A DNA stretch of 64,000 nucleotides from Afipia massiliensis (GTDB lineage: Bacteria > Pseudomonadota > Alphaproteobacteria > Rhizobiales > Xanthobacteraceae), in NCBI RefSeq assembly GCF_014203115.1, contig NZ_JACHIJ010000005.1, positions 124,001 to 188,000 of the forward strand. The letters run 5' to 3'. Below the pieces are notes generated by a model. That model worked only from the letters and a program-made list of their open reading frames with translations. It did no database searches and was not told where the DNA came from. This document shows positions 1 to 64,000 of the stretch, in pieces. Made by a program: the position numbers and the translations under genes. Each line of letters starts with the position of its first letter. The first letter of the stretch is position 1.

Positions 1-29
1 TGCAGTTCCATGACCCTTCCTCTCTTTTA

Positions 30-88
30 GCCGACAATTCAGGATCATAACCCCATTTGCCGACGTCTGAAATTTCAGTTGTCGGCAA
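30..88. promoter_or_regulatory. Inverted-repeat cluster upstream of the first GntR gene
   Basis: TTGCCGAC at 57-64 and GTCGGCAA at 81-88 form an 8-bp inverted repeat that encloses a perfect 12-bp palindrome, CTGAAATTTCAG, at 67-78. A further GCCGACAATTCAG at 30-42 resembles the reverse complement of 74-86. GntR/FadR proteins bind short palindromes and often repress themselves, so this is a plausible operator for the gene at 241. No binding is shown by sequence alone. Confidence 0.45.
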
Positions 89-240
89 CATAATCCCGGG
101 GCCTGCCGCTTGTCAAGTCTGTTGCAGTGGCCATCTCCACCGCTCAAGCTGAGAGGTCATTTGCGTCGTTGCGATCGGACAAATGTCAGCTATGTGTAAT
201 CATATTGATCCGTCCAAATCGAGAGAGCCCCGGTCTGATG

Positions 241-933
241 CTTCGCAAACATCATGTTCAAAAACGACAAAAGCCGTTCGCAGCCGACGAAGATGATCCA
301 AACATCAGTTTGGCCGACCACGCCTATCGCGCTTTGGAGGAGATGATCGTTACTCTGCGATTGCAGCCGGGAGCCGCACTCTCCGAACAAACTCTTGCCA
401 GCCAGTTGGGCATGGGCAGAACACCGATACGTGAAGCCTTGCGCCGTCTGGAACGCGAAGGTTTGGTTCTCATTCTTCCACGAAGGGGGGTTCTGGTCAG
501 CGAATTGAACGTTCACAAGCAGCTTAGTCTTCTGGAAATGAGACGGGAGACTGAACGTTTGCTTGCTCGACTGTCCGCCGAACGCGCCAGTCCAGAACAG
601 AGGAAGGAATTCGCTCACATCGGCTCGAATCTGCGCCAGCTTACCGAGGATACCGATGAAACATTATTTAGTCGCTGGGACAATCGGCTGACCGAGCTGG
701 AATATGAGGCTTCCCAAAATGAGTTTGCTGCTAAATCCATGGCGTTACTGCACGGCCTGTCGAGGCGATTTTGGATAAAATACCATAGAAGACATGCAAG
801 CTTGGTTGATACTGCTGTGCTGCACGCGAATTTGGCTGAACAAATTTGCAGAGGAAATGCGAAATCAGCAGCGGCAGCATCAGATAAGTTGCTGGATTAC
901 ATTGAGGATTTTACCAGAAACACTATCGTGTAA
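241..933 (+). CDS. GntR-family transcriptional regulator (FadR/FCD type)
   Basis: DNA-binding repressor or activator of the GntR family. An N-terminal winged helix-turn-helix is clear (SLADHAYRALEEMIV, then EQTLASQLGMGRTPIREAL and a wing ending PRRGVLVSEL). It is followed by an all-helical C-terminal part of the FCD ligand-binding kind. The ATG at 241 (230 aa) is preferred because a purine-rich GAGAGAG precedes it and the length suits the family. A GTG at 127 in the same frame would add 38 residues with no domain match. The gene stands alone, with an inverted-repeat cluster upstream. Its target genes are not evident; the gene debris downstream may once have been its neighbours. Confidence 0.85.
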   Translation, partial: LRKHHVQKRQKPFAADEDDPNISLADHAYRALEEMIVTLRLQPGAALSEQTLASQLGMGRTPIREALRRLEREGLVLILPRRGVLVSELNVHKQLSLLEMRRETERLLARLSAERASPEQRKEFAHIGSNLRQLTEDTDETLFSRWDNRLTELEYEASQNEFAAKSMALLHGLSRRFWIKYHRRHASLVDTAVLHANLAEQICRGNAKSAAAASDKLLDYIEDFTRNTIV

Positions 934-1110
934 CTTCGTGCGATTTCTGATGCCAGCGCTAGAACGGAAGCGCGTACCAAATCGGACTGACTGACGAACA
1001 GGTCCTGAAGCTGCTCAACGGCCCGTCGCGTACTCTGAAGTTCCGTCATCTACTTCGGACCAGCCCCAGCAATTCGATGTCGTAGCGCCATCGCTCCGCT
1101 TCGAAAGCGG

Positions 1111-1241
1111 AAGCCCGGTGTGCCGTTGCCGGCGAACATGACAGAGTTCAGCAAGACGCCATTCTTCACCGCGCAGGAGTTCAAGGACATGGGCTACCAT
1201 ATGGTCATTTGGCCCGTGTCGTCGCTGCGCGTCGCGAACAA
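1111..1241 (+). pseudogene. Fragment of methylisocitrate lyase/PEP-mutase-family gene (prpB-like)
   Basis: The frame read from the GTG at 1120 contains PLPANMTEFSKTPFFTAQEF and then DMGYHMVIWPVSSLRVAN. These match the conserved C-terminal half of PrpB/isocitrate-lyase-superfamily proteins (PLLANMTEFG..P, GY.MVIFPVSSLR.A). Only about 40 residues are left: the catalytic N-terminal part is missing and the frame is cut where the IS3-type sequence begins at about 1242. It is a relic left by insertion or deletion and cannot be functional. Confidence 0.7.
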
Positions 1242-1405
1242 TGATCTACCCCCTTTGAAGTGGTCCTCCCTGAAGTATGATTTTCGGATGGAGGATAGGA
1301 TCGATGGCAAGGAAAAGGAATACGGCTGAAGAGATCGTTGCGAAGCTGCGGCAGGTTGATGTGCTGATGGCACAGGGCCGGCAGGTAGCAGACGCAGTCC
1401 GGGCG
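1242..1405 (+). mobile_element. Left-end remnant of an IS3-family insertion sequence with orfA start
   Basis: TGATCTACCCCC at 1242 looks like an IS3-family terminal sequence. An ATG at 1304 starts MARKRNTAEEIVAKLRQVDV followed by LMAQGRQVADAVRAI, which matches the N-terminus of IS3-type OrfA transposases (helix-turn-helix). The similarity ends at about 1405, where adenylate-cyclase sequence takes over. OrfB, the rest of OrfA and the right end are absent, so the element is dead. Confidence 0.75.
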
Positions 1406-2146
1406 ATATCTGCCGAAGCCGTTCGATCCGATCCTGCTGCGCGCGCGGATCAATGCTTGCTTGCACAAGAAGCGCTGGCGCGACCGCGAGCAGAAGTACC
1501 TTCGCCGCATCGAGGACGAGACCGCCAAGTTCGAGCGCTGCTGTTGACCATCCTGCCAGGACAGGTGATTGGCCGCCTGAACCAAGGCGAAGCCGTGATC
1601 GCCGACCACTTCGAGGGTGTGAGCGTTCCGTTCGCCGATCTGGTCAGCTTCACCGAGCACTCGGCAAGGGTCACACCTGCAGCGATGGTCGAGTATTTGA
1701 ACCGGCTGTTCTCGGAGTTCGATGCGCTTGCCCGCGAGCACGGTGTCGAGAAGATCAAGACCATCGGCGATGCCTACATGGCCGTCGCCGGCTTGCCCGA
1801 TCCGAACCCCGATCCATTCGCAGTGATCGCGAGAATGGCGCTTGGCATGATCGATCGGCTAGGTCACGTCAACGGCCATTTCGGCTGGCCCTTGCAAATC
1901 CGGATCGGCATACATTCCGGTCCCGTGGTTGCCGGCATCATCGGCACGCACCGCTTCATCTACGACGTGTGGGGCGATACTGTAAATGTCGCCAGCCGGC
2001 TCGAGGACTATTCTCTGCCCAATCGAATCCATGTGTCCCAGGATACCGCCCGCCACCTCGTCGGTTCCTTTGCGCTGGAGCCGCGCGGCAGCATTGACGT
2101 GAAGGGCAAAGGCAAACTGGAGACGTTTTTCTTGAGCCGGATCTAG
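1406..2146 (+). pseudogene. Truncated, frameshifted class III adenylate/guanylate cyclase
   Basis: From 1410 one frame reads LPKPFDPILLRARINACL, the linker typical of two-component-linked cyclases, and stops at 1545-1547. The catalytic domain resumes in another frame from LLLTILPGQV to 2146. GAGCGCTGCTG at 1533-1543 lacks one base compared with the expected GAGCGGCTGCTG, which explains the shift. The catalytic part is complete: metal Asp residues in FADLVSFT and GDAYM, Lys in KIKTIGD and the WGDTVNVASRLE loop. Because the IS3 orfA start at 1304 lies in the frame of the catalytic domain, a chimeric 280-aa ORF (1304-2146) stays open. The native N-terminus is lost. Confidence 0.8.
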
Positions 2147-2468
2147 GCGCGCGCACCGGCGAGGTGCATCCGACGTCGCTCGGGCGCGCGAAGGCGATCG
2201 AAGCTTCTGCCGACCGACAACGCCCCACCCCGCTTTCCGTTACGGAAATTTAGATGTCCCGCCACCACGCCAACGACTGCCCGTCATGCCCGCGTGGCGG
2301 CTCAACTGGAAGGGTCATTTGAAGCTTTTTGCTCCCCTCGGACAGGCGCGCGACTTCCGAGTTGGGTCATGAGCGGAATTGGTGCTCAGCGTCGACAAGG
2401 TTCGCTTTCACACCAACTGCGGACATTCTGAGTTAGTGTGCAGAACAGCTTCGTGGAGCCAGGTGTCT
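2147..2468. other. Intergenic stretch without a recognisable gene
   Basis: About 320 bases between the cyclase relic and the cassette A upstream element. No ORF with family character, RNA gene or strong hairpin was seen. It probably contains the left boundary of the mobile cassette, but no attachment site could be defined. Confidence 0.4.
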
Positions 2469-2496
2469 TATTCCGTAACGGTCATTACGCGAATCT
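2469..2496. promoter_or_regulatory. Conserved 28-bp upstream element, copy A
   Basis: This block matches 58365-58392 at 25 of 28 positions. Its core, GTAACGGTCATTAC (2475-2488), is a near-palindrome. The outer base pair is G/C here and A/T in copy B, so dyad symmetry is kept. It ends exactly 85 nt before the start codon at 2582, and copy B ends exactly 85 nt before 58478. An operator for a cassette-encoded regulator is the simplest reading; an element boundary is the alternative. Confidence 0.6.
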
Positions 2497-2581
2497 CGCC
2501 ACCCGATCTGCCTAGTACAAAACTGTTTTTCCTTGCACCTAATTCAGGTACTGATGAATTGCGAAACCAGAGGCGCGCGCC

Positions 2582-3322
2582 GTGCCCACCATCAACGAGT
2601 TCATCGCGGAGTACGTCCAGCAACAGCTGGACCAGCCGCACGTCCGCGAAAAACTTGAAAACGCAATGGAGCCTCTCCTCGGCTTTTTCGGAATGGTGGG
2701 TATGTTGCTTATGCGCACCCAATACCTCCCTCCTTCTTCGGGTTATGAACCACTCTTGGTTGAGGAAAACTTCAATCAGATCGCCGCTCGCGGTATTGCG
2801 CATATTGCCATCAGGCATGGCAGGCGAATGGCTAAGGAAAGCTATTCGATAAAGCCTGCCGCTGATGCGATAAGGTTTCTGGCAAAGTCCGGTCGCCACT
2901 CCGACTCCGTATTGGCCCGAGCCAAGATTATTCTCAGCATTTCCGAAGAGACATCGGTTATCGAGACCATATTCGAAAGTGCGGGCTTAAATGAGTTCGA
3001 GTTTCTTGGACTTCTTAAGGATGTGGTGGACGGCAACAAAAATGGCCTGAAGCGCATTTCTGAAATCGCTGCTTTAGCGTCCCGAACGCTGTCTATTCGT
3101 CGCGGACCGAAGATTACTGCCGCTTCGGCAGCACATGAATTTTTCATGGAGCAAACGAAGGAAAAAATCGAACTGCGCGCATATACTTACGATGATGTCG
3201 TAGGTGACTTTACCGACCCACTTACAATGGCTACGCGGCGGGAATTTGACGACCCTCATTTTGATCCGAAGCCTGCTCGTCGAAGGCTGAAGGCTCGAAA
3301 GGGAACAAAAACGCTCGACTAG
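2582..3322 (+). CDS. Hypothetical protein at head of cassette A
   Basis: 246 aa, start GTG. It begins MPTINEFIAEYVQQQLDQPH, is largely helical, and has a basic tail (PARRRLKARKGTKTLD). A hydrophobic stretch, LLGFFGMVGMLLM (about residues 32-44), could be a buried helix or a single membrane helix. I do not recognise a family. The GTG is supported by the exact 85-nt spacing from the conserved upstream element, the same as for the first gene of cassette B. The protein at that position in cassette B is not visibly similar, so this is a variable slot in front of the ParB-methyltransferase gene. Codon use is less GC-rich than in the metabolic genes. Confidence 0.65.
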   Translation: MPTINEFIAEYVQQQLDQPHVREKLENAMEPLLGFFGMVGMLLMRTQYLPPSSGYEPLLVEENFNQIAARGIAHIAIRHGRRMAKESYSIKPAADAIRFLAKSGRHSDSVLARAKIILSISEETSVIETIFESAGLNEFEFLGLLKDVVDGNKNGLKRISEIAALASRTLSIRRGPKITAASAAHEFFMEQTKEKIELRAYTYDDVVGDFTDPLTMATRREFDDPHFDPKPARRRLKARKGTKTLD

Positions 3323-3412
3323 TCCTGAAGTTATGGTTTCGATGGCAATTAGTACCTTGGACATTTTTTAGCGTCTGACCTCCTCTTGGCAAAGAACGCC
3401 ATGGAGGCCTCA

Positions 3413-4783
3413 ATGAAAAACGACAATGCGAGCGTCTTTGTGCAGTCTCGCACAGTTCCAATTGCTACTTTAGCTCGCAATCCCCGAAATCCTCGCGTCC
3501 ATTCGAAGAAACAGATCAGGAAGATCGCGTCGAGCATTCGCAAGTTTGGATTTCTGAATCCTATTATTGTCGATGAAAACAACACCGTGCTTGCCGGGCA
3601 TGGGAGGCTGGAAGCAGCTCAGATTGGGGGCCTCACCCACGTCCCGGTCGTGTGTTTCGGTCATCTGACACCGTTACAGAAGCGCGCCTATTTGATCGCC
3701 GACAACAAAATCGCGGAAGAAGCCGGCTGGAACCGCGAACTCTTAGCGATTGAATTGAGTGAGCTGACAGATCTCCTGCCCGTCGAAGGGTTGGATGTAT
3801 CCGTAACCGGATTCGCGACACCCGAGGTTGATTTATTGCTCGCGGACATGGGCAATGCCAGCGCTGCAGAGGAAAGCATGCTGGTGCCCCTCCCCAAGCG
3901 GCCAGTCACCCAGGAGGGTGATCTGTGGCAGTTGGGAAGGCACCGCTTACTCTGCGGCGACGCTCAAAAGACTGCCTCGTTCAATCGCCTCCTCGAGGGA
4001 ACGTTAGCGAACGCTGTCTTCTGCGATCCACCGTACAACGTTCGAGTAAGCTCCATTGGCGGCCGCGGGCGAATTCAGCATCAGGAGTTTGCTTTTGCCT
4101 CAGGCGAAATGAGCTCTGATCAATTTCGGAAATTTCTAACTCGAACATTAGGAAACGGAATCCGCGTCTCCAAACCCGGCGCAGTTCATTTTGTTTGCAT
4201 GGATTGGCGCCATGTCGAGGACCTCATCGCTGTGGGGCGCAAGATTTTTGGAGCGATGCTGAACTTAGCGGTCTGGAATAAATCGAACGCTGGTCAGGGC
4301 TCGTTTTATCGATCGCAGCATGAACTCGTCGGGATATTTCGTGTCGGCGAAAATCCTCACAAAAACAACATCGAGTTGGGGAGTTTCGGTCGTAATCGAT
4401 CGAACGTGTGGAGTTATCCAGGGGTCAACACATTCGGACGTCATCGTCTGGCGGCTCTCGCGATGCATCCGACGGTCAAGCCGACCGCGATGGTTGCGGA
4501 CGCCCTACTCGACTGCACTGCGCGTGGCGATGCTGTTCTGGACCAATTCGCGGGATCCGGCACGATCTTCCTCGCGGCTGAGAAAGTTGGTCGTGTTGGC
4601 TATGGGATCGAGCTCGATCCTCGCTACGTCGATGTCGTCATTCGACGTTGGCAGAGCATGACAAAGCTCGAAGCGATCTTGGAGGGTGACGGGCGCACAT
4701 TTGAGGAAATCGAAGAAGCCCGCTCGAAAGCCTCCGTCGAAACATCCACGCCGTCTCAAGAGCGGGTGAACAGCCATGGCTAG
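3413..4783 (+). CDS. ParB-domain/DNA N6-adenine methyltransferase fusion
   Basis: 456 aa. The N-terminal ParB/sulfiredoxin-like domain (about residues 10-110) has the GHGRLEAA motif. A beta-class SAM-dependent methyltransferase follows, with DPPYN near residue 205 (motif IV) placed before DQFAGSGT near 379 (SAM-binding motif I). The DPPY form points to N6-adenine methylation. ATG 3413 is chosen because GGAGG lies 6-7 nt upstream; a TTG at 3386 is in frame but less likely. Such fusions are common beside phage terminases, where they may mark or protect element DNA. The stop overlaps the start of the DUF5681 gene by 8 nt. A close paralogue lies at 59306. Confidence 0.9.
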   Translation: MKNDNASVFVQSRTVPIATLARNPRNPRVHSKKQIRKIASSIRKFGFLNPIIVDENNTVLAGHGRLEAAQIGGLTHVPVVCFGHLTPLQKRAYLIADNKIAEEAGWNRELLAIELSELTDLLPVEGLDVSVTGFATPEVDLLLADMGNASAAEESMLVPLPKRPVTQEGDLWQLGRHRLLCGDAQKTASFNRLLEGTLANAVFCDPPYNVRVSSIGGRGRIQHQEFAFASGEMSSDQFRKFLTRTLGNGIRVSKPGAVHFVCMDWRHVEDLIAVGRKIFGAMLNLAVWNKSNAGQGSFYRSQHELVGIFRVGENPHKNNIELGSFGRNRSNVWSYPGVNTFGRHRLAALAMHPTVKPTAMVADALLDCTARGDAVLDQFAGSGTIFLAAEKVGRVGYGIELDPRYVDVVIRRWQSMTKLEAILEGDGRTFEEIEEARSKASVETSTPSQERVNSHG

Positions 4784-5204
4784 TCGCAAACGCAAGCCAT
4801 CCGACGACGCCGTCGGCTACGGTCGTCCCCCAAAGGCGACGCAGTTCAAAAAGGGGCAGAGCGGTAACCCGAAAGGACGGCCCAAGGGGAGCCGGCCGAT
4901 CGGCGCGGTGCTCCAGGACGTTTTAGGCCAGCGGATTGCTGTCACTGAGAACGGCAAGACGCGTCGGCTCCCTGCCTTGGAAGTCATGCTCAGACGACTT
5001 GCCAACGACGCCATGCGAAGCGAGCCCGTCGCGCTCAAGCTGATGCTCTCGCTGTATGACCGATACGGTGGTTCAGGGGAAGCAACGATCAAGCTCGATG
5101 AGATTTTGGAAGAAGACAAAGCGATTCTCGCCAGTTTTCTGAAAACACCAGCCGCTGGTTCGACTCATTCTCGAAAAGCAAAAACAGGAGACAGCCGCAA
5201 ATGA
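4776..5204 (+). CDS. DUF5681 protein, small-terminase-like
   Basis: 142 aa. It carries the DUF5681 signature QFKKGQSGNPKGRPKGSRP near residues 23-41, after a basic N-terminus. Proteins of this family sit directly before TerL in prophages and related elements and are thought to act as the DNA-recognition (small terminase) partner; that role is inferred from context. The gene overlaps the methyltransferase upstream (8 nt) and TerL downstream (4 nt), so the three are translationally coupled. The paralogue is at 60639. Confidence 0.85.
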   Translation: MASRKRKPSDDAVGYGRPPKATQFKKGQSGNPKGRPKGSRPIGAVLQDVLGQRIAVTENGKTRRLPALEVMLRRLANDAMRSEPVALKLMLSLYDRYGGSGEATIKLDEILEEDKAILASFLKTPAAGSTHSRKAKTGDSRK

Positions 5205-6670
5205 CAGGTGATGGCCGCATACTGAACGCGCTCTTGCGTGCAGATTTTAGAGCGTTCGTGCACAAGGTATTTCTGACACTCACACCCGGACAAACCTTTA
5301 TCCACAGCTGGCATCTGGATGCGATAGCAGATCGCCTGGAACGCGTACGGCGGGGCGAATGCAGGCGCTTGATCATCAATATGCCGCCGAGATCCCTCAA
5401 GTCCATCATGTCGTCAGTAGCCTTTCCTGCCTATGTACTGGGGCATAATCCCTCTCGTCGCATCATCTGCGCGAGCTATTCGGGCGAGTTGGCCAAGAAG
5501 CACTCGAATGACTTTCGCGCGGTACTGGAGTCGAAATGGTATCGAGCCGTGTTTCCAGGAACGCGCGTGGGAGCTTTCAAAAACAATGAAATCGAAATCG
5601 AACTGACTGCTAGAGGATTCCGATTGGCTGCCTCCGTCGGCGGTACGCTCACGGGCCGCGGCGGCGACATTATCGTCATTGATGACCCTCTCAAGCCGGA
5701 CGATGCGTTTTCTGAAGCCAAACGCAACGGCGCGAACCAGTGGTTCACGAACACGCTGCTCTCCCGGCTAGACGACAAGCGCACCGGCGCGATCGTAATC
5801 GTCATGCAGCGGGTCCACATGGACGACCTGACCGGATTCTTGACCGAGCAATCGGACGAGTGGGAAATTCTTAACCTGCCCGCTATCGCAGAGCACGACG
5901 AGACAATCCAGGGTTGGAACGGCGAGCTTCACTTTCGAAAAGCTGGCGAAGTCTTGTCCCCCGAACGCGAGCCGCTCCATGTCCTGGAAGCGCTGAAAAT
6001 GCAAATCGGGAGCGATGCTTTCTCCGCGCAGTATCAGCAGCTGCCCGTCCCCCCGGGAGGCGCGATGATCAAGCGTCACTGGATTGTTCGGTACAAGGAG
6101 CTGCCTCCCATGTCTGAACGCCTGATGATCCTGCAGAGCTGGGACACAGCTAATAAAGGAGGCCCGCAAAATGATTGGTCGGTTTGCACCACTTGGATCT
6201 TGGCCAGCAAAATGCGCTGGTTTCTGGTGGATGTCTGGCGCGGACGCGTCGATTACCCCGCCCTCAAGGCAACTGTCGAGGCCCAGGCGAAGAAATGGGG
6301 CGCCCGACGCGTCCTAATAGAGGATGCCGGCGCCGGAACGATGCTGGTTCAAGAATTACGTGCAAGAGTTCCGGGGATCATCGGCGTCAGGCCCGATGGG
6401 GACAAGGTTAGCCGGATGGCAGTTGCGTCAGCAAAATTTGAAGCTGGCCAAGCCCTGCTCCCCGAGCGCGCGCCATGGTTGGCTGATTTCGAATCCGAAC
6501 TCTTCGCATTCCCCGGCGTCAAACATGACGACCAATGCGACTCGGTTAGCCAAGCGCTCCTCGACAAAAATATCCCGTGGATGAGTTACATCTCACCGGA
6601 CGAGTGGAAGGTCATTGTTGCCAAGTCGAAAATACCTACGCCGTATGGCAAACGGCGGCGCTGGAGTTAG
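5201..6670 (+). CDS. Phage-type terminase large subunit (TerL)
   Basis: 489 aa DNA-packaging motor. The ATPase part has a Walker-A-like NMPPRSLKS at residues 60-68 and a Walker B GGDIIVIDDP at about 154-163. The C-terminal RNase-H-like nuclease has SWDTANKGGPQNDWS near residue 315, IEDAGAG, and the acidic KHDDQCDS near 455, so motor and nuclease both look intact. ATG 5201 overlaps the DUF5681 stop. No portal, capsid, protease or tail gene follows, so the cassette is not a complete phage; a satellite-like or packaging-only role is possible. The paralogue at 61070 keeps all of these motifs. Confidence 0.92.
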   Translation: MTGDGRILNALLRADFRAFVHKVFLTLTPGQTFIHSWHLDAIADRLERVRRGECRRLIINMPPRSLKSIMSSVAFPAYVLGHNPSRRIICASYSGELAKKHSNDFRAVLESKWYRAVFPGTRVGAFKNNEIEIELTARGFRLAASVGGTLTGRGGDIIVIDDPLKPDDAFSEAKRNGANQWFTNTLLSRLDDKRTGAIVIVMQRVHMDDLTGFLTEQSDEWEILNLPAIAEHDETIQGWNGELHFRKAGEVLSPEREPLHVLEALKMQIGSDAFSAQYQQLPVPPGGAMIKRHWIVRYKELPPMSERLMILQSWDTANKGGPQNDWSVCTTWILASKMRWFLVDVWRGRVDYPALKATVEAQAKKWGARRVLIEDAGAGTMLVQELRARVPGIIGVRPDGDKVSRMAVASAKFEAGQALLPERAPWLADFESELFAFPGVKHDDQCDSVSQALLDKNIPWMSYISPDEWKVIVAKSKIPTPYGKRRRWS

Positions 6671-6797
6671 TGTAAATTGGCAGGTCGCCCGTTTGGCTAC
6701 TATGCGCTCATAGCAGAAGGACTATTTACCAACTAACTCAAACGCTCTGTGTGCGAGCAGGTAGAATTGCATCGTGCACCCATTGCCGCGATCACTC

Positions 6798-7820
6798 CTA
6801 TGGAGAAACGACCACGGAACTGGTCAGAACCGGCTTCTTCATCCGGTCCATCTGTTTCTCATAATCTTGCGGACTTCGAGGTTGCTCGCCGGGCAGAGAC
6901 ACCAGGAATATTTCAACCTCGAATGTCCCTGGGCGGAACGGCTTCCCCGCCCACGAAAATGGTCCGGCTGAGAAAGCGCCAGCCAACGCAGTTGTGGCGA
7001 CACCGAGAACTTCGCCTTTTGGGCCGGCGGCTGGAAGGCAGTCATCCTCACACATGGGTCGGCCGGACGAGAGCAATTCGCGTGCATTAGGCAGGCGAGG
7101 CTTCGTTATCGACACAAGCAGCTTTGTGCCGTCAGGAAGATCTGTGTGACCTACGATAGTGGGGAACTCGCCTTTTGTAGCCGTCAGCGTCATGTTGTAG
7201 GAACGCGCCGCAGGCTCACCACCGGACATCTGACTCGACGAGTCATTTCGGGTACGGACCTCCTCGCTGCTGATCACATAACAGATGCGAAGCTGTTCGG
7301 ACGATAGCCCGCTTCCGACAAGCCCAAATCCCGGCCTGCAATAATCCGGCTTGGGCTTGGCTTCCACGGCCGCGGTGATCCTGGCGCAACTTGCCGGAGA
7401 GAATCCAACGCAATACTGAGCTGGCGTGGGTTTCGGCTGGGGAGAAGATGAATCCTGAAATCGAGTCTCCTTTGCACCCGCGCATGCGATCTGACTTATT
7501 CGGCCGATGATTGATCGCGGCGGAGCATAGCTCGTTGGACCAATTCCGGGACCAGTGGAATCCCGATACTTTCCCTGGCAATCAAACCAGAAACGACGCA
7601 TGTTCTCCGGATTGTAGCCTGGTCCCTCTACGGCATAGACAACGGACTCGGCGGTCCCGTTATTGAAGTGCGAAATTGAATTCAGGTCGACTTGATAAAC
7701 AGCGCCATTGTCTGCTTCGACCTTTTGCCATTGAGGTTTATAGGCTGCTTGAGAAAATGCTGAATTCGTAATTGCCACCGCCCCTATTGCAATAATTAAA
7801 GTGCCTTCAACAACACGCAT
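6798..7820 (-). CDS. Secreted hypothetical protein, N-terminal surface-adhesin-E-like domain
   Basis: 340 aa. A signal peptide is clear: a short basic start, then LIIAIGAVAITNSAFSQA with likely cleavage after AFS. Residues about 30-95 (W.KVEADNGAVYQVDLNSI, a Cys near FDCQGKYRD) resemble the surface-adhesin protein E fold. The rest is Cys-containing and unrecognised (YCVGFSPASC, YCRPGFGL, MCEDDC). It is transcribed against the terminase and XRE genes. Cassette B has a different reverse-strand exported protein in the same slot (62616-63185), so the position is conserved while the sequence is not. Its role in the element is unknown. Confidence 0.7.
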   Translation of the reverse strand: MRVVEGTLIIAIGAVAITNSAFSQAAYKPQWQKVEADNGAVYQVDLNSISHFNNGTAESVVYAVEGPGYNPENMRRFWFDCQGKYRDSTGPGIGPTSYAPPRSIIGRISQIACAGAKETRFQDSSSPQPKPTPAQYCVGFSPASCARITAAVEAKPKPDYCRPGFGLVGSGLSSEQLRICYVISSEEVRTRNDSSSQMSGGEPAARSYNMTLTATKGEFPTIVGHTDLPDGTKLLVSITKPRLPNARELLSSGRPMCEDDCLPAAGPKGEVLGVATTALAGAFSAGPFSWAGKPFRPGTFEVEIFLVSLPGEQPRSPQDYEKQMDRMKKPVLTSSVVVSP

Positions 7821-7899
7821 CGGCTGCCTTTCCCTTCCACCAGCCTCATCGGACCGGCTCTCGCAGCCATAGCGTGCTTTCTCAAAAATATCCAGTTTT

Positions 7900-7957
7900 G
7901 GGATAATCCGTTTCTGGGATCAAATTGTGTGCCGCCGATTCACGGCCTTGGCGGCGC
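7900..7957 (+). promoter_or_regulatory. Conserved XRE-gene upstream region, copy A
   Basis: GGGATAATCCG (7900-7910) is a near-palindrome, followed by a second half-like GGGATCAAA at 7917-7925. The whole stretch up to the XRE start is almost identical to 63341-63398. The XRE protein probably binds here to control itself. The same 11-mer occurs once more at 11056-11066, over the recombinase stop codon. Confidence 0.5.
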
Positions 7958-8233
7958 ATGCAGAAGACCCTCAAATCCGCGGAATATGCCCGCCTGATCG
8001 ACCTGCTTGTCGCAGTGCGGAAATCGGCGGACGTTCGCCAGCAGGCCTTGGCCAAGAAACTTGGGCGGCCTCAATCCTTTGTTGCGAAGTATGAGAACGG
8101 GGAGCGCCGTCTTGATGTCATCGAATTCACGGCCATTGCGCGCGCTCTTGGCGCCGATCCTGTGAAGCTGTTCAAAGACTACGTTGGCGGAAAGGGCTCG
8201 CCCAAAGCCGCCTCAAAGCGTCCGACTAAATAA
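7958..8233 (+). CDS. XRE-family helix-turn-helix regulator, copy A
   Basis: 91 aa from ATG 7958 (MQKTLKSAEYARLIDLL). The HTH is QQALAKKLGRPQSFVAKYEN followed by ERRLDVIEF, the classic Cro/C1 form, and a basic tail follows. A longer in-frame TTG start at 7925 adds residues encoded within the conserved upstream block and is less likely. The copy at 63399 differs by only a few residues. Such a small Cro-like protein next to a recombinase is a likely control switch for the element, probably acting on the conserved upstream repeats. Confidence 0.85.
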   Translation: MQKTLKSAEYARLIDLLVAVRKSADVRQQALAKKLGRPQSFVAKYENGERRLDVIEFTAIARALGADPVKLFKDYVGGKGSPKAASKRPTK

Positions 8234-8367
8234 GCCGTGCAGCTTCGGGCTTCTTTTTTTGATCACAACGTGATCCGGACTGGCCGATAAGAGCCATAAG
8301 ATTGCTGCGTTTCCGCTCGACTTCCCCCGCACGTGGAGCGTCACTGTCGCCGCAAATCGGAGGCAGA

Positions 8368-8592
8368 ATGATGGATCGCAAAGTTACAGAACAGGCAATC
8401 GGGCTTATCCTCACCGAGATCGGCATTCGCCTTGGCGAGGCCGCGCGGATTGCCAAGGCCGCGGAAGCCTGCGCGCTGGCCGGCAGTGTCGCCGAGGGCG
8501 TCAGAGTTTCGATGGATCTCGAACAGATTTTCTATGAGACCGGCCGCTTGCAGGATGCAGCTTCCCTCCTGAACCGGTTGTCGAGCGACTAA
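8368..8592 (+). CDS. Small conserved hypothetical protein, copy A
   Basis: 74 aa, MMDRKVTEQAIGLILTEIGI and onward. The ATG at 8368 follows GGAGGCAGA, a strong ribosome-binding site; the second ATG at 8371 is an alternative. It is a helical protein with no domain known to me. The second copy at 63806 is nearly identical at protein level, and the 8290-8367 leader is also conserved, so the gene is real and under selection. It probably belongs with the XRE regulator functionally. Confidence 0.75.
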   Translation: MMDRKVTEQAIGLILTEIGIRLGEAARIAKAAEACALAGSVAEGVRVSMDLEQIFYETGRLQDAASLLNRLSSD

Positions 8593-8619
8593 GGATCTCT
8601 TCCAACCGTAAGGTTCTCT

Positions 8620-8640
8620 GCCCGTCGGCAACCGACGGGC
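8620..8640 (+). terminator. Strong hairpin, terminator-like
   Basis: GCCCGTCGG (8620-8628), loop CAA, CCGACGGGC (8632-8640): a perfect 9-bp GC-rich stem between the 75-codon gene and the DUF3489 gene. Only a poor T-run (TTGC) follows, so it may terminate, attenuate or protect RNA ends rather than act as a classic intrinsic terminator. Confidence 0.6.
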
Positions 8641-8689
8641 TTGCGGCAGTGGCGGCACAGGATGCCGTCGTGCACGCAGGAGAACCGAA

Positions 8690-9043
8690 ATGCCCATCAG
8701 CAATCGAAAGCCCTCTCGCAAGACCGGGCGTAAATCCTCACCGTCATCAAAGCGACCGACGAAACCGGCCTCGAAGGCTCAGCTGCCTGTCGCGCCGAAG
8801 AAGCCGGTCATGGAGAAGACGCCGAACGTGGCCGTGTCCAAGCAGGACAAGGTCCTCGAGATGCTCCGTGCGCCGTCCGGCACCACCATCGCCGCCATCA
8901 TGAAGGCAACCGATTGGCAGCAACATTCGGTGCGGGGTTTCTTTGCGGGCGTAGTGCGCAAGAAGCTCAAGCTGAACCTGACCTCGGAGAAGGTCGGCGA
9001 CGAGCGCGTCTATCGGATCGGCAAGACGGCGTCTGCGAAATGA
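8690..9043 (+). CDS. DUF3489 domain protein
   Basis: 117 aa. A basic, Pro/Lys-rich N-terminus (about 45 residues) is followed by a winged-helix-like DUF3489 domain: [20 protein letters not shown], then [18 protein letters not shown] and a C-terminal DERVYRIG. The family is a small probable DNA-binding protein that regularly precedes DUF2924 and a large serine recombinase in alphaproteobacterial genomes. Its stop overlaps the DUF2924 start (ATGA). It is probably an accessory factor of the recombinase; the exact function is unknown. Confidence 0.85.
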
Positions 9044-9528
9044 TCCAAGCGCCCTCCTCCATGAAGCCAGTTGATCCCACGGTGGAAGCCGAACTGGATC
9101 GGCTGGCGACAGCTCCCATCGTCGAACTGCGCAAATATTACCGGGAGGTGCTTCGAACAGATCCGCCAAAGGCGTTCGGTCCGGACCTGCTACGCCGGAG
9201 CATCGCCCAGCGGATTCAAGAAAAGGCCTATGGCGGGTTGTCCGGCTCGACCAAGCGCCTGCTCGATCAGCTTGTGAAAGCCATGGCCGCCAAGCCAACC
9301 GGGAAGCTGGAGTTGCCGCGCCGGATCAAACCGGGCTCGGAGCTAGTCCGGACGTGGAAGGGAAAGACTTACCGCGTCGTGGTCCGGCCCGACGGTTTTG
9401 CCTATGACGGCAAGACCTATGCATCCCTCTCCGAGATCGCATCCCTCATTGCCGGTAGCAATTGGAATGGCCCGCGGTTTTTCGGCCTGCGGTCGAAGCC
9501 TTCGAGGGAAGCGGCAGATGGCAAGTAG
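9040..9528 (+). CDS. DUF2924 domain protein
   Basis: 162 aa. It starts at ATG 9040, four bases overlapping the DUF3489 stop. The DUF2924 features are an N-terminal helical part ([38 protein letters not shown]) and a C-terminal strand-rich part ([47 protein letters not shown]). The last section resembles DNA-contacting repeats in recombinase accessory proteins. It overlaps the recombinase start by 11 nt. Probably a recombination directionality or accessory factor, inferred from strict gene neighbourhood. Confidence 0.85.
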
Positions 9529-11062
9529 CGTCTCCAAACCCCTGCGCTGCGCCATCTACACCCGCAAATCGACCGAACATGGGCTGGAATTGGAATTCAA
9601 CTCGCTCGATGCCCAACGGGAGGCTTGCGAGGCATATATAAAGAGCCAGGCATCACTCGGCTGGAAGGTGCTGCCGCAGCCTTACGATGATCCGGCATTC
9701 TCCGGCGGCAACCTCGAGCGTCCTGCCCTCAAACAACTTCTGAAGGATATCGACGCAGGCAAGGTCGATGTCGTCGTGGTCTACAAGATTGACCGCCTCA
9801 CCCGTTCACTGGCCGATTTCGCCAAACTGGTCGAAGCGTTCGATGCAAGATCGATTTCTTTTGTCGCCGTGACGCAGCAGTTCAACACCACCACTTCGAT
9901 GGGCCGGCTAACCTTGAACGTCCTGCTGTCCTTCGCTCAATTCGAACGCGAACTCTCCTCCGAGCGTGTCCGGGACAAGGTCGCCGCCTCGCGCCGCAAG
10001 GGGAAATGGACCGGCGGGACAGTCCCGCTCGGTTATGACGCACGTGAAAAAAAGCTCGTCATAAACTCGACCGAGGCAGAAACTGTCCGCATTATTTTTC
10101 GGCGTTACATTGAGTTGCAATCATTCGGCCGCCTGGTTGCGGATCTCGATAAGCGCGGCATCGTCACCAAGCGGCGAAACACCAAGGTCAAGAAATTCAA
10201 TGGCGGCATCCCATTCACCTATGGTCCCCTCGCCCATTTCTTGAAAAACAGAATTTACATCGGCGAAACCGGTCACGGCGGCAAATGGTATCCGGGCGAG
10301 CACAAAGCAATAATCGACCGAAAAACCTTCAACAAGGTTCAAGAACTGCTCGCGGCCGGCACCAACAAAAGGAAAATTAAACGATCCGAAAGCGGAGCAC
10401 TGCTGATGGGCAAACTGTTCGATGATCGCGGCAACGCAATGAGCCCAAGCTTTTCGTCGAAGAACGGCGCCCGCTATCGCTTCTATGTCAGCTCCGCAAT
10501 CCTGCGTGGCCGCAAAACCCAAGCCGGATCGGTCGCGCGCGTCTCGGCAACCAACATCGAACAGACCGTGATGAGCGCTCTGCGCGAACGTTTGAAGATC
10601 GATAAGGCCATGTTGGATGCGGATATTATCGGTATCTATGTTGCGCGTGCCGAGCTAAGCAGCCGTGCCATCAAAATCACCACATCTCCAGCAGCGAAGC
10701 TTCGATCCAGCCAGTTCACAATTCCTTGGCAGGTGCGCCGACCGGGTTCTGCAACTGTCATTGAAGCAGGCAGCGAAGGCCAGCCCGACGCAAAACTGGT
10801 TCAGGTCATTGTCCGAGGCCATGCATGGTTGCGCGCTCTAAAGAACAACAAATTTGACACTGTCGAAGCGCTAGCCGCCTCGGTCAAACTGCATCCAAAG
10901 GCAGTGCGGCAGGAACTGCGCTATGCATTTCTCGCACCAAACATCACAGCAGACATTTTGAATGGCGATCAGCCGTCGAACCTATCCTTGGTCCGGATCC
11001 CAAAGACCTTACCGCTGGCATGGTTCGAGCAATGCCAAGCGTTGGGATTCAAACCGGGATAA
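9518..11062 (+). CDS. Large serine recombinase
   Basis: 514 aa site-specific recombinase. The resolvase domain has the nucleophile region AIYTRKSTEHGLELEFNSLD, VYKIDRLTRSLADFAKLVEA and FAQFERELSSERVRDK. A recombinase domain (GYDAREKKLVINSTEAETV, TYGPLAHFLKNRIYIGE) and a long C-terminal part follow. ATG 9518 follows a GAGGGAAG ribosome-binding site and overlaps DUF2924. It probably integrates or excises cassette A and its 11-26 kb cargo. The attachment sites are not identified; GGGATAATCCG at its 3' end, also found in front of both XRE genes, is one candidate. Confidence 0.93.
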   Translation: MASSVSKPLRCAIYTRKSTEHGLELEFNSLDAQREACEAYIKSQASLGWKVLPQPYDDPAFSGGNLERPALKQLLKDIDAGKVDVVVVYKIDRLTRSLADFAKLVEAFDARSISFVAVTQQFNTTTSMGRLTLNVLLSFAQFERELSSERVRDKVAASRRKGKWTGGTVPLGYDAREKKLVINSTEAETVRIIFRRYIELQSFGRLVADLDKRGIVTKRRNTKVKKFNGGIPFTYGPLAHFLKNRIYIGETGHGGKWYPGEHKAIIDRKTFNKVQELLAAGTNKRKIKRSESGALLMGKLFDDRGNAMSPSFSSKNGARYRFYVSSAILRGRKTQAGSVARVSATNIEQTVMSALRERLKIDKAMLDADIIGIYVARAELSSRAIKITTSPAAKLRSSQFTIPWQVRRPGSATVIEAGSEGQPDAKLVQVIVRGHAWLRALKNNKFDTVEALAASVKLHPKAVRQELRYAFLAPNITADILNGDQPSNLSLVRIPKTLPLAWFEQCQALGFKPG

Positions 11063-11066
11063 TCCG
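11056..11066. repeat. 11-bp repeat at recombinase 3' end
   Basis: GGGATAATCCG is identical to 7900-7910 and 63341-63351. It overlaps the recombinase stop codon. It could be an XRE operator or part of an attachment core, but at 11 bases it may also be coincidence. Confidence 0.3.
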
Positions 11067-11250
11067 ATAACATCGGTGATCTCAGAGAATTTACCACTCT
11101 CATGGTGGGTCAGCATAACTCGATGCACCGTGTGATTGACAACAAACGTAGCCGAGATAATTCTATGGTACTGGCTGCCGCTTAGTGTCCAAGACTGGGG
11201 TTAGCCAGCAGCAGCCCGATCGGTGAGGTGACGTCCACAGTGAGTCTTTG

Positions 11251-11796
11251 ATGATCGGCGTCTTTATTGATGGAAACGTTTGGAATTTCCTTTACGAGAG
11301 GCATCTTGACCTAGCCGTAGAACTGCCCGCGCCTGAATTCGCCATCATGCATACTCGCGAAGCGGAATTCGAGATACCTGTCGGCAAGCCCGACCTAGAC
11401 GATTTCATTCGCAAGACCATGCAACGGTGCAACGTCCGCACAGATTCCATCTTCGGATTTGCTGACGATACCAAGTCACTCAACGAGCAGCGGTTTGGCG
11501 GATTCGATCAAGGGCGATTCGCCGCTCCCGAAGAAATCGATTTCATGCTGAAGTACGGAACATCTGGGATAGTACGCCCTACTAAGCTTCAAAAGCACGA
11601 AGCCGACATTTCGCTAGCAGCGAAGTCGTTTCACTCGATCGTCCTGACATTGGACAAGCGCAGCAGCCCTCTGCGCGCGGCGCGCGGTGCCGGGGGCAAA
11701 GTAGTGTGGTTAAATGACATCGATCAAAACAGTCTAACGTTAGCAACGTATGTTCGAGCAGCGATCGAGCACCGAACTGATGAACCTCGCCAATAG
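11251..11796 (+). CDS. PIN-like domain protein (probable nuclease)
   Basis: 181 aa from ATG 11251. It begins IGVFIDGNVWNFLYERHLDL and has spaced acidic residues in the PIN order: Asp in VFIDGN, Glu in TREAEFE, Asp in HEADISLA and Asp in IVLTLDKR. It is a probable Mg-dependent RNase of the PIN superfamily, similar in size to stand-alone PIN toxins. No antitoxin gene is visible beside it: upstream is the recombinase and downstream the convergent TIR operon. It is the first cargo gene after the recombinase. The assignment is by motif pattern only. Confidence 0.55.
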   Translation: MIGVFIDGNVWNFLYERHLDLAVELPAPEFAIMHTREAEFEIPVGKPDLDDFIRKTMQRCNVRTDSIFGFADDTKSLNEQRFGGFDQGRFAAPEEIDFMLKYGTSGIVRPTKLQKHEADISLAAKSFHSIVLTLDKRSSPLRAARGAGGKVVWLNDIDQNSLTLATYVRAAIEHRTDEPRQ

Positions 11797-11867
11797 TCAT
11801 TCTAAATGTTGTCTTACATTTGTGCAGGCAAGGTAGCTCGCTCTCTAATGTTGCGACAATCCTTGCG

Positions 11868-12566
11868 TTAGCGACCCGCTTCCTGCGCTGCAAGATCTAT
11901 CCATGCCCCGATGTTTGCATGTCCATTATTCTTCCAGTCGTACAGGCGCACGAACTCGGACAGCCGAAGAGGCTCTCCTTGGCGAGGTTTTTTCATGTAT
12001 TTTGGGACCTCGATCGGCGTTGTGTGCTTTCCGTACCATTCCCATTTATATTTTCCGCTAACCGAGCGACGTTCACATAAATAGTAGCTACCGTTCTGCC
12101 GCGCTGCCACCCCCAGATAGCGACATGGGTTTTCACCTAATTTATTCACTTCGCCAGTCTCATGATGTTTTATTGAATTTATATTGACACCCAATAGTCC
12201 CTTTCCATCGATAACGCTGCGAGCGATTTCGTATCGCACCCACGGCCGTTGCCATGTGGCCGAACCTATGAGCACACAAACCGCTGAAGTATTGTGAACA
12301 CCATCTCTAATCATCTTGCGCAACGCCTCATCACTCTCTGTTCGCTTCTTCTCCCACAAGCTTTTGTCGTAGTAGCCTTCGATATGCCTTCCTGAATCCG
12401 ACGATGATTGCGCGAATTCGCCTGATTTTCTTACGACATTTACACGAAATACATCCTTGTAATGGAACGAAAAGAATACCCGCCGTTTCGTAGGCGCAGG
12501 AATTCCGCTCAAAGAAAAAATTCCGGACAAATCGCATCTCTCCATTAAGCAACGCTCGGGAAACAT
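11868..12566 (-). CDS. ThsB-type TIR-like protein (MTH538/DUF1863 family), copy 1
   Basis: 232 aa. The core RRVFFSFHYKDVFRVNVVRK (from about residue 28) and WQRPWVRYEIARSVIDGKGL (about 105-124, with the probable catalytic Glu) match the MTH538-type TIR fold (PF08937) used by Thoeris ThsB, where TIRs consume NAD to make a signalling nucleotide. A C-terminal extension (KYKWEWYGKHTTPIEVP) is specific to this copy. The start is uncertain: ATG 12566 lies 5 nt after the upstream TIR stop, ATG 12545 is also possible. Last gene of the reverse five-gene TIR/SLOG operon. Confidence 0.8.
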   Translation of the reverse strand: MFPERCLMERCDLSGIFSLSGIPAPTKRRVFFSFHYKDVFRVNVVRKSGEFAQSSSDSGRHIEGYYDKSLWEKKRTESDEALRKMIRDGVHNTSAVCVLIGSATWQRPWVRYEIARSVIDGKGLLGVNINSIKHHETGEVNKLGENPCRYLGVAARQNGSYYLCERRSVSGKYKWEWYGKHTTPIEVPKYMKKPRQGEPLRLSEFVRLYDWKNNGHANIGAWIDLAAQEAGR

Positions 12567-12571
12567 AAGCG

Positions 12572-13177
12572 CTAGAAATTTCGAGGTCGCATTGATACCG
12601 ATTGCCCCGCACGCCAGTGGTCAAAGCCAGTGGAGTTTGGGGATTCGATGATGGTTATTCCTCGGCTGTTTGTTACGATCGGCCGAACGACCATCAGCTC
12701 ACCCACTTCATTGAGTTCAATGTACGGATAAAGTCCGAGGAATTCTCGTCCTCGATAGCTCCGTTTCGCCTCTGGTAATACAGGTAGTACTCCAACCAAA
12801 CCTTTTCCGCCGTCGAACCAGCCAAGCTCCCAGCACATCCATCGCGATTGCTCCGCCTGTTCCGTGTCAATGAAAAGGAGTGTATCGCTAGCGGACATCG
12901 CGCTGCGAATAGTTTCCGCGTTGGCTGGTGTAACCTGCGCGCCCGTCTCGTTTCGCGCCGTAATCCAATCGCAAAAGACTGTCAGGCCTTTTTCAACGAG
13001 AAAACTGTAGACTCCGAGGACTATTTCGGCATCTCTGGCGGTCTGCGACAGGAAAACGTTATATCGTGTTAGCGATTGAGTGGATTGTCTTTTGAGCAAC
13101 TCGTCTGCGCTCTGGCCTGCCCTTTGAACCCACTCCCGCGCACGTTGGCGCATCGATTCTTCCGTCAAGAACGTCAT
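12572..13177 (-). CDS. TIR-domain protein
   Basis: 201 aa. The TIR domain spans about residues 38-150: TRYNVFLSQTARDAEIVLGV, LTVFCDWIT, SDTLLFIDTEQ and RWMCWELGWFDGGKGLVGVL, with Glu in CWELG as the probable NADase catalytic residue. YRGREFLGLYPYIEL near the C-terminus is shared with the TIR protein at 17601-18209, so the two are paralogues that lie in divergent operons. Its ATG overlaps the SLOG stop by 4 nt (ATGA), showing translational coupling. Probably NAD-consuming or sensing; no separate effector domain is visible. Confidence 0.85.
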   Translation of the reverse strand: MTFLTEESMRQRAREWVQRAGQSADELLKRQSTQSLTRYNVFLSQTARDAEIVLGVYSFLVEKGLTVFCDWITARNETGAQVTPANAETIRSAMSASDTLLFIDTEQAEQSRWMCWELGWFDGGKGLVGVLPVLPEAKRSYRGREFLGLYPYIELNEVGELMVVRPIVTNSRGITIIESPNSTGFDHWRAGQSVSMRPRNF

Positions 13178-13848
13178 GGTGACATCAGCGTGTTTGGCTT
13201 TGAGTTCGGCGACTTAAAAAATCGATCATTGACGTTTTTTGGTTGTTCTTCGGGGGTGTTGTAACGGTTCTCCCTCGGAGAAATATCAAGATGACGGTGG
13301 AACAACGCGACATAATCCATGTCGTTCGCAAGATCAGATTTGAACCCCGGAACGGCGTCAACTAGCTGCAGAACGGCTCCTCCGGTAGACGCTACGGGAA
13401 GCATTCTTGCTTTGGGTTGAAGGTGTCGGAAAAGGTTGAACTCGTCGATGATGCCTTGCATCCCCCCGATAAAGACCGCAGCGCTGTAGCGCTCGTCGGC
13501 AAACATCGACCTTCGCATTTCCATCAGGCTCTTCTCGCGATCGTGATCGATATCCGCTGTATAAACTACGTTCTGAAATCGAGCATTGTCGTCCGGAAAG
13601 TCTTCTTCAAAATGACGGGTTTGATAAAGCTTCACCCACCGCCCGTAGTCCACTCCCAGCCGTTGGGCGACAACCCAAATCATCGGCGTGATTGCGGGTT
13701 GCCCGCCCCATACCAACGGCCGACGGCCCAATGTCACATGAATGAGTGCGGACACTGCCGCCGTTATTGCGACGGTGTCCGCTGTTTTCGCGAAGTCGGG
13801 CCCTCGTTTTGGGTCAGGCATTCCGGCGGAAAGAAAGATCGCATTCAT
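13174..13848 (-). CDS. SLOG-domain protein
   Basis: 224 aa from ATG 13848 (MNAIFLSAGMPDPKRG). It is a Rossmann-like SLOG/LOG-superfamily protein: IFLSAG at the first strand, RRPLVWGGQPAITPMIWVVA with the glycine-rich nucleotide-binding loop, and AAVFIGGMQGIIDEFNLF with the second conserved loop. SLOG domains bind nucleotide-derived ligands; in type I Thoeris the ThsA SLOG domain senses the cyclic ADP-ribose product of a TIR. Here SLOG is stand-alone, without SIR2. It lies 4 nt after the 386-aa TIR gene, with GGGAGG upstream, and overlaps the next TIR gene. It is probably the signal sensor or a nucleotide-processing enzyme of this operon. Confidence 0.8.
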   Translation of the reverse strand: MNAIFLSAGMPDPKRGPDFAKTADTVAITAAVSALIHVTLGRRPLVWGGQPAITPMIWVVAQRLGVDYGRWVKLYQTRHFEEDFPDDNARFQNVVYTADIDHDREKSLMEMRRSMFADERYSAAVFIGGMQGIIDEFNLFRHLQPKARMLPVASTGGAVLQLVDAVPGFKSDLANDMDYVALFHRHLDISPRENRYNTPEEQPKNVNDRFFKSPNSKPNTLMSP

Positions 13849-13852
13849 GATT

Positions 13853-15013
13853 TTACGCCTCCCGTGCCGCAAGGATCCACGCCGCTTCTGACACACTCAT
13901 GGCCTGAACCGACTTTATGTTGTCATCTAACCATTTCAGGTGTGACTTCCACTGTTCGCCGATGCCCACGTCGTCATAAACCAAGACAGGACCAGGCCCG
14001 TGACCAGCGCGTTTCGCCTTTTCCTCAATGTCATTTAGCAGATCGGCGGTCGGCACGCCGACAATGGGATAAGCCCAAACAAGCCCGCCACCATTGAGAC
14101 GGATATTGATCGCTCTGTGGGGCCCAATAAACTTAACCTCGGCTCCAATCTTTTTGACCTCTGCACCCAGCTTTCCGGTGATGGACATGTATCGAGACGC
14201 GATGCTGCGGCTCCTCAGGCTTTCGACCGCAAGAACGATTCCTTCAGCAGCGGCGTCCGCAATCGGCCCTTCGGGGTCTGGAAGATCCGTATGGTCCAGA
14301 TAGGTTGTCTCAGCCATATCCGTGAGGCGGTTGGGAGAATGGTCGGGCCAAATGACCCTCAAGATGTGTATTTCCTTGGCGAGTGCGCGACTGAATTCCT
14401 GCCGGGTCCACTTACTTTCGAAGTAAGCAGGCGTATCAAGTACGACCATGACGTCCGAGTCACATAGGCGATGCCACAGGATGTCTTGAAATTGATTCCC
14501 TGGCCGAATGTCATGGGTATCGAGAAAGACATCGAATCCTCGAGCCCTCATCAGATCGTGCAATTGAATTGCAGCGTTTCGCGACTCGGTACGGCGGTAA
14601 CTCACGAAGACTCGACGCTGTGCACGAAGAAGTCCCAGGCACTCAAGCAAAGCGACCGCCAGTGCTTTCATCTCAGGATCGTCCGTCCTTCGACGCAGCG
14701 CGTTGGCAGCGTGTAGAAAGCTAGGAATAGATGCTGCGAATTCTGCATCGGCATCGATCGTTGGAATGATTGGAGCGCTCTCAAATACGATCTGCCGTGC
14801 GGCTTCAATGTCTCTGTGTTCAGATCCGCCGAAATATACTGCCGCAAAGGAGACGTGCCGATTGCGGCTTGCGCAGGAGGGCCCATCATGAAGCAAGATT
14901 TCGGATCCCATCTCCAGCCCAAAGTCGGAGAGCATGTTAGAAATAGTTCTAATCAAAGTCCCTTTCTTTTCATCTGACACTGAGCCAATGATCGCTATTT
15001 CATAGAGGCTCAT
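13853..15013 (-). CDS. TIR-domain protein with N- and C-terminal extensions
   Basis: 386 aa. Residues 1-130 form an unrecognised Rossmann-like domain (EIAIIGSVSDEKKGTLIRTI; VSFAAVYFGGSEHRDIEAAR). A TIR domain follows at about 132-265: RRVFVSYRRTESRNAAIQLH, GFDVFLDTHDIRPGNQFQD, SDVMVVLDTPAYFESKWTRQ then EF, the Glu being the probable catalytic residue. The C-terminal 90 residues (KFIGPHRAINIRLNGGGLVW, WILAAREA) are of unknown role. It is the second gene of the reverse operon and likely the main signal-generating or sensing TIR. Confidence 0.85.
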   Translation of the reverse strand: MSLYEIAIIGSVSDEKKGTLIRTISNMLSDFGLEMGSEILLHDGPSCASRNRHVSFAAVYFGGSEHRDIEAARQIVFESAPIIPTIDADAEFAASIPSFLHAANALRRRTDDPEMKALAVALLECLGLLRAQRRVFVSYRRTESRNAAIQLHDLMRARGFDVFLDTHDIRPGNQFQDILWHRLCDSDVMVVLDTPAYFESKWTRQEFSRALAKEIHILRVIWPDHSPNRLTDMAETTYLDHTDLPDPEGPIADAAAEGIVLAVESLRSRSIASRYMSITGKLGAEVKKIGAEVKFIGPHRAINIRLNGGGLVWAYPIVGVPTADLLNDIEEKAKRAGHGPGPVLVYDDVGIGEQWKSHLKWLDDNIKSVQAMSVSEAAWILAAREA

Positions 15014-15095
15014 TCTATCTCCGTAATAAATAGGTCATCGTTGCTGGGTGAAACGGAGAGCGAATATCAGCCTCAATGTGCGATCAGCTTTGCGA

Positions 15096-15596
15096 TTAAT
15101 CTCTATAATTAGCTCTCGCCGTAATGGCGGTTGCGACGAGGCCGTCAATGTTGTCTCGAATATTCGCGTAAATCGCCTTGCTATCCCCGCCGGCCGGATT
15201 CCACAGACTAGTGACAGACGACATCGGCCGGCCGCCCGGGATAGTGATGTAAGAAAAAGGATCTGGCCCGGCGGCCGAGGTTTGCGACTGTCTGTTCAGC
15301 AGGCCGTGAATCCGTATACCTACGATACCTTTACCCAGCTCCCAGCCTTTACGGATTTCATACATCACCCACTGTCTCATAGCGGTTTGGGCGCCTACCA
15401 GCACAATGACGCAGCTGCGACCCACCAATTGCCCATCTATCCATCGCTGGATCGAAGCATCACCGCCCCGTTTTACAGTCTCCCAATCGTTGTCCGACAG
15501 CTCCGAATTTCCTTCGAGAACGCCCATGTTGCGTACTTGCGACGCGCGCCAATGGTCCTGATCGAAGTGAAAACTGAAAAATGCGTTTCGAGCCAT
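15096..15596 (-). CDS. ThsB-type TIR-like protein, copy 2
   Basis: 166 aa from ATG 15596 (AGG 6 nt upstream); a longer start at 15626 is less likely. ARNAFFSFHFDQDHWRASQV, then RNMGVLEGN, is the canonical opening of Thoeris ThsB-like TIR proteins. SCVIVLVGAQTAMRQWVMYE then IRKGWELGKGIVGIRI carries the probable catalytic Glu. First gene of the reverse operon, reading away from a divergent promoter region (15597-15725) shared with the peptide/ATP-grasp operon. By family knowledge it would make a cyclic ADP-ribose-type signal on infection. The partner ThsA (SIR2-SLOG or macro-TM) is not present in standard form. Confidence 0.85.
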   Translation of the reverse strand: MARNAFFSFHFDQDHWRASQVRNMGVLEGNSELSDNDWETVKRGGDASIQRWIDGQLVGRSCVIVLVGAQTAMRQWVMYEIRKGWELGKGIVGIRIHGLLNRQSQTSAAGPDPFSYITIPGGRPMSSVTSLWNPAGGDSKAIYANIRDNIDGLVATAITARANYRD

Positions 15597-15725
15597 ATGC
15601 GGCCTGTGTTTCTCTATTTTAAGCAATTGATCCCTATGCCACTGTGCCGAGTACCATTTGACAATAACACCCGTCCAGAGCGTCGAATCTGCCGCACTGC
15701 AGCAACATTTTCACTGAGGATTGCC
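15597..15725. promoter_or_regulatory. Divergent promoter region of the two TIR operons
   Basis: About 130 bases between the reverse TIR/SLOG operon and the forward peptide/ATP-grasp/TIR operon. It must hold both promoters, so the two operons are likely co-regulated. No clear -35/-10 pair or palindrome could be assigned by eye. Confidence 0.45.
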
Positions 15726-15911
15726 ATGACTGATCACGTTCTAATTCAGCTTGCCGTTCGTCGGCCTCACGTTAACGCACCAACCCTCCCCGAGGGAGCC
15801 ACATACGACACTATTTCGGGATGCTGGCAGACGCGCGGTGAAGGCGGCCTTACACCCATGTCAACAAAGAAGAACGACATAGAAACCGGCGAGGACATGA
15901 AAGGAGAGTGA
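15726..15911 (+). CDS. Small peptide, candidate ATP-grasp-modified (graspetide-like) precursor
   Basis: 61 aa from ATG 15726 with AGGA 7 nt upstream. The N-terminal part (MTDHVLIQLAVRRPHVNAPT) would be the leader. The C-terminal 20 residues (LTPMSTKKNDIETGEDMKGE) are rich in Ser/Thr/Lys donors and Asp/Glu acceptors, the pairs that ATP-grasp ligases join by ester or amide bonds. The stop overlaps the GTG start of the ATP-grasp gene (GTGA), so the two are translationally coupled. The layout matches RiPP precursor-maturase pairs. I know no family for the peptide, and its identity as substrate is inferred. Confidence 0.6.
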   Translation: MTDHVLIQLAVRRPHVNAPTLPEGATYDTISGCWQTRGEGGLTPMSTKKNDIETGEDMKGE

Positions 15912-16858
15912 CAACCCGCGTCCTCATCCTTTCGAGCATTTACGATTTCGCCGTCGATCTTGTCCTGCATCGCCTCCGCGAGAACAATATTACCTATCTG
16001 CGTCTTAACAGGGAGCAGCTAGCGGACCTGCGCCTGAGCCTCGATCCGGCGACCCGCACGATGAATATCCGGGGGCTGGGAATCGCATCATCCTTGGGGC
16101 CTGACCTTGAATCAGTTTGGTACCGAAGCCCAATTTTCCTGCGTAACACAGCGGGAGGCAAGTTATCTCTCGGAGATCAACTTGCTCGATCGCAATGGAG
16201 TGCGTTTCTTCGTAGCATGATGATCTTTGAAGACGCGCGTTGGATGAACCACCCGGGAGACATATATAAGGCCGAAGTGAAACCTTATCAGTTGCTGGTG
16301 GCGGCAAAATGCGGGTTCGCGATTCCGGAAACAGTTGTTGGGAATGACGTGGAGGAGATCCAAAGGCGCTTTCCCACGCAAGTTGCCATTAAATCTATCG
16401 ATACGGTCTATCTTCGCGAAGACGCCGATGTGTTGTTCACATACACCAACATTATTCCGTCCGAGAGACTTTCAGATTTAAACCTTCATCAGGCGCCACT
16501 CATCGCTCAGCAACCTATTACGCCAAAAACGGACATTCGTGTTACCGTCGTCGGAACCTCCGTATTCGCATACAAGATACTCGTAAACGGTGAAGCAGCA
16601 TTGGGTGATTGGCGTCTCCACAAGCGTGAGGAGATCCGGTACGAGCCGATGGTCTTGGCCCCGAATGTTGAAGAACGCTGCATAGAGCTTTGTTCGGAGC
16701 TTAAGCTTTCGTTCGGGGCAATCGACTTGATCGATTCGGACGGTAAGATCATTTTCATCGAAATCAATCCAACCGGTGAATGGGCTTGGCTTCCAGGAGC
16801 AGAAGCAACTGCGGGGGCTGCGATTGCGGCATGGCTGGGCGCGAAGGAAATCAAATAG
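15908..16858 (+). CDS. MvdD/graspetide-type ATP-grasp ligase
   Basis: 316 aa, GTG start, GGAGAG upstream. The N-terminal pre-ATP-grasp domain (TRVLILSSIYDFAVDLVLHR) is followed by KPYQLLVAAKCGFAIPETVV, a nucleotide-binding Lys in QVAIKSIDT and the metal-binding end FGAIDLIDSDGKIIFIEINP then TGEWAWLPG. EINPTGEW is the hallmark of microviridin/graspetide maturases rather than of metabolic ATP-grasp ligases. Such enzymes form macrolactone or macrolactam links on peptide side chains. It lies between the small peptide gene and a membrane protein gene, overlapping both by a few bases. The likely substrate is the 61-aa peptide. Confidence 0.85.
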   Translation: MTTRVLILSSIYDFAVDLVLHRLRENNITYLRLNREQLADLRLSLDPATRTMNIRGLGIASSLGPDLESVWYRSPIFLRNTAGGKLSLGDQLARSQWSAFLRSMMIFEDARWMNHPGDIYKAEVKPYQLLVAAKCGFAIPETVVGNDVEEIQRRFPTQVAIKSIDTVYLREDADVLFTYTNIIPSERLSDLNLHQAPLIAQQPITPKTDIRVTVVGTSVFAYKILVNGEAALGDWRLHKREEIRYEPMVLAPNVEERCIELCSELKLSFGAIDLIDSDGKIIFIEINPTGEWAWLPGAEATAGAAIAAWLGAKEIK

Positions 16859-17604
16859 TGACTGCGTTAGCAAAGCGTATTTTCGAAGAACTTTTCCCAT
16901 TCATCACATACCTGCGGCTGCGTTCGAAGGTCCTAGGTGAAGTCGCGGAATTTTCGATAGGCAGCATGCCGGATGGGCCTATCCTAATCGCAGTCCGTAT
17001 ATACGCCAGCGCCGCACCGACGGACCTCGAGGACGGCCTCATATCCGAGCAAAAACGCGGAGTAACCCTAGACGAAAAAACCTTCAGGCACGCAGCCTCC
17101 ATAGCGACTGCACTCACAATTGCTTCCGCAGCGACGGCCGCAGTTGCGCAAATGCTCCCCGGAACAGAATGGAAAATTGCGGTGGTGGTGTTCACCATTC
17201 CCTCAATCTTTTACATAACTGCAGGAGGATTGCTGGGACTCGCGGCAGCGCGGACACTTACAATGTTTGGAACCGGGATGAGATTTACGCTCGACAGCAA
17301 GAACGCAAGTCCTTCGATGAAACCAATCGTTATCGCGCACGCCTTAGCATGTCAGGAAAGAGTCAACCTCGTTCGGGTCGCGCGAAACGAAGTCGCCTTC
17401 ATGTTGATCCGAAATGGCTTTCTTTGTATCGTCGCAGCACTATCTATCGCTTTGTGCGGCGCTATGTATGCAAATAAAGATGATGCCGTCGAGCGAAAGG
17501 TGTGGTGTGCTGCATCTGAATCGACAGGGCCGAGACTGCAAAAGTCAGATACTCAGCCAAACAGCCGATCAAAGCCCCGTTACCAGCTTGGGCTGTCAGC
17601 GTGA
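16858..17604 (+). CDS. Membrane protein of the ATP-grasp/TIR operon
   Basis: 248 aa, GTG start overlapping the ATP-grasp stop (TAGTG). A soluble N-terminal 75 residues is followed by three hydrophobic segments at about 79-99 (SIATALTIASAATAAVAQML), 106-136 (IAVVVFTIPSIFYITAGGLL) and 180-204 (IRNGFLCIVAALSIALCGAM), then a polar tail. No transporter motif is seen. In TIR- or nucleotide-signalled defence operons such small membrane proteins often act as the killing effector by making the membrane leaky; export of the modified peptide is the alternative. Overlaps the TIR start (GTGA). Confidence 0.65.
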   Translation: MTALAKRIFEELFPFITYLRLRSKVLGEVAEFSIGSMPDGPILIAVRIYASAAPTDLEDGLISEQKRGVTLDEKTFRHAASIATALTIASAATAAVAQMLPGTEWKIAVVVFTIPSIFYITAGGLLGLAAARTLTMFGTGMRFTLDSKNASPSMKPIVIAHALACQERVNLVRVARNEVAFMLIRNGFLCIVAALSIALCGAMYANKDDAVERKVWCAASESTGPRLQKSDTQPNSRSKPRYQLGLSA

Positions 17605-18209
17605 CGTTCTTCACAGCCCCTTCTGTAAGGGTGCGCGCGCAAAATCGCGCAAGCCGCATCGGCTTGAGTGTACCCGAAGCTTTCAACAGAGAAGCCAAAA
17701 AAGAAGAACCGCGATATGATGTATTTCTTTCGCAGACAGTCAGAGATCTCGATCTGGTGTATGGGGTCTATAGCATTCTGAACGAAGATCTAGGTCTCGC
17801 CGTTTTCTGCGACTGGATCGCTTCAGACGCCGATCGATCTCACGTGACCCCCCGCCATGCTCGCGCCATACGCGACGCGATGTCGAAGAGCACGAGTTTT
17901 GTTTTCCTGGATACGCCAAACTCATCTCAATCCACTTGGATGTCTTGGGAATTGGGCTGGTTCGACGGAACGAGCGGCCGGATAGCCATTTTTCCCATCC
18001 TCAATGATCCCTCAGAACAATATCGGGGCAGAGAATTCATTGGGCTTTATCCAACCGTTGAAAAAGATTCCCGGCACACGCTCGTGGTTCGATTATCGGA
18101 TGACCTCATCAGAGCACGCGTGCCTGCGGGTGTCGCGATGGGCCTTGCAACTTCACTGCCGTTTACGTTTTGGCTAACACAAAAATCGGCGTACCTGAGC
18201 GGGACATGA
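17601..18209 (+). CDS. TIR-domain protein, last gene of ATP-grasp operon
   Basis: 202 aa, GTG start overlapping the membrane-protein stop by 4 nt. The TIR domain spans about residues 37-150: PRYDVFLSQTVRDLDLVYGV, LAVFCDWIA, TSFVFLDTPNSSQSTWMSWE then LGWFDG, with the probable catalytic Glu in SWELG. YRGREFIGLYPTVEKDS matches the TIR protein at 12572-13177, a paralogue in the divergent operon. The C-terminus (FTFWLTQKSAYLSGT) differs. Its presence links the peptide-ligase module to NAD-based signalling or depletion. Confidence 0.85.
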   Translation: MTFFTAPSVRVRAQNRASRIGLSVPEAFNREAKKEEPRYDVFLSQTVRDLDLVYGVYSILNEDLGLAVFCDWIASDADRSHVTPRHARAIRDAMSKSTSFVFLDTPNSSQSTWMSWELGWFDGTSGRIAIFPILNDPSEQYRGREFIGLYPTVEKDSRHTLVVRLSDDLIRARVPAGVAMGLATSLPFTFWLTQKSAYLSGT

Positions 18210-18508
18210 AATATTCCCTTCTGCAAATTTTCGGCACCCCAAACCATACTTATTCTGAATTCGCGTGATTCTTGTGCAACATCGAAAAAATGGATCGGTC
18301 TGATGCATTTGTCGAAACGGATAATTCTATTGCTCGAGGGTACCGGGAATGACTCCGGCTTCGGAGATCAGGATACAAATATGTGTATTAGAGACATTAT
18401 AGCGCGCCACTTTGTGCGGAGAAGGAGGGTACGCTCAAGTGGAAGCTCCGACTCCCAAGACCACGGTTGATGTTTCGGCGGCATTCAAGAGAGGACCGCG
18501 GAAACTTC
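18210..18508. other. Convergent intergenic region
   Basis: About 300 bases between two convergent operons. A weak hairpin, CTCCG-GCTT-CGGAG, lies at 18353-18366 without a T-run. No gene is visible. Confidence 0.4.
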
Positions 18509-19615
18509 TCAGCTAAACAAGTCTCTAATAGCCAGAGCCCTGTGTTTGGCAGTTCGTGAGCCGGATATGACATGTTCACGAACACTAGCGTGCCGATCCG
18601 TCACAGCGTGTGCCGCTTTCATCACCCGATTGTTCGGAAGATTCCACTTGGGAGGAAAGAAGAGTGAAATGTCATTAGCGGTCGCAGCGTACTTCGCCTT
18701 GATACGACTACGGGCACTGGTTAATTCTGGCAAGGCCTCGCGGCAGTACTTGTCAAGTTCACAAAAAAGTCCTTGGCAATCGATCGCATGTAGTTTGCGT
18801 CCGAACAGTCCGCTGAATGGTAACTCGAAGCGCCGAAATTCTTCATCCTGCCGATTAGCCATCCACAATATCGCATCCGCCGGCGAGAAATCTCCTAATG
18901 AAATGAATGCTTTCTTTAGGCCCCGCAGGGCGCCGGGACCAGCTTGCGTATAATCGTCCTCATCGAACGACACTAAGTCTGAATAGTTGAGATCAATGGC
19001 AATTTGGTAGGCCATGAAAGGCCCTATTAGCGGGTAAGCTTGCAACGTTTGGACGACCATCTTCAGCGACGACGCATTCAGTAACTTTTCGGCACAGGCA
19101 TCCACCAGAAACATATGCTTAAAAAGAGCAACATGGTTGCGATGCTTTTCATCAAAGCCAAATGCCTTGTTCGCGCAAAGAATAAATGCGCCCGTGTAAA
19201 GCCCGCCGTGCGTTAGTTTTGCTTGATCGAGAGCCCTCTCGAACTCTCCGCTCCTAAGATGCCTGAGGCACGGCGCTCCGCCCAAATACTGCGCAAGTGC
19301 CTCCCAAGTCCCTATCCGGCTGAAAGTCCGGAACGCCACAATTTGGAACAGCCGGTCACTCGCCGTGACTTGCCGATCCTCTTTATAAGCTACATCACGT
19401 ATCATGTATTGTGACACGCGATCCGCCGCGCGGAAAACATTACAAAACTTATAGGTCTGTAGGATACGGTCCTCCGACCAAGGCCACTGCCGCCCTGCCA
19501 AGCGGGCCTCAAATGCCGCTTGGCGGCGAGAGGCGAAAGTCCAGTATAGCTCGTAAACACCCGCGCGCGGCTCGGGTGCAGAACGGCGGACAAAACCGTA
19601 GGGCGACAACGTCAT
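18509..19615 (-). CDS. 5-hmdU-DNA-kinase-helical/aGPT-Pplase-like protein (base hypermodification)
   Basis: 368 aa helical protein of the nucleic-acid-modification family named for the helical domain of 5-hydroxymethyluracil DNA kinase (HMUDK_hel), related to alpha-glutamyl/putrescinyl-thymine pyrophosphorylases. Recognised blocks: YELYWTFASRRQAAFEARLA, WPWSEDRILQTYKFCNVFRA then ADRVSQYMIRDV, FRTFSRIGTWEAL, MAYQIAIDLNYSDLVSFDED then DYTQAGPGA, and HAIDCQGLFCELDKYCREAL. Family knowledge says these act on hydroxymethylated pyrimidines in DNA. The ATG overlaps the methyltransferase stop (ATGA). Last gene of the reverse operon. Which reaction it performs cannot be decided from sequence. Confidence 0.75.
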   Translation of the reverse strand: MTLSPYGFVRRSAPEPRAGVYELYWTFASRRQAAFEARLAGRQWPWSEDRILQTYKFCNVFRAADRVSQYMIRDVAYKEDRQVTASDRLFQIVAFRTFSRIGTWEALAQYLGGAPCLRHLRSGEFERALDQAKLTHGGLYTGAFILCANKAFGFDEKHRNHVALFKHMFLVDACAEKLLNASSLKMVVQTLQAYPLIGPFMAYQIAIDLNYSDLVSFDEDDYTQAGPGALRGLKKAFISLGDFSPADAILWMANRQDEEFRRFELPFSGLFGRKLHAIDCQGLFCELDKYCREALPELTSARSRIKAKYAATANDISLFFPPKWNLPNNRVMKAAHAVTDRHASVREHVISGSRTAKHRALAIRDLFS

Positions 19616-20568
19616 TGCACTCTCAAAAATACACCTGTCCCGTGCAGGTTAAAATACCTATCATCCGATGCCAGCGTTTTGGCGGCTATTCTTTCACCAA
19701 TTGTGTCGAGGTGTCTGCTGGAACCAGTCCAATGGTCAAAAACGATCGCGCCACCCCGAATGGTTCGGTCCTTTATAACATCTATGATCGCGCTGGCGGA
19801 GGTGAAATTGTCAGTATCCACGAAAGACACAACCAAATCCTGATCACGAAGGCAGCCAACAGTAGCAACGATATCGCCCTCGATAATCTCCACATTTCGT
19901 CCGGCAAACACTGATTTCACCAACGCCGAGTTGCGGAACACACAGTCTGGATGAGCATACATATCCAAGGCGCTTCGCTTCGGCGGAAACCCGCCGAAAG
20001 TATCGAAACCGAAGACCTTCCAGTTCGCGCCCATTTCTTCGATGAACCGCGAGATGAGCATGGTTGTTCCGCCTTTGAACATGCCGAATTCGGCCACGAC
20101 GCCTTGGAGACCTAGGCGATGAGCATTCCGCAGGCATTGATAGATATGAACAAGTGAGTTTGCGTAGCCGTTCGCAAACGACGGAATAAATGACTCCTGC
20201 CGAATTCGGTCGAAAACCTCGTCTCGAAAATTGAAGTGACCGAAGCCGCCGACGAGGAGCTTGGTCGCCGCGGGCAGATACTTGGCAACGCCCTCCAGAA
20301 GCTTTTCTTTGTCATCATCCTCGGCAATCACAACGATGTCCGGGCGGTCGACTTCGAGCCTATCGAGAGACTGCACACCGGCACCTTCCCCCGCCCCGTC
20401 CGCGTAAATGCCGCTGAGTAACGCATTGCCAGACATGAGCGCAAAATGAGACGCCAGCTCTATCGCCGTTGGCGTCCACCCCACGATCGCCACCTTTACA
20501 GGCGCCGAACGGGCAACGATTTCCTCGCGCAGCCTCAGTTTGAGCTTGGCTAAATCATCGTCCTGCAT
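19612..20568 (-). CDS. TylF/MycF-like SAM-dependent methyltransferase
   Basis: 318 aa. An N-terminal Rossmann-like section (VKVAIVGWTPTAIELASHFA; DRPDIVVIAEDD) precedes a class I methyltransferase core of the macrocin-O-methyltransferase type: GVVAEFGMFKGGTTMLISRF with the SAM-binding Glu and glycines, WKVFGFDTFGGFP, VEIIEGDI, VVSFVDTDNFTSASAIIDVI and GGAIVFDHW. TylF-like enzymes methylate sugar or small-molecule hydroxyls. In this operon the likely substrate is a modified nucleotide or base adduct. It overlaps the synthase gene by 14 nt and the next gene by 4 nt, so it is tightly coupled to the base-modification genes. Confidence 0.8.
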   Translation of the reverse strand: MQDDDLAKLKLRLREEIVARSAPVKVAIVGWTPTAIELASHFALMSGNALLSGIYADGAGEGAGVQSLDRLEVDRPDIVVIAEDDDKEKLLEGVAKYLPAATKLLVGGFGHFNFRDEVFDRIRQESFIPSFANGYANSLVHIYQCLRNAHRLGLQGVVAEFGMFKGGTTMLISRFIEEMGANWKVFGFDTFGGFPPKRSALDMYAHPDCVFRNSALVKSVFAGRNVEIIEGDIVATVGCLRDQDLVVSFVDTDNFTSASAIIDVIKDRTIRGGAIVFDHWTGSSRHLDTIGERIAAKTLASDDRYFNLHGTGVFLRVQ

Positions 20569-22204
20569 GCTGCACCTCAGAGCGAACGAATCGCGCCAAA
20601 GCTACGGTATCGTCAGCAACGACCCGTGCAATCAGCGCTCCCGCAGCTTCCGCCAGCTTCGTCGCTAGTTCGAATTGTTCGGCGGTGTCACCCCTAGTCT
20701 CGGCATTGCGCCAACATGCGTCGAAGCGAGTCACAACATCGCTAATCAACTCTTTGGTACTTTGAGTTGGCATCTGCAGATCAAGCCGATCAACAAGGGT
20801 ATCGAAGTTGGCGTCATGGTCACTATACGGTTTGCGGGCATCGTTGGGTAACAGATCGTTATCTTCCAGGTGTTCGGCCAAGAAAAGTCGGTACTTCTCA
20901 ACGTAAACATATAAGTCGATGACCGTGTCGAGCAGCGATTCGCCCCGCATTGTGGCACCCGTTTGGACCAAGTTTTCCAATCTGTCCGCCTTGCGCGCGA
21001 TATTAGGCAAAATGCTCACGAGTTCTCCACGCCGTTTCCAGGCGCCACCGTAAGCTCTGTCCTTCTCTGCATGCAGCCGCTTGATGGCAAGCTTGAAATC
21101 ATCAGACGCATTCACCGAGATCCCGCGGCAAGCCTCGAAAAAGCGCCTGATCTCAGGCTGCGCGATGTTATCGGTAAGTGCGGGATAAAGGCGGCGCAGT
21201 TGATCGTATATTGCTACGACGTAGTCTTCCGCTGGCAATTGGCCGAGTTCTTTGACGAGACGCTCTGCACCCCATTGCCGATGGGCCCAGAACACATGGA
21301 TAAGCGCGAGGCCGCTATCCAGAAACGGGTCATCGACACGGCCGTGCTGGAATAGTGGAACGTTCGGTTCGGCTCGAATTTTTTCCTCAACGATGAACCA
21401 TTTCTTCAGCTTACACTCGAACTCGTCCCATAAAGTACGAAAAGGCGCGCGACCTATGCCGAAGTCATACGGCGTGAGCCCGTGGAACGAGTTGTTCATC
21501 TGGCGCACGCGATCAAAATGAATGTCGTAAAGATGAAAGGACGTTGCAAAATAAGTGGCAGGTCCATTTTCAAGGCCCAACCAAAAGGACATCAGCTCTT
21601 GCAGGACGCTCCACTCGAAGGCATTTACGCCCGAGAACCCCCACATCGCGTCATTGCTGCGAACTGCAACGTTCAGGTGGAGCTTACCGTTTCGAGCAAT
21701 CCAGCTGAGCCAGTTGTTGCAGGGAATGTCTTTTGAATCGACATAATCGCGAGCCGGATCAAAGACCATCATCACAGCGCGGCGCGACGCCAAATCCTTC
21801 GTGAGCAGCTGACGCGCCTCGTCCAGTTGGTCGATCGATCCACACCAGCGGCGCAGGCGTGGCCCGTAGGCACCGTGCCAAGTCGTACCATCGTCAGAAA
21901 ACTCAGGCGCCCGCGGCAGATATCTCGTCAACCAAGCGATGTCATCCCGACCCGCCAGCATCCACATTGTTTCGGCGAATTGAGCGAACACGTCACTATG
22001 TCGCTTCGGCACAAAGAGATAACGCTCGTATGGCCGCTCAAGAGAGGTTACCCGCCCGAGGAGCTCGCGTGTCAGTTTTCCGCGAACACGAACCTCGACA
22101 CCACTCGTAAGCACATCGGCGACGCTATCAACCGTTGCGAAGCTGATATTTCGGTAATTTGGCATCTGGGTCAACGATGCTGGGTATCGAACGCTCTCAT
22201 TCAT
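20555..22204 (-). CDS. Thymidylate-synthase-like (pyrimidine hydroxymethylase) fused to Nmad1 domain
   Basis: 549 aa from ATG 22204 (GGGAGG just upstream); an in-frame TTG at 22219 is also possible. Residue numbers here count from 22219. Residues about 20-235 are a thymidylate-synthase fold: catalytic Cys167 in DIPCNN, then VRSNDAMWGFSGVNAFEWS with Asp190 and Asn199, and TSFHLYDIHFDRV. RSND and WG replace RSCD and LG of ThyA, as in divergent dUMP/dCMP hydroxymethylases. Residues about 380-455 (EKDRAYGGAWKRRGELVSIL, IARKADRLENLV, DTVIDLYVYVEKY) match nucleotide-modification-associated domain 1 (formerly DUF1599). The fusion points to hydroxymethyl-pyrimidine nucleotide synthesis rather than dTMP supply. 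Confidence 0.82.
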   Translation of the reverse strand: MNESVRYPASLTQMPNYRNISFATVDSVADVLTSGVEVRVRGKLTRELLGRVTSLERPYERYLFVPKRHSDVFAQFAETMWMLAGRDDIAWLTRYLPRAPEFSDDGTTWHGAYGPRLRRWCGSIDQLDEARQLLTKDLASRRAVMMVFDPARDYVDSKDIPCNNWLSWIARNGKLHLNVAVRSNDAMWGFSGVNAFEWSVLQELMSFWLGLENGPATYFATSFHLYDIHFDRVRQMNNSFHGLTPYDFGIGRAPFRTLWDEFECKLKKWFIVEEKIRAEPNVPLFQHGRVDDPFLDSGLALIHVFWAHRQWGAERLVKELGQLPAEDYVVAIYDQLRRLYPALTDNIAQPEIRRFFEACRGISVNASDDFKLAIKRLHAEKDRAYGGAWKRRGELVSILPNIARKADRLENLVQTGATMRGESLLDTVIDLYVYVEKYRLFLAEHLEDNDLLPNDARKPYSDHDANFDTLVDRLDLQMPTQSTKELISDVVTRFDACWRNAETRGDTAEQFELATKLAEAAGALIARVVADDTVALARFVRSEVQHAGR

Positions 22205-22235
22205 CCCCTCCCAATCCAACGCTCTCGGGCGTTTT

Positions 22236-22883
22236 TTATGAAATAAGTCTATTGCGCGTCTTTGAGAATCGCTTATCGCTCATTCGGAATTGAAAGGGAT
22301 CAGCAAGTACGCGATTACTTTCTTTGGCTTCGGCTTTGATCCAAGTGAGCAAAGCTTCGCAATCGCCCTGCGAAAAAACCCGATGTCCCCGTCCATTCTT
22401 GTAACCGATCTTACGAAGAAGCTTTGACGGGACGAGGGATGCGTTACTGCCAAAATAATAAAATTCATCCGATATCAGGACGCGATCAGTCTGGGTATCA
22501 TGGTTGGTGTTCGGCATGTCTTGCTCGCCACTGGGCTGACTGTGAACGCAATTTTCCTGCAACCACTTCTTCGTTTGCGGGTCCCGCCGATAAACGTTGT
22601 CACCTACCATAGTTCGTCGGGTGCCATGGCGGACCGGGCGTTTGCCGAAAAACTCCGCCGCATTCCAATACTGATCAAAATCCAGATCACGCGTTACTTT
22701 CATTCCATAGATACATCGCCCCGTAGCCTTCAGTTCGCTTCCTCCCATGCCAATGATCCAATCACCGATCTTGGCTTTTCGCCGGATGACGGGCATGCAG
22801 CACGCGAGGGTGCAAACCCCGTCGAACGGATTCGGGGCAAACCCGAAGTCGTACCGCACGACGTATATGTAGACGGTTGCCAC
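22236..22883 (-). CDS. Nucleotide-modification-associated domain 2 (Nmad2) protein
   Basis: 215 aa, GTG start, 6 nt after the TIR stop. The N-terminus YIYVVRYDFGFAPNPFDGVC, TLACCMPVIRRKAKIGDWII then GMGGS is a clear Nmad2 signature. WLQENCVHSQP, YYFGSNASLVP and NGRGHRVFSQGDCEALLTWI follow. The family was defined by its association with thymidylate-synthase-like and other DNA base-modifying enzymes in phages and bacteria; the reaction is not known. Second gene of the reverse five-gene operon, 31 nt before the synthase gene. Confidence 0.85.
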   Translation of the reverse strand: MATVYIYVVRYDFGFAPNPFDGVCTLACCMPVIRRKAKIGDWIIGMGGSELKATGRCIYGMKVTRDLDFDQYWNAAEFFGKRPVRHGTRRTMVGDNVYRRDPQTKKWLQENCVHSQPSGEQDMPNTNHDTQTDRVLISDEFYYFGSNASLVPSKLLRKIGYKNGRGHRVFSQGDCEALLTWIKAEAKESNRVLADPFQFRMSDKRFSKTRNRLIS

Positions 22884-22889
22884 GACCGG

Positions 22890-23381
22890 TTAACAACTCG
22901 ACGTAGGACTGGCATAAACCGGCTCTCGCTGGTCGCGGCTGTCCGGTTTTTCGAAAGGACGACCCTTGCCCTCGATCGCGTCGATAATGCTGTCAGAATT
23001 CCAATTAACGAGAGCGGTTCCGTAATCGTTTAAGGCCGCCGGCACGTCGACTTCCGTCCCGCCTCTTACATACACGCCCACAATGCGCTTCCCGAGTTGG
23101 TTGGCTTGCTTGATCTCCCAGTCAACCCAAGGCCGTTGGTGGGTCTCTTTGCCGACGAGCACTACCACTGTGGAGGCCCAGGACATCTTCATGCGCAGAA
23201 GGCGCTTAAGCACGGCGTCCTTGATCAGGCCGTTTTTCAACCGGTCCTGATTTGCGGGCTTGGCACGGATCGATGAGTTTCGCACTTCCAAGCCACTACG
23301 CTTGAGCATGTCCGTTAGCCCTGTGACATGCTCATCGTCAGCGTGGTGATGGCTGATGAAGACGTTCTTCAGTTTAGACAT
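22890..23381 (-). CDS. ThsB-type TIR-like protein, copy 3, leading the base-modification operon
   Basis: 163 aa from ATG 23381 (GAGAG upstream); an ORF extension to 23489 is unlikely to be translated. KLKNVFISHHHADDEHVTGL, then WASTVVVLVGKETHQRPWVD then WEIKQANQLGKRIVGVYV, is the MTH538/ThsB TIR fold with the probable catalytic Glu in DWEI. It is the first gene of an operon that continues with Nmad2, TS-like/Nmad1, methyltransferase and HMUDK_hel-like genes, an association that suggests a sensor or suicide arm tied to the DNA-modification pathway. A divergent patatin gene starts 340 nt away. Confidence 0.8.
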   Translation of the reverse strand: MSKLKNVFISHHHADDEHVTGLTDMLKRSGLEVRNSSIRAKPANQDRLKNGLIKDAVLKRLLRMKMSWASTVVVLVGKETHQRPWVDWEIKQANQLGKRIVGVYVRGGTEVDVPAALNDYGTALVNWNSDSIIDAIEGKGRPFEKPDSRDQREPVYASPTSSC

Positions 23382-23721
23382 TTGCTCTCGCAAAAACTGT
23401 AGGAGCCGTTGTTGATGCCAAATTTTTAGTTCGCTTGCCCATTCTTTCCGACGCGTCCGCTGGACTGCGACACATTGAGCGGATCCCAAGAATCATCTAA
23501 TGAAAACATACGGTTGCGATGATACTTAATTCCCTCAAACCGCGTCCTCAGTAACTAAGAGTCGCCCCGCTGCTCAAAACAAGAACATAGGTAGAACATT
23601 GAGTCGAGGGGAAAAGCGCGGCAGAGGACAACTTCCGCTCACAATTTTCAACCCTTAATATGCGCTATTCCAACTCTCAATTGGAAATTGCGTCGCCCGG
23701 TCCAGCTCCAAGGTGCACTCC
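23382..23721. promoter_or_regulatory. Divergent region between base-modification operon and patatin gene
   Basis: About 340 bases that must contain both promoters. No palindrome or clear sigma-70 hexamer pair was found by eye, and no coding sequence is convincing. Confidence 0.4.
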
Positions 23722-26217
23722 ATGTCTGAGCTTGCTACGCCCAGCACTCCCGGCAACTCGGCTGGACCGGGCCCCGACGGGCGCGCTGCGCACGAGTTAC
23801 TTTGCGAAATGCGTACGCGAATTGCGACTCAACCCTTGCCCTATCAATACGGCGTCGAAACGCGCGCATTAGAAAGTCTTGTCGAGATATTTCAATTCGC
23901 TCGAAAGGCGATGAAAGACAATCCGGGTTGCGCACACTTTGCGCGCATCACGACCACCATGCTGAATGTAGATTTGCGACCCATTACCGCGAAGTGGCAT
24001 CGCGCATACAAGGCGGGGGTCCTGGACTCGCGCGATGGTGCCAACGATTTCCGCACAGACCTTGCGGCACTGCAACCACGTCTGGCGTCCTTCGCTGAAG
24101 AGCTTCAGAAACTGGCTTACGGAAATTCTCAGCCCGACGTCTCATCGCCCCCTGTTGTCAAAGAGGACGAATTGGCGGATTGCCTGTCGCCCCTGCCATT
24201 TGGGATTGATGAGACGGACGCCAGCTGGAAAGCAATCAATTCCAGCGAAACTAAGGAAATCAATGCAAGACGCAAATTGCAAGGCGTCGCCACACAGCCC
24301 GGCTTTGATGCAAATGGTTTATCGTTGTCAGGAGGCGGCATTCGATCCGCCACTTTCTGTTTGGGCGTCATGCAGGTTCTCGCTGAACGAGGTCTGATGA
24401 AAGACATCGATTATCTTTCAACCGTGTCGGGTGGCGGATTCGTCGGTGGCTTCATTTCATCGCTAGTCGGTAGCGGTGAGACCTTCGAACAAATCGCATG
24501 CCCGTCAGGTCCCGATAGTGGACCCGTCCAGCATCTCAGGCAGAACGCTAAATATCTCAACGCAGTCAATCTCAAGCAACGCTGGATGATGATCTCTGGT
24601 ACACTATCCGGCTTAATCTTGAACTGGAGCGCGCCGCTAGCAGTCCTTTCCGCTCTAGCCTTCTTTGCGTCTTATATCGCTATGGACGCGCATTTCTGGA
24701 TTTCCGGTGGCGTGGTCTTCATTCTGGCCACGCTTGCCTCAATCGTGCTGCACGGCATCACGTTGCGGCTCTCGTTAGCAGGATCGACGCCAGTTCTTGT
24801 CGCTGGATGCGTACTAGCAACGCTTTTTTGCCTCGCTATGGCCTTGCTCGAATGGGGCTACAGCCAGTTCCATTCACCTTATGCACTAACGATCTTTGCA
24901 TCGCTTTCCATCGCGGCGATAGTCGCGCCCGTGCTCGCGCGCTTCTTGAGGATAACTTCAAGTGAACGAAGTCGGAAGTTGCTCTTCGAATTCTCGCTCT
25001 ATCCCGCCGGCTTCTTGGTGCCTCTCTCGGCAGTTCTCGTATTTTATTTACTCCGCGACCTCGGGCGCAGCGAGTTACACCCGACTTCGTCGTGGTGGAA
25101 TCTTCTACACTACGTAAGCGGTGACATCGCTCTTTTGGGCATCTTCCTGACAACAGGCGCAATCGCCGTTTTTCTTCTGAATATCAACCTCACAGGACCC
25201 CACAAGTTGTATCGTGATCAGCTTGCGCGGACCTTTATCTGGCCGGCCGACACTCCTAATGTCGAGCTGGCACAGGTCGATCTGAAAAGCCTCGGACCTT
25301 ACCATCTGATCAACGCGACCGTGAACCTGCCTGCGAGTAAAAGCCCGGTATTGCGAGATCGAAAAGGTGACTTCTTCCTGTTCTCCAAGCACTGGACTGG
25401 GTCGCGGGCTGTAGGTTATTCGCCGACTGCGTCTTGGAAGACAAACGGTCGCTCATTAGACCTTGCAACTGCAGTGGCCATCTCGGGTGCTGCCGCATCT
25501 CCTCAAATGGGGTTGGGTTCTGTACCAAGCCTATCCGCCCTTATGACTTTATTGAACATAAGGCTTGGATATTGGATCGTGAATCCGAAGCATCCCAAGC
25601 GATTCATATCACCCGGATTCTCCTGCATTCTTCGAGAAATGACAGGAGCAAGCATGACTGAAGCCGCAAGTTGGCTGAACCTCTCTGATGGCGGCCACAT
25701 CGAGAATATGGGGCTTTACGAACTGCTACGCAGACGATGCAAATTCGTCGTGTGCGTCGATGGCGAGGCTGACCCTGACAGCACGTTTCCTGGTCAACTG
25801 ACCTTGATCAGGCAGGCACAAATTGACCTCGGCATCCAGATCGAACCACGCCTGGACGAAATCCGTCCCGACCCTACTTCGCGAACGAGTAAAGCTCACG
25901 CCCAACTATTCCGTATTAAATACCCGACGACTGTCGATGGCCGGCTAGCTGGCACAGGCCTGTTGCTTTACCTCAAGCTCTCATTGACCGGCGATGAGGC
26001 AGAGCTTCTCAAGCGGTACCGGCATATGAATCCTGATTTCCCACATCAGTCGACGTTGAACCAGTTCTACGATGAAGAACAGTTCGAAGCCTACCGACAG
26101 TTGGGAGTTCATGTTGCGCAGGGCGTATTTGCCGATGCGCTTCTGACCGAAAATTCGCGCCCCGCTACAGTGCGTGATTGGTTCGCGCAGCTTGCGAAGA
26201 ATATGTTGGAGCCCTAG
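23722..26217 (+). CDS. Large membrane patatin-like phospholipase
   Basis: 831 aa from ATG 23722; a GTG at 23713 is in frame. Residues 1-195 are helical and unrecognised. The patatin hydrolase signature follows: oxyanion loop LSLSGGGIRSATFCLGVM at about 201-218, nucleophile Ser236 in STVSGGGFVGGF, and the dyad Asp in LSDGGHIENMGLYELLRRR near residue 660. Between nucleophile and Asp lies a block of several membrane helices (about residues 290-485: LSGLILNWSAPLAVLSALAF, LVAGCVLATLFCLAMALLEW, GIFLTTGAIAVFLLNI). It probably cleaves membrane lipids. Patatins serve as effectors in CBASS-type systems, so a killing role beside TIR genes is plausible, but a housekeeping role cannot be excluded. Confidence 0.85.
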   Translation: MSELATPSTPGNSAGPGPDGRAAHELLCEMRTRIATQPLPYQYGVETRALESLVEIFQFARKAMKDNPGCAHFARITTTMLNVDLRPITAKWHRAYKAGVLDSRDGANDFRTDLAALQPRLASFAEELQKLAYGNSQPDVSSPPVVKEDELADCLSPLPFGIDETDASWKAINSSETKEINARRKLQGVATQPGFDANGLSLSGGGIRSATFCLGVMQVLAERGLMKDIDYLSTVSGGGFVGGFISSLVGSGETFEQIACPSGPDSGPVQHLRQNAKYLNAVNLKQRWMMISGTLSGLILNWSAPLAVLSALAFFASYIAMDAHFWISGGVVFILATLASIVLHGITLRLSLAGSTPVLVAGCVLATLFCLAMALLEWGYSQFHSPYALTIFASLSIAAIVAPVLARFLRITSSERSRKLLFEFSLYPAGFLVPLSAVLVFYLLRDLGRSELHPTSSWWNLLHYVSGDIALLGIFLTTGAIAVFLLNINLTGPHKLYRDQLARTFIWPADTPNVELAQVDLKSLGPYHLINATVNLPASKSPVLRDRKGDFFLFSKHWTGSRAVGYSPTASWKTNGRSLDLATAVAISGAAASPQMGLGSVPSLSALMTLLNIRLGYWIVNPKHPKRFISPGFSCILREMTGASMTEAASWLNLSDGGHIENMGLYELLRRRCKFVVCVDGEADPDSTFPGQLTLIRQAQIDLGIQIEPRLDEIRPDPTSRTSKAHAQLFRIKYPTTVDGRLAGTGLLLYLKLSLTGDEAELLKRYRHMNPDFPHQSTLNQFYDEEQFEAYRQLGVHVAQGVFADALLTENSRPATVRDWFAQLAKNMLEP

Positions 26218-26600
26218 CACAGCCTCTTCGCCGGAAGCAGCACCGAACCTCCGGCTTCGTGCATCTAGCTCGTCAGCCATTTTGGAGAGCTCACAACGCG
26301 ATATCGCGAACACGCGGCGATGCGAGATCGCAACACGAAGCTTGCCATCAGTTGGACAAGCTTTTTTGCGCGGGCAACTTGCCGAATTTCCATGCTGCAT
26401 ACGAAGGTGGAAAGGCGTCGGACCGCTGCCGGTCCGCCTTGGATCTGAAGCAGACACTCAACAGCCGACTGGACGTCACGACTGATAAGCTTTCCACCAA
26501 AAACTATCCAGTCATCAAATGAGCGCCCGGACTCGCGCTGCAGGTTAAGTTTTACAATTCAAAGCACCAAGTTCATCACGCAGTGGCGATCGAACTTTAG
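26218..26600. other. Non-coding stretch after the patatin gene
   Basis: No gene with family character on either strand. This may hold the right edge of the cassette A cargo. No direct repeat matching the recombinase end was found. Confidence 0.4.
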
Positions 26601-27005
26601 TCTCCGCCACGGGTCTTCAGAAAACGGGAGTTTTCTTGGAGTTGGCTGGAGATTCTTGAGCAATTTCGCGTCAGAAATCCCGCCGCTGCGTGATCGGAGA
26701 CAGGAGTCGTCTTCAAAACCCCGCCATTGGCGGGCTTTTCAATCTCGAAACGGTAGTATTTTCCAATATCCGCACTGGCTGGCTGGCGACGCAGTGCTGA
26801 TCGAATGGGTCTCCCGGTGAATTCCTTGCTAACAGGGAATTTTACAGGGAAATATGCGATTTCGGAGCTCTCAGGTGCGATTTCTTGCCGAGAAACCGCT
26901 GTGCCGCAGCGACTTTTCAAGAACTACTCTACTAAAATTAACAGTGAAAATTTCCAAGAAAACAGGGAATTTCCTAGCGGGGACAGCGAATCTACCAACG
27001 CATAA
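26601..27005. repeat. Intergenic repeat of a rhizobial type with internal direct repeats
   Basis: AACAGGGAATTT occurs at 26831-26842 and 26961-26972, with ACAGGGAAAT in between. The spurious translation NSLLTGNFTGKYAISELSGA is of a kind met in many over-predicted ORFs of Bradyrhizobium-like genomes. The block is therefore read as a copy of a dispersed non-coding repeat rather than a gene. A hairpin at 26720-26734 lies inside it. Confidence 0.45.
26720..26739 (+). terminator. Intrinsic-terminator-like hairpin
   Basis: CCCGCC (26720-26725), loop ATT, GGCGGG (26729-26734), followed by CTTTT and preceded by AAAA, so it could work in both directions. No gene ends nearby; it is part of the repeat block. 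Confidence 0.55.
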
Positions 27006-27376
27006 TCGAGATCGCTGACGGATAAGGTTTTCGATAAGTACAGGTAACTCAACGCCGACTATTACGGTGTGCAGCCGCCCGCCCAAGAGACCTCGTCTGG
27101 ATCAACGTCACAACAACGGCGTCAGAACGCACCGATCATTGGACAAAGATACGCCTGTCTCTCGCCAAATTCGGCGAACCGTAAGCGTCAAAATCATACG
27201 CCATTCCTGGCGGACTTCATCATCACTACGTCCGGGTCTAAGTTTTCGGTACACACACACCCGGCAGGCGTATTACAGAGGTCGGGCGCGCCGAAACAGG
27301 CTCGCAGAGCCCGGAATCCAGTTCTTTCCCGCAAGATTTCTCATCAGCTACCCTGCGCAAAAGCAGGAAATCCTTA
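27006..27376. other. Non-coding stretch before the catabolic locus
   Basis: About 370 bases with no convincing gene, RNA or hairpin; overlapping frames here show no family features. Confidence 0.4.
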
Positions 27377-28279
27377 TCACGGTTCGATCAACACGCCTTT
27401 TGGAAGTGACAGGGTATACTTGGCGATTTCGCCCGCCGTCGTCAGCCAAATATCTCCCCGCTGTCTGACGATATGCTCCAGTGCATGGCGCAACCTGCGC
27501 GCGCGGTGCGGCTGCCCCATCACGAAGGTATGAAGCGCGATGCAATAGACCAGCGGATACTTCCTTGAATCCTCTAGCTGCTGGTCGAATGCATCAATCA
27601 GTAAAGAGGCAAATTCTTCATCGCTGACCTTGCGATTGAAGATCGCCGGCAGATCGTTCAGTTCCATCGAAGGATAAGGCACGCTCAGGATTGGCCCGTT
27701 GTCCGTGCGGAACAATTGAGGTTGTTCGTCGAAGAACCAGTCCAGCATGTACCTGAAACCGTTCTCGACCAGAAGCTCCGGTGTCTTAGCGCTCTGCGAA
27801 ATGAAAGGGCCGAGCCAGCCTTTCGGCGCCGAACCTTCCTCGTGCTCGAATCTCGCGCAGACCTCGCGAAGCATTTCCCGCTCCTGATCTTCCGTCATGT
27901 CGACCTGACGCTCGGAGTTCGTTCGGCCGTGACCGACGAACTCGTCGCCACGGTTGCGGAACGCGGCGACGAGCTCAGGATAAGCGTCGTACACTGCGGC
28001 ATTAGTGAGTACAGAAAGCGGAATGTTCAGTTCGTCGAACATATCCAGCAGGCGCCACGCGCCAACACGGTTACCGTAGTCACGGTAGGCATAACCGCGG
28101 TGGAACGGCGCGGTCGGCATGGTTGTGAAATCCGGTCCGGGATTCCGACCGAACTCGAATGCCTCGATATTGATCGCGAAGTACACCGCAAGCCGCTTGC
28201 CATTTGGCCACTCATAAACCGGCCGTTTCGTGATCGGCACGAAAGGATAGCGGTCCATTTTTGTATCGAATTTCGTCAT
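27377..28279 (-). CDS. Polysaccharide-deacetylase-family amidohydrolase (PuuE/cyclic-imidase type)
   Basis: 300 aa NodB-fold metal-dependent hydrolase. RLAVYFAINIEAFEFG at the first strand, GNRVGAWRLLDMFDELNIPL, GDEFVGHGRTNSERQ with the metal-site His, KGWLGPFISQSAKTPELLVE and YCIALHTFVMGQPHRA match the PuuE-type subfamily. That subfamily acts on cyclic amides (allantoin, cyclic imides) and differs from sugar deacetylases. It is the last gene of the tctCBA operon, 39 nt after tctA. With the isochorismatase-type amidase and maleate-isomerase-type gene across the divergent promoter, a cyclic-imide ring opening is the best guess. Confidence 0.75.
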   Translation of the reverse strand: MTKFDTKMDRYPFVPITKRPVYEWPNGKRLAVYFAINIEAFEFGRNPGPDFTTMPTAPFHRGYAYRDYGNRVGAWRLLDMFDELNIPLSVLTNAAVYDAYPELVAAFRNRGDEFVGHGRTNSERQVDMTEDQEREMLREVCARFEHEEGSAPKGWLGPFISQSAKTPELLVENGFRYMLDWFFDEQPQLFRTDNGPILSVPYPSMELNDLPAIFNRKVSDEEFASLLIDAFDQQLEDSRKYPLVYCIALHTFVMGQPHRARRLRHALEHIVRQRGDIWLTTAGEIAKYTLSLPKGVLIEP

Positions 28280-28318
28280 CGGTTCTCTGCTATGTTGATT
28301 GAATTGAACAGCGGATAC

Positions 28319-29818
28319 TTATTCGGCGAAAGCAGCCTCTCGCTTTGCGCGCAAAGTCGGGAGCATGAGTGAGAAAACAAGCATCATTGTCGCGGCAAAC
28401 AGAGCGATACTGATCTTGCTGTGGATCAGAATCGCGGGATCACCACCCGAAAGTAGGAGTGATCGCCGCAGGTTCTCCTCGAGCAACGGCGCAAGAATGA
28501 ACCCCAGCAACAACGGTGCGGGCTCGCAATCCAGCTTGCGCAGCGTGTATCCAACGAGAGCAAAGCCAGCCATCAACAAGACATCGAACGTCTGAAGATT
28601 CACGCTGAACACGCCGACGCAACACACCAGAAGAATGGCCGGGAAGAGACGCCTGTAAGGGACCAGCACGAGTCGGGCCCACAGGCCGACCAACGGCAGG
28701 TTGATCACCAGCAGCATGAGATTTCCGATCCACATGCTCGCGACGATCGTCCAGAACAGCAGCGACTGCTCTTCGATGACCTTCGGACCTGGAACGATAC
28801 CCTTCACGGTCATCAACCCGAGCATCAGCGCCATCACGGAATTGGCGGGAATACCCAACGTCAGCAGGGGAATGAAAGACATTTGCGCGCCCGCATTGTT
28901 CGCGGACTCCGGTCCCGCAACCCCGGCGATGGCTCCGTGGCCAAACTTGCCAGGATCCTTGGCTACGCGTTTCTCGATCGCGTAACTCGCAAACGAGGCG
29001 AGGATCGCGCCGCCACCCGGCAGAATTCCCAGGATCGATCCAATTCCCGTACCGCGCAGCATGGCCGGCCACGACTCGCGCAAGTCATCACGGCTAGGGA
29101 GTATCCTGTTCAAGTTAGCTGTAACAAGGCTGCGCACTTCCGGCTTTTCGAGCGCGAGGATGACCTCGGAAATGCCGAACACTCCCATCGCAATGATCGT
29201 GAAGTCGATGCCGTCGGCAAGTTGAAGGTAGCCGAACGTAAACCGCTGCGCATCGGAGCTAACATCAGTCCCGACCAAGCCCAGGAAGAGACCCAGAAAA
29301 ATTACAGCGATCGATTTCAGTATAGACCCGTTGGCCAGCACGACCGCAGCCACCAGCCCTAGCACCATGAGAGCGAAGTATTCCGGAGCTCCGAACTTCT
29401 GCGCAAGCGCCGCAAGCGGTGGACTGAGCAGCGCGATGAAAACTGTCGCAATGGTGCCCGCAAAGAACGAGCCAATCGCGGATATTGCGAGCGCAGTACC
29501 AGCCCGACCCTGCCGGGCCATCTTATGACCGTCCAGCGCTGTGACGACCGACGACGCTTCACCCGGGAGGTTGATGAGGATGGATGTCGTCGATCCGCCG
29601 TACTGGGCGCCGTAGTAGATACCAGCAAGCATGATTAGCGCCGCATCGGCCTGCAACTGGTAGGTAATCGGCAATAGGATCGCTAGCGTAGCCGTCGGAC
29701 CAAGCCCGGGTAAAACACCGATGAGCGTTCCGATCAGAACCCCGACAAAGCAGTAGAGCAGATTGTAAGCCGACAGCGCTGCCATCAGCCCGCTCAGAAG
29801 GTTCTGACCTAGCTCCAC
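28319..29818 (-). CDS. tctA: Tripartite tricarboxylate transporter large membrane subunit TctA
   Basis: 499 aa from GTG 29818, overlapping the TctB gene by 10 nt; the open frame runs to 29869 but the residues before the GTG (MRYRRSNRSVAKPP) do not fit. About 10-12 membrane helices. The typical blocks are GTLIGVLPGLGPTATLAILL, YYGAQYGGSTTSILINLPGE, and the inverted-repeat partner LGILPGGGAILASFASYA with GIPANSVMALMLG. It forms the carboxylate-translocating channel with TctB and takes substrate from TctC. Second-to-last gene of the operon. Confidence 0.93.
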   Translation of the reverse strand: MELGQNLLSGLMAALSAYNLLYCFVGVLIGTLIGVLPGLGPTATLAILLPITYQLQADAALIMLAGIYYGAQYGGSTTSILINLPGEASSVVTALDGHKMARQGRAGTALAISAIGSFFAGTIATVFIALLSPPLAALAQKFGAPEYFALMVLGLVAAVVLANGSILKSIAVIFLGLFLGLVGTDVSSDAQRFTFGYLQLADGIDFTIIAMGVFGISEVILALEKPEVRSLVTANLNRILPSRDDLRESWPAMLRGTGIGSILGILPGGGAILASFASYAIEKRVAKDPGKFGHGAIAGVAGPESANNAGAQMSFIPLLTLGIPANSVMALMLGLMTVKGIVPGPKVIEEQSLLFWTIVASMWIGNLMLLVINLPLVGLWARLVLVPYRRLFPAILLVCCVGVFSVNLQTFDVLLMAGFALVGYTLRKLDCEPAPLLLGFILAPLLEENLRRSLLLSGGDPAILIHSKISIALFAATMMLVFSLMLPTLRAKREAAFAE

Positions 29819-30291
29819 AGCAGCACCGGGAGGCTTGGCAACAGATCGATTCGAACGCCGATACCGCAAACAAAGACCAACGTAACAATGGCGATCAATA
29901 CGCTTGCGAGGACAAGCGTCTCCGCGAGGCGCTGCCCTTTAATCGCTTGTCCGCCGCATGCGAGCAACGCGAAGCTTGCAACAATCAACCCGGCCGGCTT
30001 TATGAGCAAGCCGTACAGTACGATCCCCATTAGAACGCTGAGCAGCGGCCGCGGATTCCAGGGATTGAAGTCAGCGGTGGATTCTTTCGCTTGCAGAATC
30101 GCAGCAACGACGCCTCGCGCGCCGATGATCGCGCCAAAGATCGCCATTCCACTTCCCAGAAGAAGCGGCACATACCCCGGCCCCATGTGTCCTGCAGTTC
30201 CTATCTTGTAACCGAAACTGAGCTTGATCGCGACGAAGCCAAGCGCTGCGAACATCGCCCCCGCCAGAAAATCCTTATTGAGAGCTGTCAT
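29809..30291 (-). CDS. tctB: Tripartite tricarboxylate transporter small membrane subunit TctB
   Basis: 160 aa with four membrane segments: FLAGAMFAALGFVAIKLSFG, YVPLLLGSGMAIFGAIIGAR, LLSVLMGIVLYGLLIKPAGL followed by IVASFALLACGG, and LVLASVLIAIVTLVFVCGIG. Layout and the GTAGHMGPGYVPLLLG loop are typical of TctB. It lies 18 nt after tctC and overlaps tctA. Confidence 0.88.
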   Translation of the reverse strand: MTALNKDFLAGAMFAALGFVAIKLSFGYKIGTAGHMGPGYVPLLLGSGMAIFGAIIGARGVVAAILQAKESTADFNPWNPRPLLSVLMGIVLYGLLIKPAGLIVASFALLACGGQAIKGQRLAETLVLASVLIAIVTLVFVCGIGVRIDLLPSLPVLLWS

Positions 30292-30309
30292 CTTTATGCG
30301 CCGATACAG

Positions 30310-31299
30310 TCAGTTGCTTTCGGCTTTGAGGCCGGCCTCTCTGACGATCTTGCCGATCGCGCTGTAGTCGCCCTTCACAAAGGAGGAGAACTCTTCCGGC
30401 GTGAACGCGCCCGGAGTCGCTCCGCTTTCGAGAATGCGTTTTTTGTACTCCGGCAGTTCCACCATCTTCCGAAGCTCGGCGTTGATCTTCGAGATGATCG
30501 GCTTCGGCGTCTTGGCTGGCGCAAACAGCCCAAACCAGGATCGCATTTCGTAGCCCGGAACCCCCTGCTCCGAGATAGGCACAACATCAGGGATCAGATC
30601 CTGACGGGCAGTAGTCGTGACGCCGAGGGGCCGCACGGTGCCAGCCTTTATCTGACTGATCACGGAAATCGTGTTGGCGAACATGGATTGAACTTCGCCA
30701 ACGACCACCGCGTTGGCCGCCAGCGCAGAGCCTCGGTAGGGAATGCTCAGCAACTTAACGCCCGCCTTCTCCTTGAAAAGCTCTCCAGCGATGCTCATCG
30801 ACGTTCCCGAGCCTGCATGGCTAAACGTCACTTTTCCCGGATTAGCCTTTGAATAGGCAACGAACTCTTGAACCGTCTTCACCGGAAGGCTGGGATTCAC
30901 CACCAGAACATTGCCTAGCATCGCAACCATGGCGATCGGTTCGAAGTCCGTGAGCGTATTGAACTTCATGTTGCCGAACAGATGGGGGTTGGTGGCATGC
31001 GTAGCTTGACCACCCATCAGCAGCGTGTAGCCGTCCGGCTCTGCTTTCGCGGCCAGTTGCGAGCCGAGTACTCCCTGCCCGCCGGGGCTATTTTCAATAA
31101 TGAATTGTTGTCCGAAGGCCTTTGTCAGATGCTCAGCCGCCATCCGACTGTAGAGATCATAAACGCCGCCCGGCGGAAACGGCACGATGATCCGCACGAG
31201 CTTTGTCGGATAGTCCGCGCCGAATGCGCGTGATGGGAGTATTGTAGCTGCGATCAGCGCGGCGATCCGGGCGAGCCGTAACCATCTCGAATTCAGCAT
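30310..31299 (-). CDS. tctC: Bug-family solute-binding protein TctC
   Basis: 329 aa periplasmic receptor. The signal peptide is LARIAALIAATILPSRAFGA. The mature part begins YPTKLVRIIVPFPPGGVYDL and contains PGGQGVLGSQLAAKAEPDGY, FSHAGSGTSMSIAGELFK and RPLGVTTTARQDLIPDVVPI, all standard for Bug/TctC proteins that bind carboxylates, amides or aromatic acids. First gene of the reverse operon, divergent from the amidase gene at 31427. A MarR-type palindrome lies in the shared promoter. Confidence 0.92.
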   Translation of the reverse strand: MLNSRWLRLARIAALIAATILPSRAFGADYPTKLVRIIVPFPPGGVYDLYSRMAAEHLTKAFGQQFIIENSPGGQGVLGSQLAAKAEPDGYTLLMGGQATHATNPHLFGNMKFNTLTDFEPIAMVAMLGNVLVVNPSLPVKTVQEFVAYSKANPGKVTFSHAGSGTSMSIAGELFKEKAGVKLLSIPYRGSALAANAVVVGEVQSMFANTISVISQIKAGTVRPLGVTTTARQDLIPDVVPISEQGVPGYEMRSWFGLFAPAKTPKPIISKINAELRKMVELPEYKKRILESGATPGAFTPEEFSSFVKGDYSAIGKIVREAGLKAESN

Positions 31300-31369
31300 T
31301 GTCTACCTCCCAGTGAATGGCTATTCGCCGCGTCGTTTCCCATTCGGTTGCGCGGCTTGACCCAAACGC

Positions 31370-31400
31370 TAGTTCAATATATTTAATTTTGCAAACTAAA
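31370..31400. promoter_or_regulatory. Probable MarR operator in the tctC/amidase divergent promoter
   Basis: TTTAATTTTGCAAACTAAA at 31382-31400. Its reverse complement begins TAGTTTGCAAAATTAAA, close to TAGTTTGCATAAATAAC at 33621-33637 in the monooxygenase promoter. TAGTT (31370) and AACTA (31394) give extra symmetry. The MarR gene at 32918 is the likely regulator. Confidence 0.55.
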
Positions 31401-31426
31401 AATATCAAACAGCGCAAGGAACGATC

Positions 31427-32113
31427 ATGAGACCGTGGGATCCATTTATCTCCACTGAAGAACAACGCGCTTACGAAGCCGCAGGCTTCGGCCGGCCCGG
31501 CGGACTCGGAAAGCGTCCAGCTCTGCTGATCATTGACGTCCAGTATCGAACCACCGGAACAACGCCACTGCCCTTCTGGCAGGCCGTGGAAGAATTTCCA
31601 ACTTCATGCGGCGACGTCGCCTGGCAATCCGTTCGCCATATCAAGGATCTTCTGACCCTGTTCCGCAGCAAGAGATGGCCTGTCGTCTACCCCCATGTAG
31701 CGCCAAAAACACGAAACGACCGTGGCAGGTTGGCCAGCAAGGTGCCTGCCATCATGTCGATTTCATCGCGCGGATATGAGTTTGTGGAAGAGATCGCGCC
31801 TCTCGAGCACGACATCCTGATTCCGAAGAAACATCCGAGTGCTTTTTTTGGAACAACTCTCGTCAGCCATCTCGTCGATCTCAATGTCGATACACTGGTC
31901 ATGACCGGGTGCACGACATCGGGCTGCGTCAGGGGCAGCGTCGTTGACGCCTTTTCCTACAATTTTCACGTCGCCATTCCCGAAGAGTGCGTCTACGACC
32001 GCAGCCGCGCGGCTCATGCTGTGAACCTTTTTGACATGTCGCAAAAGTACGCCGACGTATCACCGACCGCGGTGCTTCGTTCACAACTTGCTGACCTACA
32101 GCCCGGAGCCTGA
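31427..32113 (+). CDS. Isochorismatase-family amidohydrolase (half-amide/maleamate type)
   Basis: 228 aa Cys hydrolase. The triad is visible: Asp37 in ALLIIDVQ, Lys134/135 in LIPKKHPSAFFGT and Cys167 in TGCTTSGCVRG. The TSGCVR form is that of N-carbamoylsarcosine amidase and maleamate amidohydrolase (NicF) rather than true isochorismatase. An AAGGA ribosome-binding site precedes ATG 31427. It is followed 1 nt later by the maleate-isomerase-type gene, which suggests maleamate to maleate to fumarate. First gene of the forward unit, under a probable MarR operator. Confidence 0.82.
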   Translation: MRPWDPFISTEEQRAYEAAGFGRPGGLGKRPALLIIDVQYRTTGTTPLPFWQAVEEFPTSCGDVAWQSVRHIKDLLTLFRSKRWPVVYPHVAPKTRNDRGRLASKVPAIMSISSRGYEFVEEIAPLEHDILIPKKHPSAFFGTTLVSHLVDLNVDTLVMTGCTTSGCVRGSVVDAFSYNFHVAIPEECVYDRSRAAHAVNLFDMSQKYADVSPTAVLRSQLADLQPGA

Positions 32114-32114
32114 C

Positions 32115-32882
32115 ATGCGGGATGATTTCGAATACGGGTCCGCCGGTATCATCGGCATTGCGCCGCCGCAATCGAACCCGACAGTCGAGCCTGAGATGGC
32201 AACGCTTCTGCCCGCCGACGTGACAATGCTCACGACGCGTCTCCGCGGAAATATGCTGGATACCCGAAAACGGTTCGGTGAATACCTTATCAACCTAAAG
32301 GACAGTCTCGATGGCTACGGAGCAATCAAGCTGGGCGCCTTCGGCTTTGCATGCACCGCGACCAGCTATCTGCTGGGCGAACGGGAGGCAAGCCGGGAGT
32401 TCGATAAGCTTTCTCTGCATTTTGGATATCCTATCATTTCATCAGCCCAGGCAATCCGCATAGCTCTCAGTGAACTGGGCGCGGCTCGCATTGCCCTGTT
32501 TGGACCCTATCCGGGCTGGCTTCAGGAAGTATCGCAAAGGTTTTGGTTCGAGTCCGGCTTCGCGCTGGTCGCCAAGACCGGCGTGGATCTCGGCAACGGT
32601 GATACGCTGGGCATCTACCGGCTGCGAACCAATTCCATCGTCGAAGCGGTCAGCCGTATGGATTGGAGTAAGGCCGACGCCATCGTGCTGACCGGCACGG
32701 GCGCACCGACGCTCAGGGCGATTCCCGAGATCGCACGCCTGTCGGGCAAACCCGTATTCTCTTCGAATCTCTGTCTCGCTTGGGCTCTTCTCCGCGAGAT
32801 AGGCCACAAATCAGCACTGCCTGTTTGGGCGGACCAAAGCGTGTTAATCAAAGGCTGGGCAGACCGACTGGATCGCAGATGA
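32115..32882 (+). CDS. Asp/Glu-racemase-superfamily protein, maleate cis-trans isomerase type
   Basis: 255 aa from ATG 32115. Two Cys in the racemase-fold positions are present: Cys80 in GAFGFACTATSYLLG and Cys220 in VFSSNLCLAWALL. Both would be needed for maleate isomerase or racemase activity; arylmalonate decarboxylase keeps only the second. GSAGIIGIAPPQSNPTVEPE and ALFGPYPGWL are typical of this family. It directly follows the half-amidase, so maleate to fumarate conversion is the most economical role. Confidence 0.78.
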   Translation: MRDDFEYGSAGIIGIAPPQSNPTVEPEMATLLPADVTMLTTRLRGNMLDTRKRFGEYLINLKDSLDGYGAIKLGAFGFACTATSYLLGEREASREFDKLSLHFGYPIISSAQAIRIALSELGAARIALFGPYPGWLQEVSQRFWFESGFALVAKTGVDLGNGDTLGIYRLRTNSIVEAVSRMDWSKADAIVLTGTGAPTLRAIPEIARLSGKPVFSSNLCLAWALLREIGHKSALPVWADQSVLIKGWADRLDRR

Positions 32883-32917
32883 TTCGGACGGCCATACCCT
32901 GAAGCGGAGGGGATGGC

Positions 32918-33565
32918 GTGCCAAAAAAAGCGAAGCAGACCAAGCTGACATCTCGAAAAAGCTCAACAGTCGTGTCGAAGAAAACTACACTCCCTCCGAC
33001 CGTCTCGCGCGCATCCCTGATGCTTGATGGTTCGGATGCTCTCGTCCGCCGTATTACTCATTTGCACTATGTTCTATCCGGCATGCTGGAAAGCATCCGA
33101 GGCGGTTTCGCATCGTTGATCGGCGTCTCATCGTTTCAATACGTCTTGATGCAGGCTCTTGGACGGCTTCAAACCGACACCGACTGGACGGTGCGCTCGG
33201 TCGCTCGGGAAATGCATATGACTGACGCCTATGTCAGCACTGAAATTAGCGACCTCGAGCAACAGGGTTTTCTGGAGAAGGTCACAAACCCGAACGACAG
33301 GCGCATGAGCTTTCTCTCGTTGACAGCAAAGGGGCGTGAATCGCTCGCCGCAATAGCGCCGATTCAGACCATCGTGAACGATACCCTGTACGGACATCTC
33401 GACGAAAAAAGCGCGACCGCTTATCTGGAAGAACTGGGGACATTGGCCGCCCAAGCCGAGAAAGCAAGCGCGGTGCTCGATCAAATCACTGCAGCACAAC
33501 GACTGGCAGTTCTTGGAAACGTCCCCCGCCCCCGGCGCCGGCGCCGTCCACCCTTACGCGCATAA
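32918..33565 (+). CDS. MarR-family transcriptional regulator
   Basis: 215 aa, GTG start with GGAGGGG upstream. A Lys/Ser-rich 35-residue N-terminal tail precedes a winged helix: WTVRSVAREMHMTDAYVSTE, then ISDLEQQGFLEKVTNPNDRR and MSFLSLTAKG. The basic C-terminus is PRPRRRRRPPLRA. MarR proteins usually repress aromatic or heterocycle catabolic genes and release DNA on binding the substrate. Palindromes with a shared TAGTTTGCA core at 31382 and 33616 suggest control of both flanking units. NicR of the nicotinate pathway belongs to the same family. Confidence 0.88.
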   Translation: MPKKAKQTKLTSRKSSTVVSKKTTLPPTVSRASLMLDGSDALVRRITHLHYVLSGMLESIRGGFASLIGVSSFQYVLMQALGRLQTDTDWTVRSVAREMHMTDAYVSTEISDLEQQGFLEKVTNPNDRRMSFLSLTAKGRESLAAIAPIQTIVNDTLYGHLDEKSATAYLEELGTLAAQAEKASAVLDQITAAQRLAVLGNVPRPRRRRRPPLRA

Positions 33566-33593
33566 GCACGAACCGCCCTTGGTTACCACTGTC

Positions 33594-33640
33594 TTGACAG
33601 CAAACGTGATGTCATTTAGTTAGTTTGCATAAATAACTAA
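33594..33640 (+). promoter_or_regulatory. Monooxygenase promoter with MarR-type palindrome
   Basis: TTGACA at 33594-33599 fits a -35 box. A 25-bp imperfect palindrome, TTAGTTA (33616-33622) to TAACTAA (33634-33640), overlaps the expected -10 position, 10 nt before ATG 33650. It is a typical place for a MarR repressor to block transcription. Confidence 0.65.
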
Positions 33641-33649
33641 AGGTGACAC

Positions 33650-35128
33650 ATGCTTCGATCCGGCAAGGACTATCTTCGCTCGCTTCAGGACGGCCGTAAA
33701 ATCTATCTCGGCAGTAAGCTCGTTGACGATGTCACGGAGCACCCCGGTTTTCGCAACTCCGCAAGGAGTTTTGCCCACCTCTTCGATCTCAAACGCGATG
33801 CCGCGCATACCAACGCGCTCTCGTTCGAAGCCGACGGCGATAGGCATAGTTTCTACTATTTGCAGCCGCGCAACGGTGAGGATCTGCAGTTCCGGATGAA
33901 AGGTCACAAGCTATGGGCCGACGCGAGCTACGGACTTTTCGGGCGTTCCCCGGATCATGTCGCTTCCTTCATCACCGGAATGACCTGCCGACCAGAGGTC
34001 TTCGACATACCTGAGCATGGCTTTAGAACCCGACTGCTCGACTACTATCAGTATATTCGCAGCAACGATCTCTACGTCAGTTACGCGACCCATCCACCGC
34101 AAGGCGCTCGAAACTATTCGACAGACGCCAAAGCGCATTTCTTCAAGTCACCGGCCTTGCATGTCGAGGCTATGGATGATGAGGGCATTATCCTCCACGG
34201 CATGAAAACACTCGCGACGGGCGGCGCGTTCTGCGACGAGGTCTGGATCGGAAATCTGACACCCCTTGCCCCCGATCGGATCAAAGAGGCGGTCACCTGC
34301 GCAATTCCCGTCAATTCAGCTGGGCTTTCGCTCTGGTCGCGCCGATCGATGGAAGGCGCCGCGCCCAACGAGTTTGATTATCCGCTCTCGTCGCGGTTCG
34401 ACGAAAGTGATTGCATGCTGGTGTGCGAGCACGTGCGCGTTCCATGGTCACGCGTTTTCACCATTGGCAACGTCGATCTGAGCCGCGCGATCTATATGGA
34501 GACCGGTGGTCACTATTTTGGCAATCACCAGTCGAACGTGCGCTTCTGGTCGAAGTTGCAGCTTATCGTCGGCTTGGCGAACAAAATTGCCAAATCCGCA
34601 AGCGTACGAGGTATCCCCGCCGTTCAGGAAACGCTGGGCAAGCTTGCAGCGATGGAAGCCACGATTGCCGGCCTCGTGCACGGACAGGTTTCCGATCATC
34701 AGCCCCTGGGCGATGGCTACGTTGTCGTGAACCAGCGCTACATGTATGCAGCTTTGAGCTGGTGTCAGGATAACTACGGCCTGATCTGTGCGACCGTCCG
34801 CGAGCTAATGGGTGGAGCAATCTTTCAGATGCCGGCTGACATTTCCATTATCGAAAGCGGAAAACTCAACGATATTTTCGAAACCTATTGGGCAACCGAC
34901 GGCGAAACGGCGCTCGACCGTATGAAGCTCTACAAACTCGCCTGGGATCTGCTCGCATCCGAATTCGGTGCGCGGCATGTGCAATACGAGAACTTCTATG
35001 CCGGTCCCCCTTTTCTCGTGCGTGCCCATAGCATGAGGCTCGCGCCGTGGGATCGCTTCGACGCCACCGTCGATACGCTCATGGCGAGCTACGGACCACA
35101 ATCCCACACACGCACGGCAGCAGAGTAA
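33650..35128 (+). CDS. 4-hydroxyphenylacetate-3-monooxygenase-family oxygenase (HpaB/PvcC type)
   Basis: 492 aa reduced-flavin-dependent monooxygenase, full length for the family. It starts LRSGKDYLRSLQDGRKIYLG and contains HPGFRNSARSFAHLFDLKRD, ALHVEAMDDEGIILHGMKTL then ATGGAFCDEVWIG, CEHVRVPWSRVFTIGN and LMGGAIFQMPADISII. It hydroxylates a phenol or a hydroxylated N-heterocycle using FADH2 supplied by the reductase that follows at 35133. It stands under a MarR-type palindrome. The natural substrate cannot be told; a ring later degraded through an imide or amide is suggested by the neighbours. Confidence 0.9.
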   Translation: MLRSGKDYLRSLQDGRKIYLGSKLVDDVTEHPGFRNSARSFAHLFDLKRDAAHTNALSFEADGDRHSFYYLQPRNGEDLQFRMKGHKLWADASYGLFGRSPDHVASFITGMTCRPEVFDIPEHGFRTRLLDYYQYIRSNDLYVSYATHPPQGARNYSTDAKAHFFKSPALHVEAMDDEGIILHGMKTLATGGAFCDEVWIGNLTPLAPDRIKEAVTCAIPVNSAGLSLWSRRSMEGAAPNEFDYPLSSRFDESDCMLVCEHVRVPWSRVFTIGNVDLSRAIYMETGGHYFGNHQSNVRFWSKLQLIVGLANKIAKSASVRGIPAVQETLGKLAAMEATIAGLVHGQVSDHQPLGDGYVVVNQRYMYAALSWCQDNYGLICATVRELMGGAIFQMPADISIIESGKLNDIFETYWATDGETALDRMKLYKLAWDLLASEFGARHVQYENFYAGPPFLVRAHSMRLAPWDRFDATVDTLMASYGPQSHTRTAAE

Positions 35129-35132
35129 GGCA

Positions 35133-35657
35133 ATGCCCGCGGACAGCATCTCACCCGTCCCGTTCGACACAAGAGCCTTTCGGAAGGCACTCGGCTGCTT
35201 CCCGACCGGCGTCGCCGTTATTACTGCGCAACCCTCGGGACAGTTACCGGTCGGGTTGACCATTAACTCATTTGCATCCGTCTCGCTCGATCCTCCGCTC
35301 GTGCTTTGGAGCCTTCAGCGCGATGCGCCGAGCAAGGACGCTATCCTTCAGTCCGGGCATTTCGTCGTCAACGTGCTGGACGAGACCCAGCTCCGCCTGG
35401 CGCAGCAGTTTGCGCGACCTGCTATCGACAAGTTCGACGGCGTCGAGATTTCAACGAACCGCTGGGGCGCGCCATACATAAAAAAGTGTATCGCTAGGTT
35501 CGAGTGCAAGGTGATGAACTGCGTGGACGGCGGAGATCACGTGATTTTTCTCGGAGAGGTCGAACACTTTCACCACGAAACTGGAGCTCCGCTGGTATTT
35601 TGCCACGGGATGTTTGCATCCGTGGCCGACACTAGGCCAAAGCAGATCACTGGCTAG
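35133..35657 (+). CDS. Flavin reductase (HpaC-like)
   Basis: 174 aa. The flavin-reductase-like FMN-binding split barrel is seen in FRKALGCFPTGVAVITAQPS, LPVGLTINSFASVSLDPPLV then LWSL, HFVVNVLDE and HVIFLGEVEHFHHETGAPLV. It supplies reduced flavin to the oxygenase encoded 4 nt upstream; such pairs are the rule for HpaB-type enzymes. Confidence 0.9.
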   Translation: MPADSISPVPFDTRAFRKALGCFPTGVAVITAQPSGQLPVGLTINSFASVSLDPPLVLWSLQRDAPSKDAILQSGHFVVNVLDETQLRLAQQFARPAIDKFDGVEISTNRWGAPYIKKCIARFECKVMNCVDGGDHVIFLGEVEHFHHETGAPLVFCHGMFASVADTRPKQITG

Positions 35658-35870
35658 GATAAACCGCGCCCGGTCTCGCCTTTCGCGACGTCCTCGGATC
35701 GCGCGCCTGATTGCTCTCAAGAATCCCGCCAATCTAAGCGCAGTGCAGCAGTTCGATCGCCCGTCGCTTTCGGCAGGGCTCGATCTCAGCATCCTCTTAG
35801 GGAAATCCGGCGAAGAAATTAGGGAATTTCTACACGAACTCTACATCAGGCTATACGAAATTCGATTCCA

Positions 35871-36296
35871 TCAGCGATGACGGTCAACGCAAGGTTCCTT
35901 CATCACCGCGGCGAATTGATCGCGCAACTTGTGCTTCTCAATCTTTCCCGAAGGCGTCCGGGGCAGGGAATCGACAATACGAACATGCTGCGGGACCTTA
36001 TAACCCGCAAGCTGCGCCCTGCAGGCTGCCCGGAGACGCTCCGGATCGATTTTGTTTCCAGATCGCGGCACCACGACGGCAAGGCCGACCTCGCCCCAGC
36101 GCGTATCCGGCACACCAATCACCGCAGCCTCGGCAACATCTGGAAGATCGTAAAGGAAGTTCTCGACCTCGGCCGGATACACATTCTCTCCTCTGGAGAT
36201 GAACATGTCTTTGAGGCGATCGACAATGAAGATGTCGCCATCGGCATCACGGACAGCGACGTCGCCGGTGCTGAGCAGTCCCTCTAGCACGCCCAC
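35871..36296 (-). pseudogene. C-terminal fragment of an acyl-CoA synthetase (AMP-binding enzyme)
   Basis: 141 aa that match only the C-terminal domain of ANL-family ligases: LLSTGDVAVRDADGDIFIVD, RLKDMFISRGENVYPAEVEN then FLYDLPDVAEAAVIGVPDTR and PRTPSGKIEKHKLRDQF with the catalytic Lys. About 350-400 upstream residues, including the ATP-binding loop, are missing and the preceding 270 bases do not restore them. It is a gene relic, and marks a rearrangement point between the two catabolic loci. Confidence 0.75.
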
Positions 36297-36569
36297 GGAA
36301 CGTGCGTTGGTATGAGTCCACTCCCTTCAGGCCCCATCGACAGAGATTAGAGAGGCCCAAGCAGCACGAACGGGCACGTGTTGCCACGCCGTATACTGCC
36401 AACTCTGCTTGAACCGATGCAGGGAAAGATCCATGCGGCCCGCTGCAGTTTGGTTTGGAACGGCATCGCATTCAATGGCGTCATTACGCGGAAAACCCGA
36501 TCAACGACCAGCTGGCTTTTTCAAATTGTCCTATCGTTAAATGACCTGCCTGCCTCCTTCCATCAGAAA
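36297..36569. other. Non-coding stretch between ligase fragment and glcF
   Basis: About 270 bases with no recognisable gene. It joins the truncated ligase to the 3' end of the glycolate-oxidase operon and may contain a deletion junction. Confidence 0.4.
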
Positions 36570-37895
36570 TCAGGAAGATCCTAGATCTGATTGGCTGTGC
36601 AGCATTGAATACATCGCATCGGGCAAGGGACCGCCCGTTGCCCAGTCAAGCAATTCAACGGTGTGAACTATCGGAATAGTCGTCGCGGCGCCGATCTGTG
36701 TCATGCATCCCAGGTTTCCGCTCGCGATAATCTGCGGCCTCACTTTCTCGATGTTGGTCACCTTTCGCGACCGAAGCCGGTCTGCGATTTCGGGCTGCAT
36801 AACATTATAAGTCCCCGCCGAACCGCAACAGATGTGGCTTTCAGGAACGTCCTTCACGACAAATCCCATCTGCTTCAGAAGGGATTTCGGCTGATCAACG
36901 ATGCGCTGACCGTGCTGCATTGAGCACGCCGAATGATACGCGACAATCTGACCTGTGGTCCGAACGGGTCCCTGAAGCTGAAGTTTATGGAGATACTCAG
37001 TGATATCCTGCGCGAGCGCAGAAATGCGCACAGCCTTGCGAGCGTATGCCTTGTCCTCGCGGAGCATGAATCCATAATCTTTGATGGTCGTTCCGCAACC
37101 CGACGCCGTGACGATGATGGCATCGAGCCCGCTCTCGTCAAGCTCCCGTGTCCAGGCATCAACGTTGCGCCGGGCCGCCTCCAGTGCCGATTCCTCGTAA
37201 CCCATATGATGCACGAGAGCTCCGCAGCAACCCTCGTCGCGGGGGCTCGTCACCTCAATCCCATGACGATTCAGCAGCCGGATCGCGGCGTCGTTGATGT
37301 TCGGATCAATGACCTGCTGGGCGCAGCCCATCAATATTGCGACTCTGCCTCGCTTGCCCTGCGCGACCGATCCCTGAGGAGTGGACTTCCGCGGCTTCAG
37401 AGCCGGGGCAAGATCGATCATGGCGGCAAGATGCGCGCCGCCCGGAAGCCTGGCAATCCATTTCCTCACCGGCCTGACCGCAGCCGCCGACAACAGCGCC
37501 AGTCTCAGCCGTTTCGGATACGGCAGCACCGACGCCAGCATGCCACGCAGAACACGATCGACCAAGGGGCGCTTGTAGGTCTTCGTGATGTGGGCCCGCG
37601 CATGGTCCACCAGATGCATGTAGTGCACCCCGGACGGACAGGTGGTCATGCAGGAGAGACAGGACAGGCAGCGATCCACATGCTTGACGACCTTCTCGCT
37701 CGCCGGTTTCTCATTCTCGAGCATATCCTTGATGAGGTAGATTCGCCCGCGCGGACTGTCGAGTTCGTCTCCCAGCAGCAAGTAGGTCGGGCACGTCGCA
37801 GTACAAAACCCGCAATGAACACAGGCGCGAAGAATCTTCTCCGATTCGATCATGTGCGGATCGACAAGCGCTGTCAGCGAGAAGTTCGTTTGCAT
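36570..37895 (-). CDS. glcF: Glycolate oxidase iron-sulfur subunit GlcF
   Basis: 441 aa. Two 4Fe-4S clusters are visible: CVHCGFCTATCP and CLSCLSCMTTCP. Two CCG-type cysteine-rich domains follow (DEGCCGALVHHMG; SHICCGSAGTYNVMQPE). It passes electrons from the FAD subunits GlcD/GlcE to the membrane quinone pool during glycolate to glyoxylate oxidation. Last gene of a five-gene reverse operon starting with the AGPS-type oxidase at 43028. Confidence 0.93.
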   Translation of the reverse strand: MQTNFSLTALVDPHMIESEKILRACVHCGFCTATCPTYLLLGDELDSPRGRIYLIKDMLENEKPASEKVVKHVDRCLSCLSCMTTCPSGVHYMHLVDHARAHITKTYKRPLVDRVLRGMLASVLPYPKRLRLALLSAAAVRPVRKWIARLPGGAHLAAMIDLAPALKPRKSTPQGSVAQGKRGRVAILMGCAQQVIDPNINDAAIRLLNRHGIEVTSPRDEGCCGALVHHMGYEESALEAARRNVDAWTRELDESGLDAIIVTASGCGTTIKDYGFMLREDKAYARKAVRISALAQDITEYLHKLQLQGPVRTTGQIVAYHSACSMQHGQRIVDQPKSLLKQMGFVVKDVPESHICCGSAGTYNVMQPEIADRLRSRKVTNIEKVRPQIIASGNLGCMTQIGAATTIPIVHTVELLDWATGGPLPDAMYSMLHSQSDLGSS

Positions 37896-37913
37896 GGGAT
37901 TTCGATCTGCGCT

Positions 37914-39101
37914 TCAAATACCAGAGTACATTTTTCCGAAGTTGAGGATACGGCCGGGATCAAACGCAAACTTGATCCTTCGGGTCAGTTCTGCAACCGA
38001 GGGCGGAAGCGGCTCGAATATATCGACCCTGCATCGAACCTCCGGCGGTGCACGCAGAAGCGTCGCGTGGCCACTGAGGCCTCGCATTACATCCCGGATC
38101 ACCTTGGACCCCGCGTCTTCTGGCGCGTCGACAGCGAGCCAGACCAAACCGCCGCCCCAGTCGTAGAAATGACGCACATCAAGCACCCGCTTGATATCAG
38201 CAATGATACCGGGTGCCTTCGACGGGGCGAGCGAAAGCCGCCATATGGCGCTCTCGGCCGGATCAGCCAGCCACCGCGCATCCCGCACATCAGACCAGAT
38301 ATCGGCGCTCACCTCTCCTTCCAGAAGATCGGCCTTTCCGTATGGTCTCCAAAGTTTGGCGATCTCGCCGCAACCATACGCAACGGAAGGCGCGAATCCT
38401 TCGATACGGATGATGGTCAGGGGCTCCGACACCACACCCTTCGGCAGATGCGCCGCCGCGGAGACGGAAAATGGCGATCCCAAAGCGGTCGTCAATGCAG
38501 CGATAGCCGTCGCATCATTCAATCCGCGCAGCACCAGAGAAGACGTATATTCCGGTCTTGGCAGAACCTTGAAAATGACTTCGCTTAACACGCCGAGCGT
38601 TCCCCACGCTCCGCAATTGAGCTTGACCAGGTCGAGACCCGTGACATTCTTCATGACCCGTCCGCCCGATTTCACGACATCGCCGCGGCCGTTTACCAGC
38701 CGGATGCCGATCAGACTGTCACGGCAGGCTCCCGCCATGATACGTCGCGGGCCAGTAACATTTCCCGCTGCAATTCCGCCGATTGTCGGCTCATGGCGCC
38801 CGCCGAGAATCGGCCGATAGTCCATCGGCTCGAACGGCAGCATTTGATTCTGTGTTGCAAGCGTCTGATTGATCTCGGACAGTGGTGTTCCGGGAAGAGC
38901 CCCGATCACCAACTCCGTTGGCTCATAGAGCGATATTCCCTGCATACGTTGTGTCGTAACAGACATCGCATATCCATTCGGCCGACCAATACCTGACTTG
39001 CTGCCAGCGCCACTGACAATCAACGGCATTTTTGCCGCCGCTGCCATTCTGATCGATTCAGACAGGTTCTTTTCGTCGCGCGGTTTCAGATCTCCAGACA
39101 T
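37914..39101 (-). CDS. glcE: Glycolate oxidase FAD-binding subunit GlcE
   Basis: 395 aa from ATG 39101; a TTG at 39107 is in frame. The FAD-binding PCMH domain is recognisable: AAAAKMPLIVSGAGSKSGIG, RPILGGRHEPTIGGIAAGNV and LVNGRGDVVKSGGRVMKNVT then GLDLVKLNCGAWGTLGVLSE. The end FDPGRILNFGKMY is typical. It is a non-catalytic or electron-transfer subunit of GlcDEF, 18 nt after glcD and 18 nt before glcF. Confidence 0.9.
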   Translation of the reverse strand: MSGDLKPRDEKNLSESIRMAAAAKMPLIVSGAGSKSGIGRPNGYAMSVTTQRMQGISLYEPTELVIGALPGTPLSEINQTLATQNQMLPFEPMDYRPILGGRHEPTIGGIAAGNVTGPRRIMAGACRDSLIGIRLVNGRGDVVKSGGRVMKNVTGLDLVKLNCGAWGTLGVLSEVIFKVLPRPEYTSSLVLRGLNDATAIAALTTALGSPFSVSAAAHLPKGVVSEPLTIIRIEGFAPSVAYGCGEIAKLWRPYGKADLLEGEVSADIWSDVRDARWLADPAESAIWRLSLAPSKAPGIIADIKRVLDVRHFYDWGGGLVWLAVDAPEDAGSKVIRDVMRGLSGHATLLRAPPEVRCRVDIFEPLPPSVAELTRRIKFAFDPGRILNFGKMYSGI

Positions 39102-39119
39102 CGCCAAATTCGTCCAGCG

Positions 39120-40556
39120 TTACGTTTGATTTCGGCAGTCAACGGGGAAAACCTTGTCCGTGTTGAGTAGCCATTTTGAATCGAACGCTGCACGCAAACG
39201 GATCTGCTGGGCAAGATCGATCTCATTGAACTGGTACGGCATCAGGTCGCGCTTCTCGATGCCAACACCGTGTTCGCCGGTAAGACAGCCACCGACTTCA
39301 ACGCACAGCTTAAGAATGTCGTTGCCCGCGGCCTCCGCTTTCAACTGCTCCGCCGGATCGTTCGCGTTATAAAGGATGAGAGGATGCATATTTCCGTCGC
39401 CGGCATGGAAGACGTTAGCCACACGCAATCCATAGTGCTTCACGATCTCGGTGATCTGCGCCAGAACGTAGGACAGCTTGCCCGTCGGCACCGTTCCGTC
39501 CATGCACAAGTAGTCCGCAACGCGCCCAGTCGCGCCAAATGCCGACTTCCGCCCCTTCCAGATCGCCGCTGTTTCAATCGCGGATTTGCTCTCCCGAACC
39601 GTCTCAACGCCATTGGCTCGCGCAATGGAGATAATCCGATCCAGCATCGCGTCCATTTCCGCCTGCGAGCCTTCCACCTCAATGATCAGAAGAGCTTCCG
39701 CATCGAGAGGATAACCCGCCTTGGAAAAGGCCTCGCATATCTCAATCGCGGCCTTGTCCATGTACTCGATCGCGACTGGAATGATTCCCGCCGCGATAAT
39801 CTCTGCAACGGTGTTGCCTGCTCCATCGGATGAGGAGAAGCCAAACAGAACGGGACGCGCGGCTTCCGCCGATCTCAATATCCGGACGGTAGCCTCGGTC
39901 ACGATCCCGAGCTGGCCTTCAGATCCGACCACAACACCCAGTAGATCAAGGCCACCGCTATCGAGGCTATCTCCACCCAAGTCGATGATCGTTCCGTCGA
40001 TCAGAACCATTCTGACGCCGAGAATATTGTTTGTCGTAACGCCGTATTTCAGGCAATGCGCACCGCCCGAATTATTGGCGATATTGCCGCCGATGGTACA
40101 CGCGAGTTGAGATGACGGGTCCGGCGCGTAAAAGAAGCCTCTGTCCGACACTGCAGAAGTTATGCTCAAGTTGGTGACGCCCGCTTCGACCCGAATGAAA
40201 CGATCATCGTAGTTGATCTCAAGCACGCGGCTCATTCTTGAAAGTCCAAGAACAACAGCATCCTCGGTCGGAATTGCACCTCCCGCAAGTGAGGTGCCCG
40301 CGCCGCGCGGCACGACCTTCACGCCATTATCATGGCAAAACTTGAGAACCGCACTTACTTCATCCGTCGATGTCGGCAACACAACGGCCAGCGGCATCTT
40401 GCGATAGGCGGCGAGCGCGTCGGTCTCGTATGCCCTGCACTCATCTCTATCCGTGATAAGGCCTTCGGGCGAAACCAAGCTTGCCAGGTGCTCCACGATT
40501 GCACCGCGACGATCGAGAATATCCTTGTCTGGTTCGGAAAACATGGTCGCGCTCAA
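39120..40556 (-). CDS. glcD: Glycolate oxidase catalytic subunit GlcD
   Basis: About 478 aa. A TTG at 40556 sits 5 nt after AGGAGG and is preferred; the open frame reaches GTG 40562, and ATG 40544 is also possible but too far from the site. FAD-binding PCMH domain: LPTSTDEVSAVLKFCHDNGV, VVPRGAGTSLAGGAIP and CTIGGNIANNSGGAHCLKYG. The FAD-oxidase C-terminal domain has VFHAGDGNMHPLILYN and CLTGEHGVGIEKRDLM. It oxidises glycolate, and sometimes D-lactate, to the 2-oxo acid. In this locus glycolate would be the product of ether-glycol breakdown. Confidence 0.93.
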   Translation of the reverse strand: MSATMFSEPDKDILDRRGAIVEHLASLVSPEGLITDRDECRAYETDALAAYRKMPLAVVLPTSTDEVSAVLKFCHDNGVKVVPRGAGTSLAGGAIPTEDAVVLGLSRMSRVLEINYDDRFIRVEAGVTNLSITSAVSDRGFFYAPDPSSQLACTIGGNIANNSGGAHCLKYGVTTNNILGVRMVLIDGTIIDLGGDSLDSGGLDLLGVVVGSEGQLGIVTEATVRILRSAEAARPVLFGFSSSDGAGNTVAEIIAAGIIPVAIEYMDKAAIEICEAFSKAGYPLDAEALLIIEVEGSQAEMDAMLDRIISIARANGVETVRESKSAIETAAIWKGRKSAFGATGRVADYLCMDGTVPTGKLSYVLAQITEIVKHYGLRVANVFHAGDGNMHPLILYNANDPAEQLKAEAAGNDILKLCVEVGGCLTGEHGVGIEKRDLMPYQFNEIDLAQQIRLRAAFDSKWLLNTDKVFPVDCRNQT

Positions 40557-40662
40557 GCGCACCTCCTAGATCGAAACACTTCCGACGTGCGCTTCAATTT
40601 TGTGAGCCGACCCTGAGAGCAGTTACCGTGGAAACGATCGCTGTGAGACTGTCTTCTCGGCT

Positions 40663-41346
40663 TCAAACCTTCGCGCCGAACATGTTCTTCCAGGATTCCG
40701 TGCCGGGTTTTGCTTCCCACTTTTTGGTGTCGGACATAACAGCCAGCCCCTCCTGCACCGCCGGACGAACCTTGATCGCGTCGAACCAGCGCTTGAGATT
40801 GGGATACGTCTCGAGCTCCTGCCCCTGCCATCGGTAGGGACGAATCCATGGAAAGGTCGCAATATCTGCGATCGAGTACTCACCGGCGAGATATTCGCGG
40901 TCTGCCAGGCGGCGATCGATCACGCCATACAGTCTGGCGGCCTCTTTCGTGTAACGCTCCACGGCATAAGGAATCTGCTCTGGTGCGTAGCGCCGAAAAT
41001 GATGAGCCTGGCCGAGCATAGGGCCGGCGCCGCCCATCTGAAACATCAGCCATTGAATGACCTCCATCCGTGCCCGCGGGTCGGATGGCAGCAGCTTGCC
41101 GGTCTTTTCAGCAAGGTACAGAAGAATGGCTCCCGACTCGAAAACCGGCAACGGCTTCCCGCCCGGGCCGTCGTGATCGACGATCGCCGGTATCTTGTTG
41201 TTCGGGCTGATCTTGAGAAACTCCGCGCCGAATTGATCACCCTTGGTGATGTCAATCGGCAGAACCCGATAATGCAGGCCGAGCTCGGCCAGCATTATCG
41301 TGATTTTGTATCCATTCGGCGTGGTCCAAAAGTAGAGGTCGATCAT
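40663..41346 (-). CDS. Glutathione S-transferase (YghU/YfcG-like)
   Basis: 227 aa. The thioredoxin-fold N-domain MIDLYFWTTPNGYKITIMLA, ISPNNKIPAIVDHDGPGG and PVFESGAILLYLAEKTGKLL gives the GSH site (IPAI cis-Pro and ESGA). The helical C-domain ends AIKVRPAVQEGLAVMSD. Enzymes of this group are disulfide-bond oxidoreductase-like GSTs. In the same operon as an AGPS-type oxidase and GlcDEF, and with a glutathione reductase gene in the same locus, a glutathione-dependent step in ether or acyl-CoA processing is possible, as proposed for PegF of PEG degraders. Confidence 0.88.
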   Translation of the reverse strand: MIDLYFWTTPNGYKITIMLAELGLHYRVLPIDITKGDQFGAEFLKISPNNKIPAIVDHDGPGGKPLPVFESGAILLYLAEKTGKLLPSDPRARMEVIQWLMFQMGGAGPMLGQAHHFRRYAPEQIPYAVERYTKEAARLYGVIDRRLADREYLAGEYSIADIATFPWIRPYRWQGQELETYPNLKRWFDAIKVRPAVQEGLAVMSDTKKWEAKPGTESWKNMFGAKV

Positions 41347-41390
41347 AGACGAACTTCCCGTGAAACAGCCGAATGGATAGTGTTGTGCGA

Positions 41391-43028
41391 TTAGGCCTTA
41401 GGCTTGTCGAAGAGAATGCCCGGGTTGAGCACCCAGTTCGGATCAAGCTCGCGCTTGTTGGCCTGCATCATTCGGATGAAGCCCGGATCGATTTCCTTGT
41501 CATACCAAGGACGGAAACTGCGTCCGACAGCATGATGGTGCGTGATGGTGGCGCCGAGTTCCAGAAGGGCGTCGGAAGCAACCTTGTTCAACGCTGCGTA
41601 ATGCTCGATGTTCTTTTCGTGAGAAGACGGAGCCATGATGGAGTAGTACGGCGCCGGCCCATCCGGATAAAGGAACGAGAACCGACGGCAGACAATGCCA
41701 CCACCGCAAATCTTCTTCTCCGCCTCAGCTACCCGCCGCATGACTTCGGTGTCGAGCGCTTCGAACTTGTCCCACGTATAGGCCGTTTCGAAGGTAAAGC
41801 TGACGATACCCATCGCCGCACGAACGTGCATGAGATAAGGCAGATAGCGGAACTGGTTACGCCAGCTGCCCTGCGCGCCCGAGCGGCTGGTTTCGAGAGC
41901 ATCGGTGCCCGTGCCCGCCTTCTGCTTCACCGTACCGCCGTAATCCCGGCAGATTTCCAGAGAGCGATCCAGCCATGCATCGACCGGATGATCAGCCGAC
42001 TCATAACCGATCAGCAGCATCGATTCCGTGCCGTCGCCGGCCCCATAGAAGAAGGCGTCCTTCTCATCGAGGTAGCGGCAGTTTGCGGGATAAAGACCGG
42101 CCTGGGTGATCTGCCGAACGGCCTTCGCACCCTCGTAGAAGGTCTTGAATGAAACCGAGGCGTTGGCGCGGAACTTCACCCGGCCCTGCAGACGCATCCA
42201 CGCTTCGGTGATGATGCCAAGCGTACCTTCCGAGCCGATGAAGGCGCGATCGGGGCTGGGACCGGCGCCAGACGCCGGCAGTCGGCGGTTTGTGATCGTG
42301 CCGGTCGGCGTGACGACGCGCAGGCTTTCCACCATGTCGTCGATATGGGTCAGATGCGTCGCATAGTGACCGGACGAACGCGTCGCGATCCATCCGCCGA
42401 GGGTCGAGAATTCCCAGGACTGCGGAATGTGGCGCAGCGTGAAACCATGCGGCTTCAACTGCTCCTCGAGCGAAGGACCGAACGTGCCGCCCTGGATTCG
42501 GGCCGCGCGCGAAGTCGGATCGACTTCCAGAACGCGATTGAGATTCTCGAGGTCGATCGTGACCACGCCCTTGTAACTGCTATCATCCGGCGGATTGATG
42601 CCGCCCGTAACGCTCGATCCGCCGCCGAAAGGCACGGCCGCGTAGCCATTTTCACCGCACCAGTCGAGAACCGCGGCAATGTCCTTTTCGTCGCGAGGAT
42701 AGGCCACGACATCTGGCGGATTTGGATACTTGCGCTTGTAGATCATGGCCAGGTCGCGGAAGCTCTTGCCGTAGGTGTGAGCAACGCGATCCCATTTTTC
42801 CGTCGTGCAGAAGCTTGCAAGCGATGCCGGCGGCTTAATGCGCGGGGCACGGATCTCGATCTCGTCGAGGGTCGGATCCGGGAGAACTGTGAAATCGCTC
42901 ATGCCGAGGCGCTTCGCGACGCGCTCGTGCATCGACTTCACTTCTGACTCAGGGATGTCCTGGCCTTCGTAACCCCAGCTCCAGAACTTCCTTCGCTGCC
43001 CTTTTGGCATATTCATGGGTGCATTCAT
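41391..43028 (-). CDS. FAD-binding oxidase of the alkyl-DHAP-synthase type
   Basis: 545 aa. The N-terminus is RKFWSWGYEGQDIPESEVKS, then an AGPS-family PCMH-type FAD domain: PDVVAYPRDEKDIAAVLDWC, AAVPFGGGSSVTGGINPPDD, IPQSWEFSTLGGWIATRSSG then HYATHLTHIDDMV and AFIGSEGTLGIITEAWMRLQ. The C-terminal substrate part has GATITHHHAVGRSFRPW, with the His-rich active-site motif of AGPS enzymes. These enzymes act on the carbon next to an ether oxygen or on 2-hydroxy acids. Here it is a candidate for the ether-cleaving carboxylate dehydrogenase. First gene of the operon, under the operator at 43138. Confidence 0.85.
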   Translation of the reverse strand: MNAPMNMPKGQRRKFWSWGYEGQDIPESEVKSMHERVAKRLGMSDFTVLPDPTLDEIEIRAPRIKPPASLASFCTTEKWDRVAHTYGKSFRDLAMIYKRKYPNPPDVVAYPRDEKDIAAVLDWCGENGYAAVPFGGGSSVTGGINPPDDSSYKGVVTIDLENLNRVLEVDPTSRAARIQGGTFGPSLEEQLKPHGFTLRHIPQSWEFSTLGGWIATRSSGHYATHLTHIDDMVESLRVVTPTGTITNRRLPASGAGPSPDRAFIGSEGTLGIITEAWMRLQGRVKFRANASVSFKTFYEGAKAVRQITQAGLYPANCRYLDEKDAFFYGAGDGTESMLLIGYESADHPVDAWLDRSLEICRDYGGTVKQKAGTGTDALETSRSGAQGSWRNQFRYLPYLMHVRAAMGIVSFTFETAYTWDKFEALDTEVMRRVAEAEKKICGGGIVCRRFSFLYPDGPAPYYSIMAPSSHEKNIEHYAALNKVASDALLELGATITHHHAVGRSFRPWYDKEIDPGFIRMMQANKRELDPNWVLNPGILFDKPKA

Positions 43029-43137
43029 TGCCTCGCTCCTTGCTCCTCGCTCGTGTTGAACCGGAAAGCCAGCCCGACTGATTCATCTGTCCCGACAGTC
43101 GGGAGAAAAATCTTCGGTAATACACTGGCCCTTCCAA

Positions 43138-43152
43138 ATTGGTACGACCAAT
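43138..43152. promoter_or_regulatory. GntR-type operator a: ATTGGT-ACG-ACCAAT
   Basis: A perfect 6-3-6 palindrome upstream of the AGPS-type oxidase operon (43028 to 36570). The same half-sites recur at 46503, 48114, 53645, 53798 and 55484. The rest of 43029-43359 holds no gene. Confidence 0.8.
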
Positions 43153-43359
43153 AAGCTCCCGACCATGCTCTTTGTCAAGCGCATCTTCAGGCGTTGATCG
43201 AGAATTTCTTCATGGCCTGCAGGCCCTCATTGCAACGTCCGGGCTCCATCCGCTGACGCGGACGTAGCCAAGCGAGCCCGCCTCAGCGAGCCCCGCAAGG
43301 GATCTTCGGAATTCGATTTTGCGCGAAAAATCGCAAAGCCGGCCGATTGCCTACGTGGC

Positions 43360-44820
43360 TTAGCCGTTCATTTGGGTGACGAACTTGGTGTTCAAGTAGG
43401 CCTCCATGGCCTCTGTTCCACCCTCGGAGCCGTAACCGGAATCCTTGATGCCTCCAAACGGGGTTTCAGGCAGCGCAAGACCATGATGGTTTATCGACAT
43501 CATTCCGCTTTCGACCCCCGTGCTGATGGCACCAATGACGGCCGCCGACTTCGTGTAGGCATAGGCGGCGAGGCCAAATGGAAGACGATTTGCCTCCGCT
43601 ATGGCCTCATCGAGATCGGAGAAGGCGCTGATCGGAGCAACGGGACCAAACGGCTCCTCGTTCATGATGCGCGCGTTCAGCGGGACATCCGTGAGTACGG
43701 TCGGCTCGAAGAAGAATCCCTCGTTTCCTATTCGCTTGCCACCGGCTCTGATGCGGCCGCCGCGCGATGTGGCGTCGGCGATCAGAGCCTCCATCGCCTC
43801 AATACGGCGATGATTGGCCAGCGGACCCATCTGGCTCGCGGCGTCAAGACCGTTGCCGACAACCAGATCCTTTGCAGCCGATGTGAAGTGGTCGACAAAT
43901 TCCTCGTAGACGCTCTTGTGCACGATGAAACGCGTAGGCGAGACGCAAACCTGACCGGCGTTCCTGAACTTCGCCGCGGACAGCAGCCTCGCCGACTCCT
44001 TCACGTCCGCATCGCCGAACACCAGTGCCGGCGCATGCCCTCCCAGTTCCATCGTCACCCGCTTCATATGGCTTCCCGCCAGAGCGGCGAGTTGCTTGCC
44101 GACCTGGGTCGAGCCCGTGAACGAAATCTTGCGAATGAGCGAATGAGCAATCAGATACGAAGACACCTCCGCAGGAACGCCGAAGACCAGATTGAGCACG
44201 CCCGATGGCAGGCCGGCATCGGCGTAGGCCTGAACCAGGGCGGCGCAACTAGCCGGCGTTTCTTCGGGTCCCTTGAGAATTACGGAACAGCCGGCAGCGA
44301 TTGCAGCCGAGATCTTGCGGACAGCCTGATTGATCGGAAAATTCCACGGCGTGAACGCTGCCACCGGCCCGACCGGCTCCTTGATCACGATTTGCTGCAC
44401 CGCTCCGGAACGCGAAGGAATAGCGCGGCCGTAGGATCGGCGAGCCTCTTCGGCAAACCAGTCGACGATGTCCGCGCCGAGCAACACCTCCAGGTTCGCT
44501 TCCGCCAGGGGTTTCCCCTGCTCGAGCGTGAGAATGCGAGCGATTTCGCCGGCCCGCTCGCGCAACTTCTCGGCAGCCGCCCGCATGAGCTTGTAGCGGT
44601 CGAACGCCGATGTCTTGCGCCACGCATTGAAGCCGCGCCACGCGGAATCGAGCGCTCGATCGAGATCGTCGACAGACGCATGCGGAACACTCCCGATCGC
44701 AAGCCCGGTCGCTGGATTTAGCACTGCCCCGGATCGGCCTTGCGACCCGTCGCACCAAGCCCCGTCGATGAACATCTTGACGTCCGGGTAGGTCTGTTCC
44801 TGCTTCATGGCGATGTCCAT
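43360..44820 (-). CDS. NAD(P)-dependent aldehyde dehydrogenase (succinate-semialdehyde type)
   Basis: 486 aa, ATG 44820 with AAGG just upstream. Hallmarks: AAFTPWNFPINQAVRKISAA, the cofactor loop ISFTGSTQVGKQLA, the general-base Glu in VTMELGGHAPALVF and the nucleophile Cys in FRNAGQVCVSPTRFIV. NEEPFGPVAPI and TPFGGIKDSGYGSEGG complete the family pattern. The closest subfamily is GabD-like. It would oxidise the aldehyde made by the GMC oxidoreductase at 55626. Second gene of the unit beginning with the acyl-CoA ligase, 33 nt downstream of it. Confidence 0.9.
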   Translation of the reverse strand: MDIAMKQEQTYPDVKMFIDGAWCDGSQGRSGAVLNPATGLAIGSVPHASVDDLDRALDSAWRGFNAWRKTSAFDRYKLMRAAAEKLRERAGEIARILTLEQGKPLAEANLEVLLGADIVDWFAEEARRSYGRAIPSRSGAVQQIVIKEPVGPVAAFTPWNFPINQAVRKISAAIAAGCSVILKGPEETPASCAALVQAYADAGLPSGVLNLVFGVPAEVSSYLIAHSLIRKISFTGSTQVGKQLAALAGSHMKRVTMELGGHAPALVFGDADVKESARLLSAAKFRNAGQVCVSPTRFIVHKSVYEEFVDHFTSAAKDLVVGNGLDAASQMGPLANHRRIEAMEALIADATSRGGRIRAGGKRIGNEGFFFEPTVLTDVPLNARIMNEEPFGPVAPISAFSDLDEAIAEANRLPFGLAAYAYTKSAAVIGAISTGVESGMMSINHHGLALPETPFGGIKDSGYGSEGGTEAMEAYLNTKFVTQMNG

Positions 44821-44853
44821 TGGCCTTCGATGGGATTGAACGATCTGGAATGA

Positions 44854-46395
44854 CTAGACAGAAAGCGCCGATGCTTCGGCGTACTGCTTCAAATCATGCT
44901 TTCTGATCTTGCCGTTTGGCGCGACCGGCAGCTGCTGCATCACGATGATCTGCTGAGGCTTCTTGTATCGGGCCAGCTGTCCTTCGATGAACGTGAACAG
45001 GTCACTGGTCTCGACGGAGACTCCAGGAACGGGCTCCACAAATGCGATGATTTCCTCGTTGCCCTCGACCGATCGCCCGACGACTGCAGAGTTGAGGACG
45101 TTCGGATGCGTATTGAGAACCGCTTCGATCTCGGGCGGATACACATTGAACCCCGAGCGAATGATCAATTCCTTTGATCGGCCCTGTACGATCAATGCGC
45201 CACTCGCATTGCGGCTGACAATATCGCCGGTCTTCAAATAGCCCTGCTCATCGATAACCCCTGCAGTAAGCTCCGGCTGACCATAATAGCCAAGCATGAC
45301 GTTTGGTCCACGTACAAGAAGCTCGCCCGGCAGGCCGTCCTCAACCTCATCACCGTTCGCTCCGACAATCTTGATCTGAACTCCGGGGATGGGGGGACCA
45401 ATGTTGACTTCGTCGCTGCCCATTGCGTACTGGGTGCGACTGATCGTCGGCGAGGTTTCGGTGAGACCATAACCGTTGTGAAGAACGACCCCAAACACAC
45501 GCTCGACGTTTTGACGCAACGAAAGGTCCAGCGGAGCGGTGCCGGTGTAAACATATCGGAGCCTGTTCGGTGTGAGCTGAAGACCCGCCTGGTCGACGTG
45601 AGCGACGATACGCGACAGCAACGCCGGCACGGCCGTAAATATCGTAAGAGTCTTGTTCACGACGGCTTCGATAGCTTGCGTGAGCGAGAATCTTGGCATG
45701 ATTTTCAGATGCGCGCCTGCGAACAACATGCCTTGCATGAGTGTAAGCCCATACGAATGGGAAATCGGCATCACGCACAGCGAGACGTCGTCCGAACGAA
45801 TCGTGTCGGTCCTTTTCCCCCGGCATGCGACAAACGCGAGACTGCGATGGCTAAGCATCACTCCCTTTGGGCGTCCGGTGGTTCCCGTCGTATAGATGAC
45901 AACGGCGACCTGCCGGGAAGGATCCAGGTGAACCCGCTCCGCAACACTATCCGCATCAAGCTTTCCGACCTTCACCTCACCTATTCCGGTGAACCGCTCA
46001 ATGTCTGCATCTCGGCGACACGCATGAGCATCTGCGTCGGGTGAAACGGCATGCGTATAGAACACACGCCGCGGGCGGCAGTCGCGTTCGATCAAATCCA
46101 GTTCATGCTGGCTCAGTCGTGCATTTGTGATGACCGCCCAGGCGTCAAGCCGGCTCGATGCATATAGTAATACGATCGCTGCGATTGAGTTTTCACATAC
46201 GATCATGACGCGATCGCCCGGCCGAATACCGAGCCGGCTCATGTCGATGGCGGCAAGCTCGACTGTATCGATCAGGCGACGATAGGACCAATCGACACCA
46301 TGCTCGTCGGTAAACGCGATCCGGGAAGCATCCCCCTTTGCCCCCTCATCAAGTATCCCGTGAATGCGGGCCGGCAAGTTTGATACCAAATCCAT
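44854..46395 (-). CDS. Acyl-CoA ligase (AMP-binding enzyme)
   Basis: 513 aa from ATG 46395 (AGG 8 nt upstream); the frame is open to GTG 46482, adding 29 residues without domain match. Core motifs: phosphate loop VIYTTGTTGRPKGVMLSHRS, NGYGLTETSPTISRTQYAMG, GYLKTGDIVSRNASGALIVQ then GRSKELIIRSGFNVYPPEIE, and the catalytic Lys in PVAPNGKIRKHDLK. It activates a carboxylate as CoA thioester. By analogy with PegE it could act on PEG-carboxylate-like acids. The unit (ligase, aldehyde dehydrogenase) lies under the operator at 46503. Confidence 0.88.
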   Translation of the reverse strand: MDLVSNLPARIHGILDEGAKGDASRIAFTDEHGVDWSYRRLIDTVELAAIDMSRLGIRPGDRVMIVCENSIAAIVLLYASSRLDAWAVITNARLSQHELDLIERDCRPRRVFYTHAVSPDADAHACRRDADIERFTGIGEVKVGKLDADSVAERVHLDPSRQVAVVIYTTGTTGRPKGVMLSHRSLAFVACRGKRTDTIRSDDVSLCVMPISHSYGLTLMQGMLFAGAHLKIMPRFSLTQAIEAVVNKTLTIFTAVPALLSRIVAHVDQAGLQLTPNRLRYVYTGTAPLDLSLRQNVERVFGVVLHNGYGLTETSPTISRTQYAMGSDEVNIGPPIPGVQIKIVGANGDEVEDGLPGELLVRGPNVMLGYYGQPELTAGVIDEQGYLKTGDIVSRNASGALIVQGRSKELIIRSGFNVYPPEIEAVLNTHPNVLNSAVVGRSVEGNEEIIAFVEPVPGVSVETSDLFTFIEGQLARYKKPQQIIVMQQLPVAPNGKIRKHDLKQYAEASALSV

Positions 46396-46502
46396 TTTAT
46401 CAGCCTGTTTCCTGGTCGCTGCTAAAATCAGCGCTCCATCCGCGTCGCTGGGATAAATCGGCACCCCGGATGCAACCGCCACTCAAGAGCCAGCAACCTC
46501 AT

Positions 46503-46517
46503 ATTGGTAAGACCAAT
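46503..46517. promoter_or_regulatory. GntR-type operator b: ATTGGT-AAG-ACCAAT
   Basis: A perfect 6-3-6 palindrome upstream of the acyl-CoA ligase/aldehyde dehydrogenase unit, followed by a further TTGGTC half-site at 46518-46523. Same consensus as 43138 and 53798. Confidence 0.8.
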
Positions 46518-46615
46518 TTGGTCTGTTCAGTCGTGTGCTGTCAAGACGTATTTGGCCGGCCAAGATCAACCTCGCCCGTCGCCGGGCGCGTCCGACGGGG
46601 ATGGATTCCTGGCAG

Positions 46616-48061
46616 TTATTCTGCCGCCTCGCGGACGTAACGCTGGGTCGGCGTGCGCATGGTCACGAGTTCCTCTGCCGAGGTAGGATGCAGCGCCATG
46701 GTGGCGTCGAAGTCGGCTTTGGTCGCTTTCATCTTGACCGCGATAGCGACAGCCTGAACGATCTCAGCAGCCTCCGGACCGACGATGTGGCAGCCGAGAA
46801 CACGGTCAGATGTTCCATCGACGATCAGTTTCATTAGAACGCGGCTTTGGCTGCCCGACAGCGTTGCCTTGATCGGCCTGAAATCGGTCTTGTAAATATC
46901 CACGTGGGTGAACTGCGCCCTTGCCTCGGCTTCGGTCAGCCCGACCGTTCCAACCTGCGGCTGTGAGAACACCGCGGTCGAGATCTCGGCATGATCGACA
47001 CGCACTGGCCGCTTGCCAAACACAGTGTCGGCGAAAGCATGCCCTTCGCGTATCGCAACTGGCGTCAGATTGATGCGGTGGGTGACGTCGCCCACCGCAT
47101 AAATGTGCGGCACATTGGTTTGCGAGAAGGCATCGACGGCAATGCCGCCGTTGGCCGGATTGAGCGCCACGCCTGCCTTTTCAAGCCCAAGACCCTTGAC
47201 GTTGGGATGACGGCCGATGGCAAACAGCACTTGGTCAGCAGCAATCGTCGATCTCCCAGACAGGTGCGCGGCGAAGCCCTCCCGTTGCTTCTCGACCTTG
47301 CTCACTGTGGTGCCCGTGAGAACTGTAATACCCGCCTTCTCGACCTCACTACGGACATGCGCGCGGACATCCTTGTCGAACCCCCGCAGGATATTATCGC
47401 CGCGATAGACCAAGGTCACGTCAGCGCCGAGACCTGCGAAAATGCAGGCGCACTCCAGTGCGATGTAGCCACCGCCCTGGATTACGATGCGCTTTGGGAA
47501 TGCCGGCAGGTGGAAAATCTCATCCGACGAAATGACATGCTCGATGCCGGGAATTGCCGCGCCGTGGCTCGGCGTACTGCCGGTGGCGATCAGGATGTAT
47601 TTCGGCCGTACCGTTTCGCCGGTCGACAAGCGCAGCGTGTGCGCGTCCTCGAACACCGCGCGCGCCTTGACCACCCGCGCGCCGGCCTTCTCGGCATTGC
47701 CGGTGTAGGCGGCCTCCAGCCGGGCGATTTCCTTGTCCTTGTTGGCGACCAGCGTCGCCCAGTCGAACGTCGCTGACGGGATGTTCCATCCGAACCCCGC
47801 CGCGTCCTTGATCTCCTCGTGGACATGCGAAGCATAAACGAACAGCTTCTTGGGCACGCAGCCGCGGATCACGCAAGTGCCGCCCATGCGGTACTCTTCG
47901 GCAAGCATGACCCTGGCGCCGTAATTGGCTGCAATCCGCGCGGCGCGAACGCCGCCCGAGCCACCGCCGATCACAAACAGGTCGACGTCGTAATCAGCCA
48001 CGACACCTTGCGCTTTGCCGCTCTGTCCCGACATTTCCAAATGCTGCAGAATCATCATCAA
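46616..48061 (-). CDS. gor: Glutathione-disulfide reductase
   Basis: 481 aa FAD/NADPH enzyme. The FAD dinucleotide fold is DLFVIGGGSGGVRAARIAAN; the redox disulfide is GGTCVIRGCVPKKL. The NAD(P) fold is RIVIQGGGYIALECACIFAG and the C-terminal interface motif is MALHPTSAEELVTMRTPTQR, containing the active-site His. ATG 48061 has AGG upstream; ATG 48034 is an alternative. It keeps glutathione reduced, which fits the GST in this locus. Transcribed divergently from the GntR regulator with an operator-like sequence between them. Confidence 0.93.
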   Translation of the reverse strand: MMMILQHLEMSGQSGKAQGVVADYDVDLFVIGGGSGGVRAARIAANYGARVMLAEEYRMGGTCVIRGCVPKKLFVYASHVHEEIKDAAGFGWNIPSATFDWATLVANKDKEIARLEAAYTGNAEKAGARVVKARAVFEDAHTLRLSTGETVRPKYILIATGSTPSHGAAIPGIEHVISSDEIFHLPAFPKRIVIQGGGYIALECACIFAGLGADVTLVYRGDNILRGFDKDVRAHVRSEVEKAGITVLTGTTVSKVEKQREGFAAHLSGRSTIAADQVLFAIGRHPNVKGLGLEKAGVALNPANGGIAVDAFSQTNVPHIYAVGDVTHRINLTPVAIREGHAFADTVFGKRPVRVDHAEISTAVFSQPQVGTVGLTEAEARAQFTHVDIYKTDFRPIKATLSGSQSRVLMKLIVDGTSDRVLGCHIVGPEAAEIVQAVAIAVKMKATKADFDATMALHPTSAEELVTMRTPTQRYVREAAE

Positions 48062-48113
48062 CCTGATACGAAAGAACTATACGCAGGATGATTGTTATCC
48101 CAACGCCGCCCTT

Positions 48114-48140
48114 TTCGGTCTTACCAATTCGGTATACCAG
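48114..48140. promoter_or_regulatory. GntR-type operator c in the gor/gntR divergent promoter
   Basis: TTCGGT-CTT-ACCAAT at 48114-48128 is an imperfect copy of the ATTGGT-N3-ACCAAT palindrome, followed by GGTATACC at 48131-48138. Its position between gor and the regulator gene suggests autoregulation. Confidence 0.55.
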
Positions 48141-48374
48141 TCTTATATGTTCGGCACACCGGAATCAAGCGAGCGGCCGTGCGACGTCCGATTTAGGGCG
48201 AGACGTTATCTGGCGGCGGGACTCGCACCGGTGCGGAAAGCACCTGTAATATCATCGCCTGTCGAAATAGAGTGAACATCACTCAGATTCGTGGCTATTG
48301 GCATGTGCCCGGGCGCGCAACGGCTTAGCAGACAAGCTCCCCCCGGGAACGCAGGCTGGAAAGAGTAGACACAA

Positions 48375-49106
48375 ATGACCGAACGAAATCGAACCGAAAA
48401 GCCTGAGCCTCCCTCGAACGCCATCGGAAAAATCCTTTCGTTCATCCGTGAGCGCCGCTACCAACCCTCGGAACGTCTGCCGTCTGAGCGCGACTTCGCG
48501 GAGAAGTTCGACACAAGTCGGGGCGCCGTCCGCGAGGCGCTGGCTGCTCTCGAAGCCATGCGCGTCATCGAGAGGCGGCCCAACTCGGGCATATATCTGC
48601 GGAACTCGGACGAAAGCAGCATCGAAGCTCTCGTTCTTCACGCCGAATCCGGTCTTCCGTTCCAGGCCAACGAAATTGCCGATGTCTTCGAAGTGCGACG
48701 CATGCTCGAAGTGCAGGCCGCCCGGTTGGCCTGCACACGCCGAACACCTGACAACATCCGCGATCTTCGCGCAATTTTGAGCGACACCGAGAAGCGCCTT
48801 GCCAAGAAGCAGACGATCGAGCGGGAAGATGAGGCATTTCATCTGGCCATCTTCGCTGCCACCAAGAATGATATCCTGTTGCGCGTGGTAAAATCATTCT
48901 ATGAGCTATCCAGACAGCGCCGCCGCGTCTATTTCGCCGATCACAGCCGCGGTCGCCGTTCCTATGAACATCACTGCGAAATCCTCGACGCCATTGAAGG
49001 GCGGCGCGTCGGCCAGGCAGAGCAGAAAATGAACGAACACCTGTCCCAGACCATCGAAACCTGGCAGACGCTGTTGGGAGAGCCAAAGATACCTGCAAGA
49101 CGATAG
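48375..49106 (+). CDS. FadR/GntR-family regulator, probable controller of the ether-glycol-like regulon
   Basis: 243 aa. The winged helix is ERRYQPSERLPSERDFAEKF, then DTSRGAVREALAALEAMRVI and ERRPNSGIYLRN. The C-terminal FCD domain has VFEVRRMLEVQAARLA, EDEAFHLAIFAATKND and SYEHHCEILDAIEGRRVGQA, with the Asp/His residues that usually hold a metal and carboxylate ligand. FadR-group proteins bind palindromes of the TGGT-N3-ACCA kind, just what is found at six promoters around this gene. A carboxylic-acid intermediate is the likely inducer. Confidence 0.9.
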   Translation: MTERNRTEKPEPPSNAIGKILSFIRERRYQPSERLPSERDFAEKFDTSRGAVREALAALEAMRVIERRPNSGIYLRNSDESSIEALVLHAESGLPFQANEIADVFEVRRMLEVQAARLACTRRTPDNIRDLRAILSDTEKRLAKKQTIEREDEAFHLAIFAATKNDILLRVVKSFYELSRQRRRVYFADHSRGRRSYEHHCEILDAIEGRRVGQAEQKMNEHLSQTIETWQTLLGEPKIPARR

Positions 49107-49203
49107 ACTTTCGTCAAAGATCCATCCGAGCAATCGTTCAAGTCGATTCCGGCACGGTGGCGCACAGAACTGATCTCTTGCCCGGACGGGATCTGGAACG
49201 TCC

Positions 49204-50190
49204 CTACCCTTTGAGGGCGCCTGCCGTAAGTCCTGCGACGAAGTACCGGTAGCAGAACGTAAAGATGACAAACAGCGGCAGCGCTATAAGGGATGCGCCG
49301 GCAAGAATTTCGCCCCAACGCAGGTCCTGCGCTCCCAGCATTGATGCCAATGCTACAGGCAGCGTCTTGTTCTGATCACTCATAATCAGGATGAGAGCGA
49401 ACACATAGTCGGCCCAGGACAGCAGGAACGAGAAGATACCGACCGTAATTAGGCCGGGTGCGGAAAGCGGCAACACCACCTTAATGAACGCGCCGAATTG
49501 CGAGCACCCGTCGACCATTGCCGCTTCTTCCAGATCAAATGGCATCGACTTGAAGAAGCCCCACAAAAGCCAGACGCCCAACGGGAGCGAGATTGCGAGG
49601 TGAGCAATCAGCAGACCCCACAGGCTGTCGGAAAGCCCGACCATGCGAAACAAGGCTGACATCGGGATAACCAGCATCAACGGCGGGAACATATAAGCAA
49701 ACAACATCGAGGCAACCAGTGTCGTCTTGCCGCGGAACCGCAGCCGCGTCGCGCCGTAGGCAATGAACGCCGAAAGCGTTGTGGCAACGATGATCGTTGC
49801 CATCGCCATCAGCGCGCTGTTGAAGAAATTGGCCGTGTAGTTCGTCAGCTCCAGCAGCGACTTATATGAAGAGAGATCTGGCGGCCAAAACGCCAACGAC
49901 GTGTCCAGAAACAGCCGCTGCGGGGGCCGAAGGCTGGATATGATCATCCAGTAAATCGGAAAAAACGAATAGATGCAGATCACAACGACAGCAGCATAGA
50001 GACCGACACGTCCGGCAATCTGCTTGATCGGCTTGCTCGCTAACCCGAACAACTTTTGTTCCGATGCCGGCGTTGGCGCGTTCTGCGGCAAGCGATCGAA
50101 CCGGGATGTGTTGCGAAGGAGCCGCTCCTGCCGCGGATCCGCAACAGCAGCAACGACGGAGAGGTGCGAATTTTGTTGTGTCACTGTCAT
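49204..50190 (-). CDS. ABC transporter permease, MalG/UgpE type
   Basis: 328 aa with six membrane segments after a 50-residue polar N-terminus. The EAA loop that docks the ATPase is EEAAMVDGCSQFGAFIKVVL then PLSAPGL. YSFFPIYWMIISSLRPPQRL at the first helix is typical of CUT1 (sugar/glycerol-3-phosphate) permeases. The gene order on the reverse strand is ATPase, binding protein, permease 1, permease 2; it overlaps permease 1 by 4 nt. Confidence 0.9.
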   Translation of the reverse strand: MTVTQQNSHLSVVAAVADPRQERLLRNTSRFDRLPQNAPTPASEQKLFGLASKPIKQIAGRVGLYAAVVVICIYSFFPIYWMIISSLRPPQRLFLDTSLAFWPPDLSSYKSLLELTNYTANFFNSALMAMATIIVATTLSAFIAYGATRLRFRGKTTLVASMLFAYMFPPLMLVIPMSALFRMVGLSDSLWGLLIAHLAISLPLGVWLLWGFFKSMPFDLEEAAMVDGCSQFGAFIKVVLPLSAPGLITVGIFSFLLSWADYVFALILIMSDQNKTLPVALASMLGAQDLRWGEILAGASLIALPLFVIFTFCYRYFVAGLTAGALKG

Positions 50191-51059
50191 CGGCCTTGCT
50201 TTGCTTCGTCGATCGGGAAGAACCGCAGATAGATCAGGATAATGGTCGCCAGAAGCGCAAACGAGATTGTCGCAACCGCCGCCCCGCCTCCAAGATCGAA
50301 TTCCAGAAACGCTCTTCGATAGGCAAGGGTCGGGAGCGTCTCGGTCTGATTCAGCGGGCCTCCCTTGGTCAGCAGCCAGATCACGTCAAACTTGTTGAAC
50401 ATCCAGATGCCTCTCAGCAGAATGACCACGATCAATACAGATCTGAGACCCGGCAGAGTGATGTGCCAGAACTGCTTCCAGGCACCGGCACCGTCGACCC
50501 GAGCTGCTTCGTAAAGCTGGACCGGAATTGTTTGAAGGCCGGCCAGCACGCAGGTCACCACAAAAGGAGTCCATATCCATACGCTGACAAGAACAATCGT
50601 TCCCTTCGCAGTTGCCGAGTTGGCGCCCCAATCGAACATGCTAGATCCGAACGACGCCAGGATACTTTTGATCAATCCGTAATTGGGATCGAGCATCCAT
50701 TGTGCGATGAGGCACGCAACGACTGTCGGAAGAAAGTATGGAACGATGGACAGCGCTCGAACGATTGTTTGCCCCACGAATTGACGGTTCAGAACGAGTG
50801 CAATGCCCACGCCGAGCGTAACCTGCAACACGATTGCGGAAATTGAGATCGTTATCCCGTTTAACAGTGCGTCCCAAAAATTACTGTCCTCCAGGACAGA
50901 GAGATAATTTCCAAATCCAACCCACCGCGGCGGAGCAATAAAGGACTCCGCCGCGTAGAACGAGAGCTTGATGGAGTACAGGAGTGGTCCGCCAACGATC
51001 GCGCCGACTATCAGAACGCCCCCGACGAACAAGCCGATGATTCGCCAATCCTGCCTCAT
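50187..51059 (-). CDS. ABC transporter permease, MalF/UgpA type
   Basis: 290 aa, six membrane helices. The start IGLFVGGVLIVGAIVGGPLL is the first helix; the EAA loop is YEAARVDGAGAWKQFWHITL then PGL. DVIWLLTKGGPLNQTETLPT is a well-known CUT1 permease signature. It forms the membrane channel with the protein encoded downstream. It lies 27 nt after the solute-binding protein gene. Confidence 0.9.
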   Translation of the reverse strand: MRQDWRIIGLFVGGVLIVGAIVGGPLLYSIKLSFYAAESFIAPPRWVGFGNYLSVLEDSNFWDALLNGITISISAIVLQVTLGVGIALVLNRQFVGQTIVRALSIVPYFLPTVVACLIAQWMLDPNYGLIKSILASFGSSMFDWGANSATAKGTIVLVSVWIWTPFVVTCVLAGLQTIPVQLYEAARVDGAGAWKQFWHITLPGLRSVLIVVILLRGIWMFNKFDVIWLLTKGGPLNQTETLPTLAYRRAFLEFDLGGGAAVATISFALLATIILIYLRFFPIDEAKQGR

Positions 51060-51086
51060 GAGGCACCTACCTTTTCGTCAACGATT

Positions 51087-52448
51087 TCAGCCGAGTTTCC
51101 GGATGCGATTGGCCGCCGTCTTCACGCAATCGGCCGACGACATGTTCTTGAGCACCTTGTTCTGCAGCATCTCGGGCATGACATTCGTATCGAATACCTT
51201 GCACGGCCGCAGATCGATCGACGGACCGATCAGGTCGACCGACGAGAGCTTGACCTTGCTGTCCGGATCGATGAACGACTTCATCTGCATCATCGTTGCC
51301 CAATGCTTCTGAATCATCGGGTGTTTCTTCCAGCGCGGATCCTCGTAGATGTCCAGGCGCACCGGCTGGAAGTTCATCCAGGCCGAATGCAGCCAGTCGA
51401 TGTAATGCTCATCGATAAACCATTTGAGGAACTTGAGCGTCTCCTCGCTTTGTTTAGTCTTGAATGCCACGAACCCGTCGAAGGCAAATGGCAGCGCCTT
51501 TTGCTTGCCGGTGCTATCTGGTGCGGCAAAGATTCCATACTTGTCCGCAAGATCCGGATTTCGTGCTTCAAGCGCCTCGACCACACGACCGGAGTAAAGG
51601 GTATGCGCGACCTTTCCGGTGACGAAGAGGCTCATCAGTTCGGCATAACCGACCGTGTTCAATCCCGGTGGCATGGTCTTGTAGAGTTCACCGTAAAGAT
51701 CGAGGAAGCGCCCGGCCCGATCCGCATTCTCGGGAGCATCAAGAACAACGTTCCACTTGTCGTCGTAGAACTGCGGGGCCTCCGCGAACAGGTTGCCGAA
51801 GCTCGCCCAATTGGTCGCACTGTCGCTCGCCAGCGGCATCACGCAACCGCCACGCTCGATGTTGCCATCCTTTGAAACGGTCAACGCCCGGCAGTTTTCG
51901 AGATATTCCGCCCATGTATTAGGGATCTTGAGGCCCTTCTCGGCGTAGAGATCCTTTCGATAGTAACAGGTCACCAGATTGTAGTCGTAGGGATAGAACC
52001 AGTTTTCTCCCTGATACTTCCAGGCGCCCATCTGCCCCCAGGAATGCTGCTTCACAAGATCGGTCACCGGAAGAAGATGACCACCGCGGGCATACTGAAG
52101 AATATGGGCGATATAGCCTTGGGTGGCGAGATCATACGGAGTACCCGAATTGATCGCTGCCATGGTCTTCGCGTAGGCGCCGCTGATCGGCGTCGAATCG
52201 ACGATGATCTTGACACCGAACTTGCTCTCATACTCGTTGCACGCGTTTCGCAGCACGGTCTGGCTATCGGCCGCGGTCTCATTGTTCAGGAATCGGAGGG
52301 TCACTCCGGCTTGGGCGTTCACGTACGGAGCCGCCAGAGAGCTCGTCGCGCCAATGACTGCTCCCGCGGATGTTTTAAGAAAGTCTCGCCGGCTAAAACC
52401 GAAAGACTTACCCTTGGACTTCCATTGGTTTGAATTGCGCCTGGTCAT
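51087..52448 (-). CDS. Tat-exported solute-binding protein of the ABC importer
   Basis: 453 aa from ATG 52448, preceded by GGGAGGGA; the open frame to 52475 is not needed. A twin-arginine signal (FSRRDFLKTSAGAVIGATSS) ends near APYVNAQA. The mature part (VTLRFLNNETAADSQTVLRN) is a family 1 extracellular solute-binding protein: WFYPYDYNLVTCYYRKDLYA, VTGKVAHTLYSGRVVEAL and LPFAFDGFVAFKTKQ. Its start lies inside the 3' end of the ATPase gene (41-nt overlap). Ligands of this family are oligosaccharides or polyols; an oligo-glycol ether would suit the locus. Confidence 0.9.
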   Translation of the reverse strand: MTRRNSNQWKSKGKSFGFSRRDFLKTSAGAVIGATSSLAAPYVNAQAGVTLRFLNNETAADSQTVLRNACNEYESKFGVKIIVDSTPISGAYAKTMAAINSGTPYDLATQGYIAHILQYARGGHLLPVTDLVKQHSWGQMGAWKYQGENWFYPYDYNLVTCYYRKDLYAEKGLKIPNTWAEYLENCRALTVSKDGNIERGGCVMPLASDSATNWASFGNLFAEAPQFYDDKWNVVLDAPENADRAGRFLDLYGELYKTMPPGLNTVGYAELMSLFVTGKVAHTLYSGRVVEALEARNPDLADKYGIFAAPDSTGKQKALPFAFDGFVAFKTKQSEETLKFLKWFIDEHYIDWLHSAWMNFQPVRLDIYEDPRWKKHPMIQKHWATMMQMKSFIDPDSKVKLSSVDLIGPSIDLRPCKVFDTNVMPEMLQNKVLKNMSSADCVKTAANRIRKLG

Positions 52449-53568
52449 GATCTTCCCTCCCTTTGTTAATTTCATTTATTGATTTTGATTGCCTCAAAGC
52501 CTTCCCGTTTTCGCGCGAGAACAAATGCAACCGCTCCGCAGGCAGAACGACGGGGATTTTGTCGCCGGCCGCGAGCACGTCGTCGCGCGCAAATACCGCG
52601 CGGAATTTCTGACCGAAGATCGTTCCCAGCACATATGTCTGTGCACCGATTTGCTCTACCAAGCTGACGATCATCTCGATGTCCGATGCCGTCTCGGCAC
52701 GAACGATATGCTCTGGTCTGATGCCAACGGTGACGCTCTTCTCGGTCTCGATAAACTCGCCGTTCTGCAATCCGAGTTGTAGCTCGCCGGAACGAACCTT
52801 CAGACCGCCACCGTCGCGGAGCAATTCACCCTCAACCAGGTTCATCTCGGGCGAACCGATGAAGGCCGCCACAAAGACATTCTCCGGCCGGTCGTAGAGA
52901 TCCAGCGGCCGCCCGGCTTGCTGGATCCAGCCATCGCGCATGATGACAATCCGGTCACCGAGCGTCATGGCTTCGACTTGGTCGTGAGTCACGAAGATCA
53001 TCGTGGCTCCCAGCCGGGCATGCAGCGTCGCGATTTCTTCGCGGGTCTTCACGCGCAGCTTGGCGTCCAGATTGGAAAGGGGTTCATCGAGCAGAAAGAC
53101 GTCCGGGTCTCGGACGAGCGCGCGGCCAAGCGCAACCCGCTGCATCTGGCCACCCGAGAGCTGGCGCGGTTTTCGCTCGAGCAAGGGATCAAGACCGAGG
53201 CTCGACGCCGCGCTGCGCACACGACGATCGATCTCGTCTTTCGGTTCTCCGCGCACGCGAAGACCAAACGCCATGTTGTCGTAGACGGTCTTTTGCGGAT
53301 AGAGCGCGTAGTTTTGGAATACCATCGCAATATTGCGATCTTTCGGCGGAAGCGCGGTCACGTCCCGCCCGCCGATCATGATCTTGCCAGATGTCACATC
53401 ATCGAGGCCGGCAAGCATGCGCAAGGTGGTCGATTTCCCGCAGCCGGACGGCCCGACAAAAACGACCAGCTCTCCGTCGGCAATATCCAACGAAAAATCC
53501 TGCACCGCCCATGGCCCTCGGTCTCCGCCAAAGGATTTCGATACATTCTGGAGAGTGACTCGCGCCAT
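52408..53568 (-). CDS. ABC transporter ATP-binding protein, UgpC/MsmK type
   Basis: 386 aa. Walker A VFVGPSGCGKSTTLRML, Q-loop MVFQNYALYPQKTVY, signature RQLSGGQMQRVALGRALV, Walker B DVFLLDEPLSNLDAKLR and H-loop FVTHDQVEAMTLG are all intact. The C-terminal TOBE part (VGIRPEHIVRAETASDIEMI) is typical of CUT1 ATPases. First gene of the four-gene importer operon, with an operator-like palindrome at 53645 upstream. Confidence 0.93.
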   Translation of the reverse strand: MARVTLQNVSKSFGGDRGPWAVQDFSLDIADGELVVFVGPSGCGKSTTLRMLAGLDDVTSGKIMIGGRDVTALPPKDRNIAMVFQNYALYPQKTVYDNMAFGLRVRGEPKDEIDRRVRSAASSLGLDPLLERKPRQLSGGQMQRVALGRALVRDPDVFLLDEPLSNLDAKLRVKTREEIATLHARLGATMIFVTHDQVEAMTLGDRIVIMRDGWIQQAGRPLDLYDRPENVFVAAFIGSPEMNLVEGELLRDGGGLKVRSGELQLGLQNGEFIETEKSVTVGIRPEHIVRAETASDIEMIVSLVEQIGAQTYVLGTIFGQKFRAVFARDDVLAAGDKIPVVLPAERLHLFSRENGKALRQSKSINEINKGREDHDQAQFKPMEVQG

Positions 53569-53644
53569 ACAGCAAACCTCGCTTCGCGTTGCCTCTAGTT
53601 TTTATCACCATGCGCAGAATTCTGACTGCACAGCTGTCTTCCAA

Positions 53645-53659
53645 ATTGGATAGACCATT
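53645..53659. promoter_or_regulatory. GntR-type operator d: ATTGGA-TAG-ACCATT
   Basis: An imperfect copy of the palindrome, followed by TTGGTC at 53660-53665. It lies 77 nt before the ABC-importer ATPase start. Confidence 0.6.
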
Positions 53660-53797
53660 TTGGTCTTCCATACGTCTCCGCTTGTCAACTGTCAAGCAAT
53701 CAGCGGTCCGTACCCATCGGAACCTCGACCATTGAGCGGACGCTTGCGCCGAAACCTGGAGGACCCGGAACCCGTTGCCAATCTTGTTACAGCCGAT

Positions 53798-53825
53798 ATT
53801 GGTTTGACCAATTTGGACGATCCAA
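53798..53825. promoter_or_regulatory. Double GntR-type operator e upstream of the CoA-transferase gene
   Basis: ATTGGT-TTG-ACCAAT (53798-53812, perfect) and TTGGA-CGA-TCCAA (53813-53825, perfect 5-3-5) lie back to back, 70 nt before ATG 53897. Two adjacent palindromes suggest cooperative binding of two dimers, possibly also controlling the divergent importer operon. Confidence 0.75.
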
Positions 53826-53896
53826 TTATGGTTTAAATGGAAGGCGCGGAGTTTGTCGGAAATAGATCGCGTCACATAAACTGACAAGGAAGCGAC

Positions 53897-55165
53897 ATGG
53901 CTGGACCTCTGGTGGGCTACCGAGTACTCGATCTCTCAAGAATTCTCGCAGGACCGTGGTTAGGCCAGCTTCTTTCGGATCTCGGTGCCGAAGTCTGGAA
54001 AATCGAACGTCCCGGCACCGGCGACGACACACGGCAATGGGGACCGCCATTCCTGAAGGACAGTGACTCCAACGACACAACAGAAAGCGCCTATTTTCTC
54101 AGTGCTAACCGCGGCAAGTATTCGATCTGCGTCGACATCGCGACCGAGGAAGGCAGCGCAATCGTGCGCTCACTGGCGCAAAGTGCCGACATCGTGATCG
54201 AGAACTACAAGGTCGGCGACATGACCCGGTACGGGCTGGACTATGAGTCGCTGCGAAAACTTAAATCCGATATCATTTACTGCTCTATCACCGGCTATGG
54301 CCAAACCGGTCCAATGAAAGATGTCGCGGGATACGACATGGCGATCCAGGCAATCGGCGGCCTGATGAGCATTACGGGTGAAAGCGACGATATGCCGGGC
54401 GGAGGCCCACAGAAAGTCGGCGTTCCCATCGTCGATATTCTCACCGGGATGTACAGCGCCACGGGTGTAATTTCAGCGTTGCTGCACCGCGAGCGCACCG
54501 GCGAGGGTCAACACATCGACATGGCTCTGCTCGATGTTCAGGTTTCGGTACTTGCCAACCAGAACATGAATTATCTCACGACTGGGACTCCACCTAAACG
54601 CTCCGGTAATGCACATCCGAATATCGTGCCTTATCAGGTGTTCAAGACAAAGGATGGCTCGTTTGTGCTGGCTGTAGGAAACGATCAGCAATTCAGAAAA
54701 TTCTGTGTAACGGCGGGATTGACGGAACTAGCCACCGACACCCGCTTCCTCACCAACACCGATCGGCTTCACAATCGCGACCAGCTGATCCCACTTCTGG
54801 ACGTCCATCTGGCAACACAGACGACACATCACTGGATATCAGCATTTGAGCCAGTCGGAGTTCCTTGCGCGCCGATCAATCGCCTGGACCAGGTGTTTGC
54901 TCATCCGCAGGTGATCCATCGGGAACTGCAGATCAATCTGCCTCATCCTTCCGGCGCCATCGCGCCTCTCGTCGGCAACCCGATCAAGTTTTCTAAAACG
55001 AAAATCGAATATTCGAAGAGCCCGCCGTTGCGGGGCGAGGACACCGAACATGTCCTCAAGACTGTACTCAAACTTGATCAGGCACAGATTCAGCGCCTGA
55101 ACGAGAGCAGAATCGTCGATACCGGCACGCATCCTAAGCGCTCCTCACCAGGCCGGCTCGAATAA
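53897..55165 (+). CDS. CaiB/BaiF family III CoA-transferase
   Basis: 422 aa. It begins MAGPLVGYRVLDLSRILAGP then WLGQLLSDLGAEVWKIERPG, the typical opening. The catalytic Asp region follows: DIVIENYKVGDMTRYGLDYE, IYCSITGYGQTGPMKDVAGY then DMAIQAIGGLMSITG. It moves CoA between carboxylic acids by a covalent aspartyl intermediate. It may activate or release an acid intermediate of the pathway, alongside or instead of the acyl-CoA ligase. It carries the strongest operator pair of the locus. Confidence 0.9.
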   Translation: MAGPLVGYRVLDLSRILAGPWLGQLLSDLGAEVWKIERPGTGDDTRQWGPPFLKDSDSNDTTESAYFLSANRGKYSICVDIATEEGSAIVRSLAQSADIVIENYKVGDMTRYGLDYESLRKLKSDIIYCSITGYGQTGPMKDVAGYDMAIQAIGGLMSITGESDDMPGGGPQKVGVPIVDILTGMYSATGVISALLHRERTGEGQHIDMALLDVQVSVLANQNMNYLTTGTPPKRSGNAHPNIVPYQVFKTKDGSFVLAVGNDQQFRKFCVTAGLTELATDTRFLTNTDRLHNRDQLIPLLDVHLATQTTHHWISAFEPVGVPCAPINRLDQVFAHPQVIHRELQINLPHPSGAIAPLVGNPIKFSKTKIEYSKSPPLRGEDTEHVLKTVLKLDQAQIQRLNESRIVDTGTHPKRSSPGRLE

Positions 55166-55292
55166 GCGGGCGCGCTACTCGCAGCACCCCCGACGCATCA
55201 CTGCGGTCGCGCTTATTGCATCTGCCTCGAAATCGGCGGCGCTATTTCTCTGGCAAGCGAAGCTCGGACAAACTCGGACGAATGCGACCTAC

Positions 55293-55442
55293 CTAATGAC
55301 CGAGGGCCCAGACCGCCTTTTGAAATGCCGTTCTGTCTTGGGGAGACATGGTCTTGTCCCAATGCTCGATCCTCTTCGGCGCCCATAGAAGAACGACAAT
55401 AGCCGACGCGATAAGCGAAGCTGTCAACACCCGAGTGATCAT
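55293..55442 (-). CDS. Small membrane protein (49 aa)
   Basis: ATG at 55442 with GAGAGG 8 nt upstream. It reads MITRVLTASLIASAIVVLLW, then a basic APKRIEHWDK and a short amphipathic tail ending in WALGH. There is one membrane helix at residues 4-20. I do not recognise it. It lies on the opposite strand to the CoA-transferase and GMC genes, starting 42 nt from the operator at 55484, so it may be expressed from a divergent promoter in the same regulon. Tentative because of its size. Confidence 0.5.
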   Translation of the reverse strand: MITRVLTASLIASAIVVLLWAPKRIEHWDKTMSPQDRTAFQKAVWALGH

Positions 55443-55483
55443 CGAAACACCTCTCTGTTGACGCCCGAACCCCGGCCACTATA

Positions 55484-55498
55484 ATTGGACATACCAAA
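55484..55498. promoter_or_regulatory. GntR-type operator f: ATTGGA-CAT-ACCAAA
   Basis: An imperfect copy of the regulon palindrome, followed by ATGGTACTCCAA at 55499-55510. It lies about 130 nt before the GMC oxidoreductase start and next to the small reverse ORF. Confidence 0.6.
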
Positions 55499-55625
55499 AT
55501 GGTACTCCAAGACGATCAAAAAACAACGGCAAAAATTCGTCACTCGTATCGGAAAAGCATCCGGCGAGCTCTTCAAGCACACCAGCCACGTTACCCAGCC
55601 GCGGGCGTTCCCAGGGGGATTCGAA

Positions 55626-57260
55626 ATGAAATTATCTGGATATGACTACATCATCGTTGGCGCGGGATCGGCGGGATGCGTGCTGGCTTCGCGACTGAGC
55701 GAAGACCCGAACGTCAATGTCCTGCTGATTGAGGCCGGTGCTCCGTCCGCGTCCATCTTCGTTCATATGCCAGCCGGCATTCGCGTCCTCTACACAAGTC
55801 CGAAATACAATTGGCAATTCTGGACCGAACCCCAGGCTCATCTCAACAACCGAAAGATTTACATTCCGCGCGGCCGGGTTGTGGGTGGATCGTCCTCCAT
55901 CAACTCAATGATTGCGATTCGCGGCAACGCCTGGGACTACGACTCATGGGCGGCCCAGGGCCTGCCATCATGGAGCTACGAAAACCTGCGCCCCTACCTC
56001 AGGAAAATCGAGGATGCTACCCTGGTGACACGGGAGCGCGATCAGGACAGAGGATATTCCGGTCCTATTCGGCTGTCCTACGGCACCCTGCAACATCCCA
56101 TTTCAAAGGCGTTCATTGAAAGCGCAGTGTCGGCCGGCTTGCCGGAGAACAATGGCTTCAACGGCCCATCCCAGATCGGCGCGGGCTTTTACGAACTCAC
56201 CATCGCCGAAGGAAAGCGATCCGGAGCCTTCAAATATCTCGATCGCGCGAAGGGACGAAGCAATCTCACCCTCATGGCTAACTGCAGAGTTCGCCGGATC
56301 GCGATGGAGGGAACGCGAGCGCGCGGCGTGGTCATAGAGAAGGGTGGACGCGAGATAACCATCTCGGCAGAGCGCGAGGTATTGCTGACATCCGGAGCCA
56401 TCGGCTCACCGCAACTGCTGATGCTGTCGGGCATCGGACCGGCAGATCACCTGCAATCGCTCGGCATCAAGCCGGTCCTCGATTCCGGCGTTGGAAGTAA
56501 TCTGCAAGACCATCTGGACTGCGCAATTCGCCTGGAAGCGTCTCAGCCGGTTACGCTGACGCCGTATCTCGGCCTGATCAAGGGCGGCTTGGCGGGGGCG
56601 CAATACATTCTTCGGGGCACGGGCCCCGCAACGTCTCAAGGTGTCGAAGCCGGCGCCTTCTGGGGACCTGACAAAAATTCGTCGTTGCCGGAATGGCAAG
56701 CCCATCTCATCGTTGCGCTCCGAAATCCGCCGCCCAACGAACGTATCGATCATGGTTTCGCGATTCGCGTTTGCCAGCTTCGGCCCAAGAGCCGTGGCAC
56801 GCTGCGATTGCGATCGGCAGACCCATCCGACACTCCCGCTATTGATCCGCGCTTTCTCTCTGACGAGTCCGATTTCGTCAGCATGCAGGAGGGTGTCAGG
56901 CAGCTTTGCGAAATTATCGATCAACCGGGTCTGCGTAAATTCGTGAAACGAAAAATCGATGTCGATGCATTTACCAGTGTGAACTCGCGCAAAGAATGGA
57001 TACGGGCGCGCGCCGAAACGATCTATCATCCGGTCGGCACCTGCCGCATGGGCGAAGACAGCAACGCGGTTGTCGACGGTCAGTTGCGGGTCAGGGGGAT
57101 TGACAACCTCAGAGTCATCGATGGCTCGATCATGCCTACCGTCATCAGCGGAAATACCAATCTGCCGATCATGGCCATGGCGGAAAAGGCCGCAGAGCTG
57201 ATTGCAGGCAGCAACGAGACCAGACAGTCAGGTGCCGCCCCGAAAAAGCAGTCGGCTTGA
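55626..57260 (+). CDS. GMC oxidoreductase (choline/PEG-dehydrogenase type)
   Basis: 544 aa from ATG 55626 with AGGGGGA upstream; the frame is open from 55485 but the residues before are not part of the fold. FAD fold YDYIIVGAGSAGCVLASRLS, GMC signature 1 region IPRGRVVGGSSSINSMIAIR then GNAWDYDSWA, signature 2 LLTSGAIGSPQLLMLSGIGP and C-terminal catalytic region YHPVGTCRMGEDSNAVVDGQ (active-site His). It oxidises a primary alcohol to aldehyde, feeding electrons to quinone or another acceptor. In PEG degraders the same family (PegA) oxidises terminal hydroxyls. Confidence 0.92.
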   Translation: MKLSGYDYIIVGAGSAGCVLASRLSEDPNVNVLLIEAGAPSASIFVHMPAGIRVLYTSPKYNWQFWTEPQAHLNNRKIYIPRGRVVGGSSSINSMIAIRGNAWDYDSWAAQGLPSWSYENLRPYLRKIEDATLVTRERDQDRGYSGPIRLSYGTLQHPISKAFIESAVSAGLPENNGFNGPSQIGAGFYELTIAEGKRSGAFKYLDRAKGRSNLTLMANCRVRRIAMEGTRARGVVIEKGGREITISAEREVLLTSGAIGSPQLLMLSGIGPADHLQSLGIKPVLDSGVGSNLQDHLDCAIRLEASQPVTLTPYLGLIKGGLAGAQYILRGTGPATSQGVEAGAFWGPDKNSSLPEWQAHLIVALRNPPPNERIDHGFAIRVCQLRPKSRGTLRLRSADPSDTPAIDPRFLSDESDFVSMQEGVRQLCEIIDQPGLRKFVKRKIDVDAFTSVNSRKEWIRARAETIYHPVGTCRMGEDSNAVVDGQLRVRGIDNLRVIDGSIMPTVISGNTNLPIMAMAEKAAELIAGSNETRQSGAAPKKQSA

Positions 57261-57400
57261 CGCTCCGAGCATCTCGAAACCGCTGAGTGACCCATTTCAT
57301 CGATGGACTAGTGCCCCCGTGATGCGTCGGATATATCACTTCAGGCTGCGGTAATCCACGCGTTGCAATACCATCGTCTCCGCAATCATAAGGTTGAACC

Positions 57401-58195
57401 ATGACTGAACGACTGGAACCGTATCGTGTGGAAGCTTACAACACCGCCAAACTGTCCGAAAACAAGATGCATGATGATTCCGTAGCCCTGAAATACGGCT
57501 TCAGAGGCGGACTGGTGCCGGGAGTCGATGTTCTCGCCTACATGATCCACGTTCCGGTCGCGAAATGGGGCCGGACGTTCCTCGAGCGAGGATTGATCGA
57601 AGCGCGGTTCGTCAAGCCGGTCTATGACGGCGAGGCCGTACTGGTTCAGGCCGAGGAGTGCAGCGATGGGCTGGCACTGACCGTCGAGCGCGGCGAGCCA
57701 AAAGCCACGGGACGGGCCTCGCTTGCAGACACTGCGCCGGCATTCTCGCTCGCCGATTATCCCGACACCGCACCGGTTGTGACACGGACGCCCATCGACG
57801 CTGAATCTTATCGGCTCGGAAAATGGCTCGGCACTGCCCCGCGCTCCTGGCAAGGCGAGGCAGGTGCCGAATATCGCGCCGAGGTGCGCGAGGCCGATCC
57901 AATCTATGCGCGCGAAGGCCTCGTCCATCCAGGCGTGCTGCAGCGGATCATGAACCGAGTCCTCATGGAAAATGCTCTTCTCGGGCCATGGATTCATATC
58001 GGCAGCCGCATGCAACTGTTGTCAGCCGTTGCCGACACCGATGAACTCACCGCTCGCGCACGCGTCACGGGCAACTACGAGAAGAAGAGCCATTTGTTTG
58101 TAGAACTGGACGCTCTTATCGTCGCCAATGGCCGCACTCCTATCGCCCATTGCCAGCACACCGCGATCTATCAGCCTCGCGCTCAGGCTGCATAG
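57401..58195 (+). CDS. Hot-dog-fold protein, MaoC-dehydratase-like
   Basis: 264 aa. It appears to contain two hot-dog halves: YNTAKLSENKMHDDSVALKY then GFRGGLVPGVDVLAYMIH in the N-half (the GF/GGLVPG stretch is the usual hydratase helix region), and AREGLVHPGVLQRIMNRVLM, IHIGSRMQLLSAV, ARVTGNYEKKSHLFVELDAL in the C-half. It probably acts on a CoA thioester as hydratase or thioesterase. No operator copy was found in the 140 bases in front; it may be read through from the GMC gene. Confidence 0.7.
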   Translation: MTERLEPYRVEAYNTAKLSENKMHDDSVALKYGFRGGLVPGVDVLAYMIHVPVAKWGRTFLERGLIEARFVKPVYDGEAVLVQAEECSDGLALTVERGEPKATGRASLADTAPAFSLADYPDTAPVVTRTPIDAESYRLGKWLGTAPRSWQGEAGAEYRAEVREADPIYAREGLVHPGVLQRIMNRVLMENALLGPWIHIGSRMQLLSAVADTDELTARARVTGNYEKKSHLFVELDALIVANGRTPIAHCQHTAIYQPRAQAA

Positions 58196-58364
58196 GGTGC
58201 GGTCGCTTCGGCATTCAGCTTTTCTAACGCATTATCGTGGTTAGCCGAACTGGCTAGCCACTTTTCATCATGAAATTCGGGTGTGTGGCGCGATGCCGTC
58301 GCGCAGATAAGCGCAGCGGCCACAGCTTCTGCATACGACTGACTGCCCCCTGTATGCACACCAA

Positions 58365-58392
58365 TATTCCATAACGGCCATTATGCGAATCT
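58365..58392. promoter_or_regulatory. Conserved 28-bp upstream element, copy B
   Basis: 25 of 28 bases match 2469-2496. The core ATAACGGCCATTAT (58371-58384) is a near-palindrome whose outer pair (A/T) differs from copy A (G/C) in a compensated way. It ends exactly 85 nt before ATG 58478. Confidence 0.6.
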
Positions 58393-58426
58393 GATCGCTC
58401 GCCCAGAAATGAAGGGCAGCCAAAAG

Positions 58427-58471
58427 TACTTCGAACATACTATACTTCGGTTGCATTGCTCATTCGAAGTA
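58427..58471 (+). promoter_or_regulatory. Inverted repeat in the cassette B leader
   Basis: TACTTCGAA (58427-58435) and TTCGAAGTA (58463-58471) can pair around a 27-base loop that ends 6 nt before ATG 58478. It could be a leader hairpin hiding the ribosome-binding site or a second operator. No equivalent was seen in cassette A. Confidence 0.4.
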
Positions 58472-58477
58472 TCCTCC

Positions 58478-59197
58478 ATGCCCCCAAAAGATCCACTACG
58501 AAAACCGACAACCTTCGCTGAGGCAATCCATGTTGTCGAGCAAAGCCACGGTCTTTCAGAGGGCGCCCAAATCGTGGTGCATGTTGGGCGGATGAATATG
58601 AATGCAGGCAAGCATCTTCACCTCGTCGTGCTGGATTATAAGCCATCACTTTTCGACGAGAGCATTTTCATCCCCCTGCAATCAGGCAATACGTTTCGTG
58701 CGATTGATAATTTAACCGGGCAGCGCGACGAGTATGCTGTTGAGTTATTAAACGGAGGTATGGTGTCACATAATGCGGTTGTTACGCTGCAAGATGGCAC
58801 CACGTTACGCGCGGTGGAAATCCTACCCGTTAGACTTCCATATGAATTTACCCCGATGGATGAAAAGATCATTCATGCCGGCATTGCGGCCGCGAAGATT
58901 GAAGGCGCTGTCTATCGGTCTTTCCGGCAAGGACTATCTGAGGAAGATGCGAAGCGAACTATGGTCGTGGGAGATGAATTCTTTGAGTTTATTGAGTTCG
59001 GTGAATTCATTGAGGACTTCAAATTCATCGACTTTGGTAAGTTGGCTCAAGTTGAAAAGCGACCCCTCAGGCTAAAACATATACAGCGCGAATTCATAAA
59101 CCTTTTCCCCACGGCCGAAATTCCGTCGGAACAGAAGGTTTCTGATACGCTAGCTTCGGCAGGCTTTTGGAAGCCAAAACGCAGACCAAAATCGTAG
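58478..59197 (+). CDS. Hypothetical protein at head of cassette B
   Basis: 239 aa from ATG 58478 (MPPKDPLRKPTTFAEAIHVV). It has an acidic repeat-like stretch, FFEFIEFGEFIEDFKFIDFG, around residues 168-187 and a basic end, FWKPKRRPKS. The last 60 residues (LRLKHIQREFINLFPTAEIP then SEQKVSDTLASAGFWKPKRR) look like a winged-helix or primase-C-terminal-like module, tentatively. There is no visible similarity to the protein in the same slot of cassette A, although the upstream element and spacing are the same. Start chosen by that spacing and the TCCTCC-rich leader. Confidence 0.65.
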   Translation: MPPKDPLRKPTTFAEAIHVVEQSHGLSEGAQIVVHVGRMNMNAGKHLHLVVLDYKPSLFDESIFIPLQSGNTFRAIDNLTGQRDEYAVELLNGGMVSHNAVVTLQDGTTLRAVEILPVRLPYEFTPMDEKIIHAGIAAAKIEGAVYRSFRQGLSEEDAKRTMVVGDEFFEFIEFGEFIEDFKFIDFGKLAQVEKRPLRLKHIQREFINLFPTAEIPSEQKVSDTLASAGFWKPKRRPKS

Positions 59198-59305
59198 AAT
59201 TATAGCTAGCCACTTTTTAGCCACGTTCTCAGTTGGATCTGAGATGGTGACGCGGCACCGGAGATGTGAACATTAGGAGCTTCATTCATTTGGGATGAGG
59301 CTTCA

Positions 59306-60634
59306 ATGCAAACGCCTAAAATCGAAACAGCCCTCGTTTCCGCCCTTAAGCGGAACGCGCGCAACGCGCGAACCCATTCGAAAAAGCAGATCTTACAAAT
59401 CGCAGATAGCATCCGCGCGTTCGGATGGACCCAGCCTATATTGGCGGATGATAAAGATAATGTAATCGCCGGACACGGACGGTTGGCTGCCGCTTTAGAG
59501 CTTAAGCTCAAAACGGTACCTGTCATATATTGCACCGAGCTGACCGAAGTCCAAAAGCGCGCCCTTGCAATAGCAGATAACAAAATAGCTGCGAACGCGG
59601 GGTGGGATAGAGCGGTGTTGGCAACCGAGCTTGGCGAGCTCGCTACGCTCTTCCCGGAGCTCAATCTAGATCTGGAGATCACAGGCTTCGAGCCTGCTGA
59701 GATTGACAGTCTCATGGGCGACTTCAGCGACGCTGAAGTCGATCCCAGCGATTTTGTGCCGTCGCTCGAAAGTATCGCGACAAGCCGCACGAGTGACTTA
59801 TGGAAGCTCGGTGAGCATCGCCTTTTGTGCGGAGACTGTAGACGAACGGATCATGTGAAACATCTGATGGGCAAGAACCGCGCATTCATGGTTATCACGG
59901 ATCCACCCTACAATGTCCGCGTAAGCTCGGTGCAAGGGCGAGGCAAGATCAAGCATCGCGAATTCGCCGTCGCTTCGGGGGAAATGTCGTCTGAAGAGTT
60001 TACAGAGTTCCTCGCCACTGCGATGGGAATCGCGGTTGATTTCTCGGAAGACGGCTCAATGCATTTCTTCTTCATGGACTGGCGGCATACGCCGGAAATC
60101 CTAGCCGCAGGCAAGAATATCTATGACGAGCTCAAGAATATGGTCGTGTGGGTTAAATCAAATCCTGGACAGGGCAGCCTTTACCGATCGCAACATGAAC
60201 TGGTCTTTGTCTTCAAAAGCGGCGAAGAGCGCCATCAGAACAATATCCAGCTTGGTAAGCACGGGCGATCTCGGTCGAACGTGTGGCAGTATGCTGGCGT
60301 AAATACATTTCGAAAAGACCGCCTTGCCGAGCTGACCGCTCATCCCACTGTCAAACCCGTCGCTCTCGTTGCTGATGCGATGCGTGACTGCTCCCGTCGT
60401 GGCGACATCGTGCTGGATCTATTCATGGGGTCCGGCACCACCATTTTGGCCGCGGAAAAGGTCGGCCGGCGCGGCTTTGGCATCGAAATCGATCCCCTAT
60501 ACGTCGACGTAGCGATCCGCCGCTGGCAGGAATTCACAAAGCTCGACGCGGTTCTCGTGGCCACCGGCCAGACCTTCGACGAGGTGGCCGCCGAGCGGTC
60601 CGCCTCCCCTGCTCTCAAACGCGTAAGGATCTAA
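59306..60634 (+). CDS. ParB-domain/DNA N6-adenine methyltransferase fusion, cassette B
   Basis: 442 aa, paralogue of the protein at 3413. ParB part with VIAGHGRLAAALELK near residue 52; methyltransferase motifs DPPYNVRVSS (near 203) before LDLFMGSGTTILAAE (near 370), i.e. beta-class, DPPY type. The region FYRSQHELVGIF of copy A reads LYRSQHELVFVF here. Both copies keep all catalytic motifs, so both may be active. Followed 4 nt later by DUF5681. Confidence 0.9.
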   Translation: MQTPKIETALVSALKRNARNARTHSKKQILQIADSIRAFGWTQPILADDKDNVIAGHGRLAAALELKLKTVPVIYCTELTEVQKRALAIADNKIAANAGWDRAVLATELGELATLFPELNLDLEITGFEPAEIDSLMGDFSDAEVDPSDFVPSLESIATSRTSDLWKLGEHRLLCGDCRRTDHVKHLMGKNRAFMVITDPPYNVRVSSVQGRGKIKHREFAVASGEMSSEEFTEFLATAMGIAVDFSEDGSMHFFFMDWRHTPEILAAGKNIYDELKNMVVWVKSNPGQGSLYRSQHELVFVFKSGEERHQNNIQLGKHGRSRSNVWQYAGVNTFRKDRLAELTAHPTVKPVALVADAMRDCSRRGDIVLDLFMGSGTTILAAEKVGRRGFGIEIDPLYVDVAIRRWQEFTKLDAVLVATGQTFDEVAAERSASPALKRVRI

Positions 60635-60638
60635 CACA

Positions 60639-61073
60639 ATGGCATCGATCCCAAAAGTTGAGCGTGTCTTCCGGAAACGGGTGCGGCTGAAGCCGAGCGA
60701 CGAAGATGTCGGTTACGGCAAGCCGCCGAAGGCCAATCAATTCAAGCCCGGAAAAAGCGGAAACCCGAAAGGTCGCCCCAAGGGCGCCAGAAGTGAGGCA
60801 ACCATGTTGGTAGAACTATTAAATCGCAAAATCGAGATCCGCCAGAACGGCAAGGTTCGTAAGATCACCATCCTGGAGGGCATCCTTCATAAGCTCGCGG
60901 AGGATTCACTCAAGGGCAACACCAAGAGCGCAGCTTTCGTGTTGAATCGTTTGGCTGCAATCGCATCGACAGCCAGCACGGAGCCTGAGGTCAATCCGGA
61001 CGATAAGGCCGTGCTCGACGCTTACTTGCGGAATTTCCAATCCACCCTTGGTGAAAAGGAGAAAACGCCGTGA
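60639..61073 (+). CDS. DUF5681 protein, small-terminase-like, cassette B
   Basis: 144 aa. The signature QFKPGKSGNPKGRPKGARSE lies near residue 34, after VGYGKPPKAN. It is a paralogue of 4776-5204 with the same place between methyltransferase and TerL. It overlaps TerL by 4 nt (GTGA). Confidence 0.85.
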   Translation: MASIPKVERVFRKRVRLKPSDEDVGYGKPPKANQFKPGKSGNPKGRPKGARSEATMLVELLNRKIEIRQNGKVRKITILEGILHKLAEDSLKGNTKSAAFVLNRLAAIASTASTEPEVNPDDKAVLDAYLRNFQSTLGEKEKTP

Positions 61074-62464
61074 AGGATCACGATCTGCTGCACTCCGTCC
61101 TACGCAATGATTTCGAGAGCTTCCTCCATCGTTGCTTCCTGATGCTCAATCCGGGGGCTGTATACCTTGCGAATTGGCACATCAAGGCAATCTCGCATCA
61201 GCTTCAGCTCATTCGAGAGGGCAAGGTCAACCGTCTCATCCTCAACATGCCGCCGCGTTACCTAAAGTCTCTGACTGTCTCGGTGATACTGCCAGCGTTC
61301 TTGCTAGGTCATGATCCTAGAATGAAGATCTTTGGCGTGAGCTACAGCAACGACCTTTCGGCGAAACACGCGGCTGACTTTCGGGCGATTGTTCAATCCG
61401 ACTGGTATCGAAAAACGTTTCCGACGATGCGCGTCGATCGGATTGCGGATTCCGACGTCTTTACCACCAGACGTGGCTTCCGCCGATCGACCTCCGTTTC
61501 GGCAACGCTCACCGGTCTCGGCGGCGATATGATCATTCTTGATGATCCGCAAAAGCCAGTGGATGCGCAATCGGACACACTCCGTAATTCCCTGAACCAA
61601 TGGTTTACCAATACGCTTCTTTCGCGGCTGGACAACAAAGCGACGGGCGTCATCATTCTGGTCATGCAGCGAGTTCATCTTCACGACCTGACGGGATTTC
61701 TGGTCGATAACTCCAAGGACTGGACCGTCCTCAGCTTGCCGGCCATTGCCGAGGTCGATGAGAAGGTTGCTATCGGCAATGATGAGTTTCATATGCGCCG
61801 GGCCGGTGAAGCGCTTCATCCCAAATACGAGACCATCTCCACACTGGAAAAGCTACGCAATGAAATGGGTTCGGGCATCTTCGGTGCCCAATATCAGCAA
61901 TCTCCCGTTCCCGACGGCGGCGGCATGATCAAGCGCGATTGGCTGCATTACTACGATCAGTTGCCGGAACGGGGTTATCGCACCAAACTGATCCATAGCT
62001 GGGACACTGCGGCAAAGGTTGGCGCTCAGAACGATTGGTCTGTCTGCACCACCTGGCTGTTGGTGGACAATCGCTTCTATCTCATAGACCTCATCCGAGG
62101 CCGCTATGAATACCCCCAACTCCGCGCCAAGGCTATTGCGCTTGCGCAGCGAGACGAACCGCTCAAGATTCTGATTGAGGATACCTCGACGGGCATCGCG
62201 TTGGCGCAGGAACTTCGGCAGAGCGGCATCTATACGGTCAAGCCTGTACCCGTTGAGCGAGATAAGATGGGTCGGTTATTCGTGCATCAAGCCAAGTTTG
62301 AAGCGGGCTTGGTCCTGTTTCCGCGAAAGGCGCCATTCCTGGCACAGCTCGAAACCGAGCTTCTGACTTTCCCGCAGGGTAAGCACGACGACCAGGTTGA
62401 CAGTCTCAGCCAAGCGCTCTCATACAAAGGCGGCTACGATACGACCCTTTCGTGGGTCGGATGA
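61070..62464 (+). CDS. Terminase large subunit (TerL), cassette B
   Basis: 464 aa, GTG start overlapping the DUF5681 stop. The ATPase motifs are LNMPPRYLKSLTVS and GGDMIILDDPQKP; the nuclease motifs are SWDTAAKVGAQNDWS, IEDTSTG and GKHDDQVDSLSQAL. It is clearly homologous to 5201-6670 but diverged along its whole length, so the duplication is not recent. It is also not followed by head or tail genes inside the window. Confidence 0.92.
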   Translation: MKDHDLLHSVLRNDFESFLHRCFLMLNPGAVYLANWHIKAISHQLQLIREGKVNRLILNMPPRYLKSLTVSVILPAFLLGHDPRMKIFGVSYSNDLSAKHAADFRAIVQSDWYRKTFPTMRVDRIADSDVFTTRRGFRRSTSVSATLTGLGGDMIILDDPQKPVDAQSDTLRNSLNQWFTNTLLSRLDNKATGVIILVMQRVHLHDLTGFLVDNSKDWTVLSLPAIAEVDEKVAIGNDEFHMRRAGEALHPKYETISTLEKLRNEMGSGIFGAQYQQSPVPDGGGMIKRDWLHYYDQLPERGYRTKLIHSWDTAAKVGAQNDWSVCTTWLLVDNRFYLIDLIRGRYEYPQLRAKAIALAQRDEPLKILIEDTSTGIALAQELRQSGIYTVKPVPVERDKMGRLFVHQAKFEAGLVLFPRKAPFLAQLETELLTFPQGKHDDQVDSLSQALSYKGGYDTTLSWVG

Positions 62465-62615
62465 AAGCGCGGTGAGGTGATCAACAGCTCCGTGGCTCGC
62501 CTGTCAGATTTCGACCCTTCGAAGCTCCAGCGGCCACCTCAAACGAACCGACTTCGAGGTGAACGAACTTAGAGATAGCATCGGTTGGGGCAAATGTAAG
62601 TGCCGCTGTCGTCGA

Positions 62616-63185
62616 TCAGAATTTTCGGATCGAAGAAAATCGGATCGTGAAGACCGGGCTTTTCATCGATCCAGCCAAGGTCACGCTTTGCTCGCCAATA
62701 CAATCGAGGTTCGATGGGAAGAACCCTCCTGAAAACCGGACGGTGTCACCACGTTTCATCGCGGCGAGAGATTTAAAGAACTGCGTATCTGGATCAATCA
62801 GGGTCTTATCAGAATAGTCTGATATAGCGTTATTCCAGGTTGAGACTTGCAAACCGGGCGCAAGTTCGAGCGTAATCACGCCTTTGCCATCGCCATTGGT
62901 GGAGAGATAGGCGACCTTTCCTATCCATCCGGATGCGCTCTGACCTTGCAGAGCGCTGCAGATGGCCTGCTGCCTGACATTGCGCATCCCGCCTGCGGCC
63001 AATTCGTTGGGAGCCGATGTAAATTCGGATCGTGCCTTTGTGATAGCCGCAATGAAGCGAACCTGATCGGATGGAGCAGGTACGCTTGGAGCCGGCGGGG
63101 CCGCGCTTCGACCCCCGCCGACGAGGGCTCCAACAGCGATAAATCCAAGCGCGCAGCCCAAGGCCGCCTTGATTGCAATGTTCAT
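62616..63185 (-). CDS. Exported/membrane-anchored hypothetical protein, cassette B
   Basis: 189 aa from ATG 63185 with GGAG upstream. The N-terminal hydrophobic segment AALGCALGFIAVGALVGGG is a signal anchor or signal peptide. A Pro-rich linker (SAAPPAPSVPAPSDQ) and a domain with two Cys (QQAICSALQGQ; SNLDCIGEQSVTL) follow. WIGKVAYLSTNGDGKGVITL and GDTVRFSGGFFPSNLDCIGE suggest a small OB-fold-like beta barrel, as in some lipoprotein-like phage accessory proteins; this is tentative. It fills the slot held by an unrelated secreted protein in cassette A (6798). Confidence 0.65.
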   Translation of the reverse strand: MNIAIKAALGCALGFIAVGALVGGGRSAAPPAPSVPAPSDQVRFIAAITKARSEFTSAPNELAAGGMRNVRQQAICSALQGQSASGWIGKVAYLSTNGDGKGVITLELAPGLQVSTWNNAISDYSDKTLIDPDTQFFKSLAAMKRGDTVRFSGGFFPSNLDCIGEQSVTLAGSMKSPVFTIRFSSIRKF

Positions 63186-63340
63186 CGACAACTCCAAACT
63201 TTTGCTCGGTGTGCCCGTCCGCCGCATCTCGAAGGCTCAGCGTGGGTGGATCAGCACATCGCTTCCCATGGGGCAGAAGTCCACGATGCCTCGGCTGTCG
63301 GAGGCACTATCACTAACCTCAGTTAATAAAATCCTATTTT

Positions 63341-63398
63341 GGGATAATCCGTTTCTGGGATCAAATTGTGTGCCGCCGATTCACGGCCTTGGCGGCAT
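63341..63398 (+). promoter_or_regulatory. Conserved XRE-gene upstream region, copy B
   Basis: Nearly identical to 7900-7957, including GGGATAATCCG at 63341-63351 and the following GGGATCAAA. The strong conservation of non-coding DNA points to a regulatory or recombination function, or to recent homogenisation. Confidence 0.5.
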
Positions 63399-63674
63399 AT
63401 GCAGAAGACTCTCAAATCCGCGGATTATGCCCGGCTGATCGACCTGCTTGTCGCAGTGCGGAAGTCAGCGGACGTTCGCCAGCAGGCCTTGGCCAAGAAA
63501 CTCGGCCGCCCTCAATCTTTTGTCGCAAAGTATGAGAACGGCGAGCGTCGCCTGGATATCATCGAGTTCACGGCCATCGCGCGCGCTCTTGGCGCCGATC
63601 CCGTCAAGCTGTTTAAGGACTACGTTGGCGGAAAGAGCGCACCCAAGACCGCCGCAAAGCGTCCGGCCAAATAG
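63399..63674 (+). CDS. XRE-family helix-turn-helix regulator, copy B
   Basis: 91 aa (MQKTLKSADYARLIDLL). The HTH, QQALAKKLGRPQSFVAKYEN, is identical to copy A. Differences are a few conservative changes (E/D, V/I) and the tail. With identical recognition helices and identical upstream DNA, the two regulators must be able to bind each other's operators, so the two cassettes probably cross-regulate. Confidence 0.85.
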   Translation: MQKTLKSADYARLIDLLVAVRKSADVRQQALAKKLGRPQSFVAKYENGERRLDIIEFTAIARALGADPVKLFKDYVGGKSAPKTAAKRPAK

Positions 63675-63805
63675 GTCGTGCAGCCTTGGGCTCTTTCGGA
63701 TCATTTTGTGATCCGGACCGGCTGATAAGAGCCACTAGATTGCTGCGTTTCCGCTCGACTTCCCCAGCACGTGGAGCGTCACTGTCGCCGTAAATCGGAG
63801 GCAGA

Positions 63806-64000
63806 ATGATGGACCGCAAAATTACAGAACAGGCAATTGGCCTAATCTTGACCGAGATCGGTGTTCGCCTTGGCGAAGCCGCGCGCATCGCCAAGGCTGC
63901 CGAGGCCTGTGCGCTGGCCGGCAGTGTCGCCGAAGGCGTAAGAGTTTCTATGGATCTCGAACAGATATTCTATGAGACCAGCCGATTGCTGGATGCGGCC
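63806..64000 (+). CDS. Small conserved hypothetical protein, copy B (cut by window end)
   Basis: ATG 63806 after GGAGGCAGA. It begins MMDRKITEQAIGLILTEIGV and follows copy A (8368) closely; 65 codons are visible and the rest lies outside the window. The leader from about 63720 is also highly conserved with copy A. By analogy DUF3489, DUF2924 and a recombinase should follow beyond the window. Confidence 0.75.
   Translation, partial: MMDRKITEQAIGLILTEIGVRLGEAARIAKAAEACALAGSVAEGVRVSMDLEQIFYETSRLLDAA

Follow-up and report, generated by a model that had tools for sequence, protein, structure and literature searches.

Among the closest known systems to the one described here is that of the Sphingopyxis PEG operon and the PEG-carboxylate dehydrogenase and glutathione S-transferase (GST) genes (PMC4675939 and the accessible part of PMC7299911). 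A set made up of nearly the same genes is found on a plasmid of the dioxane degrader Xanthobacter dioxanivorans YN2 (NZ_CP063363). On dioxane, the positional counterparts of glcDEF and of two aldehyde dehydrogenase (ALDH) genes were upregulated in YN2, and RT-qPCR was applied to a selection of the most strongly upregulated genes that included GE05990, by position the FAD oxidase gene. The two ALDH genes are called constitutive in that paper though they were upregulated, and the changes of 1.3- to 4.3-fold are modest for a tight repressor. On the regulatory side, operators of the FadR subfamily of GntR regulators consist of TKGT and ACMA with 3 nt between them in most cases, and additional half-sites occur in these regulons 7 to 12 nt from the site center, according to the accessible part of Suvorova et al. 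(PMC4494728). The Escherichia coli PdhR box is AATTGGTnnnACCAATT, and PdhR also binds at glcD in that organism, as given in the accessible part of PMC7660256. Among the matches listed in our literature search, which took in few subscription journals, none described a GntR regulator of PEG breakdown.

The 64-kb stretch of Afipia massiliensis DNA analyzed here (the window) carries a gene cluster whose predicted enzymes resemble a PEG or ether-carboxylate route. On the minus strand lie genes for a glcF-like iron-sulfur subunit with CCG domains (36570 to 37895), a glcE-like FAD subunit of uncertain start (37914 to 39107), a glcD-like FAD subunit (39120 to 40562), a GST (gst; 40663 to 41346), and an AGPS-type FAD oxidoreductase (agps; 41391 to 43028), presumed to be of the ether-cleaving PEG-carboxylate dehydrogenase type. 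These are followed, on the same strand, by genes for an SSADH-like ALDH (43360 to 44820), an AMP-binding acyl-CoA ligase (44854 to 46482), and a glutathione reductase of uncertain start (gor; 46616 to 48061) that scores above the TIGR01424 cut-off. An ABC importer is encoded on the minus strand by two permease genes (49204 to 50190 and 50187 to 51059), a solute-binding protein gene (51087 to 52475), and a UgpC-like ATPase gene (52408 to 53568). The plus strand carries gntR (48375 to 49106), a family III CoA-transferase gene (caiB; 53897 to 55165), and a PEG-dehydrogenase-like GMC oxidoreductase gene (gmc; 55626 to 57260), which likely starts at the ATG at 55626, the mechanical open reading frame (ORF) start at 55485 overlapping an operator. 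The protein encoded downstream (57401 to 58195, plus strand) has no Pfam or NCBIfam match, is 42% identical to a Sphingopyxis-operon protein annotated as a MaoC dehydratase, and is a candidate regulon member at most.

Related enzymes are encoded in a plasmid operon of Sphingopyxis macrogoltabida EY-1, with identities of 82.4% for the GMC oxidoreductase (the EY-1 enzyme would be PegA, judging from gene context), 73.5% for the FAD oxidoreductase (74.8% to that of X. dioxanivorans), 72% for the ligase, and 61% for the GST. The EY-1 cluster has an AraC regulator gene and MFS and TonB transporters, whereas the window cluster instead has GntR, the ABC importer, glcDEF, gor, and the CoA-transferase, and the operator described below was not found upstream of 10 genes in the EY-1 plasmid cluster. 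The YN2 cluster includes a GntR that is 64% identical, but it differs in gene order and has a second ALDH, and its ALDHs and glc proteins are only 34 to 58% identical to those of the window.

A scan of the window for ATTGGT-N3-ACCAAT found the palindrome without mismatches at 43138, 46503, and 53798 and with two mismatches at 48114, 53645, and 55484, all promoter sites, which confirms the three perfect and three imperfect copies that a preliminary description had placed at six named promoters. One more two-mismatch copy of this 15-mer, at position 38976, falls within glcE. With up to three mismatches allowed, the window has 36 matches compared to 18.25 expected (standard deviation, 4.02), a count reached in 0 of 100 shuffles. 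The candidate operators of the FAD-oxidase/gst/glcDEF operon (43138 to 43152) and the ligase/ALDH operon (46503 to 46517), both on the minus strand, are perfect and stand behind TTGACA. The one between gor (minus strand) and gntR (plus strand) (48114 to 48128) and that of the ABC importer operon (53645 to 53659, minus strand) each have two mismatches. On the plus strand, the CoA-transferase site (53798 to 53812) is perfect and the GMC oxidoreductase site (55484 to 55498), with two mismatches, overlaps TATAAT.

All six sites have a weaker neighboring palindrome, with scores of 5 to 8 of 10 and the two centers 14 bp apart. These neighbors lie at 43125 to 43137 (7 of 10), 46518 to 46530 (7 of 10), 48129 to 48141 (TCGGTATACCAGT; 5 of 10, where a 2-nt spacer gives a better reading), 53660 to 53672 (7 of 10), 53813 to 53825 (TTGGACGATCCAA; 8 of 10), and 55499 to 55511 (6 of 10). 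The one beside 53798 is the second 5-3-5 site that had been described there, TTGGA-CGA-TCCAA. An extra TTGGT occurs at +8 to +12 from the site center and falls within the half-site range given for FadR-subfamily regulons in the accessible part of Suvorova et al. (PMC4494728). Beyond those half-sites, the distal half (+16 to +20) is also enriched, with a z of 8.5 in the 37 related sites, which include the second agps copy of contig C4, and a z of 2.7 in the six window sites alone (7 of 1,000 shuffles). Since the distal half is enriched too, several promoters probably carry a second complete dimer site. Thirteen operators were counted across the two full clusters, those of the window and C4. In one motif-positive genome without the gntR orthologue (G095), a tandem site adjoins a distant GntR gene (30% identity), and the tandem design is therefore not private to regulators of the type encoded at 48375.

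The gntR product, a presumed repressor, has an N-terminal GntR winged helix (PF00392, 7.3e-15) and a C-terminal all-helical FCD effector domain (PF07729, 8.3e-28), so its earlier assignment to the FadR group holds. Its structure model (pLDDT, 82) gave Foldseek matches that include PmiR, DhdR, NanR, VanR, and FadR, with TM scores of 0.39 to 0.55 among the matches listed. Residues D152, H156, H200, and H222 are invariant in all 12 proteins aligned, a pattern known from metal-binding FCD domains. Equivalence to named regulators was rejected, as the protein scored below every curated NCBIfam cut-off considered (in bits, PdhR, 74 versus 330; LldR, 99 versus 311; GlcC, 71 versus 301; NanR, 123 versus 260). 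The six window sites fit the FadR-subfamily form TKGT-N2/3-ACMA. The 15-mer, which forms the operator core, matches the E. coli PdhR box exactly, and the motif alone therefore does not name the protein that reads it. The likeness to PdhR extends to the operator core and to membership in the FadR subfamily; the present case differs in that the targets found belong to one local catabolic cluster and to the copy of it, and in that a second palindrome stands 14 bp away.

In the 5.33-Mb genome, the perfect 15-mer occurs in five places, three in the window, one in the cluster copy on contig C4, and one inside an ORF, and a further four places have one mismatch. Six of these nine lie in promoters of the window cluster or its C4 copy; the remaining three (C2:773666, C1:212392, and C1:960903) fall inside mechanical ORFs. 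The bare 15-mer with up to two mismatches proved too loose as a genome-wide matrix (92 places versus 40 for a reversed control). An extended 19-mer with up to two mismatches occurs in 10 places, all in the two clusters, and the GMC operator at 55484 matches it only when three mismatches are allowed. The palindrome is thus not common genome-wide in its perfect or extended form, and at up to two mismatches the extended motif gave no place outside the two clusters that would tie in glyoxylate enzymes elsewhere in the genome. Between the window and the C4 copy, 80 of 90 bases are identical inside the 15-mers compared to 932 of 1,478 outside them (Fisher P = 7e-8), and the operators overall are more conserved than their flanks; the agps promoter taken alone shows no excess identity (11 of 15 versus 227 of 316). 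The protein encoded at 57401 is 86% identical in the C4 cluster. Besides this second full cluster, the genome has a third cluster that is only partial, and both carry a paralogue of gntR (89% and 83%). Of the earlier proposal of one coregulated locus, the shared regulon is supported by the motif and its co-occurrence with gntR, but the single locus is not, because of these two further clusters. The paralogues probably read the same sites, and since the same operators stand in the second cluster copy, a single regulon probably answers to two or three paralogous repressors.

Comparisons of genomes and of plasmids also show the motif occurring together with the gntR orthologue. Among 198 genomes of the family, at least one extended site with at most one mismatch is present in 5 of 6 genomes with gntR, namely, the one that contains the window and four others from the same genus, versus 7 of 192 without it (P = 2e-6). 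In the sixth, a perfect 13-mer precedes the FAD-oxidase gene. Two of the seven motif-positive genomes lacking gntR were inspected, G095 and G123, the latter of the same genus and with a single perfect 13-mer between mechanical ORFs. At least one 15-mer with up to two mismatches is present in 16 of 17 gntR loci from named records (L031 to L047), several of them near-identical copies, the remaining locus (L046) being a 4.4-kb contig. In four plasmid clusters with gntR, the extended motif with up to three mismatches lies upstream of 11 of 34 annotated genes (nine distinct sites), compared to 0 of 19 genes in two plasmid clusters of related enzymes without gntR and 0 of 265 shuffled pieces. The YN2 cluster has it only at the agps and abc/caiB promoters and thus has fewer operators than the window.

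The operator lies over the −10 hexamer behind a TTGAC −35 element in all 8 agps promoter rows, all 9 ligase rows, and 7 of the 10 gmc rows; the rows were hand-chosen, many of them from relatives. Of the −10 hexamers, only that at gmc (TATAAT) is good, those at agps (GCTTAT) and ligase (CAAATT) being poor; as the scan took the best hexamers near each site, weak hexamers mean little. TTGATT was found in four of six gor rows. No promoter recurred consistently among the chosen rows for gntR, abc, and caiB, and the abc scan mostly landed on the neighboring caiB operator. In the FAD-oxidase, ligase, and GMC promoters, the operator overlaps the −10 region downstream of TTGAC, which suggests repression. 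Autoregulation does not appear to be general, because the gor/gntR site reaches only a three-mismatch match in loci L036 and L038.

These observations bear on several other explanations. That the palindromes are a meaningless product of chance or composition is very improbable: weak matches are indeed common, as the 92 places at two mismatches indicate, but perfect and extended sites concentrate in cluster promoters and show conservation from one copy to the other and from species to species, and the window shuffles, the extended-motif confinement, the ORF check, and the copy conservation together led us to reject this explanation. It is also quite improbable that the sites are read by a different FadR-type protein of the host (PdhR-, LldR-, or GlcC-like), which would link the cluster to central carbon metabolism and leave the local gntR a secondary role. 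The identity of the 15-mer to the PdhR box, the binding of E. coli PdhR at glcD reported in the accessible part of PMC7660256, and nine other GntR matches in the genome (E values up to 0.001) would fit such a regulator, but it should have sites elsewhere, whereas the extended motif is confined to the two clusters and tracks the gntR orthologue.

An activator or dual regulator in place of a plain repressor is improbable: the accessible part of PMC7660256 lists GlcC, which controls glycolate use and belongs to the FadR subfamily, as a dual regulator, but the agps, ligase, and gmc operators lie where binding normally blocks polymerase. It is unlikely, though less so, that the regulon is real and the pathway serves another hydroxy acid or glycol and not ethers. 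The low identity of the ALDH to its counterparts in the Sphingopyxis operon (35%) and in Xanthobacter (34%) would agree with this; the 61 to 82% identity of the other four enzymes to the EY-1 operon and the similar set on the plasmid of a dioxane degrader argue against it.

We therefore consider it highly probable that the FadR-subfamily repressor encoded at 48375 uses the six palindromes as its operators; it would coordinate the ether-pathway operons and be released by a pathway acid. The predicted FadR-subfamily regulon is real and of a known kind; binding, repression, effector, substrate, and cooperativity are what we infer. A GntR dimer on ATTGGT-N3-ACCAAT would cover the −10 region of the operons, with the weaker palindrome 14 bp away available to a second dimer or, at the least, providing one more half-site, and the promoters would be shut without substrate. 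A pathway carboxylic acid (an ether carboxylate, glycolate, or similar) may bind the FCD domain, so that the protein leaves and the operons open together. The ABC importer would then bring in the substrate, the GMC oxidoreductase and ALDH would convert glycol-ether alcohols to acids, the ligase and CoA-transferase would provide CoA activation, the FAD oxidase with GST and glutathione reductase would carry out ether scission, and glcDEF would oxidize glycolate.

A glycol-ether gene set (PEG, dioxane intermediates) thus appears to be switched by one repressor through a shared, paired DNA mark. More tentatively, the two full clusters and the partial one, each with a closely related FadR-type repressor of its own, may share a two-dimer operator in a cross-wired, redundantly repressed regulon that travels as a unit between orders of Alphaproteobacteria and would hold the first named PEG/dioxane-intermediate repressor there; this wider reading is possible but somewhat doubtful. 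The extended motif can be used to find further pathway members in unannotated genomes, and the repressor together with its operator could serve as a biosensor for ether carboxylates or glycolate. The analysis also offers a candidate regulator and operator, open to direct testing, for a pathway whose probable targets are persistent glycol ethers such as PEG and dioxane intermediates.

A single GntR regulon over the whole locus had been proposed in the preliminary description from ATTGGT-N3-ACCAAT palindromes, and the observation behind it was confirmed and that prediction supported. A 15-mer search recovered the palindromes at all six positions, perfect at 43138, 46503 and 53798 and with two mismatches at 48114, 53645 and 55484, and all six lie upstream of the operons that had been named. 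The gene calls agreed with Pfam and NCBIfam for the AGPS-type FAD oxidase (agps), GST, glcD, glcE, ligase, aldehyde dehydrogenase (ALDH), glutathione reductase (gor), GntR with an FCD domain, ABC importer, CoA-transferase III (caiB) and GMC oxidoreductase (gmc), and a separate check upheld glcF. For the GMC gene, ATG 55626 is the most likely start, since in most copies and relatives the alignment begins only near residue 45 of the longer, automatically called frame. A 551-amino-acid plus-strand frame antisense to glcF/glcE (36933-38588) lacks family matches and is probably not a gene, though relatives keep a comparable frame open in part. An HpaB-type (4-hydroxyphenylacetate 3-hydroxylase family) gene adjoins the cluster (33650-35128, plus strand). 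The window also encodes two related DNA methyltransferases, 53% identical (3452-4768 and 59306-60634), the latter with a ParB-N domain followed by an N6_N4_Mtase domain.

The expectation that the motif would be rare in the genome (5.33 Mb, 19 contigs) held for perfect and extended sites and failed for the bare 15-mer, which with up to two mismatches occurs at 92 places versus 40 in a reversed control. Perfect 15-mers were found at five places and single-mismatch copies at four; six of these nine are promoters in the window cluster or in its second copy on contig C4, and three fall within automatically called frames. Far sharper is the extended, asymmetric word TTGGTNNNACCAATTTGGT: with at most two mismatches it occurs at 10 places genome-wide, all within the two clusters, five in each. 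Three mismatches, the level at which the window's GMC operator matches, add 24 places both inside and outside the clusters.

Alignment of 37 sites, drawn from this genome and from related loci, on the main palindrome showed an extra TTGGT at +8 to +12 that matched at 4.32 of 5 bases (1.88 in shuffles) and, less strongly, an ACCAA at +16 to +20 that matched at 2.59 (1.29 in shuffles), although the sites share descent and z-scores overstate their independence. The six window sites alone gave 4.33 and 2.33. The offset of the second palindrome peaks at 14 bp and has a shoulder at 13 bp (35 rows, one misplaced), and extra half-sites 7 to 12 nt away are described as a trait of FadR-subfamily sites (PMC4494728). 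In a promoter scan that took the best-fitting hexamer near each site, a TTGAC -35 box stood, in gene orientation, 16 to 18 bases upstream of the operator-overlapped hexamer in 8/8 agps, 9/9 ligase and 7/10 gmc rows; a predicted operator over the hexamer behind TTGAC is the geometry of a repressor. That hexamer reads TATAAT at the window gmc but fits poorly at agps and ligase. The gor promoter carries TTGATT in 4/6 rows, and the same scan found no consistent boxes at the gntR, abc and caiB promoters. Other regulators may share the tandem design, since a distant FadR-type GntR gene (30% identity) in another record adjoins a tandem TTGGTCAGACCAAATTGGCCTGACCAA spaced at 14 bp and preceded by TTGACA (L057:7994-8020).

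The second copy of the locus (C4, about 66000-90621) has the gene set and order of the window, with proteins mostly 85 to 96% identical; its gst adjoining agps aligns with the window gst over 91 residues only (74%). An additional agps-type FAD oxidase and gst copy in the C4 cluster (C4:65661-68022) has its own predicted operator (C4:68121-68139). A third, partial set lies at C4:50665-57025 (ligase 74%, gntR 83%, GMC 79%). The window and the second copy agree at 80 of 90 operator bases versus 932 of 1478 flanking bases, so that the operators have been kept, with no excess over flanks at the agps promoter taken alone. Because the DNA-binding regions of the paralogous GntR proteins are nearly identical in sequence, they would likely cross-read one another's sites.

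Curated cutoffs ruled out PdhR, LldR, GlcC and NanR as identities for the GntR encoded at 48375. Its predicted structure (pLDDT 82, pTM 0.68) matches FCD-type GntR structures including PmiR, DNA-bound DhdR and NanR, with TM scores of 0.39 to 0.55 among the matches listed. All 12 GntR sequences compared, at identities down to 29%, share D152, H156, H200 and H222, residues that fit the metal site of FCD domains. Glycolate or an ether carboxylate would suit as a candidate effector, because carboxylic acids are among the small ligands reported for FadR-subfamily proteins (PMC4494728).

A gntR ortholog (E ≤ 1e-60) is present in 6 of 198 genomes of the Xanthobacteraceae. The extended motif (at most one mismatch) occurs in five of these six versus 7 of the 192 without the ortholog (Fisher P = 2e-6), the five being this genome and four of its genus and thus not independent. 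The sixth, G048, has a perfect 13-mer upstream of its FAD-oxidase gene. On plasmids, a GntR of at least 60% identity occurs on six records, the same six that carry a GMC of 66 to 69%, of which three Aminobacter records resemble one another and those of Xanthobacter and Ancylobacter have one GntR accession in common. No such GntR was found on the other four of the best 10 GMC plasmids (Sphingopyxis and three Cupriavidus; GMC 75 to 82%). With up to three mismatches, the extended motif was found in 11 of 34 upstream regions (9 distinct sites) of four gntR-bearing plasmid clusters, in two of which gntR lies outside the stretch compared, versus 0 of 19 in two of the four plasmids without such a GntR and 0 of 265 shuffled pieces. 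Among seven records (L038, L039, L040, L041, L042, L043 and L044) named as Afipia, Bradyrhizobium japonicum, B. diazoefficiens, Reyranella aquatilis and metagenome bins, cluster DNA is 98 to 100% identical over most of 15 to 20 kb, which would reflect either recent horizontal transfer or contaminated assemblies. An agps-type gene of Afipia sp. 1NLS2 (L047:4435-6064) aligns as two pieces overlapping by a few bases and is possibly frameshifted.

The plasmid cluster of Sphingopyxis macrogoltabida EY-1, which carries an AraC gene, resembles the window in its GMC (82%), FAD oxidase (73.5%), ligase (72%) and GST (61%). In Sphingopyxis, PegA and PegC are reported to oxidize PEG, and PEG-carboxylate dehydrogenase to cut the ether to give glyoxylate (PMC7299911); from gene context, we infer that the EY-1 genes encode these enzymes. 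Xanthobacter dioxanivorans YN2 has a plasmid with nearly the whole gene set and a 64% identical GntR. On dioxane, YN2 is reported to upregulate GE05986-05988 (glcF, glcE, glcD) and the aldehyde dehydrogenase genes GE05991 and GE05994 by 1.3- to 4.3-fold, with GE05990 among the most upregulated genes picked for RT-qPCR (PMC8508750). The order of these numbers suggests that they belong to the plasmid cluster, and GE05990 would by position be the FAD oxidase. The YN2 proteins are only 58% (glcD), 44% (glcE) and 34% (ALDH) identical to those of the window, and both aldehyde dehydrogenases are termed constitutive in that report (PMC8508750).

This kind of system is already known, because the predicted operator core is the PdhR box. 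The present analysis adds the extended double operator, as predicted from sequence, its proposed link to ether catabolism and a duplicated regulon that is probably cross-wired.
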